The notes beneath the pieces are model-generated. The model made no database searches. It was not told where the DNA came from and worked only from the letters and a program-made list of their open reading frames with translations. 64,000 nt of DNA, taken from Cellulomonas sp. Leaf395. GTDB lineage: Bacteria > Actinomycetota > Actinomycetes > Actinomycetales > Cellulomonadaceae. The DNA is taken from NCBI RefSeq assembly GCF_001424125.1, contig NZ_LMQI01000003.1, positions 35,258 to 99,257 on the forward strand, written 5' to 3'. Position numbers and translations under genes: made by a program. Positions 1-64,000 of this stretch are shown piece after piece (the stretch's first letter is position 1; every line of letters begins with the position of its first letter).

Positions 1-139
1 CGATGCGCTCGCGGGAGAGCGATCCCCGCGGCCACTGCACCGTGCCGTGCTCGGCCATCCAGTCCTCCAGGGACCGGCGCAGCGCGTGGATGTCGTCGAC
101 GTCCGTCGGGAGGGCGGGCCGCGGCAGGTCGAAGGTCAC
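1..139 (-). CDS. Partial N-terminus, possible GNAT acetyltransferase
   Basis: An open frame begins at a GTG at 139 and runs off the left edge without a stop, giving 46 residues. The stretch WMAEHGTVQWPRGS is like the N-terminal region of actinobacterial GNAT-family N-acetyltransferases, where a similar segment precedes the acetyl-CoA fold. That is a recollection of family sequences, not an alignment. The catalytic region lies outside the window. It is divergent from the SulP gene that starts at 201, so the 61 bases between them must hold both promoters. Confidence 0.45.
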   Translation of the reverse strand, partial: MTFDLPRPALPTDVDDIHALRRSLEDWMAEHGTVQWPRGSLSRERI

Positions 140-188
140 CGGGTGAACGTACCCGGCACGGGCCTGCCCGGCAGGGTTGGTCCCTCGC

Positions 189-194
189 TATGGT
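189..194 (+). promoter_or_regulatory. -10 box TATGGT, leaderless start of SulP gene
   Basis: TATGGT lies exactly six bases before the ATG at 201. In actinobacteria this TANNNT-N6-ATG layout places the transcription start on the A of the start codon. It favours the ATG at 201 over an in-frame TTG at 177. No Shine-Dalgarno sequence is visible before either. Confidence 0.55.
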
Positions 195-200
195 CCGCAC

Positions 201-1910
201 ATGGGTGCGAAGCGTCGTCGCTGGTCGGACCGGGTGCCGATCGTGGAGGTGCTGCGCACGTACGACCGACGGTGGTTGCGTGCCGACGTGGCCGCGGGCG
301 TCGCCGTCGCGGCGCTGATCGTCCCGAAGAACCTCGGGTACGCGGGGATCGCGGGCATCCCGCTGCAGAACGGCCTTTACGCCGCCGCGGCCGGAGCGAT
401 CCTCTACGCGATCTTCGGCACCAGCCGGCAGATCTCGACCGGACCCAGCTCCGGGCTCGCCGCCGTCGCGGCGAGCGCGGTCCTCGCGGTCGGGCTCACG
501 GGTGCGCAGGCCGCCCCGTTCGTCGCCGGGATCACGCTCGTCTCCGGCGTCGTGTTCCTCGTCCTCGCGGTGGCGAAGATGGGCTGGATCGCCCAGTTCC
601 TCTCCCGGGCGGTCGTGACGGGGTTCCTCTTCGGCGCGGCGATCGACGTCGTCGTCGGAGAGCTGCCCAAGATCACCGGCACGAGCGCCGAGGGATCGAC
701 GGCGCCCCAGGAGCTCTGGTCCTGGCTCGGCACGCTCGGCGACGTGAACCGCGCGACGGTGGTCGTCGGGGTGGTCGCGCTCGTGACGGTGTTCGGCCTG
801 CGTCGCGTCGCGCCGCGGGTGCCGGGCGCGCTGGTCCTCGTCGTCGGCGGTCTGCTCGCCACCTGGCTGCTCGACCTGGGGGAGCGGGGGGTCGCGCTCG
901 TCGGTGACGTGCCGCGCGGGCTGCCGTCGGTCGAGGTGCCCGACATCGCGCTGCTGGCGGACAACGTGGCGACCGTCGCGCTCGCGTCGGTGGCGCTGGT
1001 GATGATCGGGTTCTCGCAGACCGCGGGGGATGCGCGCACGTTCGCCGCCCGCCACCGCTACCGCGTCGACATCGACCAGGAGTCGTTCGCGCAGGGGGCC
1101 GCGAACGTGGGTGCCGGCCTGCTCCAGGGCATGCCCGTCTCGACGAGCCTGTCCGCGAGCTCCCTGAACGACCGCACCGGAGCGCGCTCGCCGGTTGCGT
1201 CGCTGACGTCCGGCGTCATGGTGCTGCTCACGCTGGTGCTGCTGGCGCCCCTGTTCTCCGGGCTGCCGACAGCGGTGCTGGCGGCGATCATCATCGAGGC
1301 CGTCGTCATGGGAATGATGGACGTGGCCGCACTGCGCCGGCTCGCCCGGGTGCAGCGGTTCGACTTCTGGATCGCGATCGTCGCGCTGGTCAGCACGCTG
1401 CTCGTCGGCGTGCTGGCGGGGGTGCTCGTCGGGATCGGGCTGTCGTTGCTGTGGCTCATCTCGGTGACCACCCGACCGTCCCTGCCCCTGATGGTCCGCG
1501 AACGGGGCACGCAGGTGTTCCGCGAGCTCGGGTACCACCCGGACGACGAGCCGGAGCCCGGCATCGCAGTGATCCGCATCGACGGCGGCCTGTTCTTCGC
1601 GACGGCGGACGCGCTGGAGGACCGGGTGCGCGAGGTTGCCGAGACGAGCCCCGGGCTCTCGGCGATCGTCATCGACTGCGGCGCGATCACCGTCGTCGAC
1701 GCGCAGGGGGCCGCCACCCTGCACGAGATCCTCGCCCTGGCGCAGGAGCACGGCGTGACGGTCCGGCTTGCCCGGGTGAAGCCGTCGGTGCGCGCGACGC
1801 TCGCCCGCGACGGCGTGGTCGACCGCTTGGGTGCAGAACGGATGCACGGGAGCGTGCACCGTGCCGTCGAGGCCCACCGTGCGCAGGCGGCGCGGGAGCA
1901 GTCGGGCTAG
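201..1910 (+). CDS. SulP-family anion transporter with STAS domain
   Basis: This 569-residue inner-membrane protein has the SulP layout. A long hydrophobic core (about residues 30-430) contains the early NLGYAGIAGIPLQNGLYAA stretch, which matches the family signature near the first membrane spans. A cytoplasmic STAS domain follows at about 455-560. SulP proteins carry sulfate, bicarbonate or other anions, usually with H+ or Na+, and the substrate cannot be read from sequence. No carbonic anhydrase or sulfate-assimilation gene is nearby to suggest one. The gene stands alone and converges on the SHOCT gene with a 4-base overlap of their ends. The start at 201 is supported by the -10 box six bases upstream. 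Confidence 0.9.
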   Translation: MGAKRRRWSDRVPIVEVLRTYDRRWLRADVAAGVAVAALIVPKNLGYAGIAGIPLQNGLYAAAAGAILYAIFGTSRQISTGPSSGLAAVAASAVLAVGLTGAQAAPFVAGITLVSGVVFLVLAVAKMGWIAQFLSRAVVTGFLFGAAIDVVVGELPKITGTSAEGSTAPQELWSWLGTLGDVNRATVVVGVVALVTVFGLRRVAPRVPGALVLVVGGLLATWLLDLGERGVALVGDVPRGLPSVEVPDIALLADNVATVALASVALVMIGFSQTAGDARTFAARHRYRVDIDQESFAQGAANVGAGLLQGMPVSTSLSASSLNDRTGARSPVASLTSGVMVLLTLVLLAPLFSGLPTAVLAAIIIEAVVMGMMDVAALRRLARVQRFDFWIAIVALVSTLLVGVLAGVLVGIGLSLLWLISVTTRPSLPLMVRERGTQVFRELGYHPDDEPEPGIAVIRIDGGLFFATADALEDRVREVAETSPGLSAIVIDCGAITVVDAQGAATLHEILALAQEHGVTVRLARVKPSVRATLARDGVVDRLGAERMHGSVHRAVEAHRAQAAREQSG

Positions 1911-2374
1911 TCGCCGGCGATGACCCGCGCCTTCGCCTCGGCGTACTCGACGTCGTCGAGGTGCCCCTCGCGGTGCAGCGTGCTCAACCGCTCCAGGCGG
2001 GTCGTCACGTCGTCGACGGGAGGCTCCGGGGACGCGTACGACGGGGCGACGTGCTGCTGCCGGGTCCGCTGGAACGCGTCGGTGCCGTCCTTGGCGGCGG
2101 TCACCGCGCCCTTCCCCGCCTCGACGGCGCCCTTGGCCAGCGCCACGCTCGTCTCCCCGACGACGACCACCGCGGTGGCGCTCTTCGACGTCAGCGAGCT
2201 CTTCGTGGTCTCGCTCACCGGCAGCTTGCCGATGCCGGCCGCCATCGCGCGCTGCAGGTCCTTGGCCATGCCGAGGCGCCGCAGACGCTCGTCGATGGTC
2301 GCCTGTCGTTCAGTGGCCTGTTGCTCGGTGGCCTGGAGTTCGGTGGAGTCGTCGGGGACGTCGTCGTGGGACAC
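1907..2374 (-). CDS. SHOCT domain protein
   Basis: This 155-residue soluble protein ends in a SHOCT domain (about residues 124-152, TTRLERLSTLHREGHLDDVE followed by YAEAKARVI). That short C-terminal helical hairpin is common in bacterial proteins and is thought to mediate oligomerisation. The N-terminus holds a Gln/Ala/Thr repeat (TEQQATERQAT), and the middle is Ala/Val/Lys-rich and possibly helical. The GTG start is chosen because GGAGGT sits four bases upstream of it and the SHOCT domain is in this frame. The gene is monocistronic and convergent with SulP. Its function is unknown. Confidence 0.8.
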   Translation of the reverse strand: MSHDDVPDDSTELQATEQQATERQATIDERLRRLGMAKDLQRAMAAGIGKLPVSETTKSSLTSKSATAVVVVGETSVALAKGAVEAGKGAVTAAKDGTDAFQRTRQQHVAPSYASPEPPVDDVTTRLERLSTLHREGHLDDVEYAEAKARVIAGD

Positions 2375-2445
2375 AGGGACCTCCGTGCTCGTCGTCGGAT
2401 GATCGTGCCCCGGATGGCGGACCGCCGCCAACCCAGGGCTCGGCG

Positions 2446-3918
2446 TCACTGGCCGACCAGCCAGCCCCACACCGAGCGGTCCCACCCGTCGTCGGTGACC
2501 TCGCCCTCGAGCACGGAGAGCTCCGTGACCTCTCCCGTGGTCAGGTCGGTGCGGACGGTGCGCTGCCGCCCGGCGCGGCCGTGACCGACGTAGCAGTCGT
2601 TGAGCTCGGTGACCACGGCACCGCCCCCGAACCTCAGGAAGGTCGAGTGGTCGTACGGACCCCACTCGCCCGTGAGCGGCGAGACCACGCCGTCGGCCAG
2701 CACGGCGGGGTCGCCGCCGCCGTCGCACGGAGCCTCCTGCGTGACGATCCCCAGTGCCACCCGACCGTCCCCGATCGGCGTCGCGTCGACGACCCTGTGC
2801 TCGGACGTCCCCACCAGGCGTGGGGGCGACGACGGCGTCGTCGCGTCGATGGCGAGGAGGTCGGCCGGCGTGCCGCAGGAGAGCAGCAGCTGATGCGGCC
2901 CGGACCAGCCGGCGACCGTGCACGTGCGATCCGGGGGGACGGTCGACACCGTCGTGCGGGTGGCGGATCGCAGGTCGACCAGCAGGAGCTCCCCACCGGG
3001 CGCGGTCGCCGAGACCCATGCACCGTCCGGGCTGAGGGAGGTCACGTACCGCGAGTCGTCGATCGGACCGAGGTCGCGCTGGGTTCCGTCCGCCTCGCGT
3101 ACCAGCAGGTGGAACACGATCGACGTGAACTCGGTCATGCGCAGCTGCGATCCGAGGACGTTGCGGGGCATGGGCACCGTACCTTCGGGGATCTCGGTCC
3201 GGTCCCACTGCGGCGAGGCCCACACGGTCGCGCCGTCGCGCGTCCCGCCGATCCACAGGGTGCTGGTGGGCAGGTCGGTCCAGGGTGCGAGGTCGCCGGT
3301 CCGCAGGTCCAGCGTGCCGAACAGATCCTCCTGCTCGGCGGCGGCGCCGTCCGAGCTCGACGCCAGGACCATCGGCTGACCTGCGGTCCACCGGGAGACC
3401 CCGACGCTCATGCGGTCGCTCACCACCTCCAGCACGGGGTACCGCTCACCGGTGGGGGACACCAGAAGGAGCAGCGTGCGGTAGTCGTCCGGCGTGGCGG
3501 CGTACGGGTCGACGCCCGTCCGCGACTGGACGTCGCTGACGAGCATCCACCCGGCGGTGCTGGACTCGATCAGCCCGTCCGGCAGAGGCAACGGCGTGCC
3601 GACGTGCACCGCGGGTACCGCGGGAGCCGCCGCAGGCGGTGTGGGTCTGGGCGTCGTCGTCGGGGCCGGGCTGGCGGTCGGAGCCGTGGTGGTTGCCGGG
3701 ATGGGTGGGTCCGTCAGGTGCGTGCTGAGCCAGGTCGTCACCCCGAGCACTCCGACCACGGCGACGCCGGCCATCGATTGGACGGAGTGCCGGACCGCCC
3801 GTCGCCGGCGCACCCGCCGCAGGGTCCCGGCCAGCGCGTCGGGCGTCGGTGTCTCTGCGGACCGGGCGCGAGCCACCGCGGTCTCGGTGGCGGCCAGCAG
3901 CTGTCCGAGGTCGCTCAT
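2446..3918 (-). CDS. Membrane-anchored propeller-like protein paired with sigma factor
   Basis: This 490-residue protein has an Arg-rich cytoplasmic N-terminus, one membrane span (about residues 46-64), a Thr/Pro/Ala linker (about 70-100) and a large extracytoplasmic domain. Repeated short beta-strand patterns such as GAWVSATAPGGELLLVDLRS suggest a beta-propeller. Its ATG overlaps the sigma-factor stop by four bases (ATGA), so the two genes are translationally coupled. This is the usual position of an anti-sigma factor in SigE-family pairs. The zinc anti-sigma motif HxxxCxxC is absent, so a role as regulator of the sigma factor is inferred from position and topology only. Confidence 0.75.
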   Translation of the reverse strand: MSDLGQLLAATETAVARARSAETPTPDALAGTLRRVRRRRAVRHSVQSMAGVAVVGVLGVTTWLSTHLTDPPIPATTTAPTASPAPTTTPRPTPPAAAPAVPAVHVGTPLPLPDGLIESSTAGWMLVSDVQSRTGVDPYAATPDDYRTLLLLVSPTGERYPVLEVVSDRMSVGVSRWTAGQPMVLASSSDGAAAEQEDLFGTLDLRTGDLAPWTDLPTSTLWIGGTRDGATVWASPQWDRTEIPEGTVPMPRNVLGSQLRMTEFTSIVFHLLVREADGTQRDLGPIDDSRYVTSLSPDGAWVSATAPGGELLLVDLRSATRTTVSTVPPDRTCTVAGWSGPHQLLLSCGTPADLLAIDATTPSSPPRLVGTSEHRVVDATPIGDGRVALGIVTQEAPCDGGGDPAVLADGVVSPLTGEWGPYDHSTFLRFGGGAVVTELNDCYVGHGRAGRQRTVRTDLTTGEVTELSVLEGEVTDDGWDRSVWGWLVGQ

Positions 3919-4487
3919 GACCGGTCCCCCTTCGTCGTCGAGCGACCGTCGACCAGCTCGACGGTCGGGCGATCGTGGTCGTCGACCTCGGGATCCGTGG
4001 TGGTGCCCAGCCACCGCTGCAGGGCGCTCGCGGCATCCGACGTGTACCGCTTGACCGCGCCCTGGCTGAGCCCCAGCTGGTCGGCCGTCTGCGCGACGGA
4101 CAGGTCCTCGACGTGCCGCAGGACGACGCACGCACGCTGTCGTGGGGTCAGTCGCGCGAGCGCAGCCAGGACGTCCACCTCGAGGCCGGGGAGGGTCGTC
4201 TCGACCGGCCGCTGCGGTCGGACCGCGACCCGGTCGGTGGCCCGTCGTTCGCTGGCCGCGCTGCGCGCCCGGTCGATCGAGCGGGTGGCGATGGCACGGC
4301 GCACGTACGACTCCGCCTGGGCGAGGGTGGTGAACCGGGCCCGGCTGGAGAACGTCGCGACGAGCGCGTCCTGCACCAGGTCCTCCGCCTCGGACGGCGT
4401 GGCGGCGAGGAGCGTGGCGCGGGCCAGCAGCGACGACCACCGCTCCTGGACCAGCTGTTCGAGGATGCCCTCCCACCGCGCGCTCAT
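3915..4487 (-). CDS. SigE-family RNA polymerase sigma factor
   Basis: This 190-residue sigma-70 family protein has region 2 (about residues 10-75, with the SEAEDLVQDALVATF core-binding and -10 recognition segment) and region 4 (about 115-170, LTPRQRACVVLRHVEDLSVA then a helix-turn-helix QTADQLGLSQGAVKRYTSDA). Region 3 is missing, as in extracytoplasmic-function sigmas. The start ATG at 4487 is preceded by GCAGGGGG. The downstream membrane protein overlaps by four bases and probably controls this sigma. Signal and regulon are unknown. It is divergent from the TelA-PknG operon, whose promoter shares the 209-base gap. Confidence 0.88.
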   Translation of the reverse strand: MSARWEGILEQLVQERWSSLLARATLLAATPSEAEDLVQDALVATFSSRARFTTLAQAESYVRRAIATRSIDRARSAASERRATDRVAVRPQRPVETTLPGLEVDVLAALARLTPRQRACVVLRHVEDLSVAQTADQLGLSQGAVKRYTSDAASALQRWLGTTTDPEVDDHDRPTVELVDGRSTTKGDRS

Positions 4488-4576
4488 CGGCCCCCTGCCC
4501 GTCCGTGTCGTGTCCTCACAGCAGAAGAACGGATCTTGGCAGAGACTGGTTGGTCTCCGAGCGTGTGGGCCCCCCG

Positions 4577-4585
4577 TGCTAGTGT
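4577..4585 (+). promoter_or_regulatory. Candidate extended -10 promoter for the TelA-FHA operon
   Basis: TGCTAGTGT combines a TG extension with a TANNNT hexamer (TAGTGT, 4580-4585). It lies 111 bases before the telA ATG. No good -35 is seen 16-18 bases upstream. Transcription from it would give a leader of about 105 bases that contains the tandem repeat at 4616-4643. A TTGACC at 4601 could be an alternative -35, but no matching -10 follows it. Confidence 0.35.
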
Positions 4586-4615
4586 CCGCGTGAGGACGAT
4601 TTGACCATTCCATGA

Positions 4616-4643
4616 CCTTGTGGATGCCGCCTTGTGGATGCCG
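4616..4643 (+). repeat. Perfect 14-bp tandem duplication in telA leader
   Basis: CCTTGTGGATGCCG occurs twice head to tail with no gap (4616-4629 and 4630-4643). It lies between the candidate promoter and the telA ribosome binding site (GAAGGA, 4686-4691). It may be a binding site for a dimeric regulator or a recent slippage duplication; the sequence alone does not decide. Confidence 0.7.
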
Positions 4644-4696
4644 CAGAGGACGCGGGCGAACCGCCCTCTGTGCCGCGCTGGACGTGAAGGACGACG

Positions 4697-5914
4697 ATGA
4701 CCGACGCAGCACCCCTTCAGCCCCCCGCACCGCAGTCTGCGTTCGCCCTCGAGGCGCCCGCCCCGGTGGCGCCGGTGGCGGCGACGGCGGCCTCCGCGAT
4801 GGCCCCGCAGATCCCCGAGGCCGCCCTGCCAGGCCTGAACGCCAAGGTCAACGCGTACGTCGACGGGCTCATGGCCGCCCAGATCGGGTCGCCGGAGATG
4901 GCGGGCAAGGCCGACGACATCCGCCTCATGGGCGACGCCGACATCCGGGCCGCCGCGGACACGTCGAACCGGCTGCTCCAGATGCCCGTCAAGGAGCTGC
5001 GCGAGGGTGGCGTGTCCGGCACGTCGCAGGTCAGCAAGTCGCTGCTGGACCTGCGCAAGACGGTCGAGAGCCTGGACCCCAGCGAGGCCACGATCGGCAA
5101 GAAGCTGCTCGGGCTCATCCCGTTCGGGGACTCGATGACCGACTACTTCCGCCGGTACGAGAGCTCGCAGAAGCAGATCGACGCGATCGTCCGCGCGCTC
5201 TACAACGGGCAGGACGAGCTGCGCAAGGACAACGCCGCGCTCAACCTGGAGAAGCAGCACCTCTGGGACACCATGGCCCGCCTGCACCAGTACATCTACG
5301 TCGCGGAGTCGCTGGACACGCGACTGTCGACGACGATCGCGCAGCTCGACGCGACGGACCCCGCGCGGGCCAAGGCGCTGCGCGAGGACGTCCTGTTCTA
5401 CGTGCGCCAGAAGCACCAGGACCTGCTCACCCAGCTGGCGGTCTCCATCCAGGGCTACCTGGCCATCGACATCATCATCAAGAACAACGTCGAGCTCATC
5501 AAGGGCGTCGACCGGGCGACCACCACCACGGTCGCCGCCCTGCGCACCGCCGTCATCGTCGCCCAGGCGCTGAACAACCAGCGCCTCGTGCTCAACCAGA
5601 TCACGGCCCTGAACACCACGACGACCGGCCTCATCGCGTCGACCGCCAAGATGCTCAAGGAGCAGTCGGCGGGCATCCAGGAACAAGCCGCACAGGCCAC
5701 GGTCGGGCTGCCTCAGCTGCAGCAGGCGTTCTCGGACATCTACGCGACCATGGACTCGATCGACACGTTCAAGGTCAAGGCGCTCGACTCCATGGCGACG
5801 ACCATCGGCGTCCTCGAGACCGAGACGACGAAGGCGCGCTCCTACCTCGACCGGGTCAAGCGTGCGGACACCACGGACGTGGCCAGCGGTTCGCTCGACC
5901 TCGGCACGAGCTGA
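4697..5914 (+). CDS. telA: TelA-family protein (toxic anion resistance)
   Basis: This 405-residue soluble, mostly helical protein matches the TelA/KlaA/YaaN family along most of its length (about residues 55-385). Recognisable parts are the IPFGDSMTDYFRRYESSQKQ region, the LWDTMARLHQYIYVAESLD coiled coil and the NNQRLVLNQITALNTTT segment. TelA was named from tellurite resistance in plasmid systems, and related proteins occur in membrane-stress operons. The biochemical role is unknown. The first 50 residues are Ala/Pro-rich. The ATG has GAAGGA five bases upstream. It is the first gene of the ten-gene PknG operon; the next gene, 38 bases on, looks like its XpaC-type partner. Confidence 0.88.
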   Translation: MTDAAPLQPPAPQSAFALEAPAPVAPVAATAASAMAPQIPEAALPGLNAKVNAYVDGLMAAQIGSPEMAGKADDIRLMGDADIRAAADTSNRLLQMPVKELREGGVSGTSQVSKSLLDLRKTVESLDPSEATIGKKLLGLIPFGDSMTDYFRRYESSQKQIDAIVRALYNGQDELRKDNAALNLEKQHLWDTMARLHQYIYVAESLDTRLSTTIAQLDATDPARAKALREDVLFYVRQKHQDLLTQLAVSIQGYLAIDIIIKNNVELIKGVDRATTTTVAALRTAVIVAQALNNQRLVLNQITALNTTTTGLIASTAKMLKEQSAGIQEQAAQATVGLPQLQQAFSDIYATMDSIDTFKVKALDSMATTIGVLETETTKARSYLDRVKRADTTDVASGSLDLGTS

Positions 5915-5952
5915 GCGGCCCGGGTGGGCAGAGGTTCGGGTAGGCGGCACAG

Positions 5953-6477
5953 ATGAGCTGGTTCGCGCGCCTGCTGGGGAGGCGCCAGGAGCCCGAGACT
6001 CCCGAGGTGGCCCCGGCGCCGACGACGGCCGACATCGTGGCGTCCGCGCACCAGGTCGAGCAGCAGATCGCGGGCAAGGTCCCCGCCGCGGTGACCGCGC
6101 GCGTGCTGCGGATCACCCGGACCGTCGACGACATGGCGCCGCGGCTGGACCGGCTCGGTGCCGGCAGCCAGCAGGCGCACACGGTCGTCGCGACCGCCAC
6201 GTCCTACCTGCCCGAGGCCGTGGGCGGGTACCTGCGGCTGCCGCGTGACTTCGCCGACCGCCGTGTGGTGTCGAAGGGCAAGACGTCGTTGATGGTGCTG
6301 TGCGACCAGCTCGACCTGCTCGGGGTCACGCTGGACAAGATCTCCGACGCCGTCTCCCGCGAGGACGCCAACGCCCTGGTGGCGCACGGCGCGTTCCTGG
6401 CGGAGAAGTTCGGCGGCTCGTCCCTCGCGCTGGCCCCCGAGGCCGGCCTCGACACCCCGCAGGTGGAGCACCCGTGA
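5953..6477 (+). CDS. XpaC-like partner of TelA
   Basis: This 174-residue protein is not firmly recognised. Its middle and C-terminal part (about residues 75-150) has a YLPEAVGGYLRLPRDF segment followed by helices ending near LAEKFGG. This resembles the C-terminal domain of XpaC proteins, which carry a YLP-type motif followed by paired helices and are encoded beside TelA in Firmicutes. The usual XpaC N-terminal membrane segments are missing; here the N-terminus is only MSWFARLLGRRQ plus a Pro-rich stretch. The adjacency to telA supports the assignment. The stop overlaps the AAA+ gene by four bases (GTGA). Confidence 0.55.
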   Translation: MSWFARLLGRRQEPETPEVAPAPTTADIVASAHQVEQQIAGKVPAAVTARVLRITRTVDDMAPRLDRLGAGSQQAHTVVATATSYLPEAVGGYLRLPRDFADRRVVSKGKTSLMVLCDQLDLLGVTLDKISDAVSREDANALVAHGAFLAEKFGGSSLALAPEAGLDTPQVEHP

Positions 6478-7970
6478 CGCTGACGGCAGCACTCGACGCG
6501 CTCGCGACCGTGGGCTCTTCCGCGGGGCTGGAGGACGCCGCCGTTCGCGACGAGGGCGCACGCCTCGCGGCTGCCGTCGCCGAGTCGGTCCCCGGTGCCG
6601 CCGCCGGCTGGCTCGACGCCGTGGGAGCGCACGGTGCGACCTTCGGGGCGTTCTTCGCGGCGGCGTCCAGCGCGCGACGGTGGCGCTCGGCGCCCACGGA
6701 CCTGCTGACCGGGCTCGTCGGCACCCCGCACGCTGAGCCGTACGCGGCCGCGCTCGCGGACGTCGTGTCCGCAGCCTGCGACCTCGGACCGGCTCCGATC
6801 GAGGTGATCGCGCGCGCCTCCGCCACTGCAGCCGTGCAGCGCGCCGCGGTCCACGGAACGGTCGCGACACCCGCGGAGCCGCCGTCGGCGTTCGACCTGC
6901 CGCGCGTCGACCCGTCGGTGTTCGACCTGTCCGCGCTCGCCCTGCCGCCGCTGCCGGACACCGCCGACCCGGGCCTGGTGCCCGTCCACGGCACCGCGAA
7001 GCCCGCGGCCGGCACGACGGTCGTCCCCGAGGAGAAGCCCGCCAAGACTCTGGACGAGCTGCTCGCCGAGCTCGACGCGCTCGTCGGGCTGAACCGCGTG
7101 AAGGCCGAGATCCGGCAGCAGACGCAGCTCCTGCGCATCGAGCGACTGCGCACTGAGGCGGGCCTGACCGCCCCGACACTGACCCGACACCTGGTGTTCC
7201 TGGGCAACCCGGGGACCGGGAAGACGACCGTCGCGCGCCTCGTGGCCGGGATCTACCGGGCCCTCGGGCTGCTGTCCAAGGGGCACCTGGTCGAGGTCGA
7301 CCGCTCCGAGCTGGTCGCCGGGTACCTGGGGCAGACCGCCGTCAAGACGTCCGAGGTCGTCGCGACAGCCCTGGGCGGTGTCCTGTTCGTCGACGAGGCG
7401 TACGGCCTGGCCGAGGACCAGTACGGCGCCGAGGCGGTGAACACGCTGGTCAAGGACATGGAGGACCACCGCGACGACCTCGTGGTGATCGTCGCCGGGT
7501 ACCCCGGGCCGATGGCGACCTTCCTGGCGACCAACCCCGGGCTGGAGAGCCGCTTCTCCACGACGGTCGAGTTCGACGACTACACGGACACCGAGCTGCG
7601 CGAGATCTTCGCCCGGTCCGCGGCCAAGGCCGACTTCGAGCCGACCCCCGAGTGCCTGGCGCGGTTCGAGGAGCTGGCCTCGCTCCAGATCCGCGACGAG
7701 GGGTTCGGGAACGGCCGCTACGCCCGGAACGTGCTCGACCAGGCGATCACCCGGCACGCCTGGCGCCTGCGGGACGTTGAGCAACCGACGGTGGACCAGC
7801 TGCGGCTGATCCTCCCGGAGGACCTGGTCCCGATGGCCGACGAGCCCGCGAGGGCGGACGAGCCGGAAAGGGTTGACGAGCCCGAGAGGGTTGACGAGCC
7901 CGAGAAGGTTGACGAGCCCGAGGCGGCCGACGAGCACGACGTGCCAGACCACATCGAGGAGCCCGCGTGA
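6474..7970 (+). CDS. CbxX/CfqX-type AAA+ ATPase
   Basis: This 498-residue protein has a variable N-terminal helical region (about 1-185) and one AAA+ module of the CbxX/CfqX (rubisco-activase-like, EccA-like) type at about 200-460. It shows Walker A GNPGTGKTT (about 244-252), Walker B LFVDEAYG (Asp about 307), and the family's VGLNRVKAEIRQQ and ESRFSTTVEFDDY segments. Such ATPases remodel partner proteins. The GTG start overlaps the upstream stop as GTGA, and the gene's own stop overlaps the GlnX-like start the same way. The acidic C-terminus contains five tandem six-residue repeats (see repeat feature). The likely target is another operon product, which is inference. Confidence 0.88.
   Translation: MTLTAALDALATVGSSAGLEDAAVRDEGARLAAAVAESVPGAAAGWLDAVGAHGATFGAFFAAASSARRWRSAPTDLLTGLVGTPHAEPYAAALADVVSAACDLGPAPIEVIARASATAAVQRAAVHGTVATPAEPPSAFDLPRVDPSVFDLSALALPPLPDTADPGLVPVHGTAKPAAGTTVVPEEKPAKTLDELLAELDALVGLNRVKAEIRQQTQLLRIERLRTEAGLTAPTLTRHLVFLGNPGTGKTTVARLVAGIYRALGLLSKGHLVEVDRSELVAGYLGQTAVKTSEVVATALGGVLFVDEAYGLAEDQYGAEAVNTLVKDMEDHRDDLVVIVAGYPGPMATFLATNPGLESRFSTTVEFDDYTDTELREIFARSAAKADFEPTPECLARFEELASLQIRDEGFGNGRYARNVLDQAITRHAWRLRDVEQPTVDQLRLILPEDLVPMADEPARADEPERVDEPERVDEPEKVDEPEAADEHDVPDHIEEPA
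7848..7937 (+). repeat. Five tandem 18-bp units in the AAA+ gene
   Basis: Five 18-base units encode ARADEP, ERVDEP, ERVDEP, EKVDEP and EAADEH. Units 2-4 are nearly identical in DNA and share the GTT valine codon, which is rare in this GC-rich window. This suggests recent duplication by slippage. Copy number may vary between strains. Confidence 0.85.
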
Positions 7971-9262
7971 CGCAGACCATCGCCCCGCCGACGGCATCCC
8001 AGGCCCCTGTGACCGTGGTGCACCCGGCGAACCCGGTGCACCGGACCGGGCTGCGTGGAGCGCTGAGCCGCACCCCGGGACGCCTGCGCGTCGCGGGGGT
8101 CGTGTCCGTCATCGCCGCTGCCGCCGTGGGGGTGATCGGCTGGACCACCGGCCTGGCGCAGTCGCAGGCGCTGTCCGACGCCGACGCGGACACCCGGCAG
8201 CTGGTCGGCATCCAGGACGTCCGCAACGACCTGGTCGTCGCCGACGCGACCGCGACCAACGCGTTCCTGGTGGGCGGTCTGGAGCCGCCCCAGCAGCGTG
8301 CCCGGTACGACGAGGCCGTGGCGTCGGCCGCGAACGGGCTCGCGCAGCTGGCGGGGTCCAACGCCGCCGACGCGGAGCTCCTGGGCGAGGCGACCGCCGG
8401 CCTGACCACCTACACCGGTCTGGTCGAGCAGGCCCGCGCCAACAACCGGCAGGGCTTCCCGGTCGGTGCCGCGTACCTCGACCAGGCGTCGGCAGTCCTG
8501 CGCACCGACGTGCTCCCGCAGCTCGACGAGCTGGTGCAGACCAACAGCGACCGCGTCGACGCGTCGTTCGACTCCGTCGGCTCGGTGCCGTGGCTGCTCA
8601 CGCTCGGCATCCTCGCGCTCGCGGCTCTCGTCGTCGTGCAGGTGTGGCTGGCCAAGCGCACGCACCGTCGGCTGAACGCGGGGCTGTTCTGGGCCACGGT
8701 GCTGGCGCTCGCGGCGAGCATCCTCGGTGCTGTCGTCCTCGGGTCGGCCGCGGCGAAGGCCGGTGACGCGCGCAACGGCCCCTACGACGCGACCGTCTCC
8801 GTGTCCCAGGCGTACTCGCTGGCCAACGACGCGAAGTCCCAAGAGTCGTTCACGCTCATCAAGCGCGGCTCCGGGGCGGCCTACGAGGAGCAGTTCGTCC
8901 TCAACACCGACGAGGCCAGCGAGCTCCTGGCCCGTCCCACGGTCGATCCGGCCCTGTCACCCCTGCTCGACGACTGGGTCGCGTCGCACCAGGAGATCCG
9001 CGCGCTCGACGACGCCGGGAAGTGGGACGAGGCGGTCGCCCTGGCGATCAGCGAGGAACCGGGGGCTCCGAACGACGTGTTCGAGACCTTCTCGACGGCG
9101 GCGTCCAGCAGCCTGGAGGCCAGCGCCGCCCAGACGCACGACGCGTTGGCCGGCTCGGGCGGCTCGTCCGTCCTGATCGGCTGGCTGATGCTCGTCGTCG
9201 GCCTGCTGGCAGCGGTGCTGTCCTGGCGCGGCATCTCGAAGCGAGTGGAGGAGTACCGGTGA
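7967..9262 (+). CDS. glnX: GlnX-like four-span membrane sensor
   Basis: This 431-residue membrane protein has four predicted spans (about 42-60, 207-227, 238-262 and 402-420). They leave two extracytoplasmic helical domains of about 145 and 140 residues. This is the layout of mycobacterial GlnX, which sits between GlnH and PknG and relays amino-acid binding to the kinase. Sequence identity to GlnX is not claimed; the call rests on topology, size and gene order (GlnX-GlnH just upstream of pknG). The two outer domains both look like four-helix sensor domains (for example RNDLVVADATATNAFLVGG). Starts and stops overlap neighbours as GTGA. Confidence 0.75.
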   Translation: MTQTIAPPTASQAPVTVVHPANPVHRTGLRGALSRTPGRLRVAGVVSVIAAAAVGVIGWTTGLAQSQALSDADADTRQLVGIQDVRNDLVVADATATNAFLVGGLEPPQQRARYDEAVASAANGLAQLAGSNAADAELLGEATAGLTTYTGLVEQARANNRQGFPVGAAYLDQASAVLRTDVLPQLDELVQTNSDRVDASFDSVGSVPWLLTLGILALAALVVVQVWLAKRTHRRLNAGLFWATVLALAASILGAVVLGSAAAKAGDARNGPYDATVSVSQAYSLANDAKSQESFTLIKRGSGAAYEEQFVLNTDEASELLARPTVDPALSPLLDDWVASHQEIRALDDAGKWDEAVALAISEEPGAPNDVFETFSTAASSSLEASAAQTHDALAGSGGSSVLIGWLMLVVGLLAAVLSWRGISKRVEEYR

Positions 9263-10218
9263 CCACGACACGTTCCACCACCGCCCTCGGGGTTGTCGTC
9301 GCCTCGTTCGCTCTGCTCGCGGGCTGTGCCGGCGCACCTGCCGCCGCGCCGGTGGCACAGCAGGAGCAGGCGGTCGCCTCGGTCGCGCTTCCCGCCGCGA
9401 CGGTGTGCGACGACGCCAACGAGTCCACGACGTCCTACACCCCGGGCCCGGGCGGTGCGTCCGTCCAGGCCATCCGCGACCGCGGCGCGCTGCACGTGGG
9501 CGTCTCGGCCGACACCCTCCTGATGGGCTCGCGCAACCCGTTGACCGGGCAGATCGAGGGCTTCGACATCGACATGCTGAACGCCGTGTCGGCTGCGATC
9601 TTCGGCGATGCGAGGCCGCTGCAGTTCCGCGTGATCACGTCCGCCCAGCGGCTCGAGGTGCTGGAGAACCACGAGGTCGACCTGGTGGCCCGCACGTTCA
9701 CCATGAACTGCGAGCGCTGGGAGACCATCGCGTTCTCCGCGGAGTACCTGACCGCGGGCCAGAAGGTGCTGGTCACGCGGGACTCCGACGCGCAGAGCAT
9801 CGAGGCGCTCGAAGCCCTCGGCGACCAGCGCGTCTGCGCCCCGGAGGGCACGACGACCCTGGAGCGGCTCCAGGAGACGTACCCCGGGGTCGAGGCCGTC
9901 CCCGCCCCGACGCACACCGGCTGCCTGGTGCTCTTCCAGCAGGGCAAGGTCCAGGCCATCACGGGCGACGACACGATCCTGGCCGGCTTCGTCGCGCAGG
10001 ACCCGTATGCGAAGGTCGTCGGTGAGGCGTTCAGCGCCGAGCCGTACGGCATCGGGGTCGCCGCGGACCAGGTGGACCTCGTGCAGTTTGTGAACGGTGT
10101 GCTCGACCAGGCGAAGGCGGACGGCACCTGGGCCGCGTCGTACGACCGCTGGCTGGGCGCGCTCGGTCCCGCCCCCGCGCCGCCGGTCTCGGTGTACGGC
10201 CGGGTCGACAGCCCGTGA
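9259..10218 (+). CDS. glnH: GlnH-like lipoprotein, amino-acid binding
   Basis: This 319-residue lipoprotein has a signal peptide and a lipobox ALLAGC with the acylated Cys at residue 23. A family 3 solute-binding domain follows (about 70-300), with typical segments IRDRGALHVGVS, GFDIDMLNAVSAAIFG and VDLVARTFTMNCERW. In mycobacteria the matching protein binds aspartate/glutamate and signals to PknG through GlnX rather than feeding an ABC permease. No ABC permease or ATPase gene lies here, which fits a sensor role. The ligand cannot be read directly. GTG start, GTGA overlap with glnX. Confidence 0.85.
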   Translation: MTTTRSTTALGVVVASFALLAGCAGAPAAAPVAQQEQAVASVALPAATVCDDANESTTSYTPGPGGASVQAIRDRGALHVGVSADTLLMGSRNPLTGQIEGFDIDMLNAVSAAIFGDARPLQFRVITSAQRLEVLENHEVDLVARTFTMNCERWETIAFSAEYLTAGQKVLVTRDSDAQSIEALEALGDQRVCAPEGTTTLERLQETYPGVEAVPAPTHTGCLVLFQQGKVQAITGDDTILAGFVAQDPYAKVVGEAFSAEPYGIGVAADQVDLVQFVNGVLDQAKADGTWAASYDRWLGALGPAPAPPVSVYGRVDSP

Positions 10219-11324
10219 GCGGACCTGACGCGCCCGAGGCGCCCGGCAGGCTCGGGGAGCCCATCCCCGCGCCCCAGCTGCTCCGGTACCTCAGCGGGCT
10301 CGAGGCGTGGCTGGCGCACCGCCGCGCCGAGCTCGACCGGTTGGACCAGGCCGCGCAGGCCTCGCCGGCGTCGGAGAGCTACACGGATGACGTGCTGCTC
10401 GCGCTCACGATGTGGCAGGCCATCCGCACGCGGACCGACGAGCTGGTCGAGGTGTGGGACTCGGGCCGGGCTGACGCGGTGGACCGGGAGAAGATGTCCC
10501 AGCTGGTCTGGGGCCGGCTGGACTCCGGTCTCGGCGCAGCGCTGGTCTCCCTGGTCGAGGCCGTGACGCTGTGCGACGCGATGATCTCCCAGGTCCGGGC
10601 ACGCCTCTCGTTCGACCCGGACACCGCGGACCAGGCAGCGCGGTTGCGTGGTCTGCGGGCCGGTCTCGTGCGTGCCGAGGACCTCGCGGGCGTCGACACG
10701 GCTGCGCGCGACCTCGTCGCGGGCCTGCGGTCGCGTGAGCTGAGGCTGGTGACGCAGGCGGCACGTGGCGCGGACATCTCCGGCCCGCTCGCCGAGCTGG
10801 AAGCTCGCGCGGCGCTCGCGGAGCGCGACCTCATCGTGCAGGTGTCCCAGCGGCGCACGCTGGAGAAGGGTCGCGCCGACGCACGTGCCGCGATGGCCGC
10901 GCTGGAGCAGCGGGAGCCGACGCTGCACCAGCTGGCGGACCGGTGCCGTCGGGAGATCGCGCACCCGCCCAGGCTCGCCGTGCCGGACGTGTCCCGGCTG
11001 GGTGCGGTGCCGGAGACGCGCACCGAGCTCGACGCGTTCGTGGACCGGCTCGCGGCCGTCGGCCGGGCGTTCGACGCCGTCGCCGACGCGTACAGCGCCC
11101 CGCTGCGCGAACGGGCGGAGCTGCGGTACCGGCTCGAGGGCGCGCGCGCCGCGGCCGACGCGAACGGCCGCAGCGCCTCCCCGACGGTCCGCTCCGGGTA
11201 TGACGAGGCACGTGAGGTCGTCTCCCGGACACCCTGTGAGATCACCCTGACCCGCTTCCTCGTGGAGCAGTACGAGTACCTCACCCGAGACCTGCCCACG
11301 GTGGGTCAGGAGGGACGACGATGA
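10215..11324 (+). CDS. Coiled-coil protein in PknG operon
   Basis: This 369-residue, Arg/Ala/Glu-rich protein is almost entirely helical, with long heptad-like stretches (for example RAELDRLDQAAQ near the N-terminus and LAERDLIVQVSQRRTLEKG around 195-215). There is no signal peptide, membrane span or recognised domain. It overlaps glnH (GTGA) and pknG (ATGA), so it is coupled between receptor and kinase. Mycobacterial pknG operons do not have an equivalent gene at this position as far as is known. A scaffold or adaptor linking GlnX to PknG is a reasonable guess. Confidence 0.8.
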   Translation: MSGPDAPEAPGRLGEPIPAPQLLRYLSGLEAWLAHRRAELDRLDQAAQASPASESYTDDVLLALTMWQAIRTRTDELVEVWDSGRADAVDREKMSQLVWGRLDSGLGAALVSLVEAVTLCDAMISQVRARLSFDPDTADQAARLRGLRAGLVRAEDLAGVDTAARDLVAGLRSRELRLVTQAARGADISGPLAELEARAALAERDLIVQVSQRRTLEKGRADARAAMAALEQREPTLHQLADRCRREIAHPPRLAVPDVSRLGAVPETRTELDAFVDRLAAVGRAFDAVADAYSAPLRERAELRYRLEGARAAADANGRSASPTVRSGYDEAREVVSRTPCEITLTRFLVEQYEYLTRDLPTVGQEGRR

Positions 11325-13612
11325 TCGCCTGCACCGAACCGGGTTGCACCGGCACCTACGAGGACGGCTACTGCAACGTCTGCGGGTCTCCGCAGGCCGC
11401 GACAGCAGCGGGCGCTCCCGCGTCCGCGACGTCGCTGCTCGGCACGGGGGTCGCCCAGGCGAGCCCCGACCGCTCCGCGGCGGCCGCCGACCCCGACGCC
11501 GAGCGGTCCACCCGCACCGGCCGCACCAGCTCGAGCCGGCTGGCGACGGCCGCGCTCGGGTCGGCCCGGACCGTGGCGATGGGCGCCTCGCGGCCCACGC
11601 GCCGCGTCGGCACGTCGTCGACCCGGCTGCGCGGCGCGCGGCTGGGCGCCGGGCTCACCACCGTGCCGACCGCCCCGGTCCAGGACCCGCTGCAGGCGGT
11701 GATGGCCGTCCCCGAGGTGCCCGAGCGCAAGCGCTTCTGCCCGGCGTGCGGTGCCGAGGTCGGCCGGTCGCGCGACGGGGTTCCCGGCCGGACGGCGGGC
11801 TTCTGCCCGAAGTGCGGCACCCACTTCGACTTCACGCCGTCGCTGAACCCGGGCGACCTGGTGGGCGGTCAGTACGAGGTCGTCGGCTGCCTCGCGCACG
11901 GTGGCCTGGGCTGGATCTACCTGGCGCGCGACCGCAACGTCTCGGGTCGCTGGGTGGTGCTCAAGGGCCTGCTCAACTCCGGGGACCCGGACGCGTACGC
12001 GGCGGCGATCTCGGAGCGGCAGTTCCTGGCCGAGGTCGAGCACCCGCTGATCGTCGAGATCTACAACTTCGCCATGCACGAGGGCGCCGGCTACACCGTC
12101 ATGGAGTTCGTCGGCGGTCGCTCGCTCAAGCAGATCCTGCAGGACCGTCGGGACGAGGCCGGCGGCGTCAACACGCCGCTTCCGGTGGACCAGGCGCTCG
12201 CCTTCGTCCTCGAGATCCTGCCCGCGTTCGCGTACCTGCACGACGTCGGGCTGCTGTTCTGCGACTTCAAGCCGGACAACGTGATCCAGCAGGGCGACGC
12301 GGTCAAGCTCATCGACCTCGGCGGCGTGCGCCGGATCGACGACCTGGCCTCGGCGATCTTCGGCACGGTCGGCTACCAGGCGCCCGAGGTCCCGGAGGTC
12401 GGGCCGTCCGTGGCCTCGGACATCTACACGATCGGCCGCACCCTGGCCACGCTGGTGCTGGACTTCCGCGGCAACACGAGCACCTACGTCGCGTCGCTGC
12501 CCGCCGTGTCGGACACCCCGGTCTTCCAGACGTACGACTCGTTCTACCGGCTGCTGGCCAAGGCGTGCGCCCTCGACCCGTCGGACCGGTTCGCCACGGT
12601 CGACGAGCTGCGCGCGCAGGTTCTCGGCGTGCTCCGCGAGGTCGTCGCCACCGACCGCGGCCCGGGCAGCCCGGCGCTGCACTCGGCCGCCTCCGTGCTG
12701 TTCGAGGCGCCGACCTCCGACGAGGCCGGCCACCCGCTGGCCTGGGACCAGCTGCCCGCGCTCAAGGTCGACGCGAGCGACCCGGCCGCGAGCTGGTTGG
12801 CGGGCGTCAACGTGAGCGACCCGCAGCAGCGCATCGCTGCCCTGGCGGACGCGCCGCAAGACACCGTCGAGGTCCGCCTGCGGCGGACGACGGCCGCGAT
12901 CGAGGCGGGCGCGCAGCAGCTCGTCGACGAGACGATCGCGAAGATCCTCGAGGACGATCCCTGGGAGTGGCGTGCCGCGTGGGTCGGCGGGCTCGCCCAG
13001 CTGAGCACCGGTGACCCGGTCGCGGCCCGCGCCTCGTTCAACGCGGTCTACGGGCAGGTGCCCGGGGAGCTGGCGCCGAAGCTCGCGCTGGCCACCGCGT
13101 GCGAGCTGAGCGGGGAGCCGGACATCGCGGAGTCGCTCTACGTCATCTGCGCCCGCTCGGACGCCAACTACACGGCGCCCGCGGCGTTCGGCCTGGCGCG
13201 CATCCGGCGGGCGCGCGGCGACCTGCGCGGTGCGCTCGCCGCGCTCGACCTGGTGACCGCCACGCGCAGCTCCTACGTCGACTCCCGGATGATGCGGGCG
13301 CACATCCTGGCGACGTCGAGCGGGGACCTGTCGGCGCTGTCCGACGCGCTGGCGAGCGTCCAGACCGTCTCGATCGAGCCGCGGGTACGGGCCGCGCTGC
13401 GGGTCGACGTGCTCGGGTCGGCGCTCGCGACGGTGCTGAAGACGGGTCCGTCGAGCACCGTCCTCCTGGGCGGCGTGCCCGCCCGGGAGCCCGAGCTGCG
13501 GGACGCCCTCGAGGCGGCGCTGCGGGAGTCGGCGGTGCTGAACGACAGCCACGACGAACGGATCGCGCTGGTCGACCAGGCCAACGAGGTCCGTCGGTGG
13601 ACCACGTGGTGA
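11321..13612 (+). CDS. pknG: PknG-type serine/threonine protein kinase
   Basis: This 763-residue cytosolic kinase has the PknG architecture. An N-terminal disordered region holds an extra zinc ribbon (C4, C9, C18, C21). Next come a rubredoxin-like domain (C140, C143, C162, C165), the kinase domain (about 180-425) and a C-terminal TPR domain (about 500-740). PknG hallmarks are AHGGLGWIYLARDRNV, VVLKG (Lys215), a catalytic loop FCDFKPDNV (Asp315) in place of HRD, and LIDLGG (Asp332) in place of DFG. In mycobacteria and corynebacteria PknG phosphorylates GarA/OdhI-type FHA proteins to control 2-oxoglutarate dehydrogenase. The added N-terminal zinc ribbon recurs in the phosphatase and FHA protein of this operon. 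Confidence 0.95.
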   Translation: MIACTEPGCTGTYEDGYCNVCGSPQAATAAGAPASATSLLGTGVAQASPDRSAAAADPDAERSTRTGRTSSSRLATAALGSARTVAMGASRPTRRVGTSSTRLRGARLGAGLTTVPTAPVQDPLQAVMAVPEVPERKRFCPACGAEVGRSRDGVPGRTAGFCPKCGTHFDFTPSLNPGDLVGGQYEVVGCLAHGGLGWIYLARDRNVSGRWVVLKGLLNSGDPDAYAAAISERQFLAEVEHPLIVEIYNFAMHEGAGYTVMEFVGGRSLKQILQDRRDEAGGVNTPLPVDQALAFVLEILPAFAYLHDVGLLFCDFKPDNVIQQGDAVKLIDLGGVRRIDDLASAIFGTVGYQAPEVPEVGPSVASDIYTIGRTLATLVLDFRGNTSTYVASLPAVSDTPVFQTYDSFYRLLAKACALDPSDRFATVDELRAQVLGVLREVVATDRGPGSPALHSAASVLFEAPTSDEAGHPLAWDQLPALKVDASDPAASWLAGVNVSDPQQRIAALADAPQDTVEVRLRRTTAAIEAGAQQLVDETIAKILEDDPWEWRAAWVGGLAQLSTGDPVAARASFNAVYGQVPGELAPKLALATACELSGEPDIAESLYVICARSDANYTAPAAFGLARIRRARGDLRGALAALDLVTATRSSYVDSRMMRAHILATSSGDLSALSDALASVQTVSIEPRVRAALRVDVLGSALATVLKTGPSSTVLLGGVPAREPELRDALEAALRESAVLNDSHDERIALVDQANEVRRWTTW

Positions 13613-14682
13613 CCTGCGGCGCGTGCGCGACGATCGCCGAGGAGGACTCGAGGTTCTGCGAGCACTGCGGCACGCCGCTGGGCGCCCCCGCTCCCGCCGC
13701 TGCCGCTGCAACGGCGGTCGCGGTGGTCGTCCCGGACGAGCCCACGGCCGCCCCGGTGTGCCGGGCGTGCGGCGGGACGATCGCGGCGGACGGCTACTGC
13801 GAGAACTGCGGCGAGCCGGCCGTCGACGAGCGTGACCACTGGAGCGAGCTCCCGTCGGCGCTGGTGGGCGGGGTGTGCGACCGCGGGCGGCGCAAGACTC
13901 GCAACGAGGACGCGATGGCGCTGGGGCTGAGCGGTCCGACCGCCGTCCTCGTGGTCTGCGACGGGGTGTCGAACGTGCCGGACTCCGACATCGCGAGCCT
14001 CACCGCGGCGCGCGCCGCGCGGGACGTCCTGGTCACGGGGTCGGCGGGCAGCACGGTCGGCGCATGGTCGGCGCTCCTGGTCACTGCCGCGGCTGCGGCC
14101 GACCAGGCCATCGCCGACGCCGTCGGGGACACGACGGACCGCGTCGAGCCGCCGTCGTGCACGTTCGTCGCCGCGGTCGTCGACGGCCCGACCGTCGTCG
14201 CGGGCTGGCTCGGGGACTCGCGGGTGTACTGGCTGCCGGACGAGGGGGTCGCCCACCAGGTCAGCGTCGACGACTCCGCGGCGAACGAGATGATCGCGCG
14301 CGGTGTGCCCCGGGCCAAGGCCGAGGCGTCGCGCGAGGGGCATGCCATCACCCGGTGGCTTGGCCCCGATGCCGAGACGGTGGTCCCCGGTACGGGCACC
14401 ACCCGGACGCAGGGACCCGGCTGGGTGCTCGCCTGCTCGGACGGCCTGTGGAACTACTGCTCCGAGGCCACCGACGTCGCCGACCTGCTTCACCGCACCA
14501 TCGCGCAGGTGGGAAACGCCCCGGACGTCATCGCCGCCGAGCTGGTCCGTTGGGCGAACGAGCAGGGTGGGCACGACAACATCACCGCGGCGCTGGCCCG
14601 CGTCGCAGCACCCGTCGATACTGTCCACACCGGGGACACCGGGCACGCCGTGCCGGTCGACCCGGCATCGTCCGCACGCTGA
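13597..14682 (+). CDS. PP2C-type Ser/Thr phosphatase with zinc ribbons
   Basis: This 361-residue protein has two N-terminal zinc ribbons (C7, C10, C21, C24, then a CRACG...CENCG pair starting near C55) and a complete PP2C catalytic domain (about 95-345). Metal-binding motifs are all present: RNEDAMALG, VVCDGVSN, GDSRVYWL, ACSDGLWNY and GGHDNITAAL. It should reverse PknG phosphorylation, from operon position. The start is chosen as the GTG at 13597 because GAGG at 13586-13589 is seven bases upstream. A GTG at 13609 would keep the GTGA-overlap habit but is too far from that site. It overlaps pknG by 16 bases. Confidence 0.9.
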   Translation: MDHVVTCGACATIAEEDSRFCEHCGTPLGAPAPAAAAATAVAVVVPDEPTAAPVCRACGGTIAADGYCENCGEPAVDERDHWSELPSALVGGVCDRGRRKTRNEDAMALGLSGPTAVLVVCDGVSNVPDSDIASLTAARAARDVLVTGSAGSTVGAWSALLVTAAAAADQAIADAVGDTTDRVEPPSCTFVAAVVDGPTVVAGWLGDSRVYWLPDEGVAHQVSVDDSAANEMIARGVPRAKAEASREGHAITRWLGPDAETVVPGTGTTRTQGPGWVLACSDGLWNYCSEATDVADLLHRTIAQVGNAPDVIAAELVRWANEQGGHDNITAALARVAAPVDTVHTGDTGHAVPVDPASSAR

Positions 14683-14695
14683 TCGAGGAGCCACA

Positions 14696-15973
14696 GTGGC
14701 CGACTTCCGTACCGAGGTGTTCCAGAACGAGTTCCTCTCCGACGGTGCCACGGACGTGCACGCGATCGTCACGGTCACCAGCTCCGGCGCGGGTACCGCC
14801 GCCGCCAGCAGCGGGGGAGTCGCGGAGATCGTCATCATCGACACCTCGGGGTCGATGAGCGGCCCGAACATCGACGCCGCCAAGTACGCGGCGCAGGTGG
14901 CGGTCGACCAGATCGCCGACGGCACGTGGTTCTCGGTCATCGGCGGCAGCCACGTGGCCAACCGCGCTTTCCCGTACCCGAACGCGCCGGTCGCGATCGT
15001 GCAGATGGAGCCGGGCGCGCGCGAGGAGGCCAAGCGCGCGATCTCTTACATGCGCCCGTCGGGCGGCACCGCGATGAGCACGTGGTTGCGGCTCGCCGAC
15101 GCGATCTTCGCCGAGGTTCCGCAGGTGGCGCAGAAGCACGCGATCCTGCTCACGGACGGTCGCAACGAGTCGGAGCCGCGCGGCGAGCTGTCGTCGGCGA
15201 TCCGCGCCGTCACCGGGCACTTCCAGTGCGACGCGCGCGGCGTCGGCTCCAGCTGGGAGGTCGCCGAGCTGCGCGAGATCGCTACGGCGCTGCTGGGCAC
15301 CGTGGACCTGATCCGCAACCCGGCCGACATCGCGGCGGACTTCAAGGCGCTGGTCAACGAGTCGATGTCCAAGGGTGTCGCCGATGCGGAGCTGCGCGTC
15401 TGGGCGCCGCAGGGCGCGCAGGTCCTGTTCGTCCGGCAGGTCGCCCCGACGGTCGAGGACATCACCGCGCGACGCACGGAGGTGAACGCCCTGACCGGCG
15501 CGTACCCCACCGGGGCGTGGGGGGACGAGTCCCGCGACTACCACGTGGCGATCCGGGTGCCGTCGAAGCCTGTCGGCTCGGAGCAGCTGGCGGCGCGCGT
15601 GCAGATCGCGGTCGGCGGTGACGTGCTGGCCTCCGGGCTGGTCAAGGCTCGCTGGTCCGACGACAGCTCGCTGACGGCCCGCATCAACCCCGAGGTCGCG
15701 CACTACACGGGGCAGGCCGAGCTCGCGTCGGTCATCCAGGAAGGCCTGGCCGCGAAGGCGTCCGGCGACGAGGCCACCGCGACCGTGAAGCTGGGCCGCG
15801 CGGTGCAGCTGGCCGCGGAGACCGGCAACGAGGAGGCCACGTCCCGGCTGCGGCGCGTGGTCGAGATCGACGACGAGGAACAGGGCACGGTGCGACTCAA
15901 GCGCAACACCGACAAGCTCGACGAGATGGCGCTCGACACGGCCTCGACAAAGACCACCCGGGTCCGCCGGTGA
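14696..15973 (+). CDS. VWA domain protein
   Basis: This 425-residue protein has a von Willebrand factor A domain (about 43-220) with an intact MIDAS, DTSGSMSG (Asp49, Ser51, Ser53), and the later TAMSTWLRLADAIF and AILLTDGRN segments. A beta-rich middle (about 240-345) and a charged helical C-terminus (about 350-425) follow. There is no signal peptide, so it is cytosolic. Cytosolic VWA proteins encoded with AAA+ ATPases often act as metal-dependent adaptors; the CbxX-type ATPase of the same operon is a candidate partner. GTG start with GAGGAG five bases upstream, 13 bases after the phosphatase stop, the only non-overlapping junction downstream of telA and its partner. Confidence 0.88.
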   Translation: MADFRTEVFQNEFLSDGATDVHAIVTVTSSGAGTAAASSGGVAEIVIIDTSGSMSGPNIDAAKYAAQVAVDQIADGTWFSVIGGSHVANRAFPYPNAPVAIVQMEPGAREEAKRAISYMRPSGGTAMSTWLRLADAIFAEVPQVAQKHAILLTDGRNESEPRGELSSAIRAVTGHFQCDARGVGSSWEVAELREIATALLGTVDLIRNPADIAADFKALVNESMSKGVADAELRVWAPQGAQVLFVRQVAPTVEDITARRTEVNALTGAYPTGAWGDESRDYHVAIRVPSKPVGSEQLAARVQIAVGGDVLASGLVKARWSDDSSLTARINPEVAHYTGQAELASVIQEGLAAKASGDEATATVKLGRAVQLAAETGNEEATSRLRRVVEIDDEEQGTVRLKRNTDKLDEMALDTASTKTTRVRR

Positions 15974-16743
15974 GCACCGTCACCTGCCCCAACGGTCACC
16001 CCTCCACCTCGACCGACTACTGCGACGTCTGCGGCTCGCCCATCGAGGCGGCTGTCTCGGTGGAGGCGCCCGCGCCCGCTGCGCCGTCCTCGACGGGGAC
16101 GGCGACGACCTGCCCGCACTGCGGGGCCCCCGCGTCGTCGCTGGCCCTGTTCTGCGAGGTGTGCGGCTACGACTTCACGACGGGTACCGCACCGGCCCCG
16201 ATCCCTGCCCCGGCCCCGATCCCTGCCCCGGCCTCGGACCCGGCGCCGGCCTCGAGCCCCGCTCCTGCGAGCACCCCGACACCGGCGGTCGAGGCCGATC
16301 CCGCCGGCACGGCGCTCCCCACCCCTGCCCCCGAGGGCGAGGACTCGTGGGTCGCCGAGATCTGGGTCGACCCGGACTGGTACGCGGCGCAGAAGGCCGA
16401 GGACCCGATGCCGTCGGCCGGTCTGCCCGGCCTGGTCCCGCTGCGGGAGCGCAGCGTGCTCGTCGGCCGTCCGTCGGTGTCCCGCAACATCCACCCCGCG
16501 GTCGACTGCGGCACGGACTCCGGCGTCTCCCGCCGGCACTGCCAGCTCAACACCGACGGCCAGCGGTGGTGGGTGGAGGACCTGCAGTCCGCCAACGGCA
16601 CCTACGTGAGCCGCGCGGGCGACCCTCTGCCGACCACCCCGATCCCCGCCGGCCAGCGCCGGGAGATCGAGGACGGCGACCGGCTCTACCTCGGGGCGTG
16701 GACCCGCATCGTGATCCGGACGGCGCTGCCGGGCGAGGTCTGA
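15970..16743 (+). CDS. FHA domain protein with zinc ribbons
   Basis: This 257-residue protein has an N-terminal zinc ribbon (C6, C18, C21 with His10 as a possible ligand), a second ribbon (CPHCG ... CEVCG, about 50-70), a Pro/Ala linker (about 78-125) and an FHA domain (about 150-250). The FHA phosphothreonine-binding residues are visible in LVGRPSVSRN, SRRHCQL and SANGTYVS. FHA domains read phosphothreonine, so it is the likely reader of PknG activity. It lacks the N-terminal phospho-motif arrangement of GarA/OdhI, so it is not simply GarA. It overlaps the VWA stop as GTGA. The linker holds a perfect 18-bp duplication at 16195-16230. Confidence 0.88.
   Translation: MSTVTCPNGHPSTSTDYCDVCGSPIEAAVSVEAPAPAAPSSTGTATTCPHCGAPASSLALFCEVCGYDFTTGTAPAPIPAPAPIPAPASDPAPASSPAPASTPTPAVEADPAGTALPTPAPEGEDSWVAEIWVDPDWYAAQKAEDPMPSAGLPGLVPLRERSVLVGRPSVSRNIHPAVDCGTDSGVSRRHCQLNTDGQRWWVEDLQSANGTYVSRAGDPLPTTPIPAGQRREIEDGDRLYLGAWTRIVIRTALPGEV
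16195..16230 (+). repeat. 18-bp tandem duplication in FHA linker
   Basis: GCCCCGATCCCTGCCCCG occurs twice in a row (16195-16212, 16213-16230), encoding a repeated Pro/Ala/Ile linker segment. It is in frame and only lengthens the flexible linker. Confidence 0.85.
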
Positions 16744-16744
16744 C

Positions 16745-17425
16745 TCAGGCCCGCCCCGACCGGTCGCGGTCGGCGGCCACCGCGCGGGCGGCGACGAGCG
16801 CCAGCAGGAGCCCGATCGCCAGGGCGCTCGCGTGGCCGGCGTCGGTGAACGTCCGGTAGATCGCGCCCGGTAGCAGCCAGTAGACCGCGGTCGCGCCCAG
16901 GTACCACCAGCGCCAGGGTGGCGGGACGGCGAGCACCAGGAACCCCATCGCCGCGGCCATCACGTAGCTGACGCCGACGTCGGTCGCCGCCGCGACGCTC
17001 TCGTCGACGAACCCGTGGAAGATCCCTGTCGCGAGGCCGGCGGCGACCACGAGCCCCGCGCCGACGTGCCCGGCCAGACCGACGACCACCGACGCGAGTC
17101 GGCCGACGAACCGCTGCAGGTAGGCCAGCACGACCAGGAGCTGCACCACCAGAGCGAGCCCCCAGCCGCTCTCGACGACGAACGCGCTCCCGAGCATCGA
17201 AACGACCGGCGCGGCCTGCAGGTTGTCGAGGTTGGCGCTGACGCTCGCGAGGATCTCGGCGGTGCGCTCCTCGGGCTGGAGCATCACGACGAGCGTCACC
17301 AGCGTCACCGTGGCGCAGTACGCGATCGCCAGGTCGGCGTGCGCGACGGTCCGGCCGACGTCCCGGAGCACGGCCCGGGTGTCGACCCTGCCTCGCCGCT
17401 GCGGTGCCGGCTGCCCGTCCGTCAT
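16745..17425 (-). CDS. Rhomboid-like membrane protein
   Basis: This 226-residue protein has about six hydrophobic spans and resembles the actinobacterial rhomboid-like family. DVGVSYV (about 165-171) could hold the serine of a GxS motif, and DAGHASALAIG near the C-terminus could hold the histidine, as in rhomboid proteases. The final glycine of the classical GxSG motif is a tyrosine, so activity is uncertain. The start is ambiguous: ATG at 17425, or GTG three codons upstream at 17434, which has GGGGA before it. It converges on the FHA gene with one base between stops and is divergent from narK. Confidence 0.65.
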   Translation of the reverse strand: MTDGQPAPQRRGRVDTRAVLRDVGRTVAHADLAIAYCATVTLVTLVVMLQPEERTAEILASVSANLDNLQAAPVVSMLGSAFVVESGWGLALVVQLLVVLAYLQRFVGRLASVVVGLAGHVGAGLVVAAGLATGIFHGFVDESVAAATDVGVSYVMAAAMGFLVLAVPPPWRWWYLGATAVYWLLPGAIYRTFTDAGHASALAIGLLLALVAARAVAADRDRSGRA

Positions 17426-17500
17426 GGCGGTCACGCTATCCCCGCGCGCTGCCACCCGACGCGGCCCACGCGGCTGGTGTGCCTCGTGACCCGTCGGTGC

Positions 17501-17506
17501 TAACTT
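17501..17506 (+). promoter_or_regulatory. Candidate -10 (TAACTT) upstream of narK
   Basis: TAACTT preceded by TG and one base (TGCTAACTT) looks like an extended -10, 52 bases before the narK ATG. GGGGGG precedes the ATG as ribosome binding site. No clear -35 or regulator palindrome is seen in the 133-base gap. Confidence 0.3.
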
Positions 17507-17558
17507 CCGAAGAACGCCAGGTCCGCGCGCTGCCGCCGGGCCGAGCTCGGGGGGTCGC

Positions 17559-18767
17559 ATGGCTCAACAGACCGACGGACGGACTGCGACGCGCGTTCTG
17601 GTGGTGTCGACCGTCGGCTTCCTGGTCAACTTCTGGGCGTGGGCGCTCATCAGCCCGCTCGGCGGCTCGTACGGGAAGGCGCTCGGCCTCACGGGGGTCC
17701 AGCAGTCGGTCCTCGTCGCGGTGCCGGTGATCGTGGGATCGCTGGGTCGGATCCCCGTCGGCGCGCTGACCGACCGGTTCGGGTCGCGCCGCATGTTCCC
17801 GACGGTCACCGCCCTGACGATCCTGCCGGTGCTCTTCATCGGGTTCGTGGCGGAGACGTATGCGGCGATGCTCGTCGGCGGCTTCTTCCTCGGGCTCGGC
17901 GGCACCGCGTTCGCCATCGGGGTGCCGGCGGTCAACCAGTGGTTCGCGCCCGAGCGTCGAGGGACGGCGCTCGGCATCTTCGGGCTCGGCATGGGCGGCA
18001 CGGCGATCTCGGCGTTCACCACGGTGCGGATCACGGATGCGTACGGGCACGAGGCGCCGTTCGTGCTGGTCGCGTGCGTGCTGGCCGTCTACGCGGTCGT
18101 CTCGGCACTGCTGCTGCGGGACAAGCCCGGCCGCCCGCGGCCGCCGGGCTCGTTCCTGGCCCGCACGTGGGCGACGGCCCGCATCCCCGCGACCGGTCAG
18201 CTCTCGCTGCTGTACGCGCTGGGCTTCGGCGGGTTCGTCGCGTTCAGCGTCTACCTGCCGACGTACCTGGTGAACGCCTACGACCTCACCGCGAGCGACG
18301 CCGCGGCCCGGACCGCGGGGTTCGTCGTGCTCGCCGTCGCGATGCGCCCGGTCGGCGGCACGCTGTCGGACAAGGTCGGTCCGGTGCCCGTGCTGATGGT
18401 CGCGTTCGTCGCGGCGGCGGGCCTGGCTCTGGTCGCCGCGCTCGAGCTGCCCCTGGTGCCCGTGGCGACGATCGCGTTCCTGGGCCTGGCCGCCGCGCTC
18501 GGTGCGTCGTCCGGCGCGGTGTTCGCCCTGGTGGCGCAGGTCGCCCCCGCGGACAAGGTCGGTGCGGTGACGGGCATCGTCGGAGCCGCCGGTGGCCTGG
18601 GCGGCTTCTTCCCGCCGCTCGTCATGGGCGCGGTCTACGACCAGGTGGGCGACTACAGCCTCGGCTATGTCCTGCTCGCCGCCAGCGCCTTCGGCGTCGC
18701 CTGGTTCACCTGGGGCCCGGTCCGCCGGGCCGCTCTCGCACGTGCCGCCGAGGTCACCACCAGCTAG
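17559..18767 (+). CDS. narK: Nitrate/nitrite MFS transporter
   Basis: This 402-residue, 12-span MFS protein belongs to the nitrate/nitrite porter group. The two glycine-rich nitrate signatures are present: GGFFLGLGGTAFAIGVPAVN in the first half and GIVGAAGGLGGFFPP in the second. It imports nitrate and/or exports nitrite at the cytoplasmic membrane. It is nine bases upstream of narG on the same strand, so transport and reduction are made together. Without experiment it cannot be said whether it is a H+ symporter or a nitrate/nitrite antiporter. Confidence 0.9.
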   Translation: MAQQTDGRTATRVLVVSTVGFLVNFWAWALISPLGGSYGKALGLTGVQQSVLVAVPVIVGSLGRIPVGALTDRFGSRRMFPTVTALTILPVLFIGFVAETYAAMLVGGFFLGLGGTAFAIGVPAVNQWFAPERRGTALGIFGLGMGGTAISAFTTVRITDAYGHEAPFVLVACVLAVYAVVSALLLRDKPGRPRPPGSFLARTWATARIPATGQLSLLYALGFGGFVAFSVYLPTYLVNAYDLTASDAAARTAGFVVLAVAMRPVGGTLSDKVGPVPVLMVAFVAAAGLALVAALELPLVPVATIAFLGLAAALGASSGAVFALVAQVAPADKVGAVTGIVGAAGGLGGFFPPLVMGAVYDQVGDYSLGYVLLAASAFGVAWFTWGPVRRAALARAAEVTTS

Positions 18768-18776
18768 GGAGCCCAC

Positions 18777-21700
18777 ATGACGATCGAGCAGGGACGCCGA
18801 CCGGGCCTGGACGAGGGGGTCGTCGAAGCGCTGCTGCGGACGCGGCGGTTCCTGACGAAGAACGAGGTGTCGGCGGACCTGCGGACCCTCCATCAGATCG
18901 GCAAGCGCGACGCGGACACGTTCTACCGGGACCGCTGGAGCCACGACAAGGTCGTCCGGTCGACACACGGCGTGAACTGCACGGGCTCGTGCTCGTGGAA
19001 GGTGTTCGTCAAGGACGGCATCATCACGTGGGAGGCGCAGCAGACGGACTACCCGTCGACCGGCCCGGACCGCCCCGAGTACGAGCCACGCGGCTGCCCG
19101 CGGGGCGCGGCGTTCTCCTGGTACACCTACTCGCCGACGCGCGTGCGGTACCCGTACGTGCGGGGAGTGCTGCTGGAGATGTACCGCGAGGCCAAGGCCC
19201 GGCTGGGCGATCCGGTGCTGGCGTGGGCGGACGTCGTGGGCGACCCGGTGCGGTCCGCCCGGTACAAGGCGGCCCGCGGCAAGGGCGGACTTGTGCGGGC
19301 GTCCTGGGCGGAGGCCGTCGAGATGGTCGCCGCGGCCCACGTGCACACGATCAAGGAGCACGGCCCGGACCGGATCGCGGGCTTCTCGCCGATCCCCGCG
19401 ATGTCGATGGTGTCGCACGGGGTCGGCGCCCGGTTCTACGCCCTGCTCGGCGCCCCGATGCTCTCGTTCTACGACTGGTACGCGGACCTGCCGGTGGCCT
19501 CGCCGCAGGTGTTCGGCGACCAGACGGACGTGCCGGAGTCGGGGGACTGGTGGGACGCCGGCTACCTGATCATGTGGGGCTCGAACGTGCCCGTGACCCG
19601 CACCCCGGACGCGCACTGGATGGTCGAGGCGCGGTACCGGGGGCAGAAGGTGGTCGCCGTCTCCCCGGACTACGCGGACAACGTGAAGTTCGCCGACGAG
19701 TGGCTGGCGCCCGCGCCCGGCACCGACGGTGCGCTCGCGATGGCGATGGGGCACGTGATCCTGCGGGAGTTCTTCGTCGAGCGGACCACGCCGTACTTCG
19801 ACGGGTACGTCAAGCAGTACACCGACCTGCCGTTCCTGATCACGCTCGACGCGAACGGGGACGGCTTCGTGCCCGGCAAGTTCCTGACCGCCGCGGACCT
19901 CGGGGAGACGTCGGAGAACGCGCAGTTCAAGACGGTCCTGCTCGACGAGACGACCGGGGAGCCGGTGGTGCCCAACGGTTCGCTCGGGTTCCGGTACGGG
20001 GCCGAGGGTGAGGGTCGCTGGAACCTGGACCTCGCCTCGGTGAACCCGCAGCTCAGCGCGGCAGGAACCGGGTCGGGCACCGCCGCTGTCACCATGCCGC
20101 GCTTCGACGCGGTCGACGGCTCGGCGGGGAGCATCCTGCGGGGTGTCCCGACGAGGCAGGTGGCGGGGCGGACGGTCACGACGGTGTTCGACCTGCTGCT
20201 CGCGCAGTACGGCGTCGGACGCCCGGGACTGCCCGGCATCTGGCCCACCGGGTACGACGACGCGTCGTCGCCGTGCACCCCCGCGTGGCAGGAGGTGATC
20301 ACCGGTGTGCCCGCCGCGAAGGCGGAGAAGATCGGGCGGGAGTTCGCCGCGAACGCGGAGGAGTCGAAGGGCCGGTCGATGATCCTCATGGGCGCCGGCA
20401 CCAACCACTGGTTCCACGCCGACACCATCTACCGCGCGTTCCTCACCCTCACCAACCTGTGCGGGACGCAGGGCGTCAACGGTGGCGGGTGGGCACACTA
20501 CGTCGGCCAGGAGAAGGTCCGGCCCATCACCGGCTACAGCCTGTACGCCAACGCGCTCGACTGGTCGCGACCGCCGCGGAACATGATCCAGACCGCGTAC
20601 TGGTACCTGCACACCGACCAGTTCCGGTACGACCACTTCGGGGCCGACGCGCTCGCGGCGTCGAAGGCGGGCGGCCTCTGGGCGGGGATGACCACCGCCG
20701 ACGTTCTGGCGCAGTCCGCGCGGCTCGGGTGGATGCCGAGCTACCCCACGTTCGACCGCAACCCGCTCACGCTGGCGGACGACGTTGCCGCCTCGGGCAC
20801 CCCGGCCACGCAGTACATCCCCCAGGCCCTCCAGGACGGGTCGCTGCGGTTCGCCGGCGAGGACCCGGACGCCCCCGAGAACTTCCCGCGCGTGTTGACC
20901 ATCTGGCGTTCCAACCTGCTGGGCAGCTCTGCCAAGGGCAACGAGTACTTCCTCGAGCACCTGCTGGGGACCGACTCCTCCCTGCGAGCGGAGGAGGCGC
21001 CGCCCGAGCACCGGCCGCGGGACGTCGTGTGGAGGGACGAGGCGCCGCGCGGCAAGCTCGACCTGCTGCTGACGCTCGACTTCCGGATGACGTCGACCAC
21101 GGTCTTCAGCGACGTGGTCCTCCCCGCGGCCACCTGGTACGAGAAGTACGACCTGAGCAGCACCGACATGCACCCGTTCGTGCACTCGTTCAACCCGGCC
21201 ATCGCCCCGCCGTGGCAGACCCGCACCGACTTCGACGCGTTCCACGAGATCGCGCGGGCGTTCAGCGCCCAGGCCGCGACCCACCTCGGGGTGCGCCAGG
21301 ACGTGGTCGCCGTCCCGCTGACGCACGACACCCCGGACGCGATGGCGACACCGTCGGGCATCGTGCGCGACTGGAAGGCGGGCGAGGGCGACCCGGTGCC
21401 GGGCGTGACGATGCCGAAGCTGGTGGTCGTCGAGCGGGACTACCCGGCGGTTGCCGACAAGCTCGGCGCGCTCGGGCCGCTCGCCTCCAGCCTCGGTGCG
21501 ACGACGAAGGGCATCACGTTCGACCTCACCAAGCCGATCGACTACCTCGGGCACAAGAACGGCCTGGTGCGCGGGGGCGCAGGCGACGGGCGGCCGGCGC
21601 TCCAGCGCGACGTGCACGTGTGCGAGGCGATCCTCGCGCTGTCCGGCACCACCAACGGGCACCTGGCCACCGAGGGGTTCCACACCCTGGAGAAGCGCAC

Positions 21701-22469
21701 CGGCCGGCCGCTGGCTGACCTGGCCGCCGAGCACGAGGGCAAGCAGGTGACGTTCGCGGACACGCAGGCGGCGCCGACGCCGGTCATCACGTCGCCCGAG
21801 TGGTCCGGCTCGGAGTCCGGCGGGCGTCGGTACTCGCCGTTCACCATCAACGTCGAACGCCTCAAGCCCTGGCACACCCTGACCGGCCGGCAGCACTTCT
21901 ACCTGGACCACGACTGGATGACCGAGCTCGGGGAGAACCTGCCGGTGTTCCGGCCACCGCTGAACATGGCGGCCCTGTTCGGGGAGCCGCAGGTGGGGTC
22001 GAACGGTGAGCTCGGCATCGCGGTGCGGTACCTGACGCCGCACAACAAGTGGTCCATCCACTCCGAGTACCAGGACAACCTGCTGATGCTCAGCCTGTCG
22101 CGTGGCGGGCCCGGCATCTGGATGAGCCAGAAGGACGCCGACAAGATCGGCGTCACGGACAACGACTGGATCGAGGCGGTCAACCGCAACGGCGTCGTCG
22201 TCGCCCGCGCGATCGTCTCCCACCGCATGCCCGAGGGGACCGTCTACATGCACCACGCGCAGGACCGGCTCATCGACGTCCCCCGCTCGGAGGCCTCCGG
22301 CAAGCGCGGCGGCATCCACAACTCGTTGACCCGCATCCTCATGAAACCGAGCCATCTCATCGGCGGCTACGCACAGCTGACCTTCGCGTTCAACTACCTC
22401 GGCCCGACGGGCAACCAGCGTGACGAGGTCACCGTGATCCGCCGGCGCTCGCAGGAGGTGCAGTACTGA
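18777..22469 (+). CDS. narG: Respiratory nitrate reductase alpha subunit
   Basis: This 1230-residue catalytic subunit reduces nitrate to nitrite on the cytoplasmic face with a bis-MGD molybdenum cofactor. Its length is close to E. coli NarG (about 1247). The N-terminal [4Fe-4S] ligands (one His, three Cys) lie in HGVNCTGSCSWK and RGCPRGAAF (about 62-110). SFYDWYADLPVASPQVFGDQ holds the expected molybdenum-ligand Asp region. The N-terminus lacks a Tat signal, as in NarG proper. The ATG follows a TAGGGAG ribosome binding site. The stop overlaps the narH start by one base (TGATG). No molybdopterin genes are in the window. Confidence 0.97.
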   Translation: MTIEQGRRPGLDEGVVEALLRTRRFLTKNEVSADLRTLHQIGKRDADTFYRDRWSHDKVVRSTHGVNCTGSCSWKVFVKDGIITWEAQQTDYPSTGPDRPEYEPRGCPRGAAFSWYTYSPTRVRYPYVRGVLLEMYREAKARLGDPVLAWADVVGDPVRSARYKAARGKGGLVRASWAEAVEMVAAAHVHTIKEHGPDRIAGFSPIPAMSMVSHGVGARFYALLGAPMLSFYDWYADLPVASPQVFGDQTDVPESGDWWDAGYLIMWGSNVPVTRTPDAHWMVEARYRGQKVVAVSPDYADNVKFADEWLAPAPGTDGALAMAMGHVILREFFVERTTPYFDGYVKQYTDLPFLITLDANGDGFVPGKFLTAADLGETSENAQFKTVLLDETTGEPVVPNGSLGFRYGAEGEGRWNLDLASVNPQLSAAGTGSGTAAVTMPRFDAVDGSAGSILRGVPTRQVAGRTVTTVFDLLLAQYGVGRPGLPGIWPTGYDDASSPCTPAWQEVITGVPAAKAEKIGREFAANAEESKGRSMILMGAGTNHWFHADTIYRAFLTLTNLCGTQGVNGGGWAHYVGQEKVRPITGYSLYANALDWSRPPRNMIQTAYWYLHTDQFRYDHFGADALAASKAGGLWAGMTTADVLAQSARLGWMPSYPTFDRNPLTLADDVAASGTPATQYIPQALQDGSLRFAGEDPDAPENFPRVLTIWRSNLLGSSAKGNEYFLEHLLGTDSSLRAEEAPPEHRPRDVVWRDEAPRGKLDLLLTLDFRMTSTTVFSDVVLPAATWYEKYDLSSTDMHPFVHSFNPAIAPPWQTRTDFDAFHEIARAFSAQAATHLGVRQDVVAVPLTHDTPDAMATPSGIVRDWKAGEGDPVPGVTMPKLVVVERDYPAVADKLGALGPLASSLGATTKGITFDLTKPIDYLGHKNGLVRGGAGDGRPALQRDVHVCEAILALSGTTNGHLATEGFHTLEKRTGRPLADLAAEHEGKQVTFADTQAAPTPVITSPEWSGSESGGRRYSPFTINVERLKPWHTLTGRQHFYLDHDWMTELGENLPVFRPPLNMAALFGEPQVGSNGELGIAVRYLTPHNKWSIHSEYQDNLLMLSLSRGGPGIWMSQKDADKIGVTDNDWIEAVNRNGVVVARAIVSHRMPEGTVYMHHAQDRLIDVPRSEASGKRGGIHNSLTRILMKPSHLIGGYAQLTFAFNYLGPTGNQRDEVTVIRRRSQEVQY

Positions 22470-24130
22470 TGCGGATCATGGCGCAGATGTCGATGGTCAT
22501 GAACCTCGACAAGTGCATCGGCTGTCACACCTGCTCGGTCACGTGCAAGCAGGCGTGGACGAACCGCGCGGGCACCGAGTACGTCTGGTTCAACAACGTG
22601 GAGACCCGCCCCGGGCAGGGGTACCCGCGCACGTACCAGGACCAGGAGCGCTGGCAGGGCGGCTGGACGCTGAACAAGCGCGGCCGGCTCAAGCTCCGGG
22701 CAGGCGGTCGGCTGAAGAACCTGGCGACGATCTTCGTCAGCCCGAAGATGCCGTCGCTCGACGACTACTACGAGCCGTGGACGTACGACTACGAGACGCT
22801 GACCACCGCGCCGCTGCAGGAGCACACCCCGGTGGCCCGGCCGCGGTCGCTGATCAGCGGTGAGCCGATGCAGATCGGGTGGAGCGCCAACTGGGACGAC
22901 GACCTCGGGGGCAGTGCGGCGACCCTCGTGGGCGACCCGATCCTGGCCAGGGTGTCCGAGAAGATCACGTTCGAGCTCGAGCAGACGTTCATGTTCTACC
23001 TGCCGCGCATCTGCGAGCACTGCCTCAACCCGTCGTGCGCCGCGTCGTGCCCGTCGGGGGCCATCTACAAGCGGGCCGAGGACGGGATCGTGCTGGTCGA
23101 CCAGGACCAGTGCAAGGGCTGGCGCAAGTGCGTGACGGGGTGCCCGTACAAGAAGATCTACTTCAACCACCGCACGGGCAAGGCCGAGAAGTGCACGTTC
23201 TGCTTCCCGCGCATCGAGGTGGGCCTGCCGACGGTCTGCTCGGAGACGTGCGTCGGCCGCCTGCGGTACCTGGGCCTCGTGCTGTACGACGCCGACAAGG
23301 TGCTGGAGGCGGCGTCGGTGACCGACGAGCACGACCTCTTGGAGGCGCAGCGGGGAGTGTTCTGCGACCCGCACGACCCCGCGGTGGTCCGGGAGGCCGA
23401 GCGTGCGGGCATCCCTCGCGACTGGATCGAGGCCGCCCAGCGCTCCCCGATCTGGTCCCTGATCAGCACCTACAAGGTGGCGCTGCCCCTGCACCCGGAG
23501 TACCGGACCATGCCGATGGTCTGGTACATCCCGCCGCTGTCGCCCGTGGTGGACGCGGTCGCGGAGACGGGGGAGGACGCGGAGGCCAAGGGCAACCTGT
23601 TCGCGGCCATCGACCAGCTCCGCATCCCGGTCGAGTACCTCGCGGAGCTGTTCACGGCCGGCGACACCGCCCCGGTCACGGGCGTGCTCAAGAAGCTCGC
23701 CGCGATGCGCTCGTACATGCGGGACATCTCGATGGGCCGCGACGCCGACCCGACGATCCCCGCGGCGGTGGGCATGACCGAGCAGGACATGCTCGACATG
23801 TACCGGCTGCTGGCCATCGCCAAGTACGACGAGCGGTACGTGATCCCGTCCGCGCACGCCGAGGCCGCGCACGACCTGGAGGAGCTGGCCACCGAGTGCA
23901 GCCTCGACTACGAGGGCGGGCCGGGCATGGGCGGGTCCGGGCCGTTCGGCGAGGGGTCGGGGTCGAACACCCCGCTGGCGGTCGAGAACTTCCGGGCGCT
24001 CAAGGACCGTCAGACCGCCGACGAGGTGACCCCGACCGGCGGGCAGGGCGGACGCGTGAACCTGCTCAACTGGGACGGCAAGGGAGCACCCCCGCCAGGT
24101 CTGTTCCCCGAGCGGAAGGACCCGTCATGA
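22469..24130 (+). CDS. narH: Respiratory nitrate reductase beta subunit
   Basis: This 553-residue electron-transfer subunit carries four iron-sulfur clusters. Cysteine groups are visible at the N-terminus (CIGCHTCSVTCK), in the middle (CEHCLNPSCAASCP), in the CKGWRKCVTGCPYKK segment (Trp in place of one Cys, as at the [3Fe-4S] site of NarH) and at CTFCFP. It passes electrons from NarI to NarG. The start MRIMAQMSMVMNLDKC fits actinobacterial NarH; a GGAGG lies 10 bases before it. It overlaps narJ as ATGA. Confidence 0.97.
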   Translation: MRIMAQMSMVMNLDKCIGCHTCSVTCKQAWTNRAGTEYVWFNNVETRPGQGYPRTYQDQERWQGGWTLNKRGRLKLRAGGRLKNLATIFVSPKMPSLDDYYEPWTYDYETLTTAPLQEHTPVARPRSLISGEPMQIGWSANWDDDLGGSAATLVGDPILARVSEKITFELEQTFMFYLPRICEHCLNPSCAASCPSGAIYKRAEDGIVLVDQDQCKGWRKCVTGCPYKKIYFNHRTGKAEKCTFCFPRIEVGLPTVCSETCVGRLRYLGLVLYDADKVLEAASVTDEHDLLEAQRGVFCDPHDPAVVREAERAGIPRDWIEAAQRSPIWSLISTYKVALPLHPEYRTMPMVWYIPPLSPVVDAVAETGEDAEAKGNLFAAIDQLRIPVEYLAELFTAGDTAPVTGVLKKLAAMRSYMRDISMGRDADPTIPAAVGMTEQDMLDMYRLLAIAKYDERYVIPSAHAEAAHDLEELATECSLDYEGGPGMGGSGPFGEGSGSNTPLAVENFRALKDRQTADEVTPTGGQGGRVNLLNWDGKGAPPPGLFPERKDPS

Positions 24131-24744
24131 AGCGCGACGACGCCCGCGCCACGGCCCTGACGCATCGGATCGCGGCGCTGCTCCTGGAGTACCCCACGGC
24201 GGAGCTCGTGGCCCAGGTGCCCGACCTGCGCGCCGTCGCACCGACCCGTGCGTTCGACGTGCTGCTCGACCATCTGGCGACCACACCCCTCGCTGGGCCC
24301 GGGGGCCTCACAGCCGAGTACGTCGACACCTTCGACCTGCGTCGCAAGATCTGCCTGCACCTGACGTACTACGCGTACGGCGACACCCGGGAGCGGGGGA
24401 TGGCGCTGCTCGCGTTCAAGCGGGCGTACCGGGCGGCCGGCCTGGAGGTCAGTCCCGACGAGCTGCCCGACCACCTGTGCGTCGTGCTGGAGTTCAGCGC
24501 GACGGGTGACGTCGAGGCGGGCACCCGGCTGCTGCTCGAGCACCGGGCGGGTCTGGAGCTGCTGCGGCTCGCGCTGCTGGACCGTGGCTCGCCGTGGGCC
24601 GGCGCGCTCACCGCCGTCTGCTCGACGCTCCCTGCGCTGCGTGGCGACGAGCGGGAGGCCGTAGCCCGGCTGGCCGCGGAAGGCCCTCCCGGTGAGCAGG
24701 TGGGCCTGGAGCCGTACGGCGCGATGGCGGGGATGCCCCGATGA
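24127..24744 (+). CDS. narJ: Nitrate reductase assembly chaperone
   Basis: This 205-residue soluble chaperone is needed to insert the molybdenum cofactor and assemble NarGH before it docks on NarI. It is recognised by the TorD/NarJ-family segment EYVDTFDLRRKICLHLTYYA (about 61-80), by YGDTRERGMALLAFKRAY, and by its place between narH and narI. Starts and stops overlap both neighbours as ATGA. Confidence 0.93.
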   Translation: MKRDDARATALTHRIAALLLEYPTAELVAQVPDLRAVAPTRAFDVLLDHLATTPLAGPGGLTAEYVDTFDLRRKICLHLTYYAYGDTRERGMALLAFKRAYRAAGLEVSPDELPDHLCVVLEFSATGDVEAGTRLLLEHRAGLELLRLALLDRGSPWAGALTAVCSTLPALRGDEREAVARLAAEGPPGEQVGLEPYGAMAGMPR

Positions 24745-25484
24745 GCGGCGTCCTGCTGTGGGTCGTCATCCCGTACGTGTGCCTCGCGTTCTTCGTGTTC
24801 GGTCACGTCTGGCGGTACCGCTACGACAAGTTCGGCTGGACCACGCGCTCGTCGCAGCTGTACGAGAGCCGGCTGCTGCGCTGGGGCAGCCCGCTGTTCC
24901 ACTTCGGGATCCTCGCCGTGTTCTTCGGGCACGTGATGGGCCTGGGCATCCCGGAGAGCTGGACGTCGGCGGTCGGGATCTCGGAGGAGCTCTATCACGT
25001 CATGGCGGTGAGCATCGGTGCCGTCGCGGGGTTCTGCACGCTGGTCGGACTCGCGCTGCTCATCTACCGGCGCCGCACGACCGGGCCCGTGTTCAGCGCG
25101 ACCACGCAGATGGACAAGGTCATGTACCTGTTCCTCGCGCTGGTGATCGTGCTCGGCGTCTGGAACACGGTGGCCGGGTCGGTGCTCAACCTCAACGGCG
25201 ACTACGACTACCGCACGGGGGTGTCCGAGTGGTTCCGCGGCATCTTCCTGTTCCAGCCGAGGCCGGAGCTGATGGTCGACGCGCCGTTCGGGTTCCAGGC
25301 GCACGCCATGGTGGCGATGCTCCTGTTCTCCCTGTGGCCGTTCACGCGGTTGGTGCACGTGCTGAGCGTGCCGATCTTCTACCTGTGGCGCCCGTACGTG
25401 GTCTACCGCAGCCGGTCCGACCGCACCGGGAGCCGGGCGACGCGGCCCGGCTGGAGCCCGTCGGACGACAAGGTGCGCCGGTAG
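24741..25484 (+). CDS. narI: Respiratory nitrate reductase gamma subunit
   Basis: This 247-residue, five-span membrane subunit holds the two b-type hemes and oxidises menaquinol. Histidines in the expected helices are seen in SPLFHFGILAVFFGHVMG (about 51-68) and in FGFQAHAMVAMLLFSLWPFT near the C-terminus. The Arg-rich C-terminal tail is cytoplasmic. It is the last gene of narKGHJI and converges on a small gene with six bases between stops, with no obvious terminator. Confidence 0.95.
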   Translation: MSGVLLWVVIPYVCLAFFVFGHVWRYRYDKFGWTTRSSQLYESRLLRWGSPLFHFGILAVFFGHVMGLGIPESWTSAVGISEELYHVMAVSIGAVAGFCTLVGLALLIYRRRTTGPVFSATTQMDKVMYLFLALVIVLGVWNTVAGSVLNLNGDYDYRTGVSEWFRGIFLFQPRPELMVDAPFGFQAHAMVAMLLFSLWPFTRLVHVLSVPIFYLWRPYVVYRSRSDRTGSRATRPGWSPSDDKVRR

Positions 25485-25490
25485 CTCCCG

Positions 25491-25730
25491 CTAGCCGCGC
25501 GGGGGGTGCAGGCGGTCCGTCGCCTCGGCCAGGAGCCGCTCAAGTACCGCGTGCCGGTCCAGGGCACGGCACAGCGCGTCGTCGTCGTGCCCACGGCGGG
25601 CGTCGTCGACGTCGTGGTGTGCCTTGCTCGTGGCGGCCGCGAGCTTGAACCAGGAGGCGCCCGCCACCTCGCGACGGACCTGCGCCTCGGTCTCCGGCTC
25701 GATCCGGTGGTGCTGATCGACGACCGTCAT
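25491..25730 (-). CDS. Small hypothetical protein
   Basis: A 79-residue, His/Asp/Arg-rich, probably helical protein with no recognised domain. Features include EAQVRREVAGASWFKLAAAT and AVLERLLAEATDRLH. The start is taken at the ATG at 25730, with AGGGGG eight bases upstream. An in-frame ATG at 25766 would add 12 residues. It is the only long frame between narI and the secreted protein at 25966. Function is unknown. Confidence 0.55.
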   Translation of the reverse strand: MTVVDQHHRIEPETEAQVRREVAGASWFKLAAATSKAHHDVDDARRGHDDDALCRALDRHAVLERLLAEATDRLHPPRG

Positions 25731-25905
25731 GTCCTCGACCCCCTTCGTCCAGTTCTCCGTTCCCATGCTGCTCGCGACCACCCACATCGGGTCGGCAGAC
25801 ACGCGCGAGCGCCACCCATCAAGAGCAACCAGATGCCCGTCACGTACATTCGGCTCCGAGCCCGAGTGTCCCGTCTTCACCCGTTCTGTCCCGGTTTCGC
25901 GGGCG

Positions 25906-25911
25906 TAAACT
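25906..25911 (+). promoter_or_regulatory. -10 box TAAACT for the secreted AMIN-like gene
   Basis: TAAACT is a good TANNNT match, 54 bases before the ATG at 25966. A TTCTGT 16 bases upstream (25884-25889) is a possible weak -35. The rest of the 235-base gap from 25731 shows nothing recognised. Confidence 0.45.
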
Positions 25912-25965
25912 GGACGATCGGGCATCCACCCGGGAGTGCCCCGTGCGACGCGAGGGAGTCGTGCG

Positions 25966-26505
25966 ATGAGGCGAGCATTCCTGTCGGTCCTCCTGCTGGT
26001 GAGCGTGTTCCTGCTCGTCCCGGCGTCGCCTGCCACGGCGGCTCCGTACTGCGGCCTCGTGTGGGGCTCGCTGGAGAAGACGGCTCCGGGCCTGTCTGCG
26101 GCACCGGTGGTGAACGTCCGCACCGGACGGCACTCCTGCTACGACCGGCTCGTGATCGACGTGGCCGGTGACGTCGGCGGGTACACGGTGGCCTACGTGC
26201 CCGTCGTGGTCCAGGACGGCTCCGGCCTCCCGATCCCGACCCGCGGAGGCGCGGCCCTGCAGATCACCGTGAACGACCCGTCCTACGACGCGAGCTACCA
26301 GGCGACGTACAGCCCCGCCAACCCGCTCGAGCTGCGCAACGTGACGGGCTACCGCACGTTCCGGCAGGTCGTGTACGCGGGGTCCTTCGAGGGCTACACG
26401 AGCCTCGGGCTCGGCGTCCGGGCGCGACTGCCGTTCCGGGTGTTCACGCTCGACGGCCCGGGCACGTCATCCCGCCTGGTGGTGGACGTCGCGCACCGCT
26501 GGTGA
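25966..26505 (+). CDS. Secreted AMIN-like domain protein
   Basis: A 179-residue protein with a Sec signal peptide (RRAFLSVLLLVSVFLLVPAS, cleavage near TATAAP at about residue 28-30). The mature domain is beta-rich, with HSCYDRLVIDVAGDVGGYTV and RVFTLDGPGTSSRLVVDVAH. This pattern matches the actinobacterial AMIN-like lipoprotein/secreted family; the AMIN fold often binds cell-wall polymers. There is no lipobox cysteine. GAGGGAG eight bases before the ATG sets the start. It converges on the hydrolase gene, with stops directly adjacent. Confidence 0.75.
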   Translation: MRRAFLSVLLLVSVFLLVPASPATAAPYCGLVWGSLEKTAPGLSAAPVVNVRTGRHSCYDRLVIDVAGDVGGYTVAYVPVVVQDGSGLPIPTRGGAALQITVNDPSYDASYQATYSPANPLELRNVTGYRTFRQVVYAGSFEGYTSLGLGVRARLPFRVFTLDGPGTSSRLVVDVAHRW

Positions 26506-27282
26506 TCAGGCCAGCAGCTCGCGCACGACCGCTGCGGTGGCCTCCGCGGGGATGCCGTGGTCGGCGCCCCCGGGGACCACGACGTGGCGGGCGTGCGGCA
26601 GCAGCGCGGCCAGCGCGGCGGCGGACTCCGGCAGGCCGGGCCACGTCTGCGCGCCGGTGATGACGACCGTCGGGACGTCGACCGCGCGCATCGCGGGCGT
26701 CGGCACGCCGAGCACCGAGGTGACGGTCGCGTCGTAGACGGTGCTCTGCGCGATCGCGACCAGCGACGCCCAGGCGGGCGAGCTGCGGAACTGCTCGACC
26801 ACGCCCGGGGGGATGCCGACACCCTCGGTCTGGAACAGCGCGACGGCGTCGCCCGGCCGCCCGTCGGCGATCAGCGCCGTCAGCCGCGCCGGCAGGTCGG
26901 CCGGTCGCGCGGGCAGGGTGCCCAGCGCGAACGGCGCCTCGTAGAGCGCGAGGTGCGTGACAGGGACGCCGGCCGCGGCCGCCGCGAGCGCCAGGTTGCC
27001 GCCGGAGGAGAACCCGAACACCGCCGCGCTGCCGCCCGCGACGTCGATGACCGCGGCGAGGTCCTCGATCTCCCGCTCGATCGCGTACGGCGCGGTGTCG
27101 CCGCTGCGCCCGCGTGCGCGGCGGTCGTAGGTGACCACCGTGCGGTCGGGCTCCAGCAGCGCCGCGAGGTCGGCGCACGTGGTGTGGTCGTTGAACGCGC
27201 CCGTCGCGAACACGACGGCCGGGCCGGTCCCGGCGCGCACGTAGGCGATCGTGGTGCCGTCGGCGGAGGTGAGGGTCTGCAT
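26506..27282 (-). CDS. Alpha/beta hydrolase
   Basis: A 258-residue protein with an alpha/beta-hydrolase fold. The nucleophile elbow is GFSSGG (Ser about 89), the oxyanion region follows VVFATGAFND, the acid is likely the Asp in VVITGAQTWPGLPES or nearby, and the catalytic His is in GGADHGIP near the C-terminus. The substrate is unknown. The start is the ATG at 27282, with AGGAG five bases upstream. It is divergent from the yciI-ECF pair and shares a 143-base control region that holds an inverted repeat. Confidence 0.85.
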   Translation of the reverse strand: MQTLTSADGTTIAYVRAGTGPAVVFATGAFNDHTTCADLAALLEPDRTVVTYDRRARGRSGDTAPYAIEREIEDLAAVIDVAGGSAAVFGFSSGGNLALAAAAAGVPVTHLALYEAPFALGTLPARPADLPARLTALIADGRPGDAVALFQTEGVGIPPGVVEQFRSSPAWASLVAIAQSTVYDATVTSVLGVPTPAMRAVDVPTVVITGAQTWPGLPESAAALAALLPHARHVVVPGGADHGIPAEATAAVVRELLA

Positions 27283-27339
27283 GGGGACTCCTGGGTGTGG
27301 TCGGGCTGCTCTCACCAAGGGGACGAAGAGTGCTGCCGC

Positions 27340-27370
27340 CGATGGACACGTCGCGCGATGCTGTCCATCG
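27340..27370. promoter_or_regulatory. 9-13-9 inverted repeat in divergent control region
   Basis: CGATGGACA (27340-27348) and TGTCCATCG (27362-27370) are perfect complements separated by 13 bases. The repeat lies between the divergent hydrolase and YciI/sigma genes and its right arm overlaps a candidate ECF -35. It could be an operator for a dimeric regulator. Confidence 0.55.
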
Positions 27371-27388
27371 TGGCGCTCGCTGCTCGTC
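27362..27388 (+). promoter_or_regulatory. Candidate ECF42-type promoter
   Basis: TGTCCA (27362-27367) and CGTC (27385-27388) are 17 bases apart. This resembles the promoter reported for ECF42 sigmas (-35 TGTCGA, -10 CGWC) with one mismatch. It ends 37 bases before the yciI ATG, consistent with self-activation by the sigma encoded here. Confidence 0.45.
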
Positions 27389-27425
27389 CAGGGGGAGGAC
27401 CACCCGTCGACAGTCAGGAGCCGTC

Positions 27426-27764
27426 ATGCAGTACCTGTTGCTCATCAGTGCCGACGAGGACCTCGCGGTGACCCGGATGCGCGACGGGGCGTTCGCCTCG
27501 TTCGACACCTGGATCGCCGACCTCGAGCAGCGCGGGGTGCTGCGCGCCCACGTCGGGCTGCACGAGAGCGCGACCGCGACGACCGTGCGGCTGCGCGACG
27601 GCGAGGTCCTGCTGACCGACGGCCCGTTCGCCGAGGGGCGCGAGCAGGTGGGCGGGCTCGCGGTCGTGGACTGCACCGACCTGGACGAGGCGGTGGCGAT
27701 CGCGGCGGCGCACCCCGCGGCGGCGTTCGGGCAGGTGGAGGTCAGGCCGGTGCGGGTCTCGTGA
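27426..27764 (+). CDS. YciI/DGPF-family protein
   Basis: A 112-residue single-domain YciI-related protein with the DGPF signature (LLTDGPFAEGREQVGG, about 60-75) that names the group. Such proteins are encoded beside ECF42 sigmas in many bacteria, and their role is unknown. AGGAG lies before the ATG. Its stop overlaps the sigma start as GTGA, so the two are co-translated. Confidence 0.9.
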   Translation: MQYLLLISADEDLAVTRMRDGAFASFDTWIADLEQRGVLRAHVGLHESATATTVRLRDGEVLLTDGPFAEGREQVGGLAVVDCTDLDEAVAIAAAHPAAAFGQVEVRPVRVS

Positions 27765-28969
27765 CCGATGACGTCGAGAGGGCGCTGGCGGACACGTTCG
27801 CGCAAGACTGGGGGCGCCTCGTCGCCACCCTGATCCGGCTCACGGGCGACTGGGACCTCGCCGAGGAGTGCACCCAGGACGCGTTCGCCGCCGCCCTGCG
27901 CACGTGGCGTCGCGACGGGATCCCCGACGTCCCGCGCGCCTGGCTCACGACGACCGCGCGGAACCGGGCGGTCGACCGGATCCGTCGCGAGCGCGTCGGC
28001 GCGGAGAAGGTGCGCTCGCTCGTCGTGCAGACCGACGAGCTCGACCTGGACGTGATGGACAGCGGGATCGCCGACGACCGGCTCCGGCTGCTGTTCACGT
28101 GCTGCCACCCCGCGCTGTCGCTGTCCTCGCGCGTCGAGCTGGCACTGCGGACCCTGTGCGGTCTGACGACGGCGGAGGTCGCCCGCCTGTTCGCGGTGTC
28201 CGAGGCGACGATGGCCAAGCGGCTGGTCCGGACCAAGCACAAGATCGCCGTGGCGGGCATCCCGTACCAGGTACCGTCCGCAGCGCGGCTTCCCGAGCGC
28301 ACGCCCGCTGTGCTCGCGGTGCTCTACCTGATGTTCACCGAGGGCTACGCGGCGACGGCCGGGCCGCACCTGGTGCGGGTCGACCTGTGTCACGAGGCGA
28401 TCGACCTGGCCCGGGCGCTGGCCGCACTGGTGCCGGACGACCCGGAGGTCGCGGGCGTGCTCGCGCTGATGCTGCTCCAGCACGCCCGGGCGTCGGCCCG
28501 CACGGACGTCGACGGCGTCCTCGTCCCGCTGGAGGAGCAGGATCGCGCCGCGTGGGACCGCGCCGCGATCGACGCGGGTCTGGCGCAGCTGCGCCGGGCG
28601 GTCCGTCGTGAGCGCGTCGGCCCGTACCAGCTGCAGGCGCTGATCGCGGCGTGCCACGCGACCGCGCCGACCTCCGCGGACACGGACTGGGTCAGGATCG
28701 TGAGTCTGTACGACGAGCTCGTGGCCGTCCTGCCGTCGGCCGCCGTGCAGGTGAACCGGGCGGTCGCGATCGGCATGGCTCGCGGGCCGCAGGCGGGTCT
28801 CGACGCACTGGACGGGACGCCCGACCACCCGCTGCGTCATGCTGTCCGCGCCGATCTGCTGCGTCGGCTCGGTCGCGCCGACGAGGCTGCGTCCGCCTAC
28901 CGCGAGGCGCTCACGCGGACGGCCAACCAGGCCGAGCGGGCCTACCTCGAGCGCAGGTTGCGCGCCTGA
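27761..28969 (+). CDS. ECF42-type sigma factor
   Basis: A 402-residue sigma with region 2 (about 10-75, DWDLAEECTQDAFAAALRTW), region 4 (about 105-160, LCGLTTAEVARLFAVSEATM) and a long C-terminal extension of about 230 residues with TPR-like helices (for example LRRLGRADEAASAYREALTR). This layout and the DGPF partner define ECF42. There is no anti-sigma gene; the extension is thought to control activity in this group. A candidate target promoter lies upstream of the operon at 27362-27388. Confidence 0.92.
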   Translation: MTDDVERALADTFAQDWGRLVATLIRLTGDWDLAEECTQDAFAAALRTWRRDGIPDVPRAWLTTTARNRAVDRIRRERVGAEKVRSLVVQTDELDLDVMDSGIADDRLRLLFTCCHPALSLSSRVELALRTLCGLTTAEVARLFAVSEATMAKRLVRTKHKIAVAGIPYQVPSAARLPERTPAVLAVLYLMFTEGYAATAGPHLVRVDLCHEAIDLARALAALVPDDPEVAGVLALMLLQHARASARTDVDGVLVPLEEQDRAAWDRAAIDAGLAQLRRAVRRERVGPYQLQALIAACHATAPTSADTDWVRIVSLYDELVAVLPSAAVQVNRAVAIGMARGPQAGLDALDGTPDHPLRHAVRADLLRRLGRADEAASAYREALTRTANQAERAYLERRLRA

Positions 28970-28973
28970 GGCC

Positions 28974-28979
28974 TACTGT
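28974..28979 (+). promoter_or_regulatory. -10 box TACTGT, leaderless start of propeller protein 1
   Basis: TACTGT is exactly six bases before the ATG at 28986. The same spacing is found before all four paralogues in this cluster. Confidence 0.6.
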
Positions 28980-28985
28980 CGCCGG

Positions 28986-30449
28986 ATGGGGCCGGTGCGT
29001 CGCATGCAGCAGGTGGAGGTGGTCGACGATGGCCATCTGATCTCCGCTGCGGACGGGCCGCGGGCCTCCGGACGCGCCCGCCGTTGGGTCGCCGTGCTGC
29101 TCGCCGTGACCCTCGCGCTCGTCGGTGCCCAGCTCGCCCTGGCCGCTCGCGACCGCGCCGTGTCCGCCCGGTTCGCGCAGCTCCCCGGTGCCCTTCCCCC
29201 GGTCGAGGCGGACGTGGGTGTGCTCTGGCGGGTCGACGACGCCGACCTGGCGGTGCTCACGGAGGGAGCCCAGGTCGCGGGGCTCGTCGTCGGGGTGCGC
29301 ACCGGCCTCGACGGCGCGCAGGACGTGGTGGCGCTCGACCCGCGGACCGGGGCGGACCGGTGGACCACACCCCTGTCCGACGCGAACCCCGCGCGGGTGC
29401 AGCCCGGCGCGCCGGCGTCGGTCACCTCGTGCGCGCCGGTGCCCCCTGAGCCGTCCGGCCCCGAGCAGCCCGGGACGGAGCCGCTGGTCGCGTGCCTGGT
29501 GTCCGACGCCTCGCTGAGCATCGGTTCCCGCCGGCCGCCCGGGACGTCCCGGGTCGTCGTGGTCGACGCCGTGGACGGCCGGGTCGTCGCCGACCGGACG
29601 GCACCGCCTGCGGTCGCGTTCGCGGTGCTGCCCGGGCTCGTCGCGGTCGGCGCGCGTGCTCGGGACGGACACGCCGAGGTCACGGTGCAGGACCTGCTCA
29701 CGGGCGAGGTCCGCTGGCACCGCAGGTCGCCCGAGCTGGACGTCTCGGGCTTCGACGTCGTGGCGGTAGGCGACCATCTGGTCGGCGTGGTCGAGGCGGA
29801 CTCCCACGTGACGTTGCTCGCGGCCGACGGCACCGTGACGCGGGAGCGTCAGCGGTACGACCGGCTCTCCCGCGACGAGGCCTCCACCCGCCTCGAGATC
29901 CTGTCGGGAAACCTGGCGTTCCGGCCGGTCACGACGATCGTGCAGCCCGGCCGGGCTGACGTCCGGATCCGGGGCCGCCTGGTCCGCCGGGCCGTCGACG
30001 ACGGCAGCCTGGCGGGCATCGAGCTGGTCGAGGGCTCCCCCATGCAGGCGCGGGACGCGGCGAGCGGCGACAAGCTGTGGCAGGCCGACCGGCACACCGG
30101 CGGCCCCGTCCTGGTCCTGCGCGGACTCGTCTACGGCACGAGCGTCAACATGCCCGGGGAGATCGTGGCCATCGACGGCCGGACCGGGTCGGTCGTCTGG
30201 TCGGCGGACCTCGGCGCGTACGACCAGCAGGCGCGCCTGATGACCGACGGCCGGGTCCTGCTGGTCGGGCTCGCGCCGGCGCAGGGCGCCGCGGAGGGTT
30301 CGCTCGTCGCGCTCTCCCTGGCGGATGGGCAGCGGCTGTGGCAGGTTCCGCTGCCGGACGGTCTCAGTGCGGTCTGGACGGAGGGGCACGTGCTCGTCGC
30401 CGGCGCGGGCAGTGAGCCCACACCGGCCGTGGTGCTCGGCAGCCCGTGA
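28986..30449 (+). CDS. PQQ-like beta-propeller membrane protein 1
   Basis: A 487-residue protein with a short cytoplasmic head starting MGPVRRMQQVEVVDDG, one membrane span (about 32-52) and an extracytoplasmic PQQ-like/BamB-like beta-propeller. The propeller is marked by blades such as VVALDPRTGADRWTTPL, VTVQDLLTGEVRWHRRSP and IVAIDGRTGSVVWSADL. There are no catalytic residues of PQQ dehydrogenases. It is the first of four tandem paralogues; its C-terminal part is the most diverged. The start at 28986 is favoured over the ATG at 29004 because the M-x5-MQ-VE pattern aligns with the other copies and the -10 box is in register. Confidence 0.82.
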   Translation: MGPVRRMQQVEVVDDGHLISAADGPRASGRARRWVAVLLAVTLALVGAQLALAARDRAVSARFAQLPGALPPVEADVGVLWRVDDADLAVLTEGAQVAGLVVGVRTGLDGAQDVVALDPRTGADRWTTPLSDANPARVQPGAPASVTSCAPVPPEPSGPEQPGTEPLVACLVSDASLSIGSRRPPGTSRVVVVDAVDGRVVADRTAPPAVAFAVLPGLVAVGARARDGHAEVTVQDLLTGEVRWHRRSPELDVSGFDVVAVGDHLVGVVEADSHVTLLAADGTVTRERQRYDRLSRDEASTRLEILSGNLAFRPVTTIVQPGRADVRIRGRLVRRAVDDGSLAGIELVEGSPMQARDAASGDKLWQADRHTGGPVLVLRGLVYGTSVNMPGEIVAIDGRTGSVVWSADLGAYDQQARLMTDGRVLLVGLAPAQGAAEGSLVALSLADGQRLWQVPLPDGLSAVWTEGHVLVAGAGSEPTPAVVLGSP

Positions 30450-30453
30450 TCCT

Positions 30454-30470
30454 CACCCGGTCTGCGGGTG
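30454..30470 (+). terminator. Short hairpin between propeller genes 1 and 2
   Basis: CACCCG and CGGGTG pair around a five-base loop just after the first propeller gene. There is no T-tract. It is a weak terminator candidate that would insulate the separately promoted copies. Confidence 0.35.
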
Positions 30471-30490
30471 CCGCCGTGCCGTGGCGGGGC

Positions 30491-30496
30491 TAGGGT
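30491..30496 (+). promoter_or_regulatory. -10 box TAGGGT, leaderless start of propeller protein 2
   Basis: TAGGGT lies exactly six bases before the ATG at 30503. No ribosome binding site is seen between them. Confidence 0.55.
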
Positions 30497-30502
30497 CCGG
30501 CC

Positions 30503-31960
30503 ATGTCGCGCGATGCGATGCAGCACGTCGAGCTCGACGAGGCGGACGTCCCCGTCCCCGCCCCGGAGCCTGTCGGCGGCCGCAGGAGCGTGTGGTGGTG
30601 GGTCGTCGGCACCGTTGTCGTCGTCGTCGCCGGGCTCGCCGTCACGCAGGTCGTGCTCGACGCGCGTGAGCGGGCAGCCGCCGAGCGGCTCGCGGCGACG
30701 CCGGGGGTCGTGCGGTCGGTCGGTGCCGACGTCGGCGTGCTGTGGCGGCCGGACCCGGCGGCGACGTCCGTGATCGCGCAGGGCATCGACGTCGACGGCG
30801 CGGTCCTCGGGCTGGCCGTGGCCGACGACGGGTCGCAGGCGTTCGTCTCCCTCGACCAGCGCACCGGCCGGCAGCGGTTCAGCACCCCGCTCCTGGGGCC
30901 CGACGCCGACCGGGTGCGGTCGCTGGACCGCACCGCGGCCGGCACGTGCGTCGCCGTGCCGACCGACGAGGGGTCGCCCGACCGGGCCGCGTGCCTGGTC
31001 AGCGACGGCTTCGTGCAGTACGGCGACGAGGGCGTCCAGACCCGCAAGCCCGCGACGACCACCCGGGTGGTCGTGCTCGACACGCGCGACGGGCACGTCG
31101 TCGCCGACACGTCCGCGCCGGGTGCCACCGCGCTCGCGGCGCTGCGCGGGCTGGCGGTGGTGGCCGTCCCGGGGCGGGACGCGCAGACGGAGGTGACCGG
31201 TCGGGACCTGCTCACGGGCGAGGTGCGCTGGCGGTTCAGCCCGCCGCTGCCCGGCGCCGACCGTCGCGTGTTCGCGGGCGAGGTGCGGCTGTTCGCCGTC
31301 GACGGCCTGATCGGCGTCACGATCCCCGGCTGGACCGCCACCGTGCTCTCGTCCTCCGGCGAGGTGCTACGCGCCAGCAGCCCAGGGGACGCCGACCACC
31401 TGCTCGACCCCGTCGCGGGCCGGCTCGTCCTGCTCTCGACCACCGGCTCCGGCAGCTTGCGCTCCACGCTGGTCGAGCGTGGCCGCGCGGACGTCGACCT
31501 CCCTGGCGAGGTCCTCCCGCTCACCGTCGACGACGGGAGCGTGCCGGACCTCGTCCTGACGTCCAGCGGGGACGTGCGCGGCTGGGACGCGGCCACGGGC
31601 GAGTCGCGCTGGAGGTCCGACGTCGTGGCGTCGGTGAATGCACTCCTCCTGGACGGACGGGTGTACGTGAGCACCCGGAACGGGGTGGCCGCGCTCGACG
31701 GTCGCACCGGCGACCTGCTGTGGCGGGCGAGCACGGGGGGGAGCGGCGTGCCCGGGTTCGTCGTCACCGACGGACGGCAGCTCGTCACGACCGAGCAGCC
31801 CGTCGGCGGTGGGAACATCAGCAACCTCGCAGCCTTCGCCCTGGACGACGGCCGCACCCTCTGGCGGGTCTCGTTCCCCGAGAACCTGTGGTCCAGCGCC
31901 GCCATCGGGCACCTGCTGATCGGGTGGGGCCGCGACGGCCGGCTCGTGGTGCTCGGATAA
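30503..31960 (+). CDS. PQQ-like beta-propeller membrane protein 2
   Basis: A 485-residue paralogue with head MSRDAMQHVELDEADV, one membrane span (about 29-51) and an outer beta-propeller (blades AFVSLDQRTGRQRFSTPL, TGRDLLTGEVRWRFSP, GVAALDGRTGDLLWRAS). It shares LTVDDGSVPDLVLTSSGDVR with copies 3 and 4, where the matching LTVDDGSVPGLVLTS occurs. This shows the last three copies are closest to each other. The role is unknown; BamB-like propellers usually act as protein-interaction platforms or polymer sensors. Confidence 0.85.
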   Translation: MSRDAMQHVELDEADVPVPAPEPVGGRRSVWWWVVGTVVVVVAGLAVTQVVLDARERAAAERLAATPGVVRSVGADVGVLWRPDPAATSVIAQGIDVDGAVLGLAVADDGSQAFVSLDQRTGRQRFSTPLLGPDADRVRSLDRTAAGTCVAVPTDEGSPDRAACLVSDGFVQYGDEGVQTRKPATTTRVVVLDTRDGHVVADTSAPGATALAALRGLAVVAVPGRDAQTEVTGRDLLTGEVRWRFSPPLPGADRRVFAGEVRLFAVDGLIGVTIPGWTATVLSSSGEVLRASSPGDADHLLDPVAGRLVLLSTTGSGSLRSTLVERGRADVDLPGEVLPLTVDDGSVPDLVLTSSGDVRGWDAATGESRWRSDVVASVNALLLDGRVYVSTRNGVAALDGRTGDLLWRASTGGSGVPGFVVTDGRQLVTTEQPVGGGNISNLAAFALDDGRTLWRVSFPENLWSSAAIGHLLIGWGRDGRLVVLG

Positions 31961-31963
31961 AAT
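31958..31963 (+). promoter_or_regulatory. -10 box TAAAAT, leaderless start of propeller protein 3
   Basis: TAAAAT is six bases before the ATG at 31970 and includes the TAA stop of propeller gene 2. The near-consensus hexamer is striking in a region this GC-rich. Confidence 0.65.
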
Positions 31964-31969
31964 CCGGAC

Positions 31970-33451
31970 ATGGCGCGCGTCGGGGGGACGCAGGAGGTCG
32001 AGCTGGTCGAGGGCCCGGCCGAGCCGCTTCGCCCGGAGTCCGGCGTCCGCTCGCGGGCGCGGCGCTGGTGGTTTGTCGGCGGTGCGGTTGCCGCCATGCT
32101 GGTGCTCGCCGGCGTGCAGTGGGTGGTCGACGCGCGCGAGCGCGCGGCGGTGGAACGGCTCACGGCCGTGCCCGGGGCCCTCGATCCGCTCGGCGACGAG
32201 CTCGAGGTCGTGCGCAGGCTCGACGAGGAGGAGACCAGGTCGTTGTCGAGCTCGATCCCGGTGGCCGACCACACCTGGGCGGGCATCCGAGTCGGCGAGG
32301 ACGGGTCGCAGGCCTTCGTCGCGACGGACCTCCACACCGGCGAGACGGTCTGGTCCACGCCGCTCCTCGGACCACACCCCGGTCGGGCGGCCGGCCGCGG
32401 CAAGAGCAGCGGCGGGGGGTGCCAGCCGGGCGCCGGGGATCCTCCGGCGGCAGCGACGTGGGCCGTGTGCACGGTCACCGACGGCTACGGCACGTCCTCG
32501 GCCGGGTTCGTGGAAAAGACCGTGCCCGCGACGACCACCCGGGTCGCGGTCCTCGACACGAGGGACGGGCACCTGATCGCCGAGTGGCCCATGGAGCACG
32601 ACGCCTCGGTCAACGTGCTGCCGGGACTCGTGCTCGTCGGGCTCCGGCGCGACGGGGACATCGAGATCGTCGCGCACGACGCCCGCACCGGGGTCGAGCG
32701 CTGGCGGCACGATGACTCGCCCGCTCCGAACACGTCGGTGCCCGCCGCGTCCTGGTCCTTCGTCACCGCCGGCGACGTCGTCGCGTACGCCGACGGCGAT
32801 GCGCTGACGGTGCTCTCCGCGAGCGGCGAGGTCGTCCGCACGGACCTGCAGGGTGCCAGGGGCGAGACCCTCTATACCGATCCCGGGACAGGTCTGCCGG
32901 CCCTGCCGTCGTCGTCGACCGACGGCGTGCACCTGACGGACACGACGACGCTCCTCGCGCGCGACGCCGACCCGGCCCGCGACCGCGAGCTGCTCGGACG
33001 CATCCTTCCGCTGACCGTCGACGACGGGAGCGTGCCCGGCCTCGTCCTGACGTCGCGCGACAAGCTGTACGCGTGGGACCTGGAGACCGGCCGGCCCAGG
33101 TGGGACCGCGATCTCAGCGTGGGGGACGACGCGCTCGTGGTGCGGGGCCGCGTCTTCCTGTGCGGGGCGCTCTCGATCATCGCGCTCGACGGCCGTACCG
33201 GGGACCCGCTGTGGGAGACCGATGCACCGTCCTGCTCGTACGCGGGCCTGGCGACCGACGGTCAGGACCTCCTGGTGAGCTCGATCACCACCGGAACCAC
33301 CGGGCCGGGCGGTCTGACGGGGTACGACTTCGCGACCGGTGAGGTCACCAGACGGTTCGGGTTCCCTGACGGGATCGTCCAGCTCGGGACGAACCAGGGG
33401 CAGCTCCTGGGCTACTCCTGGACCTTCGAGGAGGTTGCCGTCCTGGACTGA
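31970..33451 (+). CDS. PQQ-like beta-propeller membrane protein 3
   Basis: A 493-residue paralogue with head MARVGGTQEVELVEGP, one span (about 30-45, WWFVGGAVAAMLVLAGV) and an outer propeller (AFVATDLHTGETVWSTPL, VAHDARTGVERWRHD, IIALDGRTGDPLWETD). A cysteine pair (GGGCQPG and WAVCTVTDG) recurs in copies 2 and 4 and may form an extracytoplasmic disulfide. Its start is only nine bases after the stop of copy 2 and has its own -10 box. Confidence 0.85.
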   Translation: MARVGGTQEVELVEGPAEPLRPESGVRSRARRWWFVGGAVAAMLVLAGVQWVVDARERAAVERLTAVPGALDPLGDELEVVRRLDEEETRSLSSSIPVADHTWAGIRVGEDGSQAFVATDLHTGETVWSTPLLGPHPGRAAGRGKSSGGGCQPGAGDPPAAATWAVCTVTDGYGTSSAGFVEKTVPATTTRVAVLDTRDGHLIAEWPMEHDASVNVLPGLVLVGLRRDGDIEIVAHDARTGVERWRHDDSPAPNTSVPAASWSFVTAGDVVAYADGDALTVLSASGEVVRTDLQGARGETLYTDPGTGLPALPSSSTDGVHLTDTTTLLARDADPARDRELLGRILPLTVDDGSVPGLVLTSRDKLYAWDLETGRPRWDRDLSVGDDALVVRGRVFLCGALSIIALDGRTGDPLWETDAPSCSYAGLATDGQDLLVSSITTGTTGPGGLTGYDFATGEVTRRFGFPDGIVQLGTNQGQLLGYSWTFEEVAVLD

Positions 33452-33460
33452 CCGGGCGAG

Positions 33461-33466
33461 TACAGT
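33461..33466 (+). promoter_or_regulatory. -10 box TACAGT, leaderless start of propeller protein 4
   Basis: TACAGT is six bases before the ATG at 33473. Confidence 0.6.
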
Positions 33467-33472
33467 CCCGCC

Positions 33473-34954
33473 ATGGCGCGCGGTCGCGACATGCAGGAGG
33501 TCGAGCTGCTCGACGGTGACGAGGACGTCACCGAGCAGCCCGTGCCGCCTGCGCGGAGCCGGCGGCGCCTGTGGTGGATCCCGGCCGGCGCCGTTGCGGT
33601 GGCGCTGTCGCTCATCGGCACGCAGCTGGTCCTCGACGCCCGCGAGAACGCGGCCGTCGCCCGGCTCGCCGCACTTCCCGGAGTCTTCCCACCGATCGGC
33701 GACGAGCTCGTCGTGGTGCGCGCGATCCCCCCGACGGATGCCTACAACTTCTGGGGAGCACTGGAGCTCGGCGGCACACGGACGGCCGGCCTCATGGTCG
33801 CGCCGGACGGGTCGCAGTCCCTCGACGCGGTCGACCTCCGCACCGGCGAGGCGTTCTGGTCCACCCCGCTGGTGGGCCCGAACGCGGATCGGGCGGTGTC
33901 GCGGGCAGACAGCTACGGCGGTACGTGCCAGGGCGACGGAGCGTGGGGAGAGCCGGCGACGGTCGCCGTGTGCCTCGCCACCGACGGGTTCGTCCGCTAC
34001 GAGGACGGCGGGACGGAGGAGCGGTTCCCCGCGACCAGCAGCCGAGTGGTGGTCCTCGACCTCGACGACGGGCACGTGATCACCGAGTGGGTGGTCGAGG
34101 GCGATCCGCAGCTGGTCCTGGTCGGCGACCTCGCTGTGGTCGGATCCCGCGACGCGGAGCGTGGCGTCGTCGTCGTCGCGCACGACGTGCTGACCGGCGA
34201 CGAGGAGTGGCGCTACGAGAAACCCGTCGGCGCCGGCGCTCACGGGCCGCCCGACCAGTACTGGGGGCTCATCACCGCCGGCGACGCCGTCGGGCTGGAC
34301 GACGGCGACGGGCTCGTCCTGCTGTCATCGACCGGTTCCCTCATCCGCGACGACCTCCGGGCCGCTACCCGCGGGGGCTACTTCGCGACCGACCCTGTCA
34401 CGGGGACGTTGGAGCTCACCTCCTACGCGGGCACCGGCAAGCGGACCACGACGCTGCTGGCCCGCGACGCGGACCCCGCCGATGACGTGGTGCTGCGGGG
34501 TGAGCCCGTGGAGATGACCGTCGACGACGGCAGCCTGCCGGGCGTGGTGCTGACCTCCCTGTCCCACGCGTACGCATGGGACAGGGAGACCGGCGAGCAG
34601 CTCTGGGAGGCCGACGTCCAGCCGAACTCCAACGCCCTCGTGGTCCGGGGGCGCGTCTACCTGACCACCTCGACCGAGATCCTCGCGCTCGACGGCCGCA
34701 GCGGCGAGGTCGTCTGGCGCACGCAGCTCCCGGCCTCCGGCGCCGGTGCGCTCGCCACCGACGGCCGCGACCTCTTGCTGCTGTCCACCGGGTACGACAG
34801 CGGCGAGGAGGGCGGCATGACCGGGTACGACCTGGCGACCGGCCACGAGACCCGGACGGTCCGGTACCCAGCGGGCGTCTCCGACGTCCAGATGCTCCAC
34901 GGCCTGCTCGTCGGCTGGTCGTACACGACCGAGGAGCTCACCTTCCTCGAGTGA
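33473..34954 (+). CDS. PQQ-like beta-propeller membrane protein 4
   Basis: A 493-residue paralogue with head MARGRDMQEVELLDGDED, one span (about 34-53) and an outer propeller (LDAVDLRTGEAFWSTPL, VAHDVLTGDEEWRYEKP, ILALDGRSGEVVWRTQL). It is closest to copy 3, with matching segments through the whole length and the same protein size. That suggests the most recent duplication. It converges on the aldo/keto reductase gene with nine bases between stops. Confidence 0.85.
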   Translation: MARGRDMQEVELLDGDEDVTEQPVPPARSRRRLWWIPAGAVAVALSLIGTQLVLDARENAAVARLAALPGVFPPIGDELVVVRAIPPTDAYNFWGALELGGTRTAGLMVAPDGSQSLDAVDLRTGEAFWSTPLVGPNADRAVSRADSYGGTCQGDGAWGEPATVAVCLATDGFVRYEDGGTEERFPATSSRVVVLDLDDGHVITEWVVEGDPQLVLVGDLAVVGSRDAERGVVVVAHDVLTGDEEWRYEKPVGAGAHGPPDQYWGLITAGDAVGLDDGDGLVLLSSTGSLIRDDLRAATRGGYFATDPVTGTLELTSYAGTGKRTTTLLARDADPADDVVLRGEPVEMTVDDGSLPGVVLTSLSHAYAWDRETGEQLWEADVQPNSNALVVRGRVYLTTSTEILALDGRSGEVVWRTQLPASGAGALATDGRDLLLLSTGYDSGEEGGMTGYDLATGHETRTVRYPAGVSDVQMLHGLLVGWSYTTEELTFLE

Positions 34955-34963
34955 TCGCGCCGG

Positions 34964-35737
34964 TCACCCCAGCGCGTCGATCGCCGCCATCTCCTCGTCC
35001 GTCAGCGTGAACCCGAGGTCGAGGTTGGCCGCGATCCGCTCGGGCGTCGTCGACTTCGGGATGACCACGACGTCGTGCTGGACGTGCCAGCGCAGCACCA
35101 CCTGCGCGGGCGTCACGCCGTGGGCGTCCGCCGCGTCGGTCAGAGCCGCGGCGCCCAGGTCGGTGCGCTTCAGGGGGCTGTAGCCCTCGACGACGACGCC
35201 GCGCTCGCGGTGGGCCGCCAGCAGGTCCGGGTCGTGGTCGCGCGGGCTGTACGGGATCTGGTTCACGGCCGGCGCCTCGCCCGTGGCGGCGATGAGCTCG
35301 TCGAGCTGGGCGACCGAGTAGTTGGACACGCCGATCGACCGGACCAGGCCCTCGTCGCGCACCTCCCGGAACACCTGCCACGTCTCGGGGGAGGCCTGGC
35401 GTCCCGGCGGCCAGTGGATGAGCCACAGGTCCAGGTGGTCGGTGCCGAGGGCTGCGAGAGACTCCGTCAGCGTGCGGCGGGCACGGCCGGCGTGGTCCGG
35501 GGGGAGCTTGGTGGTGACGAAGACGTCGTCGCGGTCGATGCCGACCGTCGCCAGGGCGCGGCCGACCTCGGCCTCGTTGCCGTACCCGGTGGCGGTGTCG
35601 ACGTGCCGGTAGCCCAGCTGCAGGGCCGCGCTGACGGCACGCTCGGCAGCACCGCCCTCCGACTGCCAGGTGCCGAGGCCGACGACGGGGATCTGCCCGC
35701 CGGGCAGGGTCAGGGTGGGGACCGGTGCGTTGATCAT
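34964..35737 (-). CDS. Aldo/keto reductase
   Basis: A 257-residue NADPH-dependent oxidoreductase with a TIM-barrel fold. The catalytic tetrad is visible: Asp in YRHVDTATGYGNE with its Tyr, Lys in VFVTTKLPP, and His in LWLIHWPPG. The C-terminal VVIPKSTTPERIAANLDLGF is the cofactor-binding signature. It reduces aldehydes or ketones; the substrate is unknown. A GAGACT seven bases upstream of the ATG could be a weak -10 of a leaderless transcript, since no ribosome binding site is seen. Confidence 0.93.
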   Translation of the reverse strand: MINAPVPTLTLPGGQIPVVGLGTWQSEGGAAERAVSAALQLGYRHVDTATGYGNEAEVGRALATVGIDRDDVFVTTKLPPDHAGRARRTLTESLAALGTDHLDLWLIHWPPGRQASPETWQVFREVRDEGLVRSIGVSNYSVAQLDELIAATGEAPAVNQIPYSPRDHDPDLLAAHRERGVVVEGYSPLKRTDLGAAALTDAADAHGVTPAQVVLRWHVQHDVVVIPKSTTPERIAANLDLGFTLTDEEMAAIDALG

Positions 35738-35784
35738 GAGGCTCAGTCTCGCCCGGCACCTCCCGCCGCGCGCGGCGATGTCGC

Positions 35785-35790
35785 TACGCT
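35785..35790 (+). promoter_or_regulatory. -10 box TACGCT, leaderless GTG start
   Basis: TACGCT lies six bases before the GTG at 35797. The same layout as the propeller genes supports this GTG as the true start. Confidence 0.55.
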
Positions 35791-35796
35791 CCCCGA

Positions 35797-37278
35797 GTGG
35801 CCGTCGCCGACGTCGGCCGGCGTCGCGGCGCACTCCCGGCTGTGGCCTGGCCAAGGGTGCTCGGAGCCGCGGGCGTGCTGCTCGCCGTGCTCCTCGCCCT
35901 GTCCGCGCGCTACGGCCCGCACCGCGACGAGCTCTACTTCGTCGCCGCCGGTCGCCACCTCGCGTGGGGCTACGCCGACCAGCCTCCGCTGACCCCGCTG
36001 ATCGCGCGTGCTGCTGACCTGCTCGCCCCGGGCTCGCTCGTCGCGCTGCACCTGCCCAGCGCGCTGGCGACCGCGGTCGTCGTCGTGCTCGCTGCGCTGA
36101 CCGCCCGGGAGCTGGGCGGGGGGACCGGGGCGCAGCTGCTCACAGCCGTCGCCACCGGGACCGGCGTGGTCCTCGTGACGCTCGGGCACATCCTGTCGAC
36201 GGCGACGATCGACACTCTGTTCTGGGTAGCCATCGTCTACGTGGTGCTGCGGACCCTCTCCCGGGAGACGCCCCGCGGGTGGCTCGTGGTCGGGCTGCTC
36301 ACCGGGGTCGGGCTGCTGGACAAGCACCTGGTCGCGTTCCTGCTCGCGGGGATCGTCGTGGGCATCGCGCTGACCCCGCAGGTCCGGCACCACCTGCGCT
36401 CGCCGTGGGCCTGGGCGGGAGTGGGTCTGGCCGTGCTGCTCTGGCTGCCGAACCTCCTGTGGCAGGCGACGCACGGGTGGCCGCAGCTCGAGCTCGCCGC
36501 CGACATCCGCGACGAGTACTCCGGGGTCGGTCCGCGGCTGGAGTTCGTCGGCCTCCTGCTGGTGCAGTTCAGCCCGGTCGCCGCGGTGCTGTGGATCTAC
36601 GGCCTCGTGCGGTTGCTGCGCGTCCCGACGCTGGTCCGGGCGAAGCCGCTGGCGTGGGCGTTCCTGGTGCTGGTGGCCGTGTTCCTGGTGACCGGCGGCA
36701 AGGCGTACTACGTCGTCGGCGCCGTGCCCGTGCTGCTGGCCGCGGGCGCGTGCGGGCTGGAAGAGCGCTGGTCTCGCCGAGGTCTCCTCGTCACCGGGGC
36801 GGTGCTCGCGCTGAGCGCGTTCGTCGCCTGGCCGGCCGCCCTCCCGGTGCTGCCCGAGCGGACGTTCGGTGCGTCCTTCTACCCGGAGATCAACGAGGAC
36901 CAGGCGGAGATGATCGGCTGGCCCGCGCTCGTCGACACCGTGGGCCGTGCGGTGGCCGACAGCGGCGCGGCGCTCGTGGTCACCGCGAACTACGGCGAGG
37001 CCGGCGCGCTCGAGTGGTACGGGTCCGACGTGCCGGTGTTCAGCGGCCACAACGGGTACGCAGCCTGGGGGCCGCCGGCCTCCGACCTCGACGGCCCGGT
37101 GGTCCTCGTCGGGTACGAGGGTGCACCGGACTGGGCGGTCGGGTGCCGTGACGCGGGGCGGGTCGACAACGGCGTGGACGTCGACAACGAGGAGCAGGGC
37201 GGGCTCGTGCAGGTGTGCGACGGCCCGCGGGGATCGTGGGCCGACGTGTGGGACGAGGTCAGCCGCCTGGCTGCATGA
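35797..37278 (+). CDS. GT39/ArnT-like membrane glycosyltransferase
   Basis: A 493-residue protein with about ten membrane spans. The first outer loop, YGPHRDELYFVAAGRHLAWG followed by YADQPPLTP, holds the Asp/Glu expected of the catalytic site in GT-C enzymes of the mannosyltransferase 39 / ArnT family. A soluble C-terminal domain of about 150 residues contains NYGEAGALEWYG and VPVFSGHNGYAAWGPP, which recur in this group. It would transfer a sugar from a polyprenyl-phosphate donor outside the membrane; donor and acceptor are unknown. Confidence 0.85.
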   Translation: MAVADVGRRRGALPAVAWPRVLGAAGVLLAVLLALSARYGPHRDELYFVAAGRHLAWGYADQPPLTPLIARAADLLAPGSLVALHLPSALATAVVVVLAALTARELGGGTGAQLLTAVATGTGVVLVTLGHILSTATIDTLFWVAIVYVVLRTLSRETPRGWLVVGLLTGVGLLDKHLVAFLLAGIVVGIALTPQVRHHLRSPWAWAGVGLAVLLWLPNLLWQATHGWPQLELAADIRDEYSGVGPRLEFVGLLLVQFSPVAAVLWIYGLVRLLRVPTLVRAKPLAWAFLVLVAVFLVTGGKAYYVVGAVPVLLAAGACGLEERWSRRGLLVTGAVLALSAFVAWPAALPVLPERTFGASFYPEINEDQAEMIGWPALVDTVGRAVADSGAALVVTANYGEAGALEWYGSDVPVFSGHNGYAAWGPPASDLDGPVVLVGYEGAPDWAVGCRDAGRVDNGVDVDNEEQGGLVQVCDGPRGSWADVWDEVSRLAA

Positions 37279-37390
37279 CCCGGGATGCGGGTGGAGGCGG
37301 GTTTTCTGCTGCCCGCGCAGCACGCCAGCGTCGTGTCGCGACGCACTTTTGCGCGCTATCACGTAAGTTCTTGCTTTGCGCGGATCGATC

Positions 37391-37419
37391 TTGTCCCGCA
37401 TATGTCCAGAACGTACGGT
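37391..37419 (+). promoter_or_regulatory. Promoter for the beta-helix glycosidase
   Basis: TTGTCC (37391-37396) and TACGGT (37414-37419) are 17 bases apart, a good housekeeping-sigma promoter. Just upstream, TTTGCGCG occurs at 37348-37355 and again at 37375-37382, a direct repeat that may bind an activator. A small hairpin (TGCTGC/GCAGCA, 37307-37322) earlier in the gap could end the preceding gene. Confidence 0.5.
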
Positions 37420-37488
37420 GGGTCCGTCCACGCGACGCCGTGCCTCTCAGTCCCCCGGCGCCGTCCCGGCTGCGCAAGGAGGCGCTCC

Positions 37489-39534
37489 GTGAGGAACACA
37501 GTCAGCTGGTCACGCCGTCGAGCGGCACGCGCGCTCGCCCTCGTCCTCACGCTCGTGGTTGCCGGTTCCGTCGGCACGGGCGGTGCGGCATCGGCCCACG
37601 GTCGGCCCCCCGCCCCGGTGCCGACGCCCGTCACCCGCGCAGCGCTCGACCCGGCGCTGGTCAGCGGGCGCGGCGCGGCCGTCGGGTTCCTCGAGCAGGA
37701 GGCGGAGAGCGCGGTCACCGACGGCACGGTCATCGGCCCCGACCGGACCGCGTACACGCTCCCCGCGGAGGCGTCAGGACGGTCGGCGGTCCGGCTGGCG
37801 CCCGGGCAGCACGTCGAGTTCACGCTGCCCAGGGCCGCGAACGCCCTCACGGTCCGCTACTCGATCCCCGACTCCGCGACCGGTGGCGGCATCACCGCGC
37901 CGCTGGACGTCACTGTCAACGGAACCAGCAAGCGGACGATGACGCTGACGTCGCAGTACTCCTGGCTCTACAACCAGTACCCGTTCAGCAACGACCCGAA
38001 CGCGGGACTGCTGCACCCCGACTGGTGGATCACGGAGTGCGGGTGCGTGCCCGCGTCGACGACCCCCACGCCGACGATCACGACGCCGTTCCGGCCCATG
38101 CACTTCTACGACGAGCAGCGACTGCTGCTCTCGAAGACCTACAGGGCCGGCTCCACGGTCCGCCTCACGGCCCCTGCTGGCACGAACGCCGCGTGGACCG
38201 TCATCGACCTGCTCGACTCCGAGCTCGTCGGCGCGCCGCACGTCCGGCTCAAGGCCGCCAACGTGGTGATGTTCGGCGCCGACCGGACCGGCACGAAGGA
38301 CTCCGCGAACGCCTTCGACAAGGCCATCGCCTTCGCCCAGAAGAAGGACCTGCCGGTCTACGTGCCGCCCGGGACGTACCAGGTGAACCGGCACATCGTC
38401 GTGGACGACGTGACGATCGAAGGAGCCGGCAGCTGGTACACGATCATCCGCGGCACGGAGGTCGCTCTGTCGACTCCCGCCCCGGACGGCTCGGTCCACA
38501 CCGGCGTCGGCTTCTACGGCAGGTCGGCGGCCGAGGGCGGTAGCCGGAACGTGCACCTGTCCGGGTTCGCCATCCGGGGTGACGTGCGCGAACGCATCGA
38601 TACCGACCAGGTCAACGGCATCGGGGGAGCCCTGAGCGACTCGACCATCGACGGGCTCCACATCCAGCACACCAAGGTCGGCGTGTGGGTGGACGGTCCG
38701 ATGGACAACCTCGTCGTGACGAACAGCTACCTCGTCGACCAGATCGCCGACGGGCTCAACTTCCACACCGGCGTCACCGACTCGGTCGCGTCGAACAACG
38801 TCGTGCGCAACACCGGCGACGACGGCCTGGCGATGTGGGCCGAGCACACGACCAACTCCGGCAACAGGTTCGAGAACAACACGGTCCAGACGCCGACGCT
38901 CGCCAACGGCATCGCGATCTACGGCGGCCACGACACGACGCTCGTCGGCAACCTCGTCGCCGACCCGATCCGCGAGGGGAGCGGTATCCAGGTCGGTTCG
39001 CGGTTCGGCGCCGAGCCCTTCACCGGCAGCCTGTGGATCACGGACAACACGACCGTCCGTGCAGGTACCTACGAGCTCAACTGGAACATCGGGCTCGGGG
39101 CGATCTGGTTCTACGCGCTGCAGGGGAACATCGACGCGGACATCCAGGTGGTCGGTGACCACTTCCTCGACAACACGTACAACGCGATCATGGTCGTCGC
39201 CGACTGGCCCGTGAAGGACCTCTACTCGGTCACGAACGTCCACTTCAAGGACCTCCGCGTGGACGGCACCGGCACCTCGGTGCTCAGCGCGCGCGCCGCC
39301 GGGTCCGCCACGTTCGAGAACGTGGACGCGCGCAACGTCGGTGCCGTGGGCATCAACAACTGCGGGTCGTTCAACTTCCCGCCCACCGGGTCCGAGTGGT
39401 CGTCGATCGACCTCGGCGGCAATGACGGCGGCGGCACCACCGGCCCGTGGTTCGGGTCATGGCAGCTGCCGAACACGATCACGTGCGACGACCGACCGCC
39501 GGTGGTCGCGCCGCCCGCGCCGTCGCCCTGGTGA
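37489..39534 (+). CDS. Secreted beta-helix glycosidase, GH87-like
   Basis: A 681-residue secreted protein with a signal peptide (about 1-37, ending ASAHG), a carbohydrate-binding-like beta-sandwich (about 60-250) that includes LHPDWWITECGCVPASTT, and a right-handed parallel beta-helix (about 260-650). An Asp in QIADGLNFHTGV and a DD pair in NTGDDGLAMW 23-24 residues later match the spacing of the three catalytic Asp of GH87 alpha-1,3-glucanases and mycodextranases, as remembered. Fungal cell-wall or nigeran-type glucan degradation is therefore plausible. The GTG start has AAGGAGG six bases upstream. A terminator follows. Confidence 0.75.
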   Translation: MRNTVSWSRRRAARALALVLTLVVAGSVGTGGAASAHGRPPAPVPTPVTRAALDPALVSGRGAAVGFLEQEAESAVTDGTVIGPDRTAYTLPAEASGRSAVRLAPGQHVEFTLPRAANALTVRYSIPDSATGGGITAPLDVTVNGTSKRTMTLTSQYSWLYNQYPFSNDPNAGLLHPDWWITECGCVPASTTPTPTITTPFRPMHFYDEQRLLLSKTYRAGSTVRLTAPAGTNAAWTVIDLLDSELVGAPHVRLKAANVVMFGADRTGTKDSANAFDKAIAFAQKKDLPVYVPPGTYQVNRHIVVDDVTIEGAGSWYTIIRGTEVALSTPAPDGSVHTGVGFYGRSAAEGGSRNVHLSGFAIRGDVRERIDTDQVNGIGGALSDSTIDGLHIQHTKVGVWVDGPMDNLVVTNSYLVDQIADGLNFHTGVTDSVASNNVVRNTGDDGLAMWAEHTTNSGNRFENNTVQTPTLANGIAIYGGHDTTLVGNLVADPIREGSGIQVGSRFGAEPFTGSLWITDNTTVRAGTYELNWNIGLGAIWFYALQGNIDADIQVVGDHFLDNTYNAIMVVADWPVKDLYSVTNVHFKDLRVDGTGTSVLSARAAGSATFENVDARNVGAVGINNCGSFNFPPTGSEWSSIDLGGNDGGGTTGPWFGSWQLPNTITCDDRPPVVAPPAPSPW

Positions 39535-39568
39535 TCGGAGGACCACCGCCGGGGGTGCGGTGAGGGTG

Positions 39569-39603
39569 GGGCGGCGTCCCGGCTGGGTACCGGGCCGCCG
39601 CCC
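39569..39603 (+). terminator. Terminator after the beta-helix glycosidase
   Basis: GGGCGGCG-T-CCCGG pairs with CCGGG-C-CGCCGCCC around a seven-base loop, with one mismatch. It lies between convergent genes and can act in both directions. Confidence 0.65.
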
Positions 39604-39642
39604 TTCCCGTGCGAGGGCGGCGTCGGGCTGGACGTCCTGGGC

Positions 39643-40926
39643 TCAGCGGCTCTCGAGCACCGCCCACCCGTGGGGCGCGACGACGGTCTGATCGCTCCGG
39701 GTCGTGTCGTCGCAGGCCACCGGCGTCCCGGCCGGCATCGCCAGGGGTGCGTCGCCCAGGTTCAGCGCGACGGTCAACGACTCGTCGTCCTCGCGCACCT
39801 CGTAGACGAACGTCGTGTTGGTGAGCTCGACCTGCGTGGTCCGCGCCCGGTGCAGCCACGGGTGGCGACGGCGCAGACCGATCAGCTCCTGGTGGAGCCG
39901 CAGGACGGGGTTGTCGTCGTCGCCCGGCCCGTCGAGGGCGAGCTCCGGCCGGACGGTGTCGTCGCCCCCCTCGCGCTCCTCCTTCACACCCGTGAACCCC
40001 AGCTCGTCGCCCGCGTAGACCGTCGGCGTGCCGCCCACCGTGCACAGCACCACGACAGCGTGCGCCCGGTGCCGGGGGTCCTCGATGGTGCTCGCGATGC
40101 GCGTGGTGTCGTGGTTGCCGACGAACGTCTGCGGCACGAACGACCCGAGGAACTCGTCGTGTCGCGTCAGCGACCAGGCCAGCTCCCACAGGTTGGCGTC
40201 GTTGATGGAGCTCCAGATCGCCTTCCACAGCTCGTACTGGGTGACCGAGTCGACCGTCGACTCCTGCACGAACGCGGGGTAGTCGCCGTGGATGACCTCC
40301 GCCACGAACCACGCGTCCGGGTGCTCGGCACGCACCCGCGGCAGGACCTGGGCCCAGAACGACGTCGGGACCGCGTACGCCGCGTCCAGCCGCCACCCGT
40401 CCGCACCGCGGTCCAGCCAGTGGGTCAGCACGCGCACCACGTAGTCCACGACGGACGGGTGCGAGTGGTCCAGCGTGACCAGGGCGTCGTGCCCCTCGAA
40501 GCCGACGAACCCACCGTCGTCGTCGCGCAGCAGCCACACCTCGTCGTCGGAGCGGCCCTCGAGCGCGTCGACCGACCGGCGGGCGATCGCCGAGTCCCGG
40601 CCGACGTGGTTGACGACCCCGTCCAGCAGCACCTTCAGCCCGCGGCCGTGCGCCTCCGCGACGAGCGCGTCGAAGTCGTCGTCGTCACCGAGGCGCGGGT
40701 CGATGCGCAGGTGGTCGACGGTGTCGTAGCCGTGCGTGGTGGACGCGAACACCGGGCCGAGCAGGATGCCGGACGTGCCCAGCGCGACGACGTGGTCGAG
40801 CCACGCGATCAGGCGGCGCAGGCGGTGCTCGTCGGGACCGGGCGGTTCGCCCGGGTACGCGCCGACCGCACCCAGCGGGTAGACGTGCCACCAGATCGCG
40901 TGTCGGACCCAGTCGGGCTCGGTCAT
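39643..40926 (-). CDS. GH13 alpha-amylase-family enzyme
   Basis: A 427-residue cytosolic (no signal peptide) enzyme of glycoside hydrolase family 13. Conserved regions are present: DGVVNHVG (region I), GWRLDAAYA with the nucleophile Asp (region II), FVAEVIHG with the acid/base Glu (region III) and FVGNHDTTR with the transition-state Asp (region IV). The short C-terminal beta domain ends near HGWAVLESR. Substrate could be a maltooligosaccharide or other alpha-glucan product. The ATG has GAGGA five bases upstream. Convergent with the beta-helix gene, which may supply alpha-glucan products. Confidence 0.92.
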   Translation of the reverse strand: MTEPDWVRHAIWWHVYPLGAVGAYPGEPPGPDEHRLRRLIAWLDHVVALGTSGILLGPVFASTTHGYDTVDHLRIDPRLGDDDDFDALVAEAHGRGLKVLLDGVVNHVGRDSAIARRSVDALEGRSDDEVWLLRDDDGGFVGFEGHDALVTLDHSHPSVVDYVVRVLTHWLDRGADGWRLDAAYAVPTSFWAQVLPRVRAEHPDAWFVAEVIHGDYPAFVQESTVDSVTQYELWKAIWSSINDANLWELAWSLTRHDEFLGSFVPQTFVGNHDTTRIASTIEDPRHRAHAVVVLCTVGGTPTVYAGDELGFTGVKEEREGGDDTVRPELALDGPGDDDNPVLRLHQELIGLRRRHPWLHRARTTQVELTNTTFVYEVREDDESLTVALNLGDAPLAMPAGTPVACDDTTRSDQTVVAPHGWAVLESR

Positions 40927-41033
40927 CTGCTTCCTCGTCCCCGTCGTGGTTCGTCGTCGAGCGTAGGCCGTGGCCGTGGCGACCGCAGGTCACCGGTCGG
41001 GCCACATGCTGAACCACGCCCCGCCCTATCGCA

Positions 41034-41387
41034 TCAGCTGTCCTCCGCCGGCGGCCCGAGGTGCGGGTACCGGCGCCGCAGCACCGGCGGCGCCGCCCAC
41101 CACCACGACTCCGCGAGGTGCGCCCGCAGCGTCTCGACGTCCACGACGTCCATCGCGATCAGCACCAGGTTGGTGCCGGCGTGATGATCGGTGGTCGAGT
41201 ACAGCGCCGGCTCCTGCTCCACCAGCGCCAGCCGCTCGCCGTCGTCCTCGACCCGGACCGTGAGCCGGCCTTCGTCCCACATCCGCGCCACCAGGTTCCG
41301 GTGGAACCACGCCGGCTGCCCCCAGCTCTGGCGCTCCGTCACCTCGGGCAGCGCGAGCGCCGCCCGGCGAGCGTCGTCGAGGTCCAT
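41034..41387 (-). CDS. MmcQ/YjbR-family DNA-binding-like protein
   Basis: A 117-residue protein of the MmcQ/YjbR family, with LALPEVTERQSWGQPAWFHR at the N-terminus, MWDEGRLTVRVEDDGERLAL, and a C-terminal HLAESWWWAAPPVLRR. The fold resembles a cysteine-free DNA-binding wing, but the function is unknown. A CAGGAT six bases before the ATG (41394-41399) could be a -10 of a leaderless transcript. Confidence 0.8.
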   Translation of the reverse strand: MDLDDARRAALALPEVTERQSWGQPAWFHRNLVARMWDEGRLTVRVEDDGERLALVEQEPALYSTTDHHAGTNLVLIAMDVVDVETLRAHLAESWWWAAPPVLRRRYPHLGPPAEDS

Positions 41388-41574
41388 CGGCCCATCCTGT
41401 CGGCAACCACCCACACGTGACCCGCGGACGCGGCTCCGGGGCGCCTGACTCTGCTGTCTCGCCGTGGCTAAGGAGTGGGTCGCCGAGGCCGCACGACGGT
41501 ACGACCGACCACCGATCTTCGCCACTGACCAGCACAAACGCGACATCACGCAGTGCGCGGCGACGGGCCAGTCG

Positions 41575-41580
41575 TACACT
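41575..41580 (+). promoter_or_regulatory. -10 box TACACT, decides start of small zinc-ribbon gene
   Basis: TACACT is exactly six bases before the ATG at 41587. An upstream in-frame GTG at 41464 has no ribosome binding site and would place this box inside the gene. Confidence 0.55.
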
Positions 41581-41586
41581 TGTTCG

Positions 41587-41868
41587 ATGGTCCGGGAGGT
41601 CGACTGGTCGAAGTGGCAGCGGACGCCACGCGGCTGGGTGCGGGTGCCTCCACCAGGCTGTCCCGTCGGTCACCGGTGGACGACGAGCGGGCCGGGCCGG
41701 CCGTCGGAGCGGTTCGTCACGTGCGGGTGCACCGTCGACCGGCACCACACGCTCTGGGTGTGCCCGACGTGCGGGATGCACTGCGCGGAGGGGTGCACGG
41801 ACACGGCGCTCTGGGCGGGCACGACGGTGTCGTCGGGGATCATCGGCAGCCGCCGTGGGCTGGTGTGA
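41587..41868 (+). CDS. Small Cys-rich zinc-ribbon-like protein
   Basis: A 93-residue, Trp- and Cys-rich protein with no recognised family. Cysteines fall in GCPVGHRW, TCGCTVDRHHTL and WVCPTCGMHCAEGC, enough for two zinc sites. It starts MVREVDWSKWQRTPRGW. The start follows the -10 box at 41575. Cytosolic, no membrane span. The function is unknown; nucleic-acid or protein binding is the usual role of such ribbons. Confidence 0.6.
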   Translation: MVREVDWSKWQRTPRGWVRVPPPGCPVGHRWTTSGPGRPSERFVTCGCTVDRHHTLWVCPTCGMHCAEGCTDTALWAGTTVSSGIIGSRRGLV

Positions 41869-41974
41869 GCGCGACGGTGGGTCGTGGAGCCAACGCGCAG
41901 CCGGAGGTGGTCATCTCGCCGGCGGACGCGCGGGCGGCGGTCATGGCGCGGTGCGTCGCGAGATAGTGGGTGCC

Positions 41975-42727
41975 ATGGGGCGCCGGTCGGGCATCGTCGT
42001 GATGGCCGTCGCGCTGCTGTGCGCGTCCTGCGCGACGTCGCAGGCGAGCCGCGCCTCGACCGCCGCGCCGACCGCGACGGTGACCACCAGCCCGGCGCCG
42101 GTGACCGCCCCCGCGGTGCCGGACGTCGCGGACCCCCCGGTGGTCGCGCTGCCGCCGCCGGACTTCACGTCCACCATCTCCGAGATCACCCCGGACCTGG
42201 CCGCCCGGATGGAGCCGTCGTGGCGACCGGGGTGCCCGGTCCCGCTGGAGGACCTCCGCTACGTGACGGTCACCCATCGTGACTTCGCGGGGGAGAAGGT
42301 CCAGGGGGAGCTGGTGGTGCACGCCGACGCGGCCGAGGACGTGGTCACCGTGTTCCGCGCGCTGTTCGACGCGGGCTACCCGGTCCGGTCGATGCGGCTG
42401 GTCGACGACTTCGGTGCCAGCGACGACGCGTCGATGGATGCGGACAACACGTCGGCCTTCAACTGCCGGGCCATCACCGGCGGCACGGGCTGGTCGGAGC
42501 ACGCGTACGGCCGGGCGATCGACGTCAACCCGGTGGAGAACCCGTACGTCCGGGGGTCGTCGGTGGCACCGGACGCCGGCCGGGAGTTCGCCGACCGCCC
42601 GGACAGCCCGGGCGTCATCCATGCCGACGACGATGTCGTCCGTGCGTTCGCCGCGGTCGGGTGGCTGTGGGGCGGTGACTGGGCGTCGCCGATCGACTAC
42701 CAGCACTTCTCGGCGTCGGGACGCTGA
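41975..42727 (+). CDS. M15-family D-Ala-D-Ala-type peptidase lipoprotein
   Basis: A 250-residue lipoprotein with a short signal and the cysteine of VALLCASC (acylated Cys about 19; the lipobox is imperfect). A Thr/Pro/Ala linker follows, then an M15 metallopeptidase domain (about 95-248). Zinc ligands are in SEHAYGRAIDVNP (His, Asp) and DYQHFS (His). It trims peptidoglycan peptides at the cell surface. A GATAGT seven bases before the ATG (41962-41967) could be a leaderless -10. Confidence 0.82.
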   Translation: MGRRSGIVVMAVALLCASCATSQASRASTAAPTATVTTSPAPVTAPAVPDVADPPVVALPPPDFTSTISEITPDLAARMEPSWRPGCPVPLEDLRYVTVTHRDFAGEKVQGELVVHADAAEDVVTVFRALFDAGYPVRSMRLVDDFGASDDASMDADNTSAFNCRAITGGTGWSEHAYGRAIDVNPVENPYVRGSSVAPDAGREFADRPDSPGVIHADDDVVRAFAAVGWLWGGDWASPIDYQHFSASGR

Positions 42728-42747
42728 GGCAGTCGCAAGCACAGCCG

Positions 42748-43122
42748 TCAGCCCAGCCGCGCGTCGACCTCCGCCATCCGCCGCTCGGCGATCAGCCGCA
42801 CGGTCTCGGCACTCAGCGGCGACCGTGCGTCGAACTGCAGGGTGGCCCCGGACAGCTTCCCCTCGTCCAGCACACCGGCGAGCGACGTCGCCACGGGTGG
42901 GCTCATGAGGTGCAGGCTGCAGTGCGTCTTCGCGACGGACAGCGCGACGAGACCGGTCCCGCGGTACCGGATGGTCGGCACCTGGTAGGAGATGACCTGC
43001 TCGGCGTCGGGGACGACGTCGAGCAGACGGTCACGCACCAGGCGCAGCGCCGCGCCCTGCTCGGATGGGATGGCGTCGAGGTACTCCTCGACGGTGCTGG
43101 CCGGGTAGCCCTCGCGGACCAT
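42748..43122 (-). CDS. DUF1801 protein (YdhG-like)
   Basis: A 124-residue protein of the DUF1801/YdhG family. It shows EEYLDAIPSEQGAALRLVRD, QVISYQVPTIRYRGTGLVAL and the C-terminal GATLQFDARSPLSAETVRLI stretch typical of the group. Some members have been called iron chaperones, which is weakly supported. AGGAGG lies before the ATG at 43122. Confidence 0.82.
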   Translation of the reverse strand: MVREGYPASTVEEYLDAIPSEQGAALRLVRDRLLDVVPDAEQVISYQVPTIRYRGTGLVALSVAKTHCSLHLMSPPVATSLAGVLDEGKLSGATLQFDARSPLSAETVRLIAERRMAEVDARLG

Positions 43123-43139
43123 GGCTCCTCCTGAGGGAT

Positions 43140-43532
43140 CTAGGGGCGGACGGGGACGGCGCTGACCTCGACGAAGTCGTCCACCCGCATGACGCGCAGG
43201 CCGACGCGGACGACCGTGGGGACGAGCCGTGCCCCCTCGTCCCCGTGCAGCCGCACCGGATGGCTCAGCGCGAGGACGCGTCCTCTCCGCACCATCCGGG
43301 CCTCGTCGTCGGCCTCGAGGTTGCGTAGCCACTGGACCTGCGTGCCGTAGGTCAGCGCGACGACGACGCCCCGTGCCGTGGTGAACGCGAAGACGGGCGT
43401 GCGGTAGCGGCGTCCGCTGGAGCGCCCGACGTGGTGGAGGGTGGCCAGCGGCCAGACTCGGTCGGAGATCGACCCCAGCACCGGGTTGGTCACCCGGCGG
43501 TTGAACCGCGCGACGCGCAGCGGGATCGGCAT
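43140..43532 (-). CDS. Deazaflavin-dependent nitroreductase-family protein
   Basis: A 130-residue split-barrel protein of the F420/FMN-binding nitroreductase family (DUF385). It has LHHVGRSSGRRYRTPVFAFT and the VVALTYGTQVQWLRNLEADD segment. The family uses F420 or acts in F420-linked redox, but no F420 biosynthesis gene is in the window. A TAGCGT seven bases before the ATG (43540-43545) suggests a leaderless transcript. It ends 17 bases upstream of the DUF1801 start on the same strand. Confidence 0.85.
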   Translation of the reverse strand: MPIPLRVARFNRRVTNPVLGSISDRVWPLATLHHVGRSSGRRYRTPVFAFTTARGVVVALTYGTQVQWLRNLEADDEARMVRRGRVLALSHPVRLHGDEGARLVPTVVRVGLRVMRVDDFVEVSAVPVRP

Positions 43533-43539
43533 GCTCCTG

Positions 43540-43545
43540 ACGCTA
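43540..43545 (-). promoter_or_regulatory. -10 box TAGCGT of the nitroreductase-family gene
   Basis: On the minus strand TAGCGT is seven bases before the ATG at 43532. An AGGAG between them sits directly beside the start and is too close for normal use. Confidence 0.4.
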
Positions 43546-43719
43546 GTGCGGAGAGTAGGGCCACCGCACCAGGGAGTCGAGCGTATGGGCGTACCGCGCG
43601 GCATCGGTCTCGCCCAGCGGACCCCGAGTTGCATCCACAGCCCAGGCATGAGCACGGTGGAGACGTCCGATCGAGCCGCCCGCGAGGGTGGCGCCACCGG
43701 CAACCGAGAGGAGAGCCTC

Positions 43720-43995
43720 GTGCTCACCCTGACCGACACCGCCCGTACTGCCGTCCACACACTGACGACGAAGGCCGGCCTGCCCGACGAGACCGGGGGT
43801 CTGCGGATCGCGCAGCAGGACGCCGGCGGCTTCGAGCTCGCCCTCGTCCCGGAGCCGTTGCCCGGCGACGACGTGGTGACGGACGGCTCCACCCGCGTGT
43901 ACGTGGACCCCGAGGCGTCTGTGACCCTGGCCGACCAGCGCCTGGACGTCGAGCCCGCCCCGGACGGCTCGATGTTCACGCTCAGCCCGCAGTAG
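43720..43995 (+). CDS. IscA/HesB-fold protein without cysteines
   Basis: A 91-residue protein that fits the HesB/IscA fold along its length: LTLTDTARTAVHTLTTKAG, GGLRIAQQDAGGFELALVPE, and VYVDPEASVTLADQRLDVEP. The three cysteines that bind Fe-S in true A-type carriers are missing, and there is no cysteine at all. Actinobacterial homologues are often labelled HesB or adhesin. It cannot be an Fe-S carrier in the classical way. GTG start with AGGAG seven bases upstream. A strong hairpin follows. Confidence 0.75.
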   Translation: MLTLTDTARTAVHTLTTKAGLPDETGGLRIAQQDAGGFELALVPEPLPGDDVVTDGSTRVYVDPEASVTLADQRLDVEPAPDGSMFTLSPQ

Positions 43996-44049
43996 ACCCG
44001 CATTGCCCCGCAGTGCAGCCTGCACAGCCAGGCCCGCTCGGGCCGACGG

Positions 44050-44090
44050 CGACGGCGAGGACCCCTCCCCCTTCGAGGTCCTCGCCGTCG
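44050..44090 (+). terminator. Terminator after the HesB-fold gene
   Basis: CGACGGCGAGGACC (44050-44063) pairs perfectly with GGTCCTCGCCGTCG (44077-44090) around a 13-base loop. Confidence 0.8.
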
Positions 44091-44111
44091 TCGTGTGGGG
44101 GAGGATGCACG

Positions 44112-44145
44112 ACGACGGCCCGACGCGAGTGCGTCGGGCCGTCGT
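44112..44145 (-). terminator. Terminator after the FMN reductase gene
   Basis: ACGACGGCCCGACGC (44112-44126) pairs perfectly with GCGTCGGGCCGTCGT (44131-44145) around GAGT. It follows the FMN reductase stop at 44159 on the minus strand. Confidence 0.8.
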
Positions 44146-44158
44146 GTCGTGCAGAGCG

Positions 44159-44779
44159 TCAGGCGCCGCCGAGCAGCTGCTCGAACGACGGAACCGCGTC
44201 GTAGAGGCCCACGGGCGCCGACGGCTCCCGGTCGGCCACCATCTCGGCGAGCTCGCGGCCGGCACGTCGGATCCGTGCCGGGAGCGGGTTGACGTCGTCG
44301 CCGCCGCCGTCCGCCCAGTCGTCGGTGGCCGCGAACACGGCGGTACCGGCGACGTCCGCCCGCAGGTAGGCGAACAGCGGGCGCAGGGCGTACTCGAGCG
44401 CCAGCGAGTGCCGGCCGGTGCCACCGGTCGCCCCGACGAGCACGGGCCGCCCGACGAGGGCGTCCTTGTCGAGGATGTCGACGAACGACTTGAACAACCC
44501 CGAGTACGACGCGGAGAAGATCGGCGTGACGGCGATGACGCCGTCGGCGGCTGTGACCTTCTCGATGACGTCCTTGAGCGGGCCGGCGGGGAAGCCGGAG
44601 AGCGTCATGTTGACCACCTCGTGGGCGACGTCGCGCAGCTCGACGTGCTCGACCTGCGCGGTGATGCCGCGGGCGGCGAGCTCGGTGACGGTCGCGTCGG
44701 CGAGGCGGTCGGCCAGCAGGCGCGTCGACGAGGGCTGGGACAACCCGGCCGAGATGACGACGATCGAGCGGGTGCTCAT
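44159..44779 (-). CDS. FMN reductase (CE1759 family)
   Basis: A 206-residue NAD(P)H-dependent FMN reductase of the flavodoxin-like fold, matching the CE1759 group. It shows SIVVISAGLSQPSSTRLLAD at the N-terminus and AVTPIFSASYSGLFKSFVDI plus VGATGGTGRHSL for flavin binding. It supplies reduced FMN to the monooxygenase encoded just upstream. The start at 44779 has AAGGA six bases before it; an in-frame ATG at 44815 that overlaps the upstream stop would add 12 residues. Confidence 0.88.
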   Translation of the reverse strand: MSTRSIVVISAGLSQPSSTRLLADRLADATVTELAARGITAQVEHVELRDVAHEVVNMTLSGFPAGPLKDVIEKVTAADGVIAVTPIFSASYSGLFKSFVDILDKDALVGRPVLVGATGGTGRHSLALEYALRPLFAYLRADVAGTAVFAATDDWADGGGDDVNPLPARIRRAGRELAEMVADREPSAPVGLYDAVPSFEQLLGGA

Positions 44780-44814
44780 CGTGGTCCTTTCCGAAGACCA
44801 AGGAGAGTGAGTCA

Positions 44815-45966
44815 TCAGGACAGTGAGTCCTCGGCCCGGAGGCCGGTGAAGGTGTCGGTGGCGACCACCTGCTCATGCACGGTACCCGCAGCGCGGGCGG
44901 CGGCGACCCGCTCGGCGTGCGTCGGCGGGTTCGCCGGCACGTGCGCGGGACGCGCGGCCTCGGCCTCGGCGCGCAGCACCGGGACGACCTCGGTCGCGAG
45001 GATGTCGATCTGCTCCAGCACGGTCTTCAGCGGGAGACCCGCGTGGTCCATGAGGAACATCTGGCGCTGGTAGTGCCCGACCTGGTCGCGGAACTTCCCG
45101 TAGCGGTCGATGACCTGCTGCGGGCTGCCGACGGTCAGCGGGGTGTCGCGCACGAAGTCCTCCATTGCCGGTCCGTGCCCGTAGACGGGCGCGTTGTCGA
45201 AGTAGGGCCGGAACTGACGCACGGCGTCCTGCGAGTTCTTGTTCATGAACACCTGCCCGCCGAGCCCGACGATGGCCTGGTCGGCCTGCCCGTGCCCGTA
45301 GTGCTCGTAGCGCTCGCGGTAGAACTTCACCATCTGCGCGGCGTGCTCCAGCGGCCAGAAGATCGCGTTGTGCAGGAAGCCGTCACCGTAGTAGGCCGCC
45401 TGCTCGGCGATCTCGGGGCTGCGGATCGAGCCGTGCCACACGAACGGCGGGACGCCGTCGAGCGGGCGCGGGGTCGACGTGAAGCCCTGCAGCGGGGTGC
45501 GGAACTTGCCCTGCCAGTCCACGACGTCCTCCTCCCAGAGGCGGCGCAGCAGCGCGTAGTTCTCGATGGCCAGCGGGATGCCCTGACGGATGTCCTGGCC
45601 GAACCACGGGTAGACGGGGCCGGTGTTGCCGCGGCCCATCATGAGATCCATCCGGCCGTCGGAGATGACCTGGAGCATCGCGTACTCCTCGGCGAGCCGG
45701 ACCGGGTCGTTGGTGGTGATCAGCGTGGTCGCGGTCGACAGGACGATGTTCTTCGTGGTGCCCGCGAGGTAGCCGAGCATCGTGGTGGGCGACGAGGGGA
45801 CGAACGGCGGGTTGTGGTGCTCGCCGGTCGCGAAGACGTCCAGACCCGCCTCGTCCGCGTGCTGGGCGATGGTGAGCATGTTGCGCACCCGCTCCGTGTC
45901 GTCCGGCGTCCGGCCGGTCGTCGGGTCGGTGGTGACGTCGCCGACGGTGAAGATCCCGAACTGCAT
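44815..45966 (-). CDS. Luciferase-like flavin monooxygenase (CE1758 family)
   Basis: A 383-residue LLM-class oxidoreductase with a TIM-barrel fold. It has MQFGIFTVGDV, DVFATGEHHNPPFVPSSP, and a C-terminal EQIDILATEVVPVLRAEAE. The CE1758-CE1759 pairing with the FMN reductase is a known two-component arrangement; the substrate is unknown. GAGG lies seven bases before the ATG at 45966. It is divergent from the FAD oxidoreductase gene, with a 237-base gap. Confidence 0.9.
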   Translation of the reverse strand: MQFGIFTVGDVTTDPTTGRTPDDTERVRNMLTIAQHADEAGLDVFATGEHHNPPFVPSSPTTMLGYLAGTTKNIVLSTATTLITTNDPVRLAEEYAMLQVISDGRMDLMMGRGNTGPVYPWFGQDIRQGIPLAIENYALLRRLWEEDVVDWQGKFRTPLQGFTSTPRPLDGVPPFVWHGSIRSPEIAEQAAYYGDGFLHNAIFWPLEHAAQMVKFYRERYEHYGHGQADQAIVGLGGQVFMNKNSQDAVRQFRPYFDNAPVYGHGPAMEDFVRDTPLTVGSPQQVIDRYGKFRDQVGHYQRQMFLMDHAGLPLKTVLEQIDILATEVVPVLRAEAEAARPAHVPANPPTHAERVAAARAAGTVHEQVVATDTFTGLRAEDSLS

Positions 45967-45993
45967 CTCGCGCCTCACTTGGTGAAGAGGGTT

Positions 45994-46007
45994 CATGCGT
46001 TTGCATG
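45994..46007. promoter_or_regulatory. CATGC-N4-GCATG palindrome before the flavin genes
   Basis: CATGC and GCATG are separated by GTTT, 28 bases upstream of the monooxygenase start. It could be an operator for both divergent genes. A TAACTT at 46079-46084 is a weak -10 toward the FAD gene. The rest of the gap (45967-46203) shows nothing recognised. Confidence 0.4.
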
Positions 46008-46203
46008 TACTTGCCGCTCAACAGGGCACCCCCGCTGCCTATTCCCCGACCCGGAGCCCCACAATCCGTACTTCTCGGTAACTTCGGACGGCCGGGATGT
46101 ATCAGACAGGGCGGCCCCCGTCCCCTCCTGCCCGTGCGCCACCGATGGCGCAGGCCAAGGACAGAGCACGAGTGACCTCGTGCCGGACGACGAAGGACAC
46201 CTC

Positions 46204-47607
46204 ATGACCCTCCTCAGCTCGCCGATCGGCGCGGACTACCGTCCCGCGACGGCCGCAGCCCTCACCGCCCTCGCAAGCTCGGGCGTCCCTGTGCACCTCC
46301 CGGGCACCGAGGCGTACACCGCCCTCACCCGCACCAGCAACCTCACGAAGGCGATCCGCCCCGTCGCGGTCGTGCCCGTGCGGGACGCCGCGGACATCAC
46401 GCGCACGGTGCGCGTCGCGGCCTCGGCCGGGCTGCGGGTCGCGGTCCAGAGCACGGGCCACGGCGCGACGGAGTCCATGCAGGACGCGATCCTGGTGAGC
46501 ACCGCCGCCCTCGACGAGCTCACCGTGCACGCCGACGAACGCTGGGCACGCATCGGAGCCGGTGTGCGGTGGGCGGCCGTCCTGGAGGCATGTGCCCCGT
46601 CCGGGCTGGCTGCCCTGGCCGGCTCCTCGCCGGACGTCGGCGTCGTCGGCTACCTGACCGGGGGCGGGCTCGGCCCGGTCGCCCGCACCCACGGGCTCGC
46701 GTCCGACACCGTCCGTGCGTTCGAGGTCGTCACCGGGGACGGCGTCGCCCGCCGCGTCACCGCGTCGCACCACCCCGAGCTGTTCTGGGGCCTGCGCGGC
46801 GGCAAGGGGACGCTCGGCATCGTCACCGCCGTCGAGATCGACCTGGTCGAGCAGGCGGAGCTCTACGCCGGCGCCCTCTGGTTCACGGGTGCGGACGTCT
46901 CCGCCGTGGTCCGCACGTGGAGCCGGTGGTGCGAGGTGCTGCCCGAGGAGGGCACCACGTCGATCGCCATCATGCGCCTGCCCGACCTGCCGGCCTTCCC
47001 GGAGCCGCTGCGCGCCGCGACGTCGGTCGCCGTGCGGTTCGCGTGGACGGGTGACCCGAGCGTCGGCGAGGAGATGATCCGCGCGATCCGCTCCGTCGCG
47101 ACGCCCGTGATCGACACCGTGCAGGTCATGCCGTACGCGGCCCTCGGCGACGTGCACAGCGACCCGATCGACCCGATGCCGCTGCACGAGCACCACAGCC
47201 TGCTCGACGCGTTCCCCCTGGAGGCCGCCGACCGGCTGCTCGAGCTGGTGGGTCCCGACGCGCAGTGCTCGCAGGCGATGGTGGAGGTCCGTCAGCTGGG
47301 CGGCAAGGTTCTCGACGACGGCGGGGTACCCAGCGCGTTCCCGTACCGCGACGCGGCATTCTCGCTCTTCACGATCGCGGTCCTGGTCCCGGAGGTCGCG
47401 CAGGTGGTCACCCGGGACACCGCCCGGGTGCACGACGGGCTGGCGCCCTGGATGCGGGAGGGAGGACTGCCCAACTTCACCGATGCCGCGGGTCCGCAGT
47501 GGGCGCAGCGGGTGCTGACGCCCGCCGTGGCACGACGCCTGCAGACGCTGTCGATGGTGTACGACCCCGACGCGGTGCTGCTCGCCGCCCGCGGCATCCG
47601 GTCCTGA
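46204..47607 (+). CDS. FAD-binding oxidoreductase (BBE/PCMH type)
   Basis: A 467-residue FAD-linked oxidase with a PCMH FAD-binding domain (about 40-215). It shows VAVQSTGHGATESM, where His is at the position of the covalent FAD link in related enzymes, and GYLTGGGLGPVARTHGLASD. The C-terminal berberine-bridge tail is replaced by a different end without the usual second attachment cysteine motif. It oxidises an unknown organic substrate. GAAGGA lies seven bases before the ATG. Confidence 0.88.
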   Translation: MTLLSSPIGADYRPATAAALTALASSGVPVHLPGTEAYTALTRTSNLTKAIRPVAVVPVRDAADITRTVRVAASAGLRVAVQSTGHGATESMQDAILVSTAALDELTVHADERWARIGAGVRWAAVLEACAPSGLAALAGSSPDVGVVGYLTGGGLGPVARTHGLASDTVRAFEVVTGDGVARRVTASHHPELFWGLRGGKGTLGIVTAVEIDLVEQAELYAGALWFTGADVSAVVRTWSRWCEVLPEEGTTSIAIMRLPDLPAFPEPLRAATSVAVRFAWTGDPSVGEEMIRAIRSVATPVIDTVQVMPYAALGDVHSDPIDPMPLHEHHSLLDAFPLEAADRLLELVGPDAQCSQAMVEVRQLGGKVLDDGGVPSAFPYRDAAFSLFTIAVLVPEVAQVVTRDTARVHDGLAPWMREGGLPNFTDAAGPQWAQRVLTPAVARRLQTLSMVYDPDAVLLAARGIRS

Positions 47608-47623
47608 CCCCGCTGGACCGGTG

Positions 47624-47830
47624 CTACGGCTGCTCGGGTGTGGAGAAGAACGTCATCGACACCTCGGCGCTGTCGGTGAGCTGCGCCGACGTCGACCCGA
47701 CCAGGGGGCTCAGCAGGGCCGCCACCGCGAACGCGACCGCGACCCCGAGGCGCACGAGGCCGCTGCGGTCCACCGACAGGAACGACCGCCGCCGGTCGGA
47801 CCCGGGAGGCTCAGTCGAGGAGGAGCTCAT
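47624..47830 (-). CDS. Small SipW-type exported peptide
   Basis: A 68-residue protein with an Arg-rich N-terminus, one membrane span/signal (about 26-46) and a short tail AQLTDSAEVSMTFFSTPEQP. That tail looks like the start of a TasA/CalY-type mature domain cut off after about 20 residues. AGGAGG precedes the ATG, which overlaps the sipW end by 20 bases. It may release a short peptide or anchor the fibre proteins. Truncated paralogue or real small protein cannot be decided here. Confidence 0.65.
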   Translation of the reverse strand: MSSSSTEPPGSDRRRSFLSVDRSGLVRLGVAVAFAVAALLSPLVGSTSAQLTDSAEVSMTFFSTPEQP

Positions 47831-48551
47831 CGACCCTCCTGTCTGTGGTGTCCGGGGGGTGGGTGACCGGGCTCTCGCGGCGTTCGCGTCGGGCGTCACC
47901 CATCGCGAGCAGCTCGAGCGTAGCCAGCGCGAGCAGGGGAGGCACGAGCATCACCGCGCGTCCCTGGGCGGATCCCGCCCACTGCAGCACCGAGCCCCAC
48001 CCCTTGTGCACGGCCAGCTGGACCCCGCGGATGCGGCCGATCGGCGTCGCGTTCACGTCGGCGTGCTCGTTGGCGTCGCCCTTGGTCACGACGTACGACT
48101 TGGTCAGGGGTTCCCCGTCGGCACCGAGCTTCGGCACCATGTTGCCGGTCGCCTCGTCCTGCCGGAGGTCGGGCAGCTTGCGCAGCGCGACGATCCGGTG
48201 GGTGACCAGCTCGTCCGAGCCCATCGGCCAGAACGAGATGACCTGGCCGACCTTCAGGTCGGACTCGTCGGAGATCGCCCGGAGCACCACGGCGTCGCCC
48301 GCGTCGAACTTCGGTGCCATCGACCCCGACGTCACGATGAGGATCCGCTGCTGGTGCGCCTGGAACCACAGCGGGACCGCCAGGGACGTCGCGTACGCCG
48401 CTCCGCAGACGATGACGACGGTCCACAGCGCGGCGCCGAGGAGCCGGCGCCACGCCGGCCTCCGAGCACCGGAACGCCGCCGACCGAGCACGCGCGGCGC
48501 GCGTCGGTCGACGGCTGGGGCGTCTCGTCGCCCGTCCGACCAGGAGGTCAT
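47811..48551 (-). CDS. sipW: SipW-type signal peptidase I
   Basis: A 246-residue ER-type signal peptidase with two membrane spans (about 38-62 and 199-215). The catalytic Ser is in TSGSMAP (Ser77) and a His in VTHRIVAL (His118) replaces the Lys of ordinary bacterial signal peptidases, as in SipW. It processes TasA-like proteins; the genes on both sides encode such substrates. A loop of about 25 residues near 130-155 is longer than usual. It starts five bases after the TasA-like stop. Confidence 0.88.
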   Translation of the reverse strand: MTSWSDGRRDAPAVDRRAPRVLGRRRSGARRPAWRRLLGAALWTVVIVCGAAYATSLAVPLWFQAHQQRILIVTSGSMAPKFDAGDAVVLRAISDESDLKVGQVISFWPMGSDELVTHRIVALRKLPDLRQDEATGNMVPKLGADGEPLTKSYVVTKGDANEHADVNATPIGRIRGVQLAVHKGWGSVLQWAGSAQGRAVMLVPPLLALATLELLAMGDARRERRESPVTHPPDTTDRRVDELLLD

Positions 48552-48556
48552 CAGGC

Positions 48557-49246
48557 TCAGGGGTTGTTGGCTGTCTGCTCGGCGTTGAAGATCAGGTCGA
48601 GGCGCACCCCGGCGTCCTGGAAGCCGTTGCCGGCGTCCCTGGGGAAGTCGACCCGGAAGCAGAGCCAGTCGACCGAGTCGTCGACGGCGAGATCACGGTC
48701 ACCGTCGTCTGCACCCTCGGTGTTGTCGCCGACCAGCGGACTCGCCGTCGAGGGCCACGGTGAGGCCGTCGCCGGGGCGTTGAGCGGGGTGACGCCGGCG
48801 ACGCCGGCTGCCGAGCAGCTCGCCTGTTCGACGGCGTACACGTTGAGCACGAGGACGGTGCTCAGGTCGGCGCGCACGGCCGGGGGGTCGAGGACGGGGT
48901 CAGGCAGCGGGTTGACCACCGGCGTCGCAAAGTAGGAGATCGAGTACCGCAGCGCGAGCGAACCGTTGCTCTTGACCTCCAGCGGGGCGAACGTCGAGCT
49001 GCCGGGAGCCAGGTTCTGCGGCGTGAAGGTGAACGCGTTGTCCCCGAGCGCCAGGTCGACGGTGCCGCTCTCGATGGTGGCGGACGTCGCGTCGTTGTCC
49101 GTGAAGATGGCCGACGTGGTCAGCGTCGTCGCGCCGACCGCCGCGAGACCGACGATCGCCACGGTGGTCCACAGCCGCCGTCGCCGGGCTGCGTCCCGGT
49201 GCACGGGCGCAGGGTCGATCATCTCTTGCAGCAGGTCGTCCATCAT
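48557..49246 (-). CDS. TasA/camelysin-like secreted protein
   Basis: A 229-residue protein with a SipW-dependent signal (span about 25-45), then TSAIFTDNDATSATIESGTV (about 44-63) typical of the TasA/CalY family mature start. The domain is beta-rich, and an insert from about 135 to 200 carries two cysteines (EQASCSAAG and VDWLCFRVD) that may form a disulfide. Such proteins form surface fibres in Bacillus biofilms; a similar role here is inference. GGGGG lies before the two consecutive ATGs (49246 and 49243). Confidence 0.85.
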   Translation of the reverse strand: MMDDLLQEMIDPAPVHRDAARRRRLWTTVAIVGLAAVGATTLTTSAIFTDNDATSATIESGTVDLALGDNAFTFTPQNLAPGSSTFAPLEVKSNGSLALRYSISYFATPVVNPLPDPVLDPPAVRADLSTVLVLNVYAVEQASCSAAGVAGVTPLNAPATASPWPSTASPLVGDNTEGADDGDRDLAVDDSVDWLCFRVDFPRDAGNGFQDAGVRLDLIFNAEQTANNP

Positions 49247-49319
49247 GCGGGAACCCCCAGTACTTGGAAACGACTACATCGGCGTCCCTCACGCCCGACT
49301 TGAGCCGAACGCACGATAC

Positions 49320-51440
49320 TCACCCGTTCGTGTCATCGGTGCCCGATGACCTGGGAGGGCGCGCGCGGCGCGTCGTGGCCGGAGGCGGCGCGGCGACCGC
49401 GACACCGCCGCGAACCCGGTCGCGGCGCGGCCGCGGGACCGACGGCGTGAGCCGCAGGTCGTCCGCGGGAACAGCCTGCGAGTACAGGAAGCCCTGCGCC
49501 TGGTCGACGCCGAGCCGGCGCAGGATGACGGCTGTGGGCTCGTCCTCGACGCCCTCCGCGACCACCCGCAGGTCGAAGGAGTGCGCGAGGTCGACCATGG
49601 CCTGCACCACGACCTCGGACCCCTCGCGCCCGTCGACACCGAGGTCGGCGACGAACAGCCGGTCGATCTTCAGCTCGTCCACCGGTAGGTCCCGCAGCTG
49701 GGAGATCGACGTGTTCCCGATCCCGAAGTCGTCGATGGCCACCCGGATCCCCAGGGCGCCGAGCCGCTGCAGGACCGGCACCACGCGGGACGGGTCGGCG
49801 ACCAGGGCGGTCTCCGTGATCTCGACCTCGAGCAGGTCTGCCGGTACGTCGTGCTCCTCCAGGAGGGACTCGATGAGGTCCACCACGGCCACCGTCGTGA
49901 CGTCGTGGGCGGACAGGTTCACCGCGACGGGCGTCGCACGGCCCTCGGCGCGCCACGCCGCGAGCTGGGTCACGCACTCGGTGAGGGCGTACCGCGTGAC
50001 GTCGTGGATGAGCCCTGACTGCTCCGCGAGCGGGATGAACGTGGTGGGCGGGAGCACCCCGCGGGTGGGGTGCACCCAGCGCATCAGCGCCTCGAGCCCC
50101 ACGGTCGTGCCCGTCCCGAGCTCGATCTTCGGCTGGTAGTGCATCCGCAGCTCGTGCGCGGCGCCCGGCGCGGGGGTCAGCGCGCGGTGCAGGTCGCCCA
50201 GCAGCACCAGGCGCGCGGGCGACGAGTCGTCCTCGTCAGCGGAGTACACCGAGACGCCGGTGCGGTGGTGCTTGGCCGCGTACATCGCGACGTCCGCGGT
50301 GCGCATCAGCGACGACGGGTCGTCCGCGTGGTCGGGCAGGCACGCGACGCCGACCGAGGTGTCGACGTGCAGCGGAAGCTCGCCGAGCATGAACGGCGGG
50401 ACGAACAGCCCACGCACGCGGCGGGCGAGCCGTTCCGCGTTCGCGACGGAGCGCACGTCCGGCAGCAGGATCGCGAACTCGTCGCCACCCAGCCGCGCCA
50501 CGATGTCGTCGTCCCGCAGCGCGCCGCGCAGGCGTTCCGCGACCTGCTCGAGCAGCTCGTCCCCGCGATCGTGGCCGAGCGAGTCGTTGATGTCCTTGAA
50601 CCGGTCGATGTCCAGAAGCATGAGCCCGACGCGGGAGCCGGTCTCCTCCGCCTCGAGGATGGTCCGGCGCATCCGCTCCGCGAGCATGCGCCGGTTGGGC
50701 AGTCCCGTGAGCGAGTCGAGGAGCGCGAGCCGGGCGTTCTCGAGGGCGGTGGCCTGCAAGCGGCGAGACGCCGTCCACACGGTCCGGAACAGCACCAGCC
50801 AGAGGGCCAGCAGACCGAGTGCCACGACGAGGGCCAGCGTGCGGACGGCCTCCGCGAGCGCGACGCCCGCGGCGGTGTGGTCGAGCATGACCTCGGCCGC
50901 GCCGATCACGTCGGTGCCCTCGCGTTCGGGGTCGGGGTCGACCACGTCGTCGGCGTGCACGGGCACGTACACGTCGAGGACCCGGAGCTCGGTGCCGCCG
51001 CCCGCGTCGGCGTCTGCGCCGCGGACGTCCGTGATCACGCGCGCGCTCGGCTCGCCGCCGGGGGTGGTGACCAGGTCGAGCCGGTCCCCGTCGGGGAACC
51101 CGGTCTCGGTGCGCTCGGCCGAGCTGTAGATCAGCGAGCCGTCGAGGGCCCAGAGCCGCAGCTCGACCAGACGTTCACCGAACCCCGAGGTCGCCCGCTC
51201 GACGGCGTCCCTCTGGGCCTGGTCGAGGGTGGCCGGCAGCACGAAGGAGTCAGTCGGCACGGTCGCCGTGGCGTACGTCGTCACCGTCTCGGCGGTCGCG
51301 ATCCCGTCGCGCACCGACTGCTGGCTCATCACGCTCCACGTGAGCCAGACCAGTGCGCACCCGAGCACGATCATGGCGACGCTGCTGATGACCGCGAACG
51401 ACCGGGTCAGCGGCCAGCGGCGGCGGACGGATCGTGGCAC
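49320..51440 (-). CDS. GGDEF-EAL c-di-GMP enzyme with membrane sensor
   Basis: A 706-residue protein with two membrane spans (about 14-36 and near 195-212) flanking an outer sensor domain of about 155 residues. A GGDEF domain (about 225-385) and an EAL domain (about 405-655) follow. The GGDEF motif is intact, and RDDD five residues before it is an inhibitory I-site. EAL is intact too (GLEALMRW, VEITETAL, AIDDFGIGNTSIS, VAEGVED). Both synthesis and breakdown are possible. The GTG start has GAGGT four bases upstream. It is the gene before the TasA/SipW locus on the same strand, with a 73-base gap. Confidence 0.93.
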   Translation of the reverse strand: MPRSVRRRWPLTRSFAVISSVAMIVLGCALVWLTWSVMSQQSVRDGIATAETVTTYATATVPTDSFVLPATLDQAQRDAVERATSGFGERLVELRLWALDGSLIYSSAERTETGFPDGDRLDLVTTPGGEPSARVITDVRGADADAGGGTELRVLDVYVPVHADDVVDPDPEREGTDVIGAAEVMLDHTAAGVALAEAVRTLALVVALGLLALWLVLFRTVWTASRRLQATALENARLALLDSLTGLPNRRMLAERMRRTILEAEETGSRVGLMLLDIDRFKDINDSLGHDRGDELLEQVAERLRGALRDDDIVARLGGDEFAILLPDVRSVANAERLARRVRGLFVPPFMLGELPLHVDTSVGVACLPDHADDPSSLMRTADVAMYAAKHHRTGVSVYSADEDDSSPARLVLLGDLHRALTPAPGAAHELRMHYQPKIELGTGTTVGLEALMRWVHPTRGVLPPTTFIPLAEQSGLIHDVTRYALTECVTQLAAWRAEGRATPVAVNLSAHDVTTVAVVDLIESLLEEHDVPADLLEVEITETALVADPSRVVPVLQRLGALGIRVAIDDFGIGNTSISQLRDLPVDELKIDRLFVADLGVDGREGSEVVVQAMVDLAHSFDLRVVAEGVEDEPTAVILRRLGVDQAQGFLYSQAVPADDLRLTPSVPRPRRDRVRGGVAVAAPPPATTRRARPPRSSGTDDTNG

Positions 51441-51626
51441 GTGGACCTCACGAGCTCGGGCGCGCGCGGCTCGGGAGGGCCGTGCTGAGCCGAGAGTATG
51501 CGGTACTCGAGCCGGACAGCGACACGCCAGGTCAGCGCGTTCTCCCGGCGCGTCGGGGACGCCGGGGAACGTCCGGGGCCGGACGACGGTTGCACGATCA
51601 GCAACCAACTCATCCTGGAGGATCCG

Positions 51627-52037
51627 ATGACGTACGAGGTGACCAAGACCGACGAGCAGTGGGCTCTGGAGCTCGAGCCGCAGGAGTTCGCGGTGCTGCG
51701 TCGCGCCGGGACCGAGCGGCCGTGGACCGGCGAGCTGCTGGACGAGAAGCGGGAGGGTGTCTACCGCTGTCGGGCGTGCCACAACGAGCTGTTCCGCTCC
51801 GAGACCAAGTTCGACTCGCACTGCGGCTGGCCCAGCTTCTTCTCGCCCCTGGCCGGCGACCGGGTGGAGCTGATCTCGGACCGCAGTCTCGGCATGGTCC
51901 GCACGGAGGTGCGCTGCGCGAGGTGCGGCTCGCACCTCGGGCACGTGTTCGACGACGCGCCTCAGACCCCGACGGGAGACCGGTTCTGCATGAACTCGGT
52001 GAGCCTGACGTTCGAGCCTCTCGCCGACGGCGACTGA
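51627..52037 (+). CDS. msrB: Peptide methionine-(R)-S-oxide reductase
   Basis: A 136-residue MsrB. Zinc cysteines are in YRCRACH and RCARCGSHLGHVF, and the catalytic Cys is in RFCMNSVSL. Substrate residues are in HCGWPSFF. It repairs oxidised methionine with thioredoxin. GGAGG lies five bases before the ATG. It stands alone, divergent from the GGDEF-EAL gene. Confidence 0.97.
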   Translation: MTYEVTKTDEQWALELEPQEFAVLRRAGTERPWTGELLDEKREGVYRCRACHNELFRSETKFDSHCGWPSFFSPLAGDRVELISDRSLGMVRTEVRCARCGSHLGHVFDDAPQTPTGDRFCMNSVSLTFEPLADGD

Positions 52038-52143
52038 CGGGAACCGCCACTCGCCGGGGTGTCGTGCGGCGTGCCGCGAGAGATAGCCCGGACGGGTGAC
52101 GTCCATCTGGTCGACACGGGTGAAGTCGGCGCCCCGACCTGCC

Positions 52144-52149
52144 GATAAT
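52144..52149 (+). promoter_or_regulatory. -10 box GATAAT, leaderless GTG of NERD gene
   Basis: GATAAT is six bases before the GTG at 52156, matching the spacing of the other leaderless starts in this window. It supports this GTG over an in-frame upstream start. Confidence 0.5.
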
Positions 52150-52155
52150 GCTCGC

Positions 52156-52938
52156 GTGGAAGACGTCCTGACAGTGCGCCGGTGGAGGCGTTACGGCGCC
52201 GACCGCCTCTACGTCACCCAGGGGAGCGGTGCGCGGGTCGGTTCGGTCGACCTCCAGTCCGGTGAGGTCGTCGCCGACGACCCCCAGCACGAGGTCGGGC
52301 TGCGCCGCGCCGCGCAGGCGTACCTGCGTGCCGACGTCACCGAGCTCGCGATGAGCCTGCCGACCGCCGGCGTCGGGGCCCTCGACCCGGTGGACGAGTC
52401 GGCGCTGCAGGCGTGGCTCGGCGGGGACGACTGGGACTCGACCGGTCTCGCCGGGATCCGCGGCGAACGCGGCAGCTCGCTGCGGACGCGGCTCGAGCGG
52501 ATGGGCGACGCGGGCTGGCAGGTCGTCCACGACGTCCCGCTCGGCCGGCAGGGCAGCATGGTCGAGCACCTCCTCATCGGCCCGGCCGGCATCTTCACGG
52601 TCGCCGAGCGTCGGCACCCCGGGCAGCGCATCGTCGTCGAGGGCCGCACCCTGGAGGTCGACGGCCGATCCATGTCCTACCTGCGCGACGCGCGGCTCGA
52701 GGCCACCCGGGTGCAGGGTGCCCTCCTCGCGGCGGCCTGCGCGGCGGTCACCGTGCGCGGTGTCGTCGTGGTGCACGGCGACCTCGAGGTGCGGACGGTC
52801 CAGCCGCAGCACGACGCGTTCGCCATCGCGCGCCAGCACGTGCAGACGGTCTTCCGCGCGCTGCCGGTCCGGCTCGACCCTGCGCGCATCATGGCGGTCG
52901 CGCACGTCGCGCGACAGCGGGCGACGTGGTCGCGCTGA
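52156..52938 (+). CDS. NERD (nuclease-related) domain protein
   Basis: A 260-residue cytosolic protein with a NERD domain in its C-terminal half (about 120-225). It shows GDAGWQVVHDVPLGRQGSMV then EHLLIGPAGIFTVAERR, with IVVEGRTLEVDG and GVVVVHG following. NERD domains belong to the restriction-endonuclease-like fold and are common in actinobacteria; activity is rarely shown. The first 110 residues are specific to this protein (YVTQGSGARVGSVDLQSGEV). Confidence 0.8.
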   Translation: MEDVLTVRRWRRYGADRLYVTQGSGARVGSVDLQSGEVVADDPQHEVGLRRAAQAYLRADVTELAMSLPTAGVGALDPVDESALQAWLGGDDWDSTGLAGIRGERGSSLRTRLERMGDAGWQVVHDVPLGRQGSMVEHLLIGPAGIFTVAERRHPGQRIVVEGRTLEVDGRSMSYLRDARLEATRVQGALLAAACAAVTVRGVVVVHGDLEVRTVQPQHDAFAIARQHVQTVFRALPVRLDPARIMAVAHVARQRATWSR

Positions 52939-53044
52939 GCGTCCGGGTGTTGACACCCGATCCCCGCGATGATCTGCTGAAACGCGCCCCTCTGCTCGAG
53001 TGGCGATGCGGCGATACGCGTAGTGGTCCCGTCAGGATGTGACC

Positions 53045-53494
53045 GTGGTCGACGAACAGTTCCGCCAGCTCGAGCGCGAGCTCGGACTCCTCCTGCGGCG
53101 TGCGCAGGCCTCCTCCGCCTCGATCTCGCGGGACGTGCACCCCGACCTCGAACCCGCGGCCTACTCGCTGCTCGCCCTCATCGCTGCCTCGCCAGGAGTG
53201 CGGGCGAGCGACCTGGCCACGACGATCGGGGTCGGGCGGGGCACCATGTCCCGCCAGCTCGCCCGGCTCGGGACCCTCGGGCTCGTGTCGCGTCGCCCCG
53301 ACCCTGACGACTACCGCGGCCAGCTCCTCGAGCTCACCGACGAGGGTCTGCACCGCTTCGAGACGGCTCAGCAGGCGCGGCGCGCGTTCCTGCGGCACGC
53401 GCTGTCGGGGTGGACCGAGAGCGACATCGAGGCGTTGGCCACCCAGCTCGGCCGGCTCAACGCGGACCTCGCGGCTGCCCGCCGCGCGCACTGA
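53045..53494 (+). CDS. MarR-family regulator
   Basis: A 149-residue winged-helix repressor/activator of the MarR family: LLRRAQASSASISRDVHPDL, a helix-turn-helix in GVRASDLATTIGVGRGTMSR (about 56-75) and the wing LVSRRPDPDDYRGQLLELTD. The start is ambiguous: GTG at 53045, with AGGA eight bases upstream, is preferred to GTG at 53039, which is too close to it. It converges on the DHA2 gene; its target is unknown. Confidence 0.85.
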   Translation: MVDEQFRQLERELGLLLRRAQASSASISRDVHPDLEPAAYSLLALIAASPGVRASDLATTIGVGRGTMSRQLARLGTLGLVSRRPDPDDYRGQLLELTDEGLHRFETAQQARRAFLRHALSGWTESDIEALATQLGRLNADLAAARRAH

Positions 53495-53510
53495 GAGCCG
53501 CCCTCCAGCA

Positions 53511-53551
53511 CAACAGCGCCGCCCGGTCGGAGGGGCCGGGCGGCGCTGTTG
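53511..53551. terminator. Bidirectional terminator between marR and DHA2 gene
   Basis: CAACAGCGCCGCCCGG pairs perfectly with CCGGGCGGCGCTGTTG around a nine-base loop. It lies between convergent genes. Confidence 0.85.
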
Positions 53552-53565
53552 CTCGTGCGGTCAGG

Positions 53566-55233
53566 TCAGCTGCGCCCAGTGACCTTCTGCTCGGCGTCGA
53601 GCGCGTCCAGCTCGGCGTCCACGTCGGCCTGCGCGGTGGCGGGCTGCTCGCCCTCCTGCTCCAGCAGCTGCTCGATGCCCGAGCGAGTGCCCAGCGGCAC
53701 CTCCTTGAGGAACAGGACGGCGATCAGCGAGACGAGCGCGACGGGTGCCGCCACGAGGAACAGGTCCGCGATGGCGTTGCCGAACGACTGCTCGACGACG
53801 ATCCGCACGTTCTCCGGCAGCACGGACAGGTCCGGGATGGCCCCGTCGGAGCCCATCACGGACGGGTCGATGCCGATCGCGACGAGGCCGCGGACCATCA
53901 GGTCGGTGACCCGGTGGGCGAGCACGACGCCCAGCGCGGACACCCCGAGCGCCCCGCCGAGCGTCCGGAAGAACGCCACGGTCGACGTCCCCGAGCCCAT
54001 CTCGCGGACGTCCAGGGTGTTCTGCACGGCGAGCACGAGGTTCTGCATGAGCATGCCGACGCCCGCACCGATGATCACGAGGTAGAGGGACACCAGCGTG
54101 AACGACGTGTCGTAGTGGATGGTGCCCATGAGCCCGAGTCCCGCGGTGAGCAGGACGGCGCCGGCGATCATGAAGTTCTTGTACTTGCCGGTGCGGCTGA
54201 TGATCTGCCCCGAGATGGTCGACGAGAGCAGCATGCCGACGATCATCGGGATGGTCAGCAGGCCGGACTCGGTCGGCGTCTTGCCGCGGGCCAGCTGCAT
54301 GTACTGGCTGAGGAACACCGAGGTGCCGAACAGGGCGACGCCGACGGCGATGCTGGCGACGACGGCCAGGACCAGCGTGCGGTTCTTGAACAGGTGCAGC
54401 GGGATGATCGGCTCGCTCGCGCGGGACTCCACCCAGATCGCGGCGGCCAGGGTCAGCAGCGAGCCACCGACCATGGCGGCGGTCTGCCACGAGGCCCAGT
54501 CGAACGACGTGCCGGCAAAGGTGATCCAGAGCAGCAGGGTCGCGATGCTGATCGACAGGAGCGTCGCGCCGGCGTAGTCGATGCGCACCTTGCGGGCCTT
54601 GCGTGCGGGCAGGTGCAGCGTGCGCTGCAGCACGATGATCGCGGCCACGGCGAACGGCAGGCCCAGGAAGAAGTTCCAGCGCCACCCCGCGCTGTCGGTG
54701 ATGACGCCGCCCAGCAGTGGTCCGCCGACCATGCCGATGCCCATCACGGCGCCCATGAGGCCCATGTACTTGCCGCGGTCACGAGGGCTGATGATGTCGG
54801 CGATCAGGACCGTGCCCAGCGCGGTGAGCCCACCGGCGCCGATGCCCTGCAGGGCGCGCATGCCGATGAGCATCCCCGGGTCCTGGGACAGCCCGGCGAG
54901 GGCCGAGGAGATGACCGAGATGGCGAGCGCGAGCTGGATGAGGAGCTTGCGGTCGACGAGGTCGGCCAGCTTGCCCCAGATCGGCGTCGAGATCGTCGTG
55001 GTGAGCAGGGTGGCGGTGACCACCCAGGTGAAGGCGGACTGCCCGCCGTGCAGGTCGGAGATGATCCGCGGCAGCGACGAGGACACGACGCTCGTCGCGA
55101 GGATCGAGACGAACATCCCGAGCAGGATGCCGGACAGGGACTCCAGCACCTCGCGGTGGGTCATCTTCGGGGTGCTGCCGTCGACAGAGGTCTCGGCGGT
55201 GCTGGTGGGTTCGGGCTGGGTCGTGCTGGACAT
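53566..55233 (-). CDS. DHA2-family MFS efflux pump
   Basis: A 555-residue, 14-span MFS exporter. DHA2 marks are the LADLVDRKLLIQ loop (motif A-like), the MRALQGIGAGGLTALGTVLIA stretch abbreviated at about 110-130, and MGIGMVGGPLLGGVI (motif C of drug/H+ antiporters). It exports toxic organic compounds; the substrate is unknown. The MarR gene lies 62 bases upstream on the same strand, so the pair is probably one operon with drug-responsive control. The tail is Glu/Asp/Ala-rich. Confidence 0.92.
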   Translation of the reverse strand: MSSTTQPEPTSTAETSVDGSTPKMTHREVLESLSGILLGMFVSILATSVVSSSLPRIISDLHGGQSAFTWVVTATLLTTTISTPIWGKLADLVDRKLLIQLALAISVISSALAGLSQDPGMLIGMRALQGIGAGGLTALGTVLIADIISPRDRGKYMGLMGAVMGIGMVGGPLLGGVITDSAGWRWNFFLGLPFAVAAIIVLQRTLHLPARKARKVRIDYAGATLLSISIATLLLWITFAGTSFDWASWQTAAMVGGSLLTLAAAIWVESRASEPIIPLHLFKNRTLVLAVVASIAVGVALFGTSVFLSQYMQLARGKTPTESGLLTIPMIVGMLLSSTISGQIISRTGKYKNFMIAGAVLLTAGLGLMGTIHYDTSFTLVSLYLVIIGAGVGMLMQNLVLAVQNTLDVREMGSGTSTVAFFRTLGGALGVSALGVVLAHRVTDLMVRGLVAIGIDPSVMGSDGAIPDLSVLPENVRIVVEQSFGNAIADLFLVAAPVALVSLIAVLFLKEVPLGTRSGIEQLLEQEGEQPATAQADVDAELDALDAEQKVTGRS

Positions 55234-55295
55234 GGTCTCGCTCTCGTGGTGCTGGCTGGGTGGCCCGCCGGCGTCGGCAGGTCGAAGGGTGGGGG

Positions 55296-55784
55296 TCAGG
55301 CGTGGGCGGGCACGAGCCCGCGGGCGGCCGGGACCGGTTCGGCGTGCCGGATGACCGTGCTCGTCAGGCGGTCGAGCGTCGTCGTGGCGGTCGCCAGCTC
55401 GTCGTTCGTCCAGTCGGCGAAGACCTCGCCCGCCCGACGGTCGAGGACCGCCGCGATCTCGACCGCCAGCGAGCGGCCTGCGGGGGAGAGGCGGATCGTG
55501 CGGACGCGCCGGTCACCGTCGTCGACCGCGCGCTCGACCAGGCCGCAGTCGACGAGCTGGCTGACCTGGCGGCTGGCGACCGAGATGTCGACGCGGAGGG
55601 CGTGCGCGATGTCGCTCACCTGCAGCGTCCCGCGACGCTCGAGGATCCGGACGATCGCGAACGCCCCTCTCGAGCAGCCGACCTCCCGGGCGGCCCCGAG
55701 GGACGTCTCGCGCAGCGCGCGGGTGAAGGCCTCGACGGACCTCAGCAGCTGCTGCGGCAGGGCCTCGGGCTGGACGGACGACAT
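55296..55784 (-). CDS. MarR-family repressor of the efflux pump
   Basis: A 162-residue MarR-family protein with the winged helix at about 45-110 (LQVSDIAHALRVDISVASRQ and the wing LVERAVDDGDRRVRTIRLS). AAAGGAG precedes the ATG at 55784. Its own promoter carries two TTGC-N5-GCAA sites (see below), so it is likely autoregulated, and the DHA2 gene downstream would be derepressed with it. The ligand is unknown. Confidence 0.9.
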   Translation of the reverse strand: MSSVQPEALPQQLLRSVEAFTRALRETSLGAAREVGCSRGAFAIVRILERRGTLQVSDIAHALRVDISVASRQVSQLVDCGLVERAVDDGDRRVRTIRLSPAGRSLAVEIAAVLDRRAGEVFADWTNDELATATTTLDRLTSTVIRHAEPVPAARGLVPAHA

Positions 55785-55797
55785 GGCGCTCCTTTTG

Positions 55798-55839
55798 TTG
55801 CTCGACGCAACCATACCAACCGATGCTTGCTTCAAGCAA
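55798..55839 (-). promoter_or_regulatory. Promoter with two MarR-type operators
   Basis: On the minus strand -35 TTGCTT (55834-55839) and -10 TATGGT (55810-55815) are 18 bases apart. TTGC-N5-GCAA occurs twice: at 55827-55839 over the -35, and at 55798-55810 at the edge of the -10 and the start site. The two identical palindromes, 29 bases centre to centre, are well placed for repression by the MarR protein encoded just downstream. Confidence 0.65.
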
Positions 55840-55871
55840 CCGACATCGCCGTTGCCTCCGTCACACAGCGA

Positions 55872-55903
55872 CGCGGCCGGACCCGTGGAGTGGTCCGGCC
55901 GCG
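55872..55903 (-). terminator. Terminator after the sugar transporter
   Basis: CGCGGCCGGACC (55872-55883) pairs perfectly with GGTCCGGCCGCG (55892-55903) around an eight-base loop, 11 bases after the transporter stop. Confidence 0.75.
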
Positions 55904-55914
55904 CGCGGTGGTGC

Positions 55915-57399
55915 TCAGGCTGTCGGTGCCACGCCCCGGCGGCCTCGCTCCACCTTGACGCCCTCCATGTCCTCCAGCTCGACGCCCTTGGTCTCGGGCA
56001 CCTTCCAGAGCGTGAAGAAGAAGGACAGCGTCGCGAAGATCGCGTACATGAGGTACGGGATCGACGCCCCGAACGTGTCCAGCAGCGGCGGGAACGACAC
56101 CGTGATGAGGAAGTTCGCGATCCACTGCGCGGCAGCCGCGACGCCGAGGGCCGCGGCACGGATGCGGTTGGGGAACATCTCTCCCAGCAGCACCCACACG
56201 AGCGGGCCCCAGGTCGCGCCGAAGAAGACCACGAACAGGTTGGCGGCGATCAGGGCGACGACGCCCCACGAGCCGTCCAGGGTCAGCTCGTCGCCCGTGC
56301 CCGTCGACTGCGTGAAGGCGAGCGCCATGATCCCGAGCGTCACCGCCATGCCGAACGAGCCGGTGAGCAGGAGCGGCCGGCGGCCGACCTTGTCGATGAG
56401 CGCGATGGCGATGAACGTGACGAGCACGTTGGTGACCGACGTGATCGTGGAGATCATGAACGACTGGCTCTCCTCGAACCCGACGGCCTGCCACAGCGTC
56501 GTCGAGTAGTAGAAGATCACGTTGATCCCGACGAACTGCTGGAACACCGACAGCAGGATGCCGACCCACACCACGGGCAGCAGCCCGAACCGGGGGCCCT
56601 TGAGGCTCGCCTGGGACGTCAGCTTCTTGTCGGTGGCGATCGTGTGCTCGATCTGGACGACGTGCGCCTCGACGTCGTCGTGCTCCGGCAGCGTCGTCGC
56701 GAGCACCGCCTTGGCCTCCTCGCGCTTGCCCGTGGCGATGAGGTAGCGCGGCGACTCCGGAATCTGGAGCGCGAGGATGCCGTACACCGCCGCCGGGATG
56801 ACCGCGACGATGAACATCCAGCGCCACGCCTCGAGGCCGAACCACAGCTCCTCCGACGCGCCGCCGGCCGCCGTCGCCAGCAGCTGGTCGGACAGCAGCG
56901 CCGCGAAGATACCGAGGGTGATCGCGAGCTGCTGGAGCGACCCCAGCCGGCCGCGCATCGCCGCCGGGGCGATCTCGGCGATGTACGCCGGAGCGATGAC
57001 CGACGCGATGCCGATGCCGATGCCGGCCATGATGCGCCACAGGACCAGGTCCCAGACGCCGGTCGCCAGACCGGACAGGATCGAGGAGACGAAGAACAGG
57101 ACCGCCCCGAGGAACATCACGCGGGTGCGGCCCCAGCGGTCCGCGAGCTTGCCACCCAGCCAGGCGCCGAAGGCGCAGCCCAGCAGGGCGATGGCGACGA
57201 CGAGCCCGGTGACGGCGGGATCGATCTCGAACTCGCCCTCGATCGCGTCGACCGCGCCGTTGATGACCGAGCTGTCGAAACCGAAGAGGAAGCCACCGAC
57301 CGCCGCGGCGACCGCGAGACCGATGGCCTTGTTCTTGTAGGGGTGCGGGGGTACGGCCGAGCCGCCCGTCGCCCCCTGCGGCGACGCTGCCTGAGACAT
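55915..57399 (-). CDS. Sugar porter-family MFS transporter
   Basis: A 494-residue, 12-span sugar porter. Family motifs are GGFLFGFDSSVINGA (first span), KLADRWGRTRVMF (loop 2-3), IPESPRYLIATGKREEA (end of span 6), and VPETKGVELEDME at the C-terminus. LLSVFQQFVGINVIFYYST is the QQ-G-N sugar-binding helix. It imports a monosaccharide with H+; which sugar is not clear. GGAGGT lies seven bases before the ATG. Confidence 0.93.
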   Translation of the reverse strand: MSQAASPQGATGGSAVPPHPYKNKAIGLAVAAAVGGFLFGFDSSVINGAVDAIEGEFEIDPAVTGLVVAIALLGCAFGAWLGGKLADRWGRTRVMFLGAVLFFVSSILSGLATGVWDLVLWRIMAGIGIGIASVIAPAYIAEIAPAAMRGRLGSLQQLAITLGIFAALLSDQLLATAAGGASEELWFGLEAWRWMFIVAVIPAAVYGILALQIPESPRYLIATGKREEAKAVLATTLPEHDDVEAHVVQIEHTIATDKKLTSQASLKGPRFGLLPVVWVGILLSVFQQFVGINVIFYYSTTLWQAVGFEESQSFMISTITSVTNVLVTFIAIALIDKVGRRPLLLTGSFGMAVTLGIMALAFTQSTGTGDELTLDGSWGVVALIAANLFVVFFGATWGPLVWVLLGEMFPNRIRAAALGVAAAAQWIANFLITVSFPPLLDTFGASIPYLMYAIFATLSFFFTLWKVPETKGVELEDMEGVKVERGRRGVAPTA

Positions 57400-57528
57400 G
57401 ATCTGCACCTCCGTCGGACCCCGGGCCGTTCCCGGGGAGATCACCCCCACCATGGCCCCGACCAGGAGGGCGTGCACGTCGGGGCGTGCCTGTTGGCCGA
57501 GTCCCGGCGCGGGAGGCATCATCGTCCG

Positions 57529-58170
57529 ATGGACGGCACTGGTGGAGCGAAGCGCCCTCGTCGTCCCGCCATGCTCGATCCCGCGCAGGCCGAGGAGCTG
57601 CCCGGCGGGTACGACCCGGCCCTGCGCAACGAGGCGGCGCACACCACCGCGGCGGCCCTCGTGCACCAGGGCAGGGCGAACACCGACCCCGAGGTCGTCG
57701 CCCGGCTGGTGTCCCTGGTCGAGCGCGAAGGTCTCGACGTCGTCGCCGCGCTCTGGTCCGAGAGCCAGGCGGACAGCCTGCCCGGCGCGCTCTGGCGGCT
57801 GTACGTGCTGCGCGAGTGGGTGCGGCGGGATCCCGTGACGGTCGCGGACCGGTACCGCCTCGGCGTCGCGGCGGCCCCCGTGCACGACGTCGTCGCCGGC
57901 GTGGCCGAGGCCCCCGGCCCGGCAGACGTGCTCGCAGTGGCCGACGCGGTGCTGTCCGGTGTCTACACGGGCGAGCTGGACGTCGCACTGGAGCGAGCGG
58001 CGGCGTTCAGCCGGGTCCTGGCGACGGGCGCCGCCTTCGACGCCGACCACCTGGACGACGTCGACCCGTCCGCCGCCCGGCGGCTGACCCGCGGCGCCGC
58101 GTCCCTCGTGCGCACCGCGGAGGAGCTCGAGCACGCCGCCTCGCTGTGGCGGGCGGACCGGCTGGAGTGA
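57529..58170 (+). CDS. Unrecognised helical cytosolic protein
   Basis: A 213-residue, Ala/Asp/Arg-rich, mainly helical protein with no recognised domain. Segments include LPGGYDPALRNEAAHTTAAA, WRLYVLREWVRRDPVTVADR and AASLVRTAEELEHAASLWRA. There is no signal peptide or membrane span. A CATCAT six bases before the ATG (57517-57522) may be a -10 of a leaderless transcript; a GGGAGG 12 bases away is too distant for a good ribosome site. Divergent from the sugar porter. Confidence 0.75.
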   Translation: MDGTGGAKRPRRPAMLDPAQAEELPGGYDPALRNEAAHTTAAALVHQGRANTDPEVVARLVSLVEREGLDVVAALWSESQADSLPGALWRLYVLREWVRRDPVTVADRYRLGVAAAPVHDVVAGVAEAPGPADVLAVADAVLSGVYTGELDVALERAAAFSRVLATGAAFDADHLDDVDPSAARRLTRGAASLVRTAEELEHAASLWRADRLE

Positions 58171-58521
58171 CGTCGCCCACGTGGGGCTGGGTGAACGCGC
58201 AGGTCGGACACGCATCGCCGGACGCGCGGGCATCGACCGGCCGGACGTGGCGGAAGGGCGGGCGTACGATGAGCGGCGACGTCGGGCCGCGGTAGCCCCG
58301 GGCTCCATCTCAAGCCGCTTCGAGCGGCCTCGCGCCGAGAGGCGCTCCGCGGTCCGGCGTCGCCCACCATGCGCATGTACTCACGGGCGTCGCCCGGCTG
58401 TCACCATGTGTCCACGCGCGCGTCGGCGTGCGTTAGGCATCCGAGCCACCGTGTCCTAGCCTGATCCCGCCCTTCCCCGCTGGTCGTTCCCTCCCCCCCA
58501 CCCTGTCTCCCGGAGCCCGCT
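58171..58521. other. 351-base gap upstream of the DUF47-Pit operon
   Basis: No convincing gene is seen. A six-base hairpin (GCCGCT/AGCGGC, 58314-58328) could end the preceding gene. TGTCACC and TGTCCAC (58399-58405 and 58409-58415) form a 10-base-spaced imperfect direct repeat that faintly resembles an actinobacterial PHO box. A candidate promoter follows at 58433-58462. The rest shows nothing recognised. Confidence 0.5.
58433..58462 (+). promoter_or_regulatory. Candidate promoter for DUF47-Pit operon
   Basis: TTAGGC (58433-58438) and TAGCCT (58457-58462) are 18 bases apart, about 60 bases before the GTG at 58522. The -35 is weak. Confidence 0.4.
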
Positions 58522-59142
58522 GTGCGCCTGCGCCTCACCCCGCGCGACACCACGTTCTTCGACCTCTTCGCCGCTCAGGCGATCCATCTCGTCACCGGTG
58601 CCAACCTGCTGGGCGAGATGCTCGGGGCCGACCGCCCCACCCGCAAGGAGATCGGCAAGCGCATCGCCGACGCCGAGCACGAGGCGGACGACGCGACCCA
58701 CTCGATCATGCGTCGGCTCAACCAGACGTTCGTCACCCCGTTCGACCGGGACGACATCTACATGCTGGCCTCGAGCCTCGACGACTGCATGGACTTCATG
58801 GAGGAGGCGGCGGACCTCATCGTCCTGTACAAGGTCGATGCCCTGCCCCCGCGCGTCTCCGACCAGGTCCAGGTGCTCCAGCGCGCCGCCGAGCTCACCG
58901 CGGAGGCCATGCCCCGCCTGCGGTCGATGGACTCGCTGTCCGAGTACTGGGTCGAGGTCAACCGCCTGGAGAACCAGGCCGACAAGATCCACCGCAAGCT
59001 CCTGGCCCAGCTGTTCGACGAGGTCACCGACCCGATCCAGCTGATGAAGGTCAAGGAGATCGTCGAGAAGCTCGAGGACGCCGCCGACGCGTTCGAGAAG
59101 GTGGCGAACACCGTCGAGACCATCGCGCTCAAGGAGTCCTGA
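58522..59142 (+). CDS. DUF47 (PhoU-like) phosphate-transport accessory protein
   Basis: A 206-residue helical protein of the DUF47/PhoU-like family. Metal-binding acidic motifs appear as RIADAEHEADDATHSIMRRL (about 48-67) and RLENQADKIHRKLLAQLFDE, which match the two E-x3-D-x3 PhoU-type repeats. It is thought to regulate Pit-type phosphate uptake. It ends five bases before the pit gene, so the two are an operon. The GTG start has GGAG six bases upstream. Confidence 0.92.
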   Translation: MRLRLTPRDTTFFDLFAAQAIHLVTGANLLGEMLGADRPTRKEIGKRIADAEHEADDATHSIMRRLNQTFVTPFDRDDIYMLASSLDDCMDFMEEAADLIVLYKVDALPPRVSDQVQVLQRAAELTAEAMPRLRSMDSLSEYWVEVNRLENQADKIHRKLLAQLFDEVTDPIQLMKVKEIVEKLEDAADAFEKVANTVETIALKES

Positions 59143-59147
59143 GCCCG

Positions 59148-60152
59148 GTGGAACTGGCGCTCGTCGTCATCGTCGTCGCGTTCGCGCTCGGCTTCGACTA
59201 CACCAACGGCTTCCACGATGCGGCGAACGCGATCGCGACCTCGGTCTCGACCCGCGCGCTGACGCCCCGCGCTGCGCTCATCATGGCGGCGGTGTTCAAC
59301 CTCGTCGGCGCCCTGCTGGGTACGCAGGTGGCGACGACCATCGCCGAGGACATCATCGACGTCGGCGGCGTCTCCTCCCAGGAGGCGCTGATCATCGTCC
59401 TGTCCGGGTTGATCGGCGCGATCTCCTGGAACCTCATCACGTGGTGGCTCGGCCTGCCGTCGTCGTCCACCCACGCCCTCATCGGTGGTCTGACCGGTGC
59501 CGGGATCGCCGCCCACGTGACGGTGTACTGGGACGCGATCCTGGACAAGGTCGTCATCCCGATGATCTTTTCCCCGCTCGTCGGCTTCTCCCTGGCGTTC
59601 GCGCTGATGGTGGGGGTGCTGTGGCTGGTGCGGAACTCCGCGCCCGCCCGCACCATGCGTCGCTTCCGGGTGGCGCAGACCGCGTCCGCCGCGGCGATGG
59701 CCCTCGGGCACGGCCTCCAGGACGCGCAGAAGACCATGGGCGTGATCATGCTCGCGCTCATCGCCGGCGGCTTCTACGAGCAGGGCGACAGCATCCCGCT
59801 GTGGGTCAAGCTCTCGGCGGCCACGGCGATCTCGCTCGGCACCTACTCCGGCGGCTGGCGCATCATGCGCACGCTCGGCCGCAAGATCATCGAGCTGGAC
59901 CCGGCACGCGGCTTCGTCGCCGAGTCGGTGGCCGCCTCCGTGCTCTACACCAGCGCCTACTGGCTGCACGCGCCGATCTCGACCACGCACACCATCACGT
60001 CCGCGATCATGGGCGTCGGCGCCACCAAGCGGCTGTCCGCGGTCCGCTGGGGCGTCGCCAAGAACATCGGCGCCGCGTGGGTGCTGACCATCCCCATGGC
60101 CGCGCTCGTCGCCGCCTGCGTCTACTGGATCCTCAACCCGATCCTGACCTGA
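59148..60152 (+). CDS. pit: Pit-family low-affinity phosphate transporter
   Basis: A 334-residue membrane protein with about ten spans. The PiT signatures are GFDYTNGFHDAANAIATSVS (N-terminal) and WLHAPISTTHTITSAIMGVG (C-terminal). It imports phosphate as a metal-phosphate complex with H+. The DUF47 partner precedes it. With ppk1 downstream on the other strand, the region links phosphate uptake and polyphosphate storage. Confidence 0.95.
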   Translation: MELALVVIVVAFALGFDYTNGFHDAANAIATSVSTRALTPRAALIMAAVFNLVGALLGTQVATTIAEDIIDVGGVSSQEALIIVLSGLIGAISWNLITWWLGLPSSSTHALIGGLTGAGIAAHVTVYWDAILDKVVIPMIFSPLVGFSLAFALMVGVLWLVRNSAPARTMRRFRVAQTASAAAMALGHGLQDAQKTMGVIMLALIAGGFYEQGDSIPLWVKLSAATAISLGTYSGGWRIMRTLGRKIIELDPARGFVAESVAASVLYTSAYWLHAPISTTHTITSAIMGVGATKRLSAVRWGVAKNIGAAWVLTIPMAALVAACVYWILNPILT

Positions 60153-60162
60153 CGCGCGACGG

Positions 60163-61140
60163 CTACTGCTCGCCGGGGCGGTGCGTCTCCGTCGCGACCA
60201 CGCGCGGACCCTTCGGGGTCTGCGCGACGTGCGCCACCAGGACCTGCGCCGGGTGCAGGAACGGGTCGCTGACGGGCAGCGCGTCGGCGACGCTGCGGCG
60301 GGCGTGCTGCGCCAGCACGTCGACCACCGTGGGGAGCACCGGCCGGTGCGTGCACAGCACCGCGTCCCCCGTCAGCTCCAGGAGACGCAGCACCTCGGCT
60401 GCCACCCGTGCCGGCGACGTCGAGTGCTCCGCCTCGGTGAGCACGGGCAGCACCTCGGCGGGGACCTGGGCGGCGGCCGCGTAGGGCGCGACGGTGCTCA
60501 CGCAGCGTGCCCACGCGCTGGTGACCACCCGGGCCACGCCGAACGTCGACAGCACCGGTACCAGCGCACGGGCCTGCCGCTGGCCCACCGCGGTGAGCGG
60601 CCGGTCCAGCTCGGTGCCCTTCCAGTCCGCGCGGCGACGGGCCGTCCCGTGGCGGGCGATCACGAGTGCGCGGGTGTCCAGGCGACCCTTTCCGTACGCC
60701 TCGACCAGCTCGGCCAACGGGGCCCGGTCGTCGTCGCGGGTCAGCCGCTTGGCGGCCGTGACCACGTCGAACCAGCGCAGCTGGTCGATCTCCTTGGGGG
60801 ACACGGGCGGGACCGGCGCGCGGGCGCGCAGCGCTGCGGAGTCCGGGCGGCCGGCGATCTGGGCCGCCCAGTAGTGGACGCGCTTGCGGCGGCCGTCGGA
60901 CAGCCCGTACTCGAGCCCGGGCAGCGGGATCCCGAGGACGACGTCATGAGCGGTCTCCTCGGCGACCTCGCGGGTCGCCGCCGCGAGGATCGTCTCGCCG
61001 GGGTCCACCTTGCCCTTCGGCCACGACCAGTCGTCGTAGCGGGGACGGTGCACGAGCGCGACCTGCAGCGTGCCCAGGCGGACGCGCCACACCAGGGCCC
61101 CGGCCGCCTCGACGACGGCCGGCGCGTGAGGTGCGGTCAC
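60163..61140 (-). CDS. mutT1: MutT1-type Nudix hydrolase with histidine phosphatase domain
   Basis: A 325-residue protein with an N-terminal Nudix domain (about 8-150) and a C-terminal histidine-phosphatase domain (about 170-310, [12 protein letters not shown]). This fusion is MutT1 of mycobacteria, which hydrolyses 8-oxo-GTP/dGTP and diadenosine polyphosphates. The Nudix box [20 protein letters not shown] is intact except that the usual Gly after it is Ala (ETAHD). The GTG start overlaps the ppk1 stop as GTGA. The ppk1-mutT1 neighbourhood also occurs in Mycobacterium. Confidence 0.9.
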
Positions 61141-63371
61141 CGTCCTGTGCCCGGGCGGCGCCGCTGCCGGTAGATCAAGGCGGCCTGCAGGTCGACCAGC
61201 GGTCCGTCCGGGCCGAGGTGGTGCCGCTGCCACGTCCCGTCCTGCTCGAGGTGCCACGAGGACGTGCCGTCGTCGGTCGACTCGTCCATGAGCTCGATGA
61301 GCTCGCTGACCTGATCGGGGTCGGCGATGCGGACCAGTGCCTCGACGCGCCGGTCGAGGTTGCGGTGCATCAGGTCCGCGGAGCCGATGTAGACCTCCGG
61401 ACCCTCGAAGGCCGCGTCAGCAGGGGCCGTGGCGTGCGCGAACGCGAAGATGCGCGAGTGCTCCAGGAACCGGCCGAGGATCGAGCGCACCCGGATGGTC
61501 TCGGACAGGCCGGGGACCCCGGGACGCAGCGCACAGATCCCGCGGACCACCATGTCGATGGGGACGCCCGCCTGCGACGCGCGGTACAGGGCGTCGATCG
61601 TGGCCTCGTCGACCATCGAGTTGACCTTGATCTTGATCCACGCCGGCTGACCCATCCGCGCGGCGTCCGCCTCCCGGTCGATGCGGTCGATGAGCCCGGA
61701 CCGCACCGAGCGGGGCGCCACCAGCAACCGGTTGAACCGGGACTTCGGCGCGTAGCCCGACAGCTGGTTGAACAGGCGGGTCAGGTCCTGCCCCACCTCC
61801 GGGTCGCTGGTGAGCAGCCCGTGGTCGGTATAGAGCCGCGCCGTCTTCGGGTTGTAGTTGCCGGTGCCGATGTGGCAGTAGCGACGCAGCCCGTCGGGCT
61901 CGTGGCGCACCACCAGCGACAGCTTGCAGTGCGTCTTGAGGCCGACGATGCCGTAGACGACGTGCACCCCGGCCTGCTCGAGCTTGCGCGCCCAGGAGAT
62001 GTTGTTCTGCTCGTCGAACCGCGCCTTGATCTCCACCAGCGCCAGCACCTGCTTGCCGGCCTCCGCGGCGTCGATCAGGGCGTCGACGATCGGGGAGTCG
62101 CCCGACGTCCGGTACAGGGTCTGCTTGATGGCCAGCACCTGCGGGTCCGCCGCCGCCTGCTGCAGGAACGTCTGCACCGAGGTGGAGAACGAGTCGTACG
62201 GGTGGTGCAGCAGGATGTCGCGCTCGCGGATCTTGGCGAACATGTCCGCGGGCGTCGCGCTCTCGACCTCGGCCAGCTGGCGGGGCGTGGAGGCGATGAA
62301 CCGGGGGAACTGGAGGGCCGGGCGGTCGAGGTCCGCGATGAGGTTGAGGCCGGTCGCGTCCAGCGGCGCCGGCAGCTGGTACACCTCGTCCTCCGCGACG
62401 TCGAGCTCGCGGATGAGCAGGCTGCGGATGCGGGGGCTGATGCCGTCGGCGATCTCGAGGCGCACCGGCGGACCGAACCGTCGGCGCAGCAGCTCCTTCT
62501 CCATCGCCTTGAGGAGGTTCTCGGCGTCGTCCTCTTCGACCTCCACGTCCTCGTTGCGCGTGACCCGGAACGTGTGGTGCTCCTGGACGACCATGCCGGG
62601 GAACAGCTGCTCCAGGTGCTCGGAGATGACGTCCTCGACGGGCACGAACGACATCGGGCCCTTGTCGGGCGACGCCGCCTGCACGTCGGGGGCGCTCGGC
62701 CGGCCCGACGCGTCGACCGCGATGAACCGCGGCAGCAGCGGCGGCACCTTGACGCGGGCGAAGTGCTCCTTGCCGGTCGCGGGGTTGGTCACCACGACGG
62801 CCAGGTTCAGCGACAGCCCCGAGATGTACGGGAAGGGGTGCGCGGGGTCCACCGCGAGCGGGGTCAGCACGGGGAAGATCTGCCGGCGGAAGAACTTGCG
62901 CAGGCGGTCCTGCTCGCTCTCGCCCAGCTCGTCCCAGCGGACCAGCGTGATGCCCTCGTGCGCCAGCGCCGGCTGCACCTGCTCGGCGAACACCGCCGCG
63001 TGGCGGGCCGTGAGCCTGTGGGCCTCCTCGCTGATCGCCTCGAGGACCTGCCGCGGGGACAGGCCCGAGGCGGCCGTGACCGCGATGCCGGTCGCGATGC
63101 GCCGCTTGAGACCGGCCACCCGGACCATGAAGAACTCGTCGAGGTTGGACGCGAAGATCGCCAGGAACCGCACCCGCTCCAGGAGCGGGATGTCCCCGTC
63201 CTCCGCCAGCTCGAGCACCCGCTGGTTGAAGGCGAGCCAGGAGAGCTCGCGGTCCAGGAATCGTCCGTCGGGCAGCGGCTCTGCGGTGTCGATGTGCTCG
63301 TACTCGCTCTGGGCCATGTGTTCGGCGATGGCCGCGGCCAGTGCGGGGTCGAGGGCGGTGGCGTCCGTCAT
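61137..63371 (-). CDS. ppk1: Polyphosphate kinase 1
   Basis: A 744-residue RNA-degradosome-type polyphosphate kinase, PPK1. It has the N-terminal [20 protein letters not shown], the [20 protein letters not shown] region, and the catalytic-domain [20 protein letters not shown] segment with the phosphorylated His. It makes polyphosphate from ATP. It overlaps mshD (ATGA) upstream and mutT1 (GTGA) downstream, so the three are one operon. Length is slightly above the E. coli enzyme (about 688). Confidence 0.97.
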
Positions 63372-64000
63372 GCGCCCATCGTGACACCCGGAGGTGAACT
63401 CGGGGTATCGGAACCGAACATGACGTCCACGGCCGAGCGGACGAAGCCCGCGCGCTCGTACGTGTGCACCGCGACGGTGTTCTCCGCACCTGTGTAGAGG
63501 ATGGCCGCGCCCAGCCCGCGAGTCGCCAGGTGGTCGAGCCCCAGCGCCGTCAGGGCGCGTCCCAGGCCCAGTCCCTGGGCGTCGGGGTCCACGCCCACGA
63601 CGTAGATCTCGCCGACCGGCTCCGCGCCGTGCTCGCCTGCGGGGTGCACCTTGGTCCACACCGAGCCGAGCAGGATCTGGTCGCGCTCCGCCAGCAGGAA
63701 GCCCTCCGGGTCGAACCACGGCTCCGACTCCCGCGCGCGCAGGTCCGCCGACGTCATCCGGCCCTGCTCCGGGTGGTAGGCGAACGCGCGGGAGTTCACG
63801 CGGCGCCACGCCTCCTCGTCGCGGCCCGGCTCGAACGGCCGCACCGTGACTCCCGCGGGCAGGACGGGTGCGGTCTGCGGCCGGGTCGTCAGGTCGACGC
63901 GCATCTGCAGGAGCTCACGCACGACGGCCATGCCCTGGTCCTCGGCGAACCGACGCGCCGCCGGCAGGTCCCCGTGCGCCCACACCCGCAGCGTGCGCCC
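63368..64000 (-). CDS. mshD: Mycothiol synthase, C-terminal part
   Basis: A partial gene of 210 visible residues that enters from the right edge. It begins within [20 protein letters not shown], continues with a GNAT domain, and has [20 protein letters not shown] (acetyl-CoA binding) and [17 protein letters not shown]. This is the C-terminal, catalytic half of MshD, which acetylates Cys-GlcN-Ins to make mycothiol. The N-terminal half lies outside the window. Its stop overlaps the ppk1 start. Confidence 0.92.

Follow-up and report, generated by a model that had tools for sequence, protein, structure and literature searches.

The GlnX-GlnH-PknG(-OdhI/GarA) pathway is described from Mycobacterium and Corynebacterium (PMC6069109, PMC9769921, PMC8546545). 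The pknG gene of Cellulomonas sp. Leaf395 lies in a longer run of genes, which raises two questions: does PknG work there with a phosphatase, a phosphopeptide reader and further partners of its own, and is the larger set an expansion of the three-gene operon or its older form?

The gene run around pknG in Cellulomonas

We analysed a stretch of 64,000 nucleotides of this genome (the window), in which positions 4697-16743 hold ten open reading frames, named A to J here, all on the plus strand and with an intergenic spacing of 38 bases or less. Seven of the nine junctions are 4-base overlaps (B/C, C/D, D/E, E/F, F/G, G/H and I/J), and the other two are gaps of 38 bases (A/B) and 13 bases (H/I). 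The original prediction of ten same-strand genes, nearly all overlapping by four bases, is thus a fair description. Such tight packing makes it likely that the ten genes are one operon.

Gene A (4697..5914) opens the run and encodes a TelA-family protein of 405 aa (PF05816, 307 bits). Gene B (5953..6477) encodes a 174-aa protein that was aligned with 22 relatives; no Pfam family was found at E<=0.1 and no NCBIfam family at E<=0.01, and its AlphaFold2 model is all-helical (pLDDT 84). Gene C (6474..7970, GTG start) has AAA and AAA_lid_6 matches over the cut-off and stays below the curated NCBIfam cut-offs for SpoVK (254 of 423 bits), EccA (237 of 467) and CbbX (225 of 459), so that, on its sequence, it is a CbxX/SpoVK/EccA-type AAA+ ATPase only in the broad sense.

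The next two genes encode the putative receptor beside pknG. Gene D (7967..9262, GTG start) has four hydrophobic spans and reaches 330.5 bits on the GlnX family model NF058618 (cut-off 250), as expected for the four-span GlnX-like sensor proposed earlier, while the narrower GlnX equivalog NF041460 gives 138.7 of the 780 bits of its cut-off. Gene E (9259..10218, GTG start) encodes the anticipated GlnH-like solute-binding lipoprotein, with an SBP_bac_3 domain, a lipobox-like LAGC and a match of 217 bits to the solved GlnH (6h2t/6h1u). Its pocket keeps the fold and the equivalents of R147, T162, R169 and D250, whereas K161 is replaced by R, S164 by T and W232 by H. In the solved mycobacterial GlnH Trp232 is a side-chain contact. 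That Cellulomonas has His here, and that Ala replaces Thr162 in 23 of the 43 relatives belonging to the window's group, counts against the interpretation we prefer, and Asp or Glu would be no more than candidate ligands of this pocket. By analogy with the known pathway, GlnH and GlnX are nevertheless likely to form an amino-acid receptor that would switch PknG.

Gene F (10215..11324, GTG start) encodes a protein with no Pfam family, whose confident AlphaFold2 model (pLDDT 91) is nearly all helix. Fold relatives were rejected for the products of both B and F, as neither model has a match in the PDB at E<=0.001. Gene G (11321..13612) is PknG, with an N-terminal four-Cys zinc ribbon (C4-C21, 11330..11383) followed by rubredoxin, kinase and PknG_TPR domains (PF16919, PF00069, PF16918); it scores 480 bits to 2pzi. 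K215, D315, N320 and D332 are conserved among relatives, so that the domains and catalytic residues that the GlnX-GlnH-PknG-OdhI pathway requires are present. A paralogue beside a canonical PknG was rejected: the genome has one full PknG, and two other proteins match the kinase part only.

The product of gene H (13609..14682, GTG start) is a PP2C phosphatase with an N-terminal double zinc ribbon (PF13672, PF00481 and DZR over the cut-off), and its D118, D278 and D323 are conserved among relatives. Gene I (14696..15973, GTG start after GAGGAG) encodes a VWA protein (VWA_3, PF13768; VWA_3_C, PF18571). Gene J (15970..16743) encodes an FHA protein (PF00498) with two N-terminal zinc ribbons, the Zn_ribbon_3 and DZR matches being just below the cut-off. 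In alignments restricted to rows of more than 90 bits and a minimum length, the MIDAS residues D49, S51, S53, T125 and D154 of the VWA protein are kept in 122 of 122 sequences, R167, S187 and N209 of the FHA protein in 116 of 116, and Walker A with the Asp-Glu of Walker B of the AAA+ ATPase in 51 of 51. The catalytic and binding motifs of PknG, PP2C, VWA, FHA and AAA+ proteins are intact.

Among the labels given to the ten proteins in the original prediction, eight are confirmed by family models and the coiled-coil label of F fits its all-helical model, while the XpaC-like label of B is not supported: neither the Pfam nor the NCBIfam search matched the XpaC family model, and there is no fold match. 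An anti-phage role was rejected as well, since a PADLOC search matched no set-specific models; three of the ten proteins matched models that belong to unrelated systems (for kinase, AAA and PP2C) and the other seven none.

Conservation and history of the operon

We collected 140 PknG loci, a biased sample in which each entry either resembles the window's PknG or was picked for a match to PknG_TPR or VWA_3_C; the genus and family names of several of these genomes, Streptomyces and Mycobacterium among them, are inferred. All ten genes occur in the order ABCDEFGHIJ in 41 loci, 39 have DEFGHIJ and 8 have FGHIJDE, an arrangement that is far beyond chance. Across these loci, overlaps of 4 bases are recurrent at the seven junctions that overlap in Cellulomonas (for example C/D in 57 of 58 and F/G in 95 of 113) and are rare at the other two (A/B 1 of 47, H/I 8 of 112). 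Gene order, which could have proved unconserved in relatives, is thus conserved, and with the recurrent overlaps and intact motifs the receptor, kinase, phosphatase and FHA reader genes do form one conserved run, as had been proposed.

The core of this run is the seven genes for GlnX, GlnH, the coiled coil, PknG, PP2C, VWA and FHA, which recur in Cellulomonadaceae, Streptomyces, Actinoplanes and further families, and in one family (f88) stay together though re-ordered. Genes A to C were seen in one clade only, a statement limited to loci with covered upstream sequence, because many VWA-centred stretches end before these genes and in L014 and L063 they would lie upstream of the contig end. They may be a clade-specific module, possibly remodelling the PknG assembly. 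In three loci GlnH alone of the ten is missing, which also counts against the preferred interpretation; it was not found at the Propionibacteriaceae-type loci L053, L059 and L060, where a GlnX-fused sensor replacing it was rejected, the GlnX being of ordinary length. The set is patchy too: in a sample of the class the VWA family is found in none of the 19 listed genomes of the same order, and the one listed genome of the same family also lacks it.

This type of zinc ribbon is widespread among other bacterial proteins, which again speaks against the preferred interpretation. In the larger operons they are carried by PknG, PP2C and FHA proteins, and the PknG ribbon is absent in the mycobacterial three-gene operons. 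Scored as pattern matches on stop-to-stop frames, the ribbon is present in all 66 rows of the PknG tree with PP2C and VWA genes nearby (61 in the strict form, the other 5 by a relaxed three-Cys pattern alone) and in 3 of the 21 rows without them. By independent pairs the link between ribbon and partners is not significant (n=6, about 4 the same way, median p 0.125), which we count against it. OdhI carries a ribbon in 10 of 30 genomes, Streptomyces included; that of the window's genome has none, a further point against the preferred interpretation.

The PknG tree was built from 33 of 80 named loci after near-duplicates were dropped, with a minimum score of 480 bits; 11 loci were skipped (fragments, cut N-termini, diverged kinases); L183 was lost (272 aa after trimming). 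In this tree the PknG sequences from mycobacterial GlnX-GlnH-PknG operons lie nested within those of the seven-gene operons, with SH-aLRT values of 95 and 99 from a quick search with no bootstrap. The mycobacterial operon is therefore probably a reduced form of the seven-gene operon, and calling the Cellulomonas operon expanded probably has the direction wrong. In this case the mycobacterial lineage would have shed four genes, those for the coiled-coil, PP2C, VWA and FHA proteins, together with the ribbon on PknG. That the seven genes came first is suggested by this nesting and by their presence in L063, rather than by the root of the tree, where the outgroup branch is long (3.55). We take L063 to belong to another class.

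One genome with the same genus code as the mycobacterial genomes (G573) has one seven-gene copy, with a PknG ribbon, and two GlnX-GlnH-PknG copies with none. The PknG of its seven-gene operon is sister to the mycobacterial clade. This operon has a G+C of 0.684, and the trinucleotide correlation is 0.973-0.985 against four stretches of the mycobacterial family versus 0.949-0.969 against three of other families, a thin margin. Contamination as its source is not favoured by these sequence data.

Possible roles of the operon

We consider it reasonably probable that a receptor-coupled PknG, served by an eraser, a reader and a scaffold from the same operon, sets the phosphorylation of OdhI. The sequences themselves show which genes are present, how they are ordered and overlap, that their motifs are intact and that the seven-gene core is widely conserved. 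As in mycobacteria and corynebacteria, GlnH with its ligand would signal by way of GlnX to the PknG TPR domain; PknG would autophosphorylate its Ser/Thr/Arg-rich N-terminal linker and phosphorylate OdhI/GarA, encoded elsewhere with the Thr-Thr motif kept, so that 2-oxoglutarate dehydrogenase is released. The operon PP2C may be a dedicated eraser, the counterpart of the corynebacterial phosphatase Ppp, and the FHA protein may bind the linker once PknG has autophosphorylated it. Through their zinc ribbons, PknG, PP2C and FHA proteins could be kept together with the VWA protein in a single assembly; eraser, reader and MIDAS-bearing VWA would erase, read and organise the phosphorylation of PknG.

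With the GlnX-GlnH-PknG pathway as described, Cellulomonas shares the GlnX family, a GlnH relative, a PknG with rubredoxin and TPR, and OdhI and OdhA-type genes. Cellulomonas differs in the added coiled-coil, PP2C, VWA and FHA genes and the TelA, 174-aa and AAA+ genes, as well as in the PknG ribbon, the residue at GlnH Trp232 and the unreached NF041460 cut-off. We found no description of the receptor, kinase, phosphatase and reader set as a unit in the literature searched, in keeping with the original prediction, with the proviso that Fig. 2B of PMC6069109 (a STRING operon view) may show some of the neighbours.

A rather unlikely alternative is that PP2C, VWA and FHA proteins are a general TerY-P-like phospho-switch that merely shares a transcript with GlnX-GlnH-PknG, with PknG alone controlling OdhI and the trio, with TelA and AAA+, serving a stress or envelope function. 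VWA, PP2C and a Ser/Thr kinase with a C-terminal zinc ribbon make up the TerY-P triad, and SpoVK-family AAA+ ATPases adjoin VWA genes in some of these systems, according to PMC11090510 (citing Anantharaman et al. 2012). The Cellulomonas operon likewise combines VWA, PP2C, Ser/Thr kinase and zinc ribbons, but its kinase is PknG, with ribbon and rubredoxin at the N-terminus and TPR at the C-terminus, and is coupled to a receptor. Some genomes of family f89 have PP2C-VWA-FHA clusters with no PknG found adjoining, which also counts against our preferred interpretation, and mycobacteria run the pathway without the PP2C, VWA and FHA genes. However, the trio remains with PknG through gene re-ordering, and the PknG ribbon is mostly absent where PP2C and VWA are absent too. 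The operon of Paraoerskovia marina is without coiled-coil, PP2C and VWA genes and its PknG without a ribbon, yet its FHA gene is directly 3' of pknG.

It is improbable that the kinase has been re-targeted, with the operon FHA protein rather than OdhI as main PknG substrate and output. The OdhI homologue of the window's genome (G000:C5) reaches 158 bits against an equivalog cut-off of 200, and has DTTMSF where GarA has ETTSVF, a departure from the ETTS motif that weighs against the receptor-coupled reading as well. Furthermore, Intrasporangium flavum (L052), with the full operon, has no OdhI above 56 bits, but its genome is a draft. The presence of a target supports the receptor-coupled reading: the window's genome has OdhI and OdhA-type genes, and 29 of the 30 genomes have an OdhI that scores above 120 bits. 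Against re-targeting, [DE]TT is kept in 22 of 30 OdhI homologues, that of the window's genome included, and the operon FHA protein reaches no more than 28 bits with the OdhI model and lacks an ETT motif. Chance or annotation-level co-location, for which one could cite that all evidence is sequence, hardly deserves consideration as it is already contradicted by order, strand and 4-base overlaps recurring across many families.

Returning to the receptor-coupled kinase, two terms of the original prediction need correction. The unit is not self-contained if the known pathway applies, because the genes for OdhI/GarA and OdhA (the OdhA C-terminal domain is in a 1298-aa frame) lie elsewhere in the genome, and a further PP2C gene, at about 110-111.5 kb of G000:C1, has two FHA genes beside it. 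This second locus, which we take to be the one named pstP-type in actinobacteria, also combines PP2C with FHA proteins but is separate, with no GlnX, GlnH or PknG match within about 3.3 kb (L107, L108). Phospho-relay is the wrong term, since the families are Ser/Thr kinase and PP2C.

More speculatively, and as something we hold at less than even confidence, actinobacterial PknG could be the core of a zinc-ribbon-tagged complex of receptor, phosphatase, reader and VWA scaffold, with the ribbon even on Streptomyces OdhI; the tuberculosis-type operon would be a remnant that lost eraser, scaffold and ribbon. Although PknG has received much study among bacterial Ser/Thr kinases, its mycobacterial and corynebacterial model consists of sensor, kinase and substrate. 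If the seven-gene form is older, the phosphatase, reader and scaffold of PknG are missing from this model. Streptomyces is an easy host with the full seven-gene set, in which three questions can be put to the test: by what means the amino-acid signal is turned off, which partners are recruited by the N-terminus of PknG, and what allowed mycobacteria to dispense with the additional components.

The ten-gene run and its conservation

The original prediction described ten same-strand genes at 4697..16743, mostly overlapping by four bases, and this was borne out. Labelled A to J, they lie on the forward strand and encode TelA, a 174-aa protein, an AAA+ ATPase, GlnX, GlnH, a coiled-coil protein, PknG, a PP2C phosphatase, a VWA protein and an FHA protein, with a four-base overlap at seven of the nine junctions (A/B and H/I being without). 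The XpaC label given to the 174-aa gene product is unsupported by family-model searches or the fold search. PknG, encoded on G000:C3 (contig C3 of the window's own genome), is 91% identical to that of Cellulomonas fengjieae. Other kinds of gene flank the run, with a sigma-factor gene (reverse strand) before and a rhomboid-like gene (reverse strand) after it. The former, a sigma-70-family gene at 3915..4730, is divergent and directly ahead of the TelA gene, and behind it the reverse-strand gene at 2446..4476 reads by eye as a membrane anti-sigma gene. Downstream of the operon, an MFS transporter-like gene is followed by genes resembling narG and narH by eye (17559..24130).

We annotated the nearest 80 named PknG loci with profiles made from the window's own proteins. 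All ten genes were found in 40 loci, and the seven genes from GlnX to FHA in 22, two of which (L014 and L063) are cut upstream. Three loci (L053, L059 and L060) have all genes except GlnH, which was not found there. The remaining 15 comprise 13 cut by contig ends and two uncut ones, L051 and L058. Further neighbourhoods came from PknG matches in a phylum sample, where 20 of 296 genomes were above the PknG_TPR cut-off, and 40 stretches were added from a class sample for VWA_3_C, which matched in 71 of its 296 genomes at E<=0.001 and exceeded the cut-off in 69.

Gene order in relatives, checked over 140 loci with a PknG match, is kept: ABCDEFGHIJ occurs 41 times, DEFGHIJ 39, DEG 12 and FGHIJDE 8, the rest being cut, partial or PknG alone. 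FGHIJDE, the same seven genes in a different order, is the form of family f88, and the DEG loci are mostly (10 of 12) from f7, the family containing Mycobacterium; the PknG of one f7 genome (L104) matches the solved PknG 2pzi with 1405 bits. Recurrent four-base overlaps fall at the same junctions as in the window (C/D 57/58, F/G 95/113, G/H 84/113, D/E 87/118, I/J 79/109, B/C 42/52, E/F 60/95) and are rare where the window has none (A/B 1/47, H/I 8/112). The gene set is real and widely conserved.

It is also patchy in distribution, with the VWA family missing from all 19 same-order genomes and the one same-family genome listed in the class sample. Several f89 stretches have PP2C-VWA-FHA with no PknG found alongside, and clusters of this kind lie at L146, L148, L162 and L167; the L146 genes examined belong to unrelated families, with SpoU methylase and cysteinyl-tRNA ligase genes nearby. 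In Streptomyces (family f6, a query from G182 giving a 100% match to Streptomyces aureus) there is another PknG-like kinase, a distant one, that adjoins a VWA gene in three of four loci; L087, L088 and L089 are the loci where this very divergent kinase lies next to a VWA gene. GlnX and GlnH adjoin the other five genes in genome G189 (L097), but on the opposite strand, and no GlnX or GlnH was found beside the PknG copies at L092, L093, L184 and L185.

Direction of change in the PknG tree

The PknG tree has 87 rows, leaves out the N-terminus and has SH-aLRT as its one measure of support. In it the f7 rows fall into a single clade of 11 (support 100), nine with GlnX-GlnH-PknG and two with PknG alone. 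The sister of this clade (support 99) is the seven-gene operon L161, from a genome (G573) that shares its genus code with mycobacterial ones. Together they sit among seven-gene rows (support 95), the f88 seven-gene rows lying outside. A Solirubrobacteraceae MAG (L063), which belongs to another class, also has the seven genes. Because f7 nests among seven-gene rows and L063 has seven genes, the small GlnX-GlnH-PknG operon is most simply read as a reduction of the seven-gene form; this is likely rather than proven, as the root hangs on a very long outgroup branch. The operon had been called expanded, and the nesting suggests that this direction is probably to be reversed. The TelA, 174-aa and AAA+ genes were found only in one large clade, their place being out of view in many VWA-centred stretches.

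Zinc ribbons

In the larger operons PknG has an N-terminal four-Cys ribbon (CTEPGC..DGYCNVCG in the window), followed by a linker rich in Ser, Thr and Arg and then the rubredoxin. In the three-gene operons of mycobacteria, PknG shows the rubredoxin Cys pairs only. Among PknG matches with >6 kb of sequence to the right, a strict ribbon is present in 94 and absent from 10 with PP2C and VWA nearby, and present in 3 and absent from 19 where the two are not both nearby. The former 10 are three gene fragments, L082 (N-terminus unaligned), one diverged kinase and five fitting only a laxer pattern. Within the 87-row set, the ribbon pattern occurs in 66/66 rows with both partners (61 strict) versus 3/21 without both; Kineosporia (L058), among these three exceptions, has a full ten-gene operon at another locus (L140).

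The operon of Paraoerskovia marina (L051) has lost three genes (coiled-coil, PP2C and VWA), the whole genome gives zero VWA matches, and PknG is without the ribbon; the FHA gene still adjoins pknG. This GlnX-GlnH-PknG-FHA arrangement is an intermediate form linking the large operon and the small one. Of the three PknG copies in G573, the seven-gene copy has the ribbon and both GlnX-GlnH-PknG copies are without it, the frame of one of these two stopping shortly past the kinase; L161 (G573:C144), L182 and L183 offer a natural within-genome comparison. As independent pairs give six contrasts, about four in the same direction (median p 0.125), the link between the ribbon and the presence of PP2C and VWA is suggestive.

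On the rough criterion of two or more CxxC before the domain, 117/123 PP2C and 113/116 FHA matches have ribbons. OdhI has a ribbon in 10/30 homologues, including those of Streptomyces, and Cellulomonas OdhI has none. In the Streptomyces OdhI/GarA loci L117-L121 the N-terminal ribbon immediately precedes the ETTS-type motif.

Conserved residues, substrate and proposed mechanism

Residues equivalent to Arg147, Thr162, Arg169 and Asp250 are present in the window GlnH, but the mycobacterial pocket residues Lys161, Ser164 and Trp232 are replaced by Arg, Thr and His. Among the 43 GlnHs aligned from the window's group, position 232 is His in 42 and a gap in one, and Thr162 is Ala in 23; position 232 is Trp in 9 of 10 mycobacterial-family GlnHs. 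Since the pocket is partly kept and partly changed, the ligand is likely an amino acid, with Asp or Glu not certain.

Counted over rows readable at each position, PknG Lys215 is kept in 133/133 and Asp315 and Asp332 in 134/134, PP2C Asp118 and Asp278 in 112/112 and Asp323 in 111/111, the VWA MIDAS in 122/122, FHA Arg167, Ser187 and Asn209 in 116/116, and the AAA+ Walker A and Asp-Glu of Walker B in 51/51. The window's genome encodes a homologue of OdhI, which scores 158 bits and has the motif DTTMSF, and a 1298-aa frame with the OdhA C-terminal domain. OdhI scored >120 bits in 29 of 30 genomes searched, above the equivalog cut-off in 7; the draft genome of Intrasporangium flavum (L052, G308), with the full operon, had no OdhI above 56 bits. 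[DE]TT is retained in 22/30 homologues. As the window's genome has three further PP2C_2 genes, one adjoining two FHA genes, the operon's PP2C reads as an extra, local phosphatase. The corynebacterial phosphatase Ppp dephosphorylates OdhI, according to the portion of PMC9769921 consulted.

GlnH would bind an amino acid. GlnX would relay the signal to the TPR of PknG, as the consulted portions of PMC6069109 and PMC8546545 propose. PknG would then autophosphorylate its own linker and phosphorylate OdhI. Our analysis further suggests that the FHA protein may dock on the PknG linker, that PP2C may reset both the kinase and OdhI, and that the VWA protein and the ribbons may keep the parts together; as a guess, the TelA/174-aa/AAA+ module might work on the assembly or the membrane.

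PMC6069109, as far as consulted, describes the operon arrangement as conserved in Actinomycetales and other Actinobacteria, and its text (figure aside) names three genes. The portion of the open literature covered holds no account of a seven- or ten-gene unit, in line with the prediction that the unit was not previously described. The nearest described module there, the TerY-P triad (PMC11090510, seen in part), is resembled by the operon in parts but differs in kinase architecture. The operon is likely a variant of the known GlnX-GlnH-PknG pathway, of which the known form is likely the reduced one.
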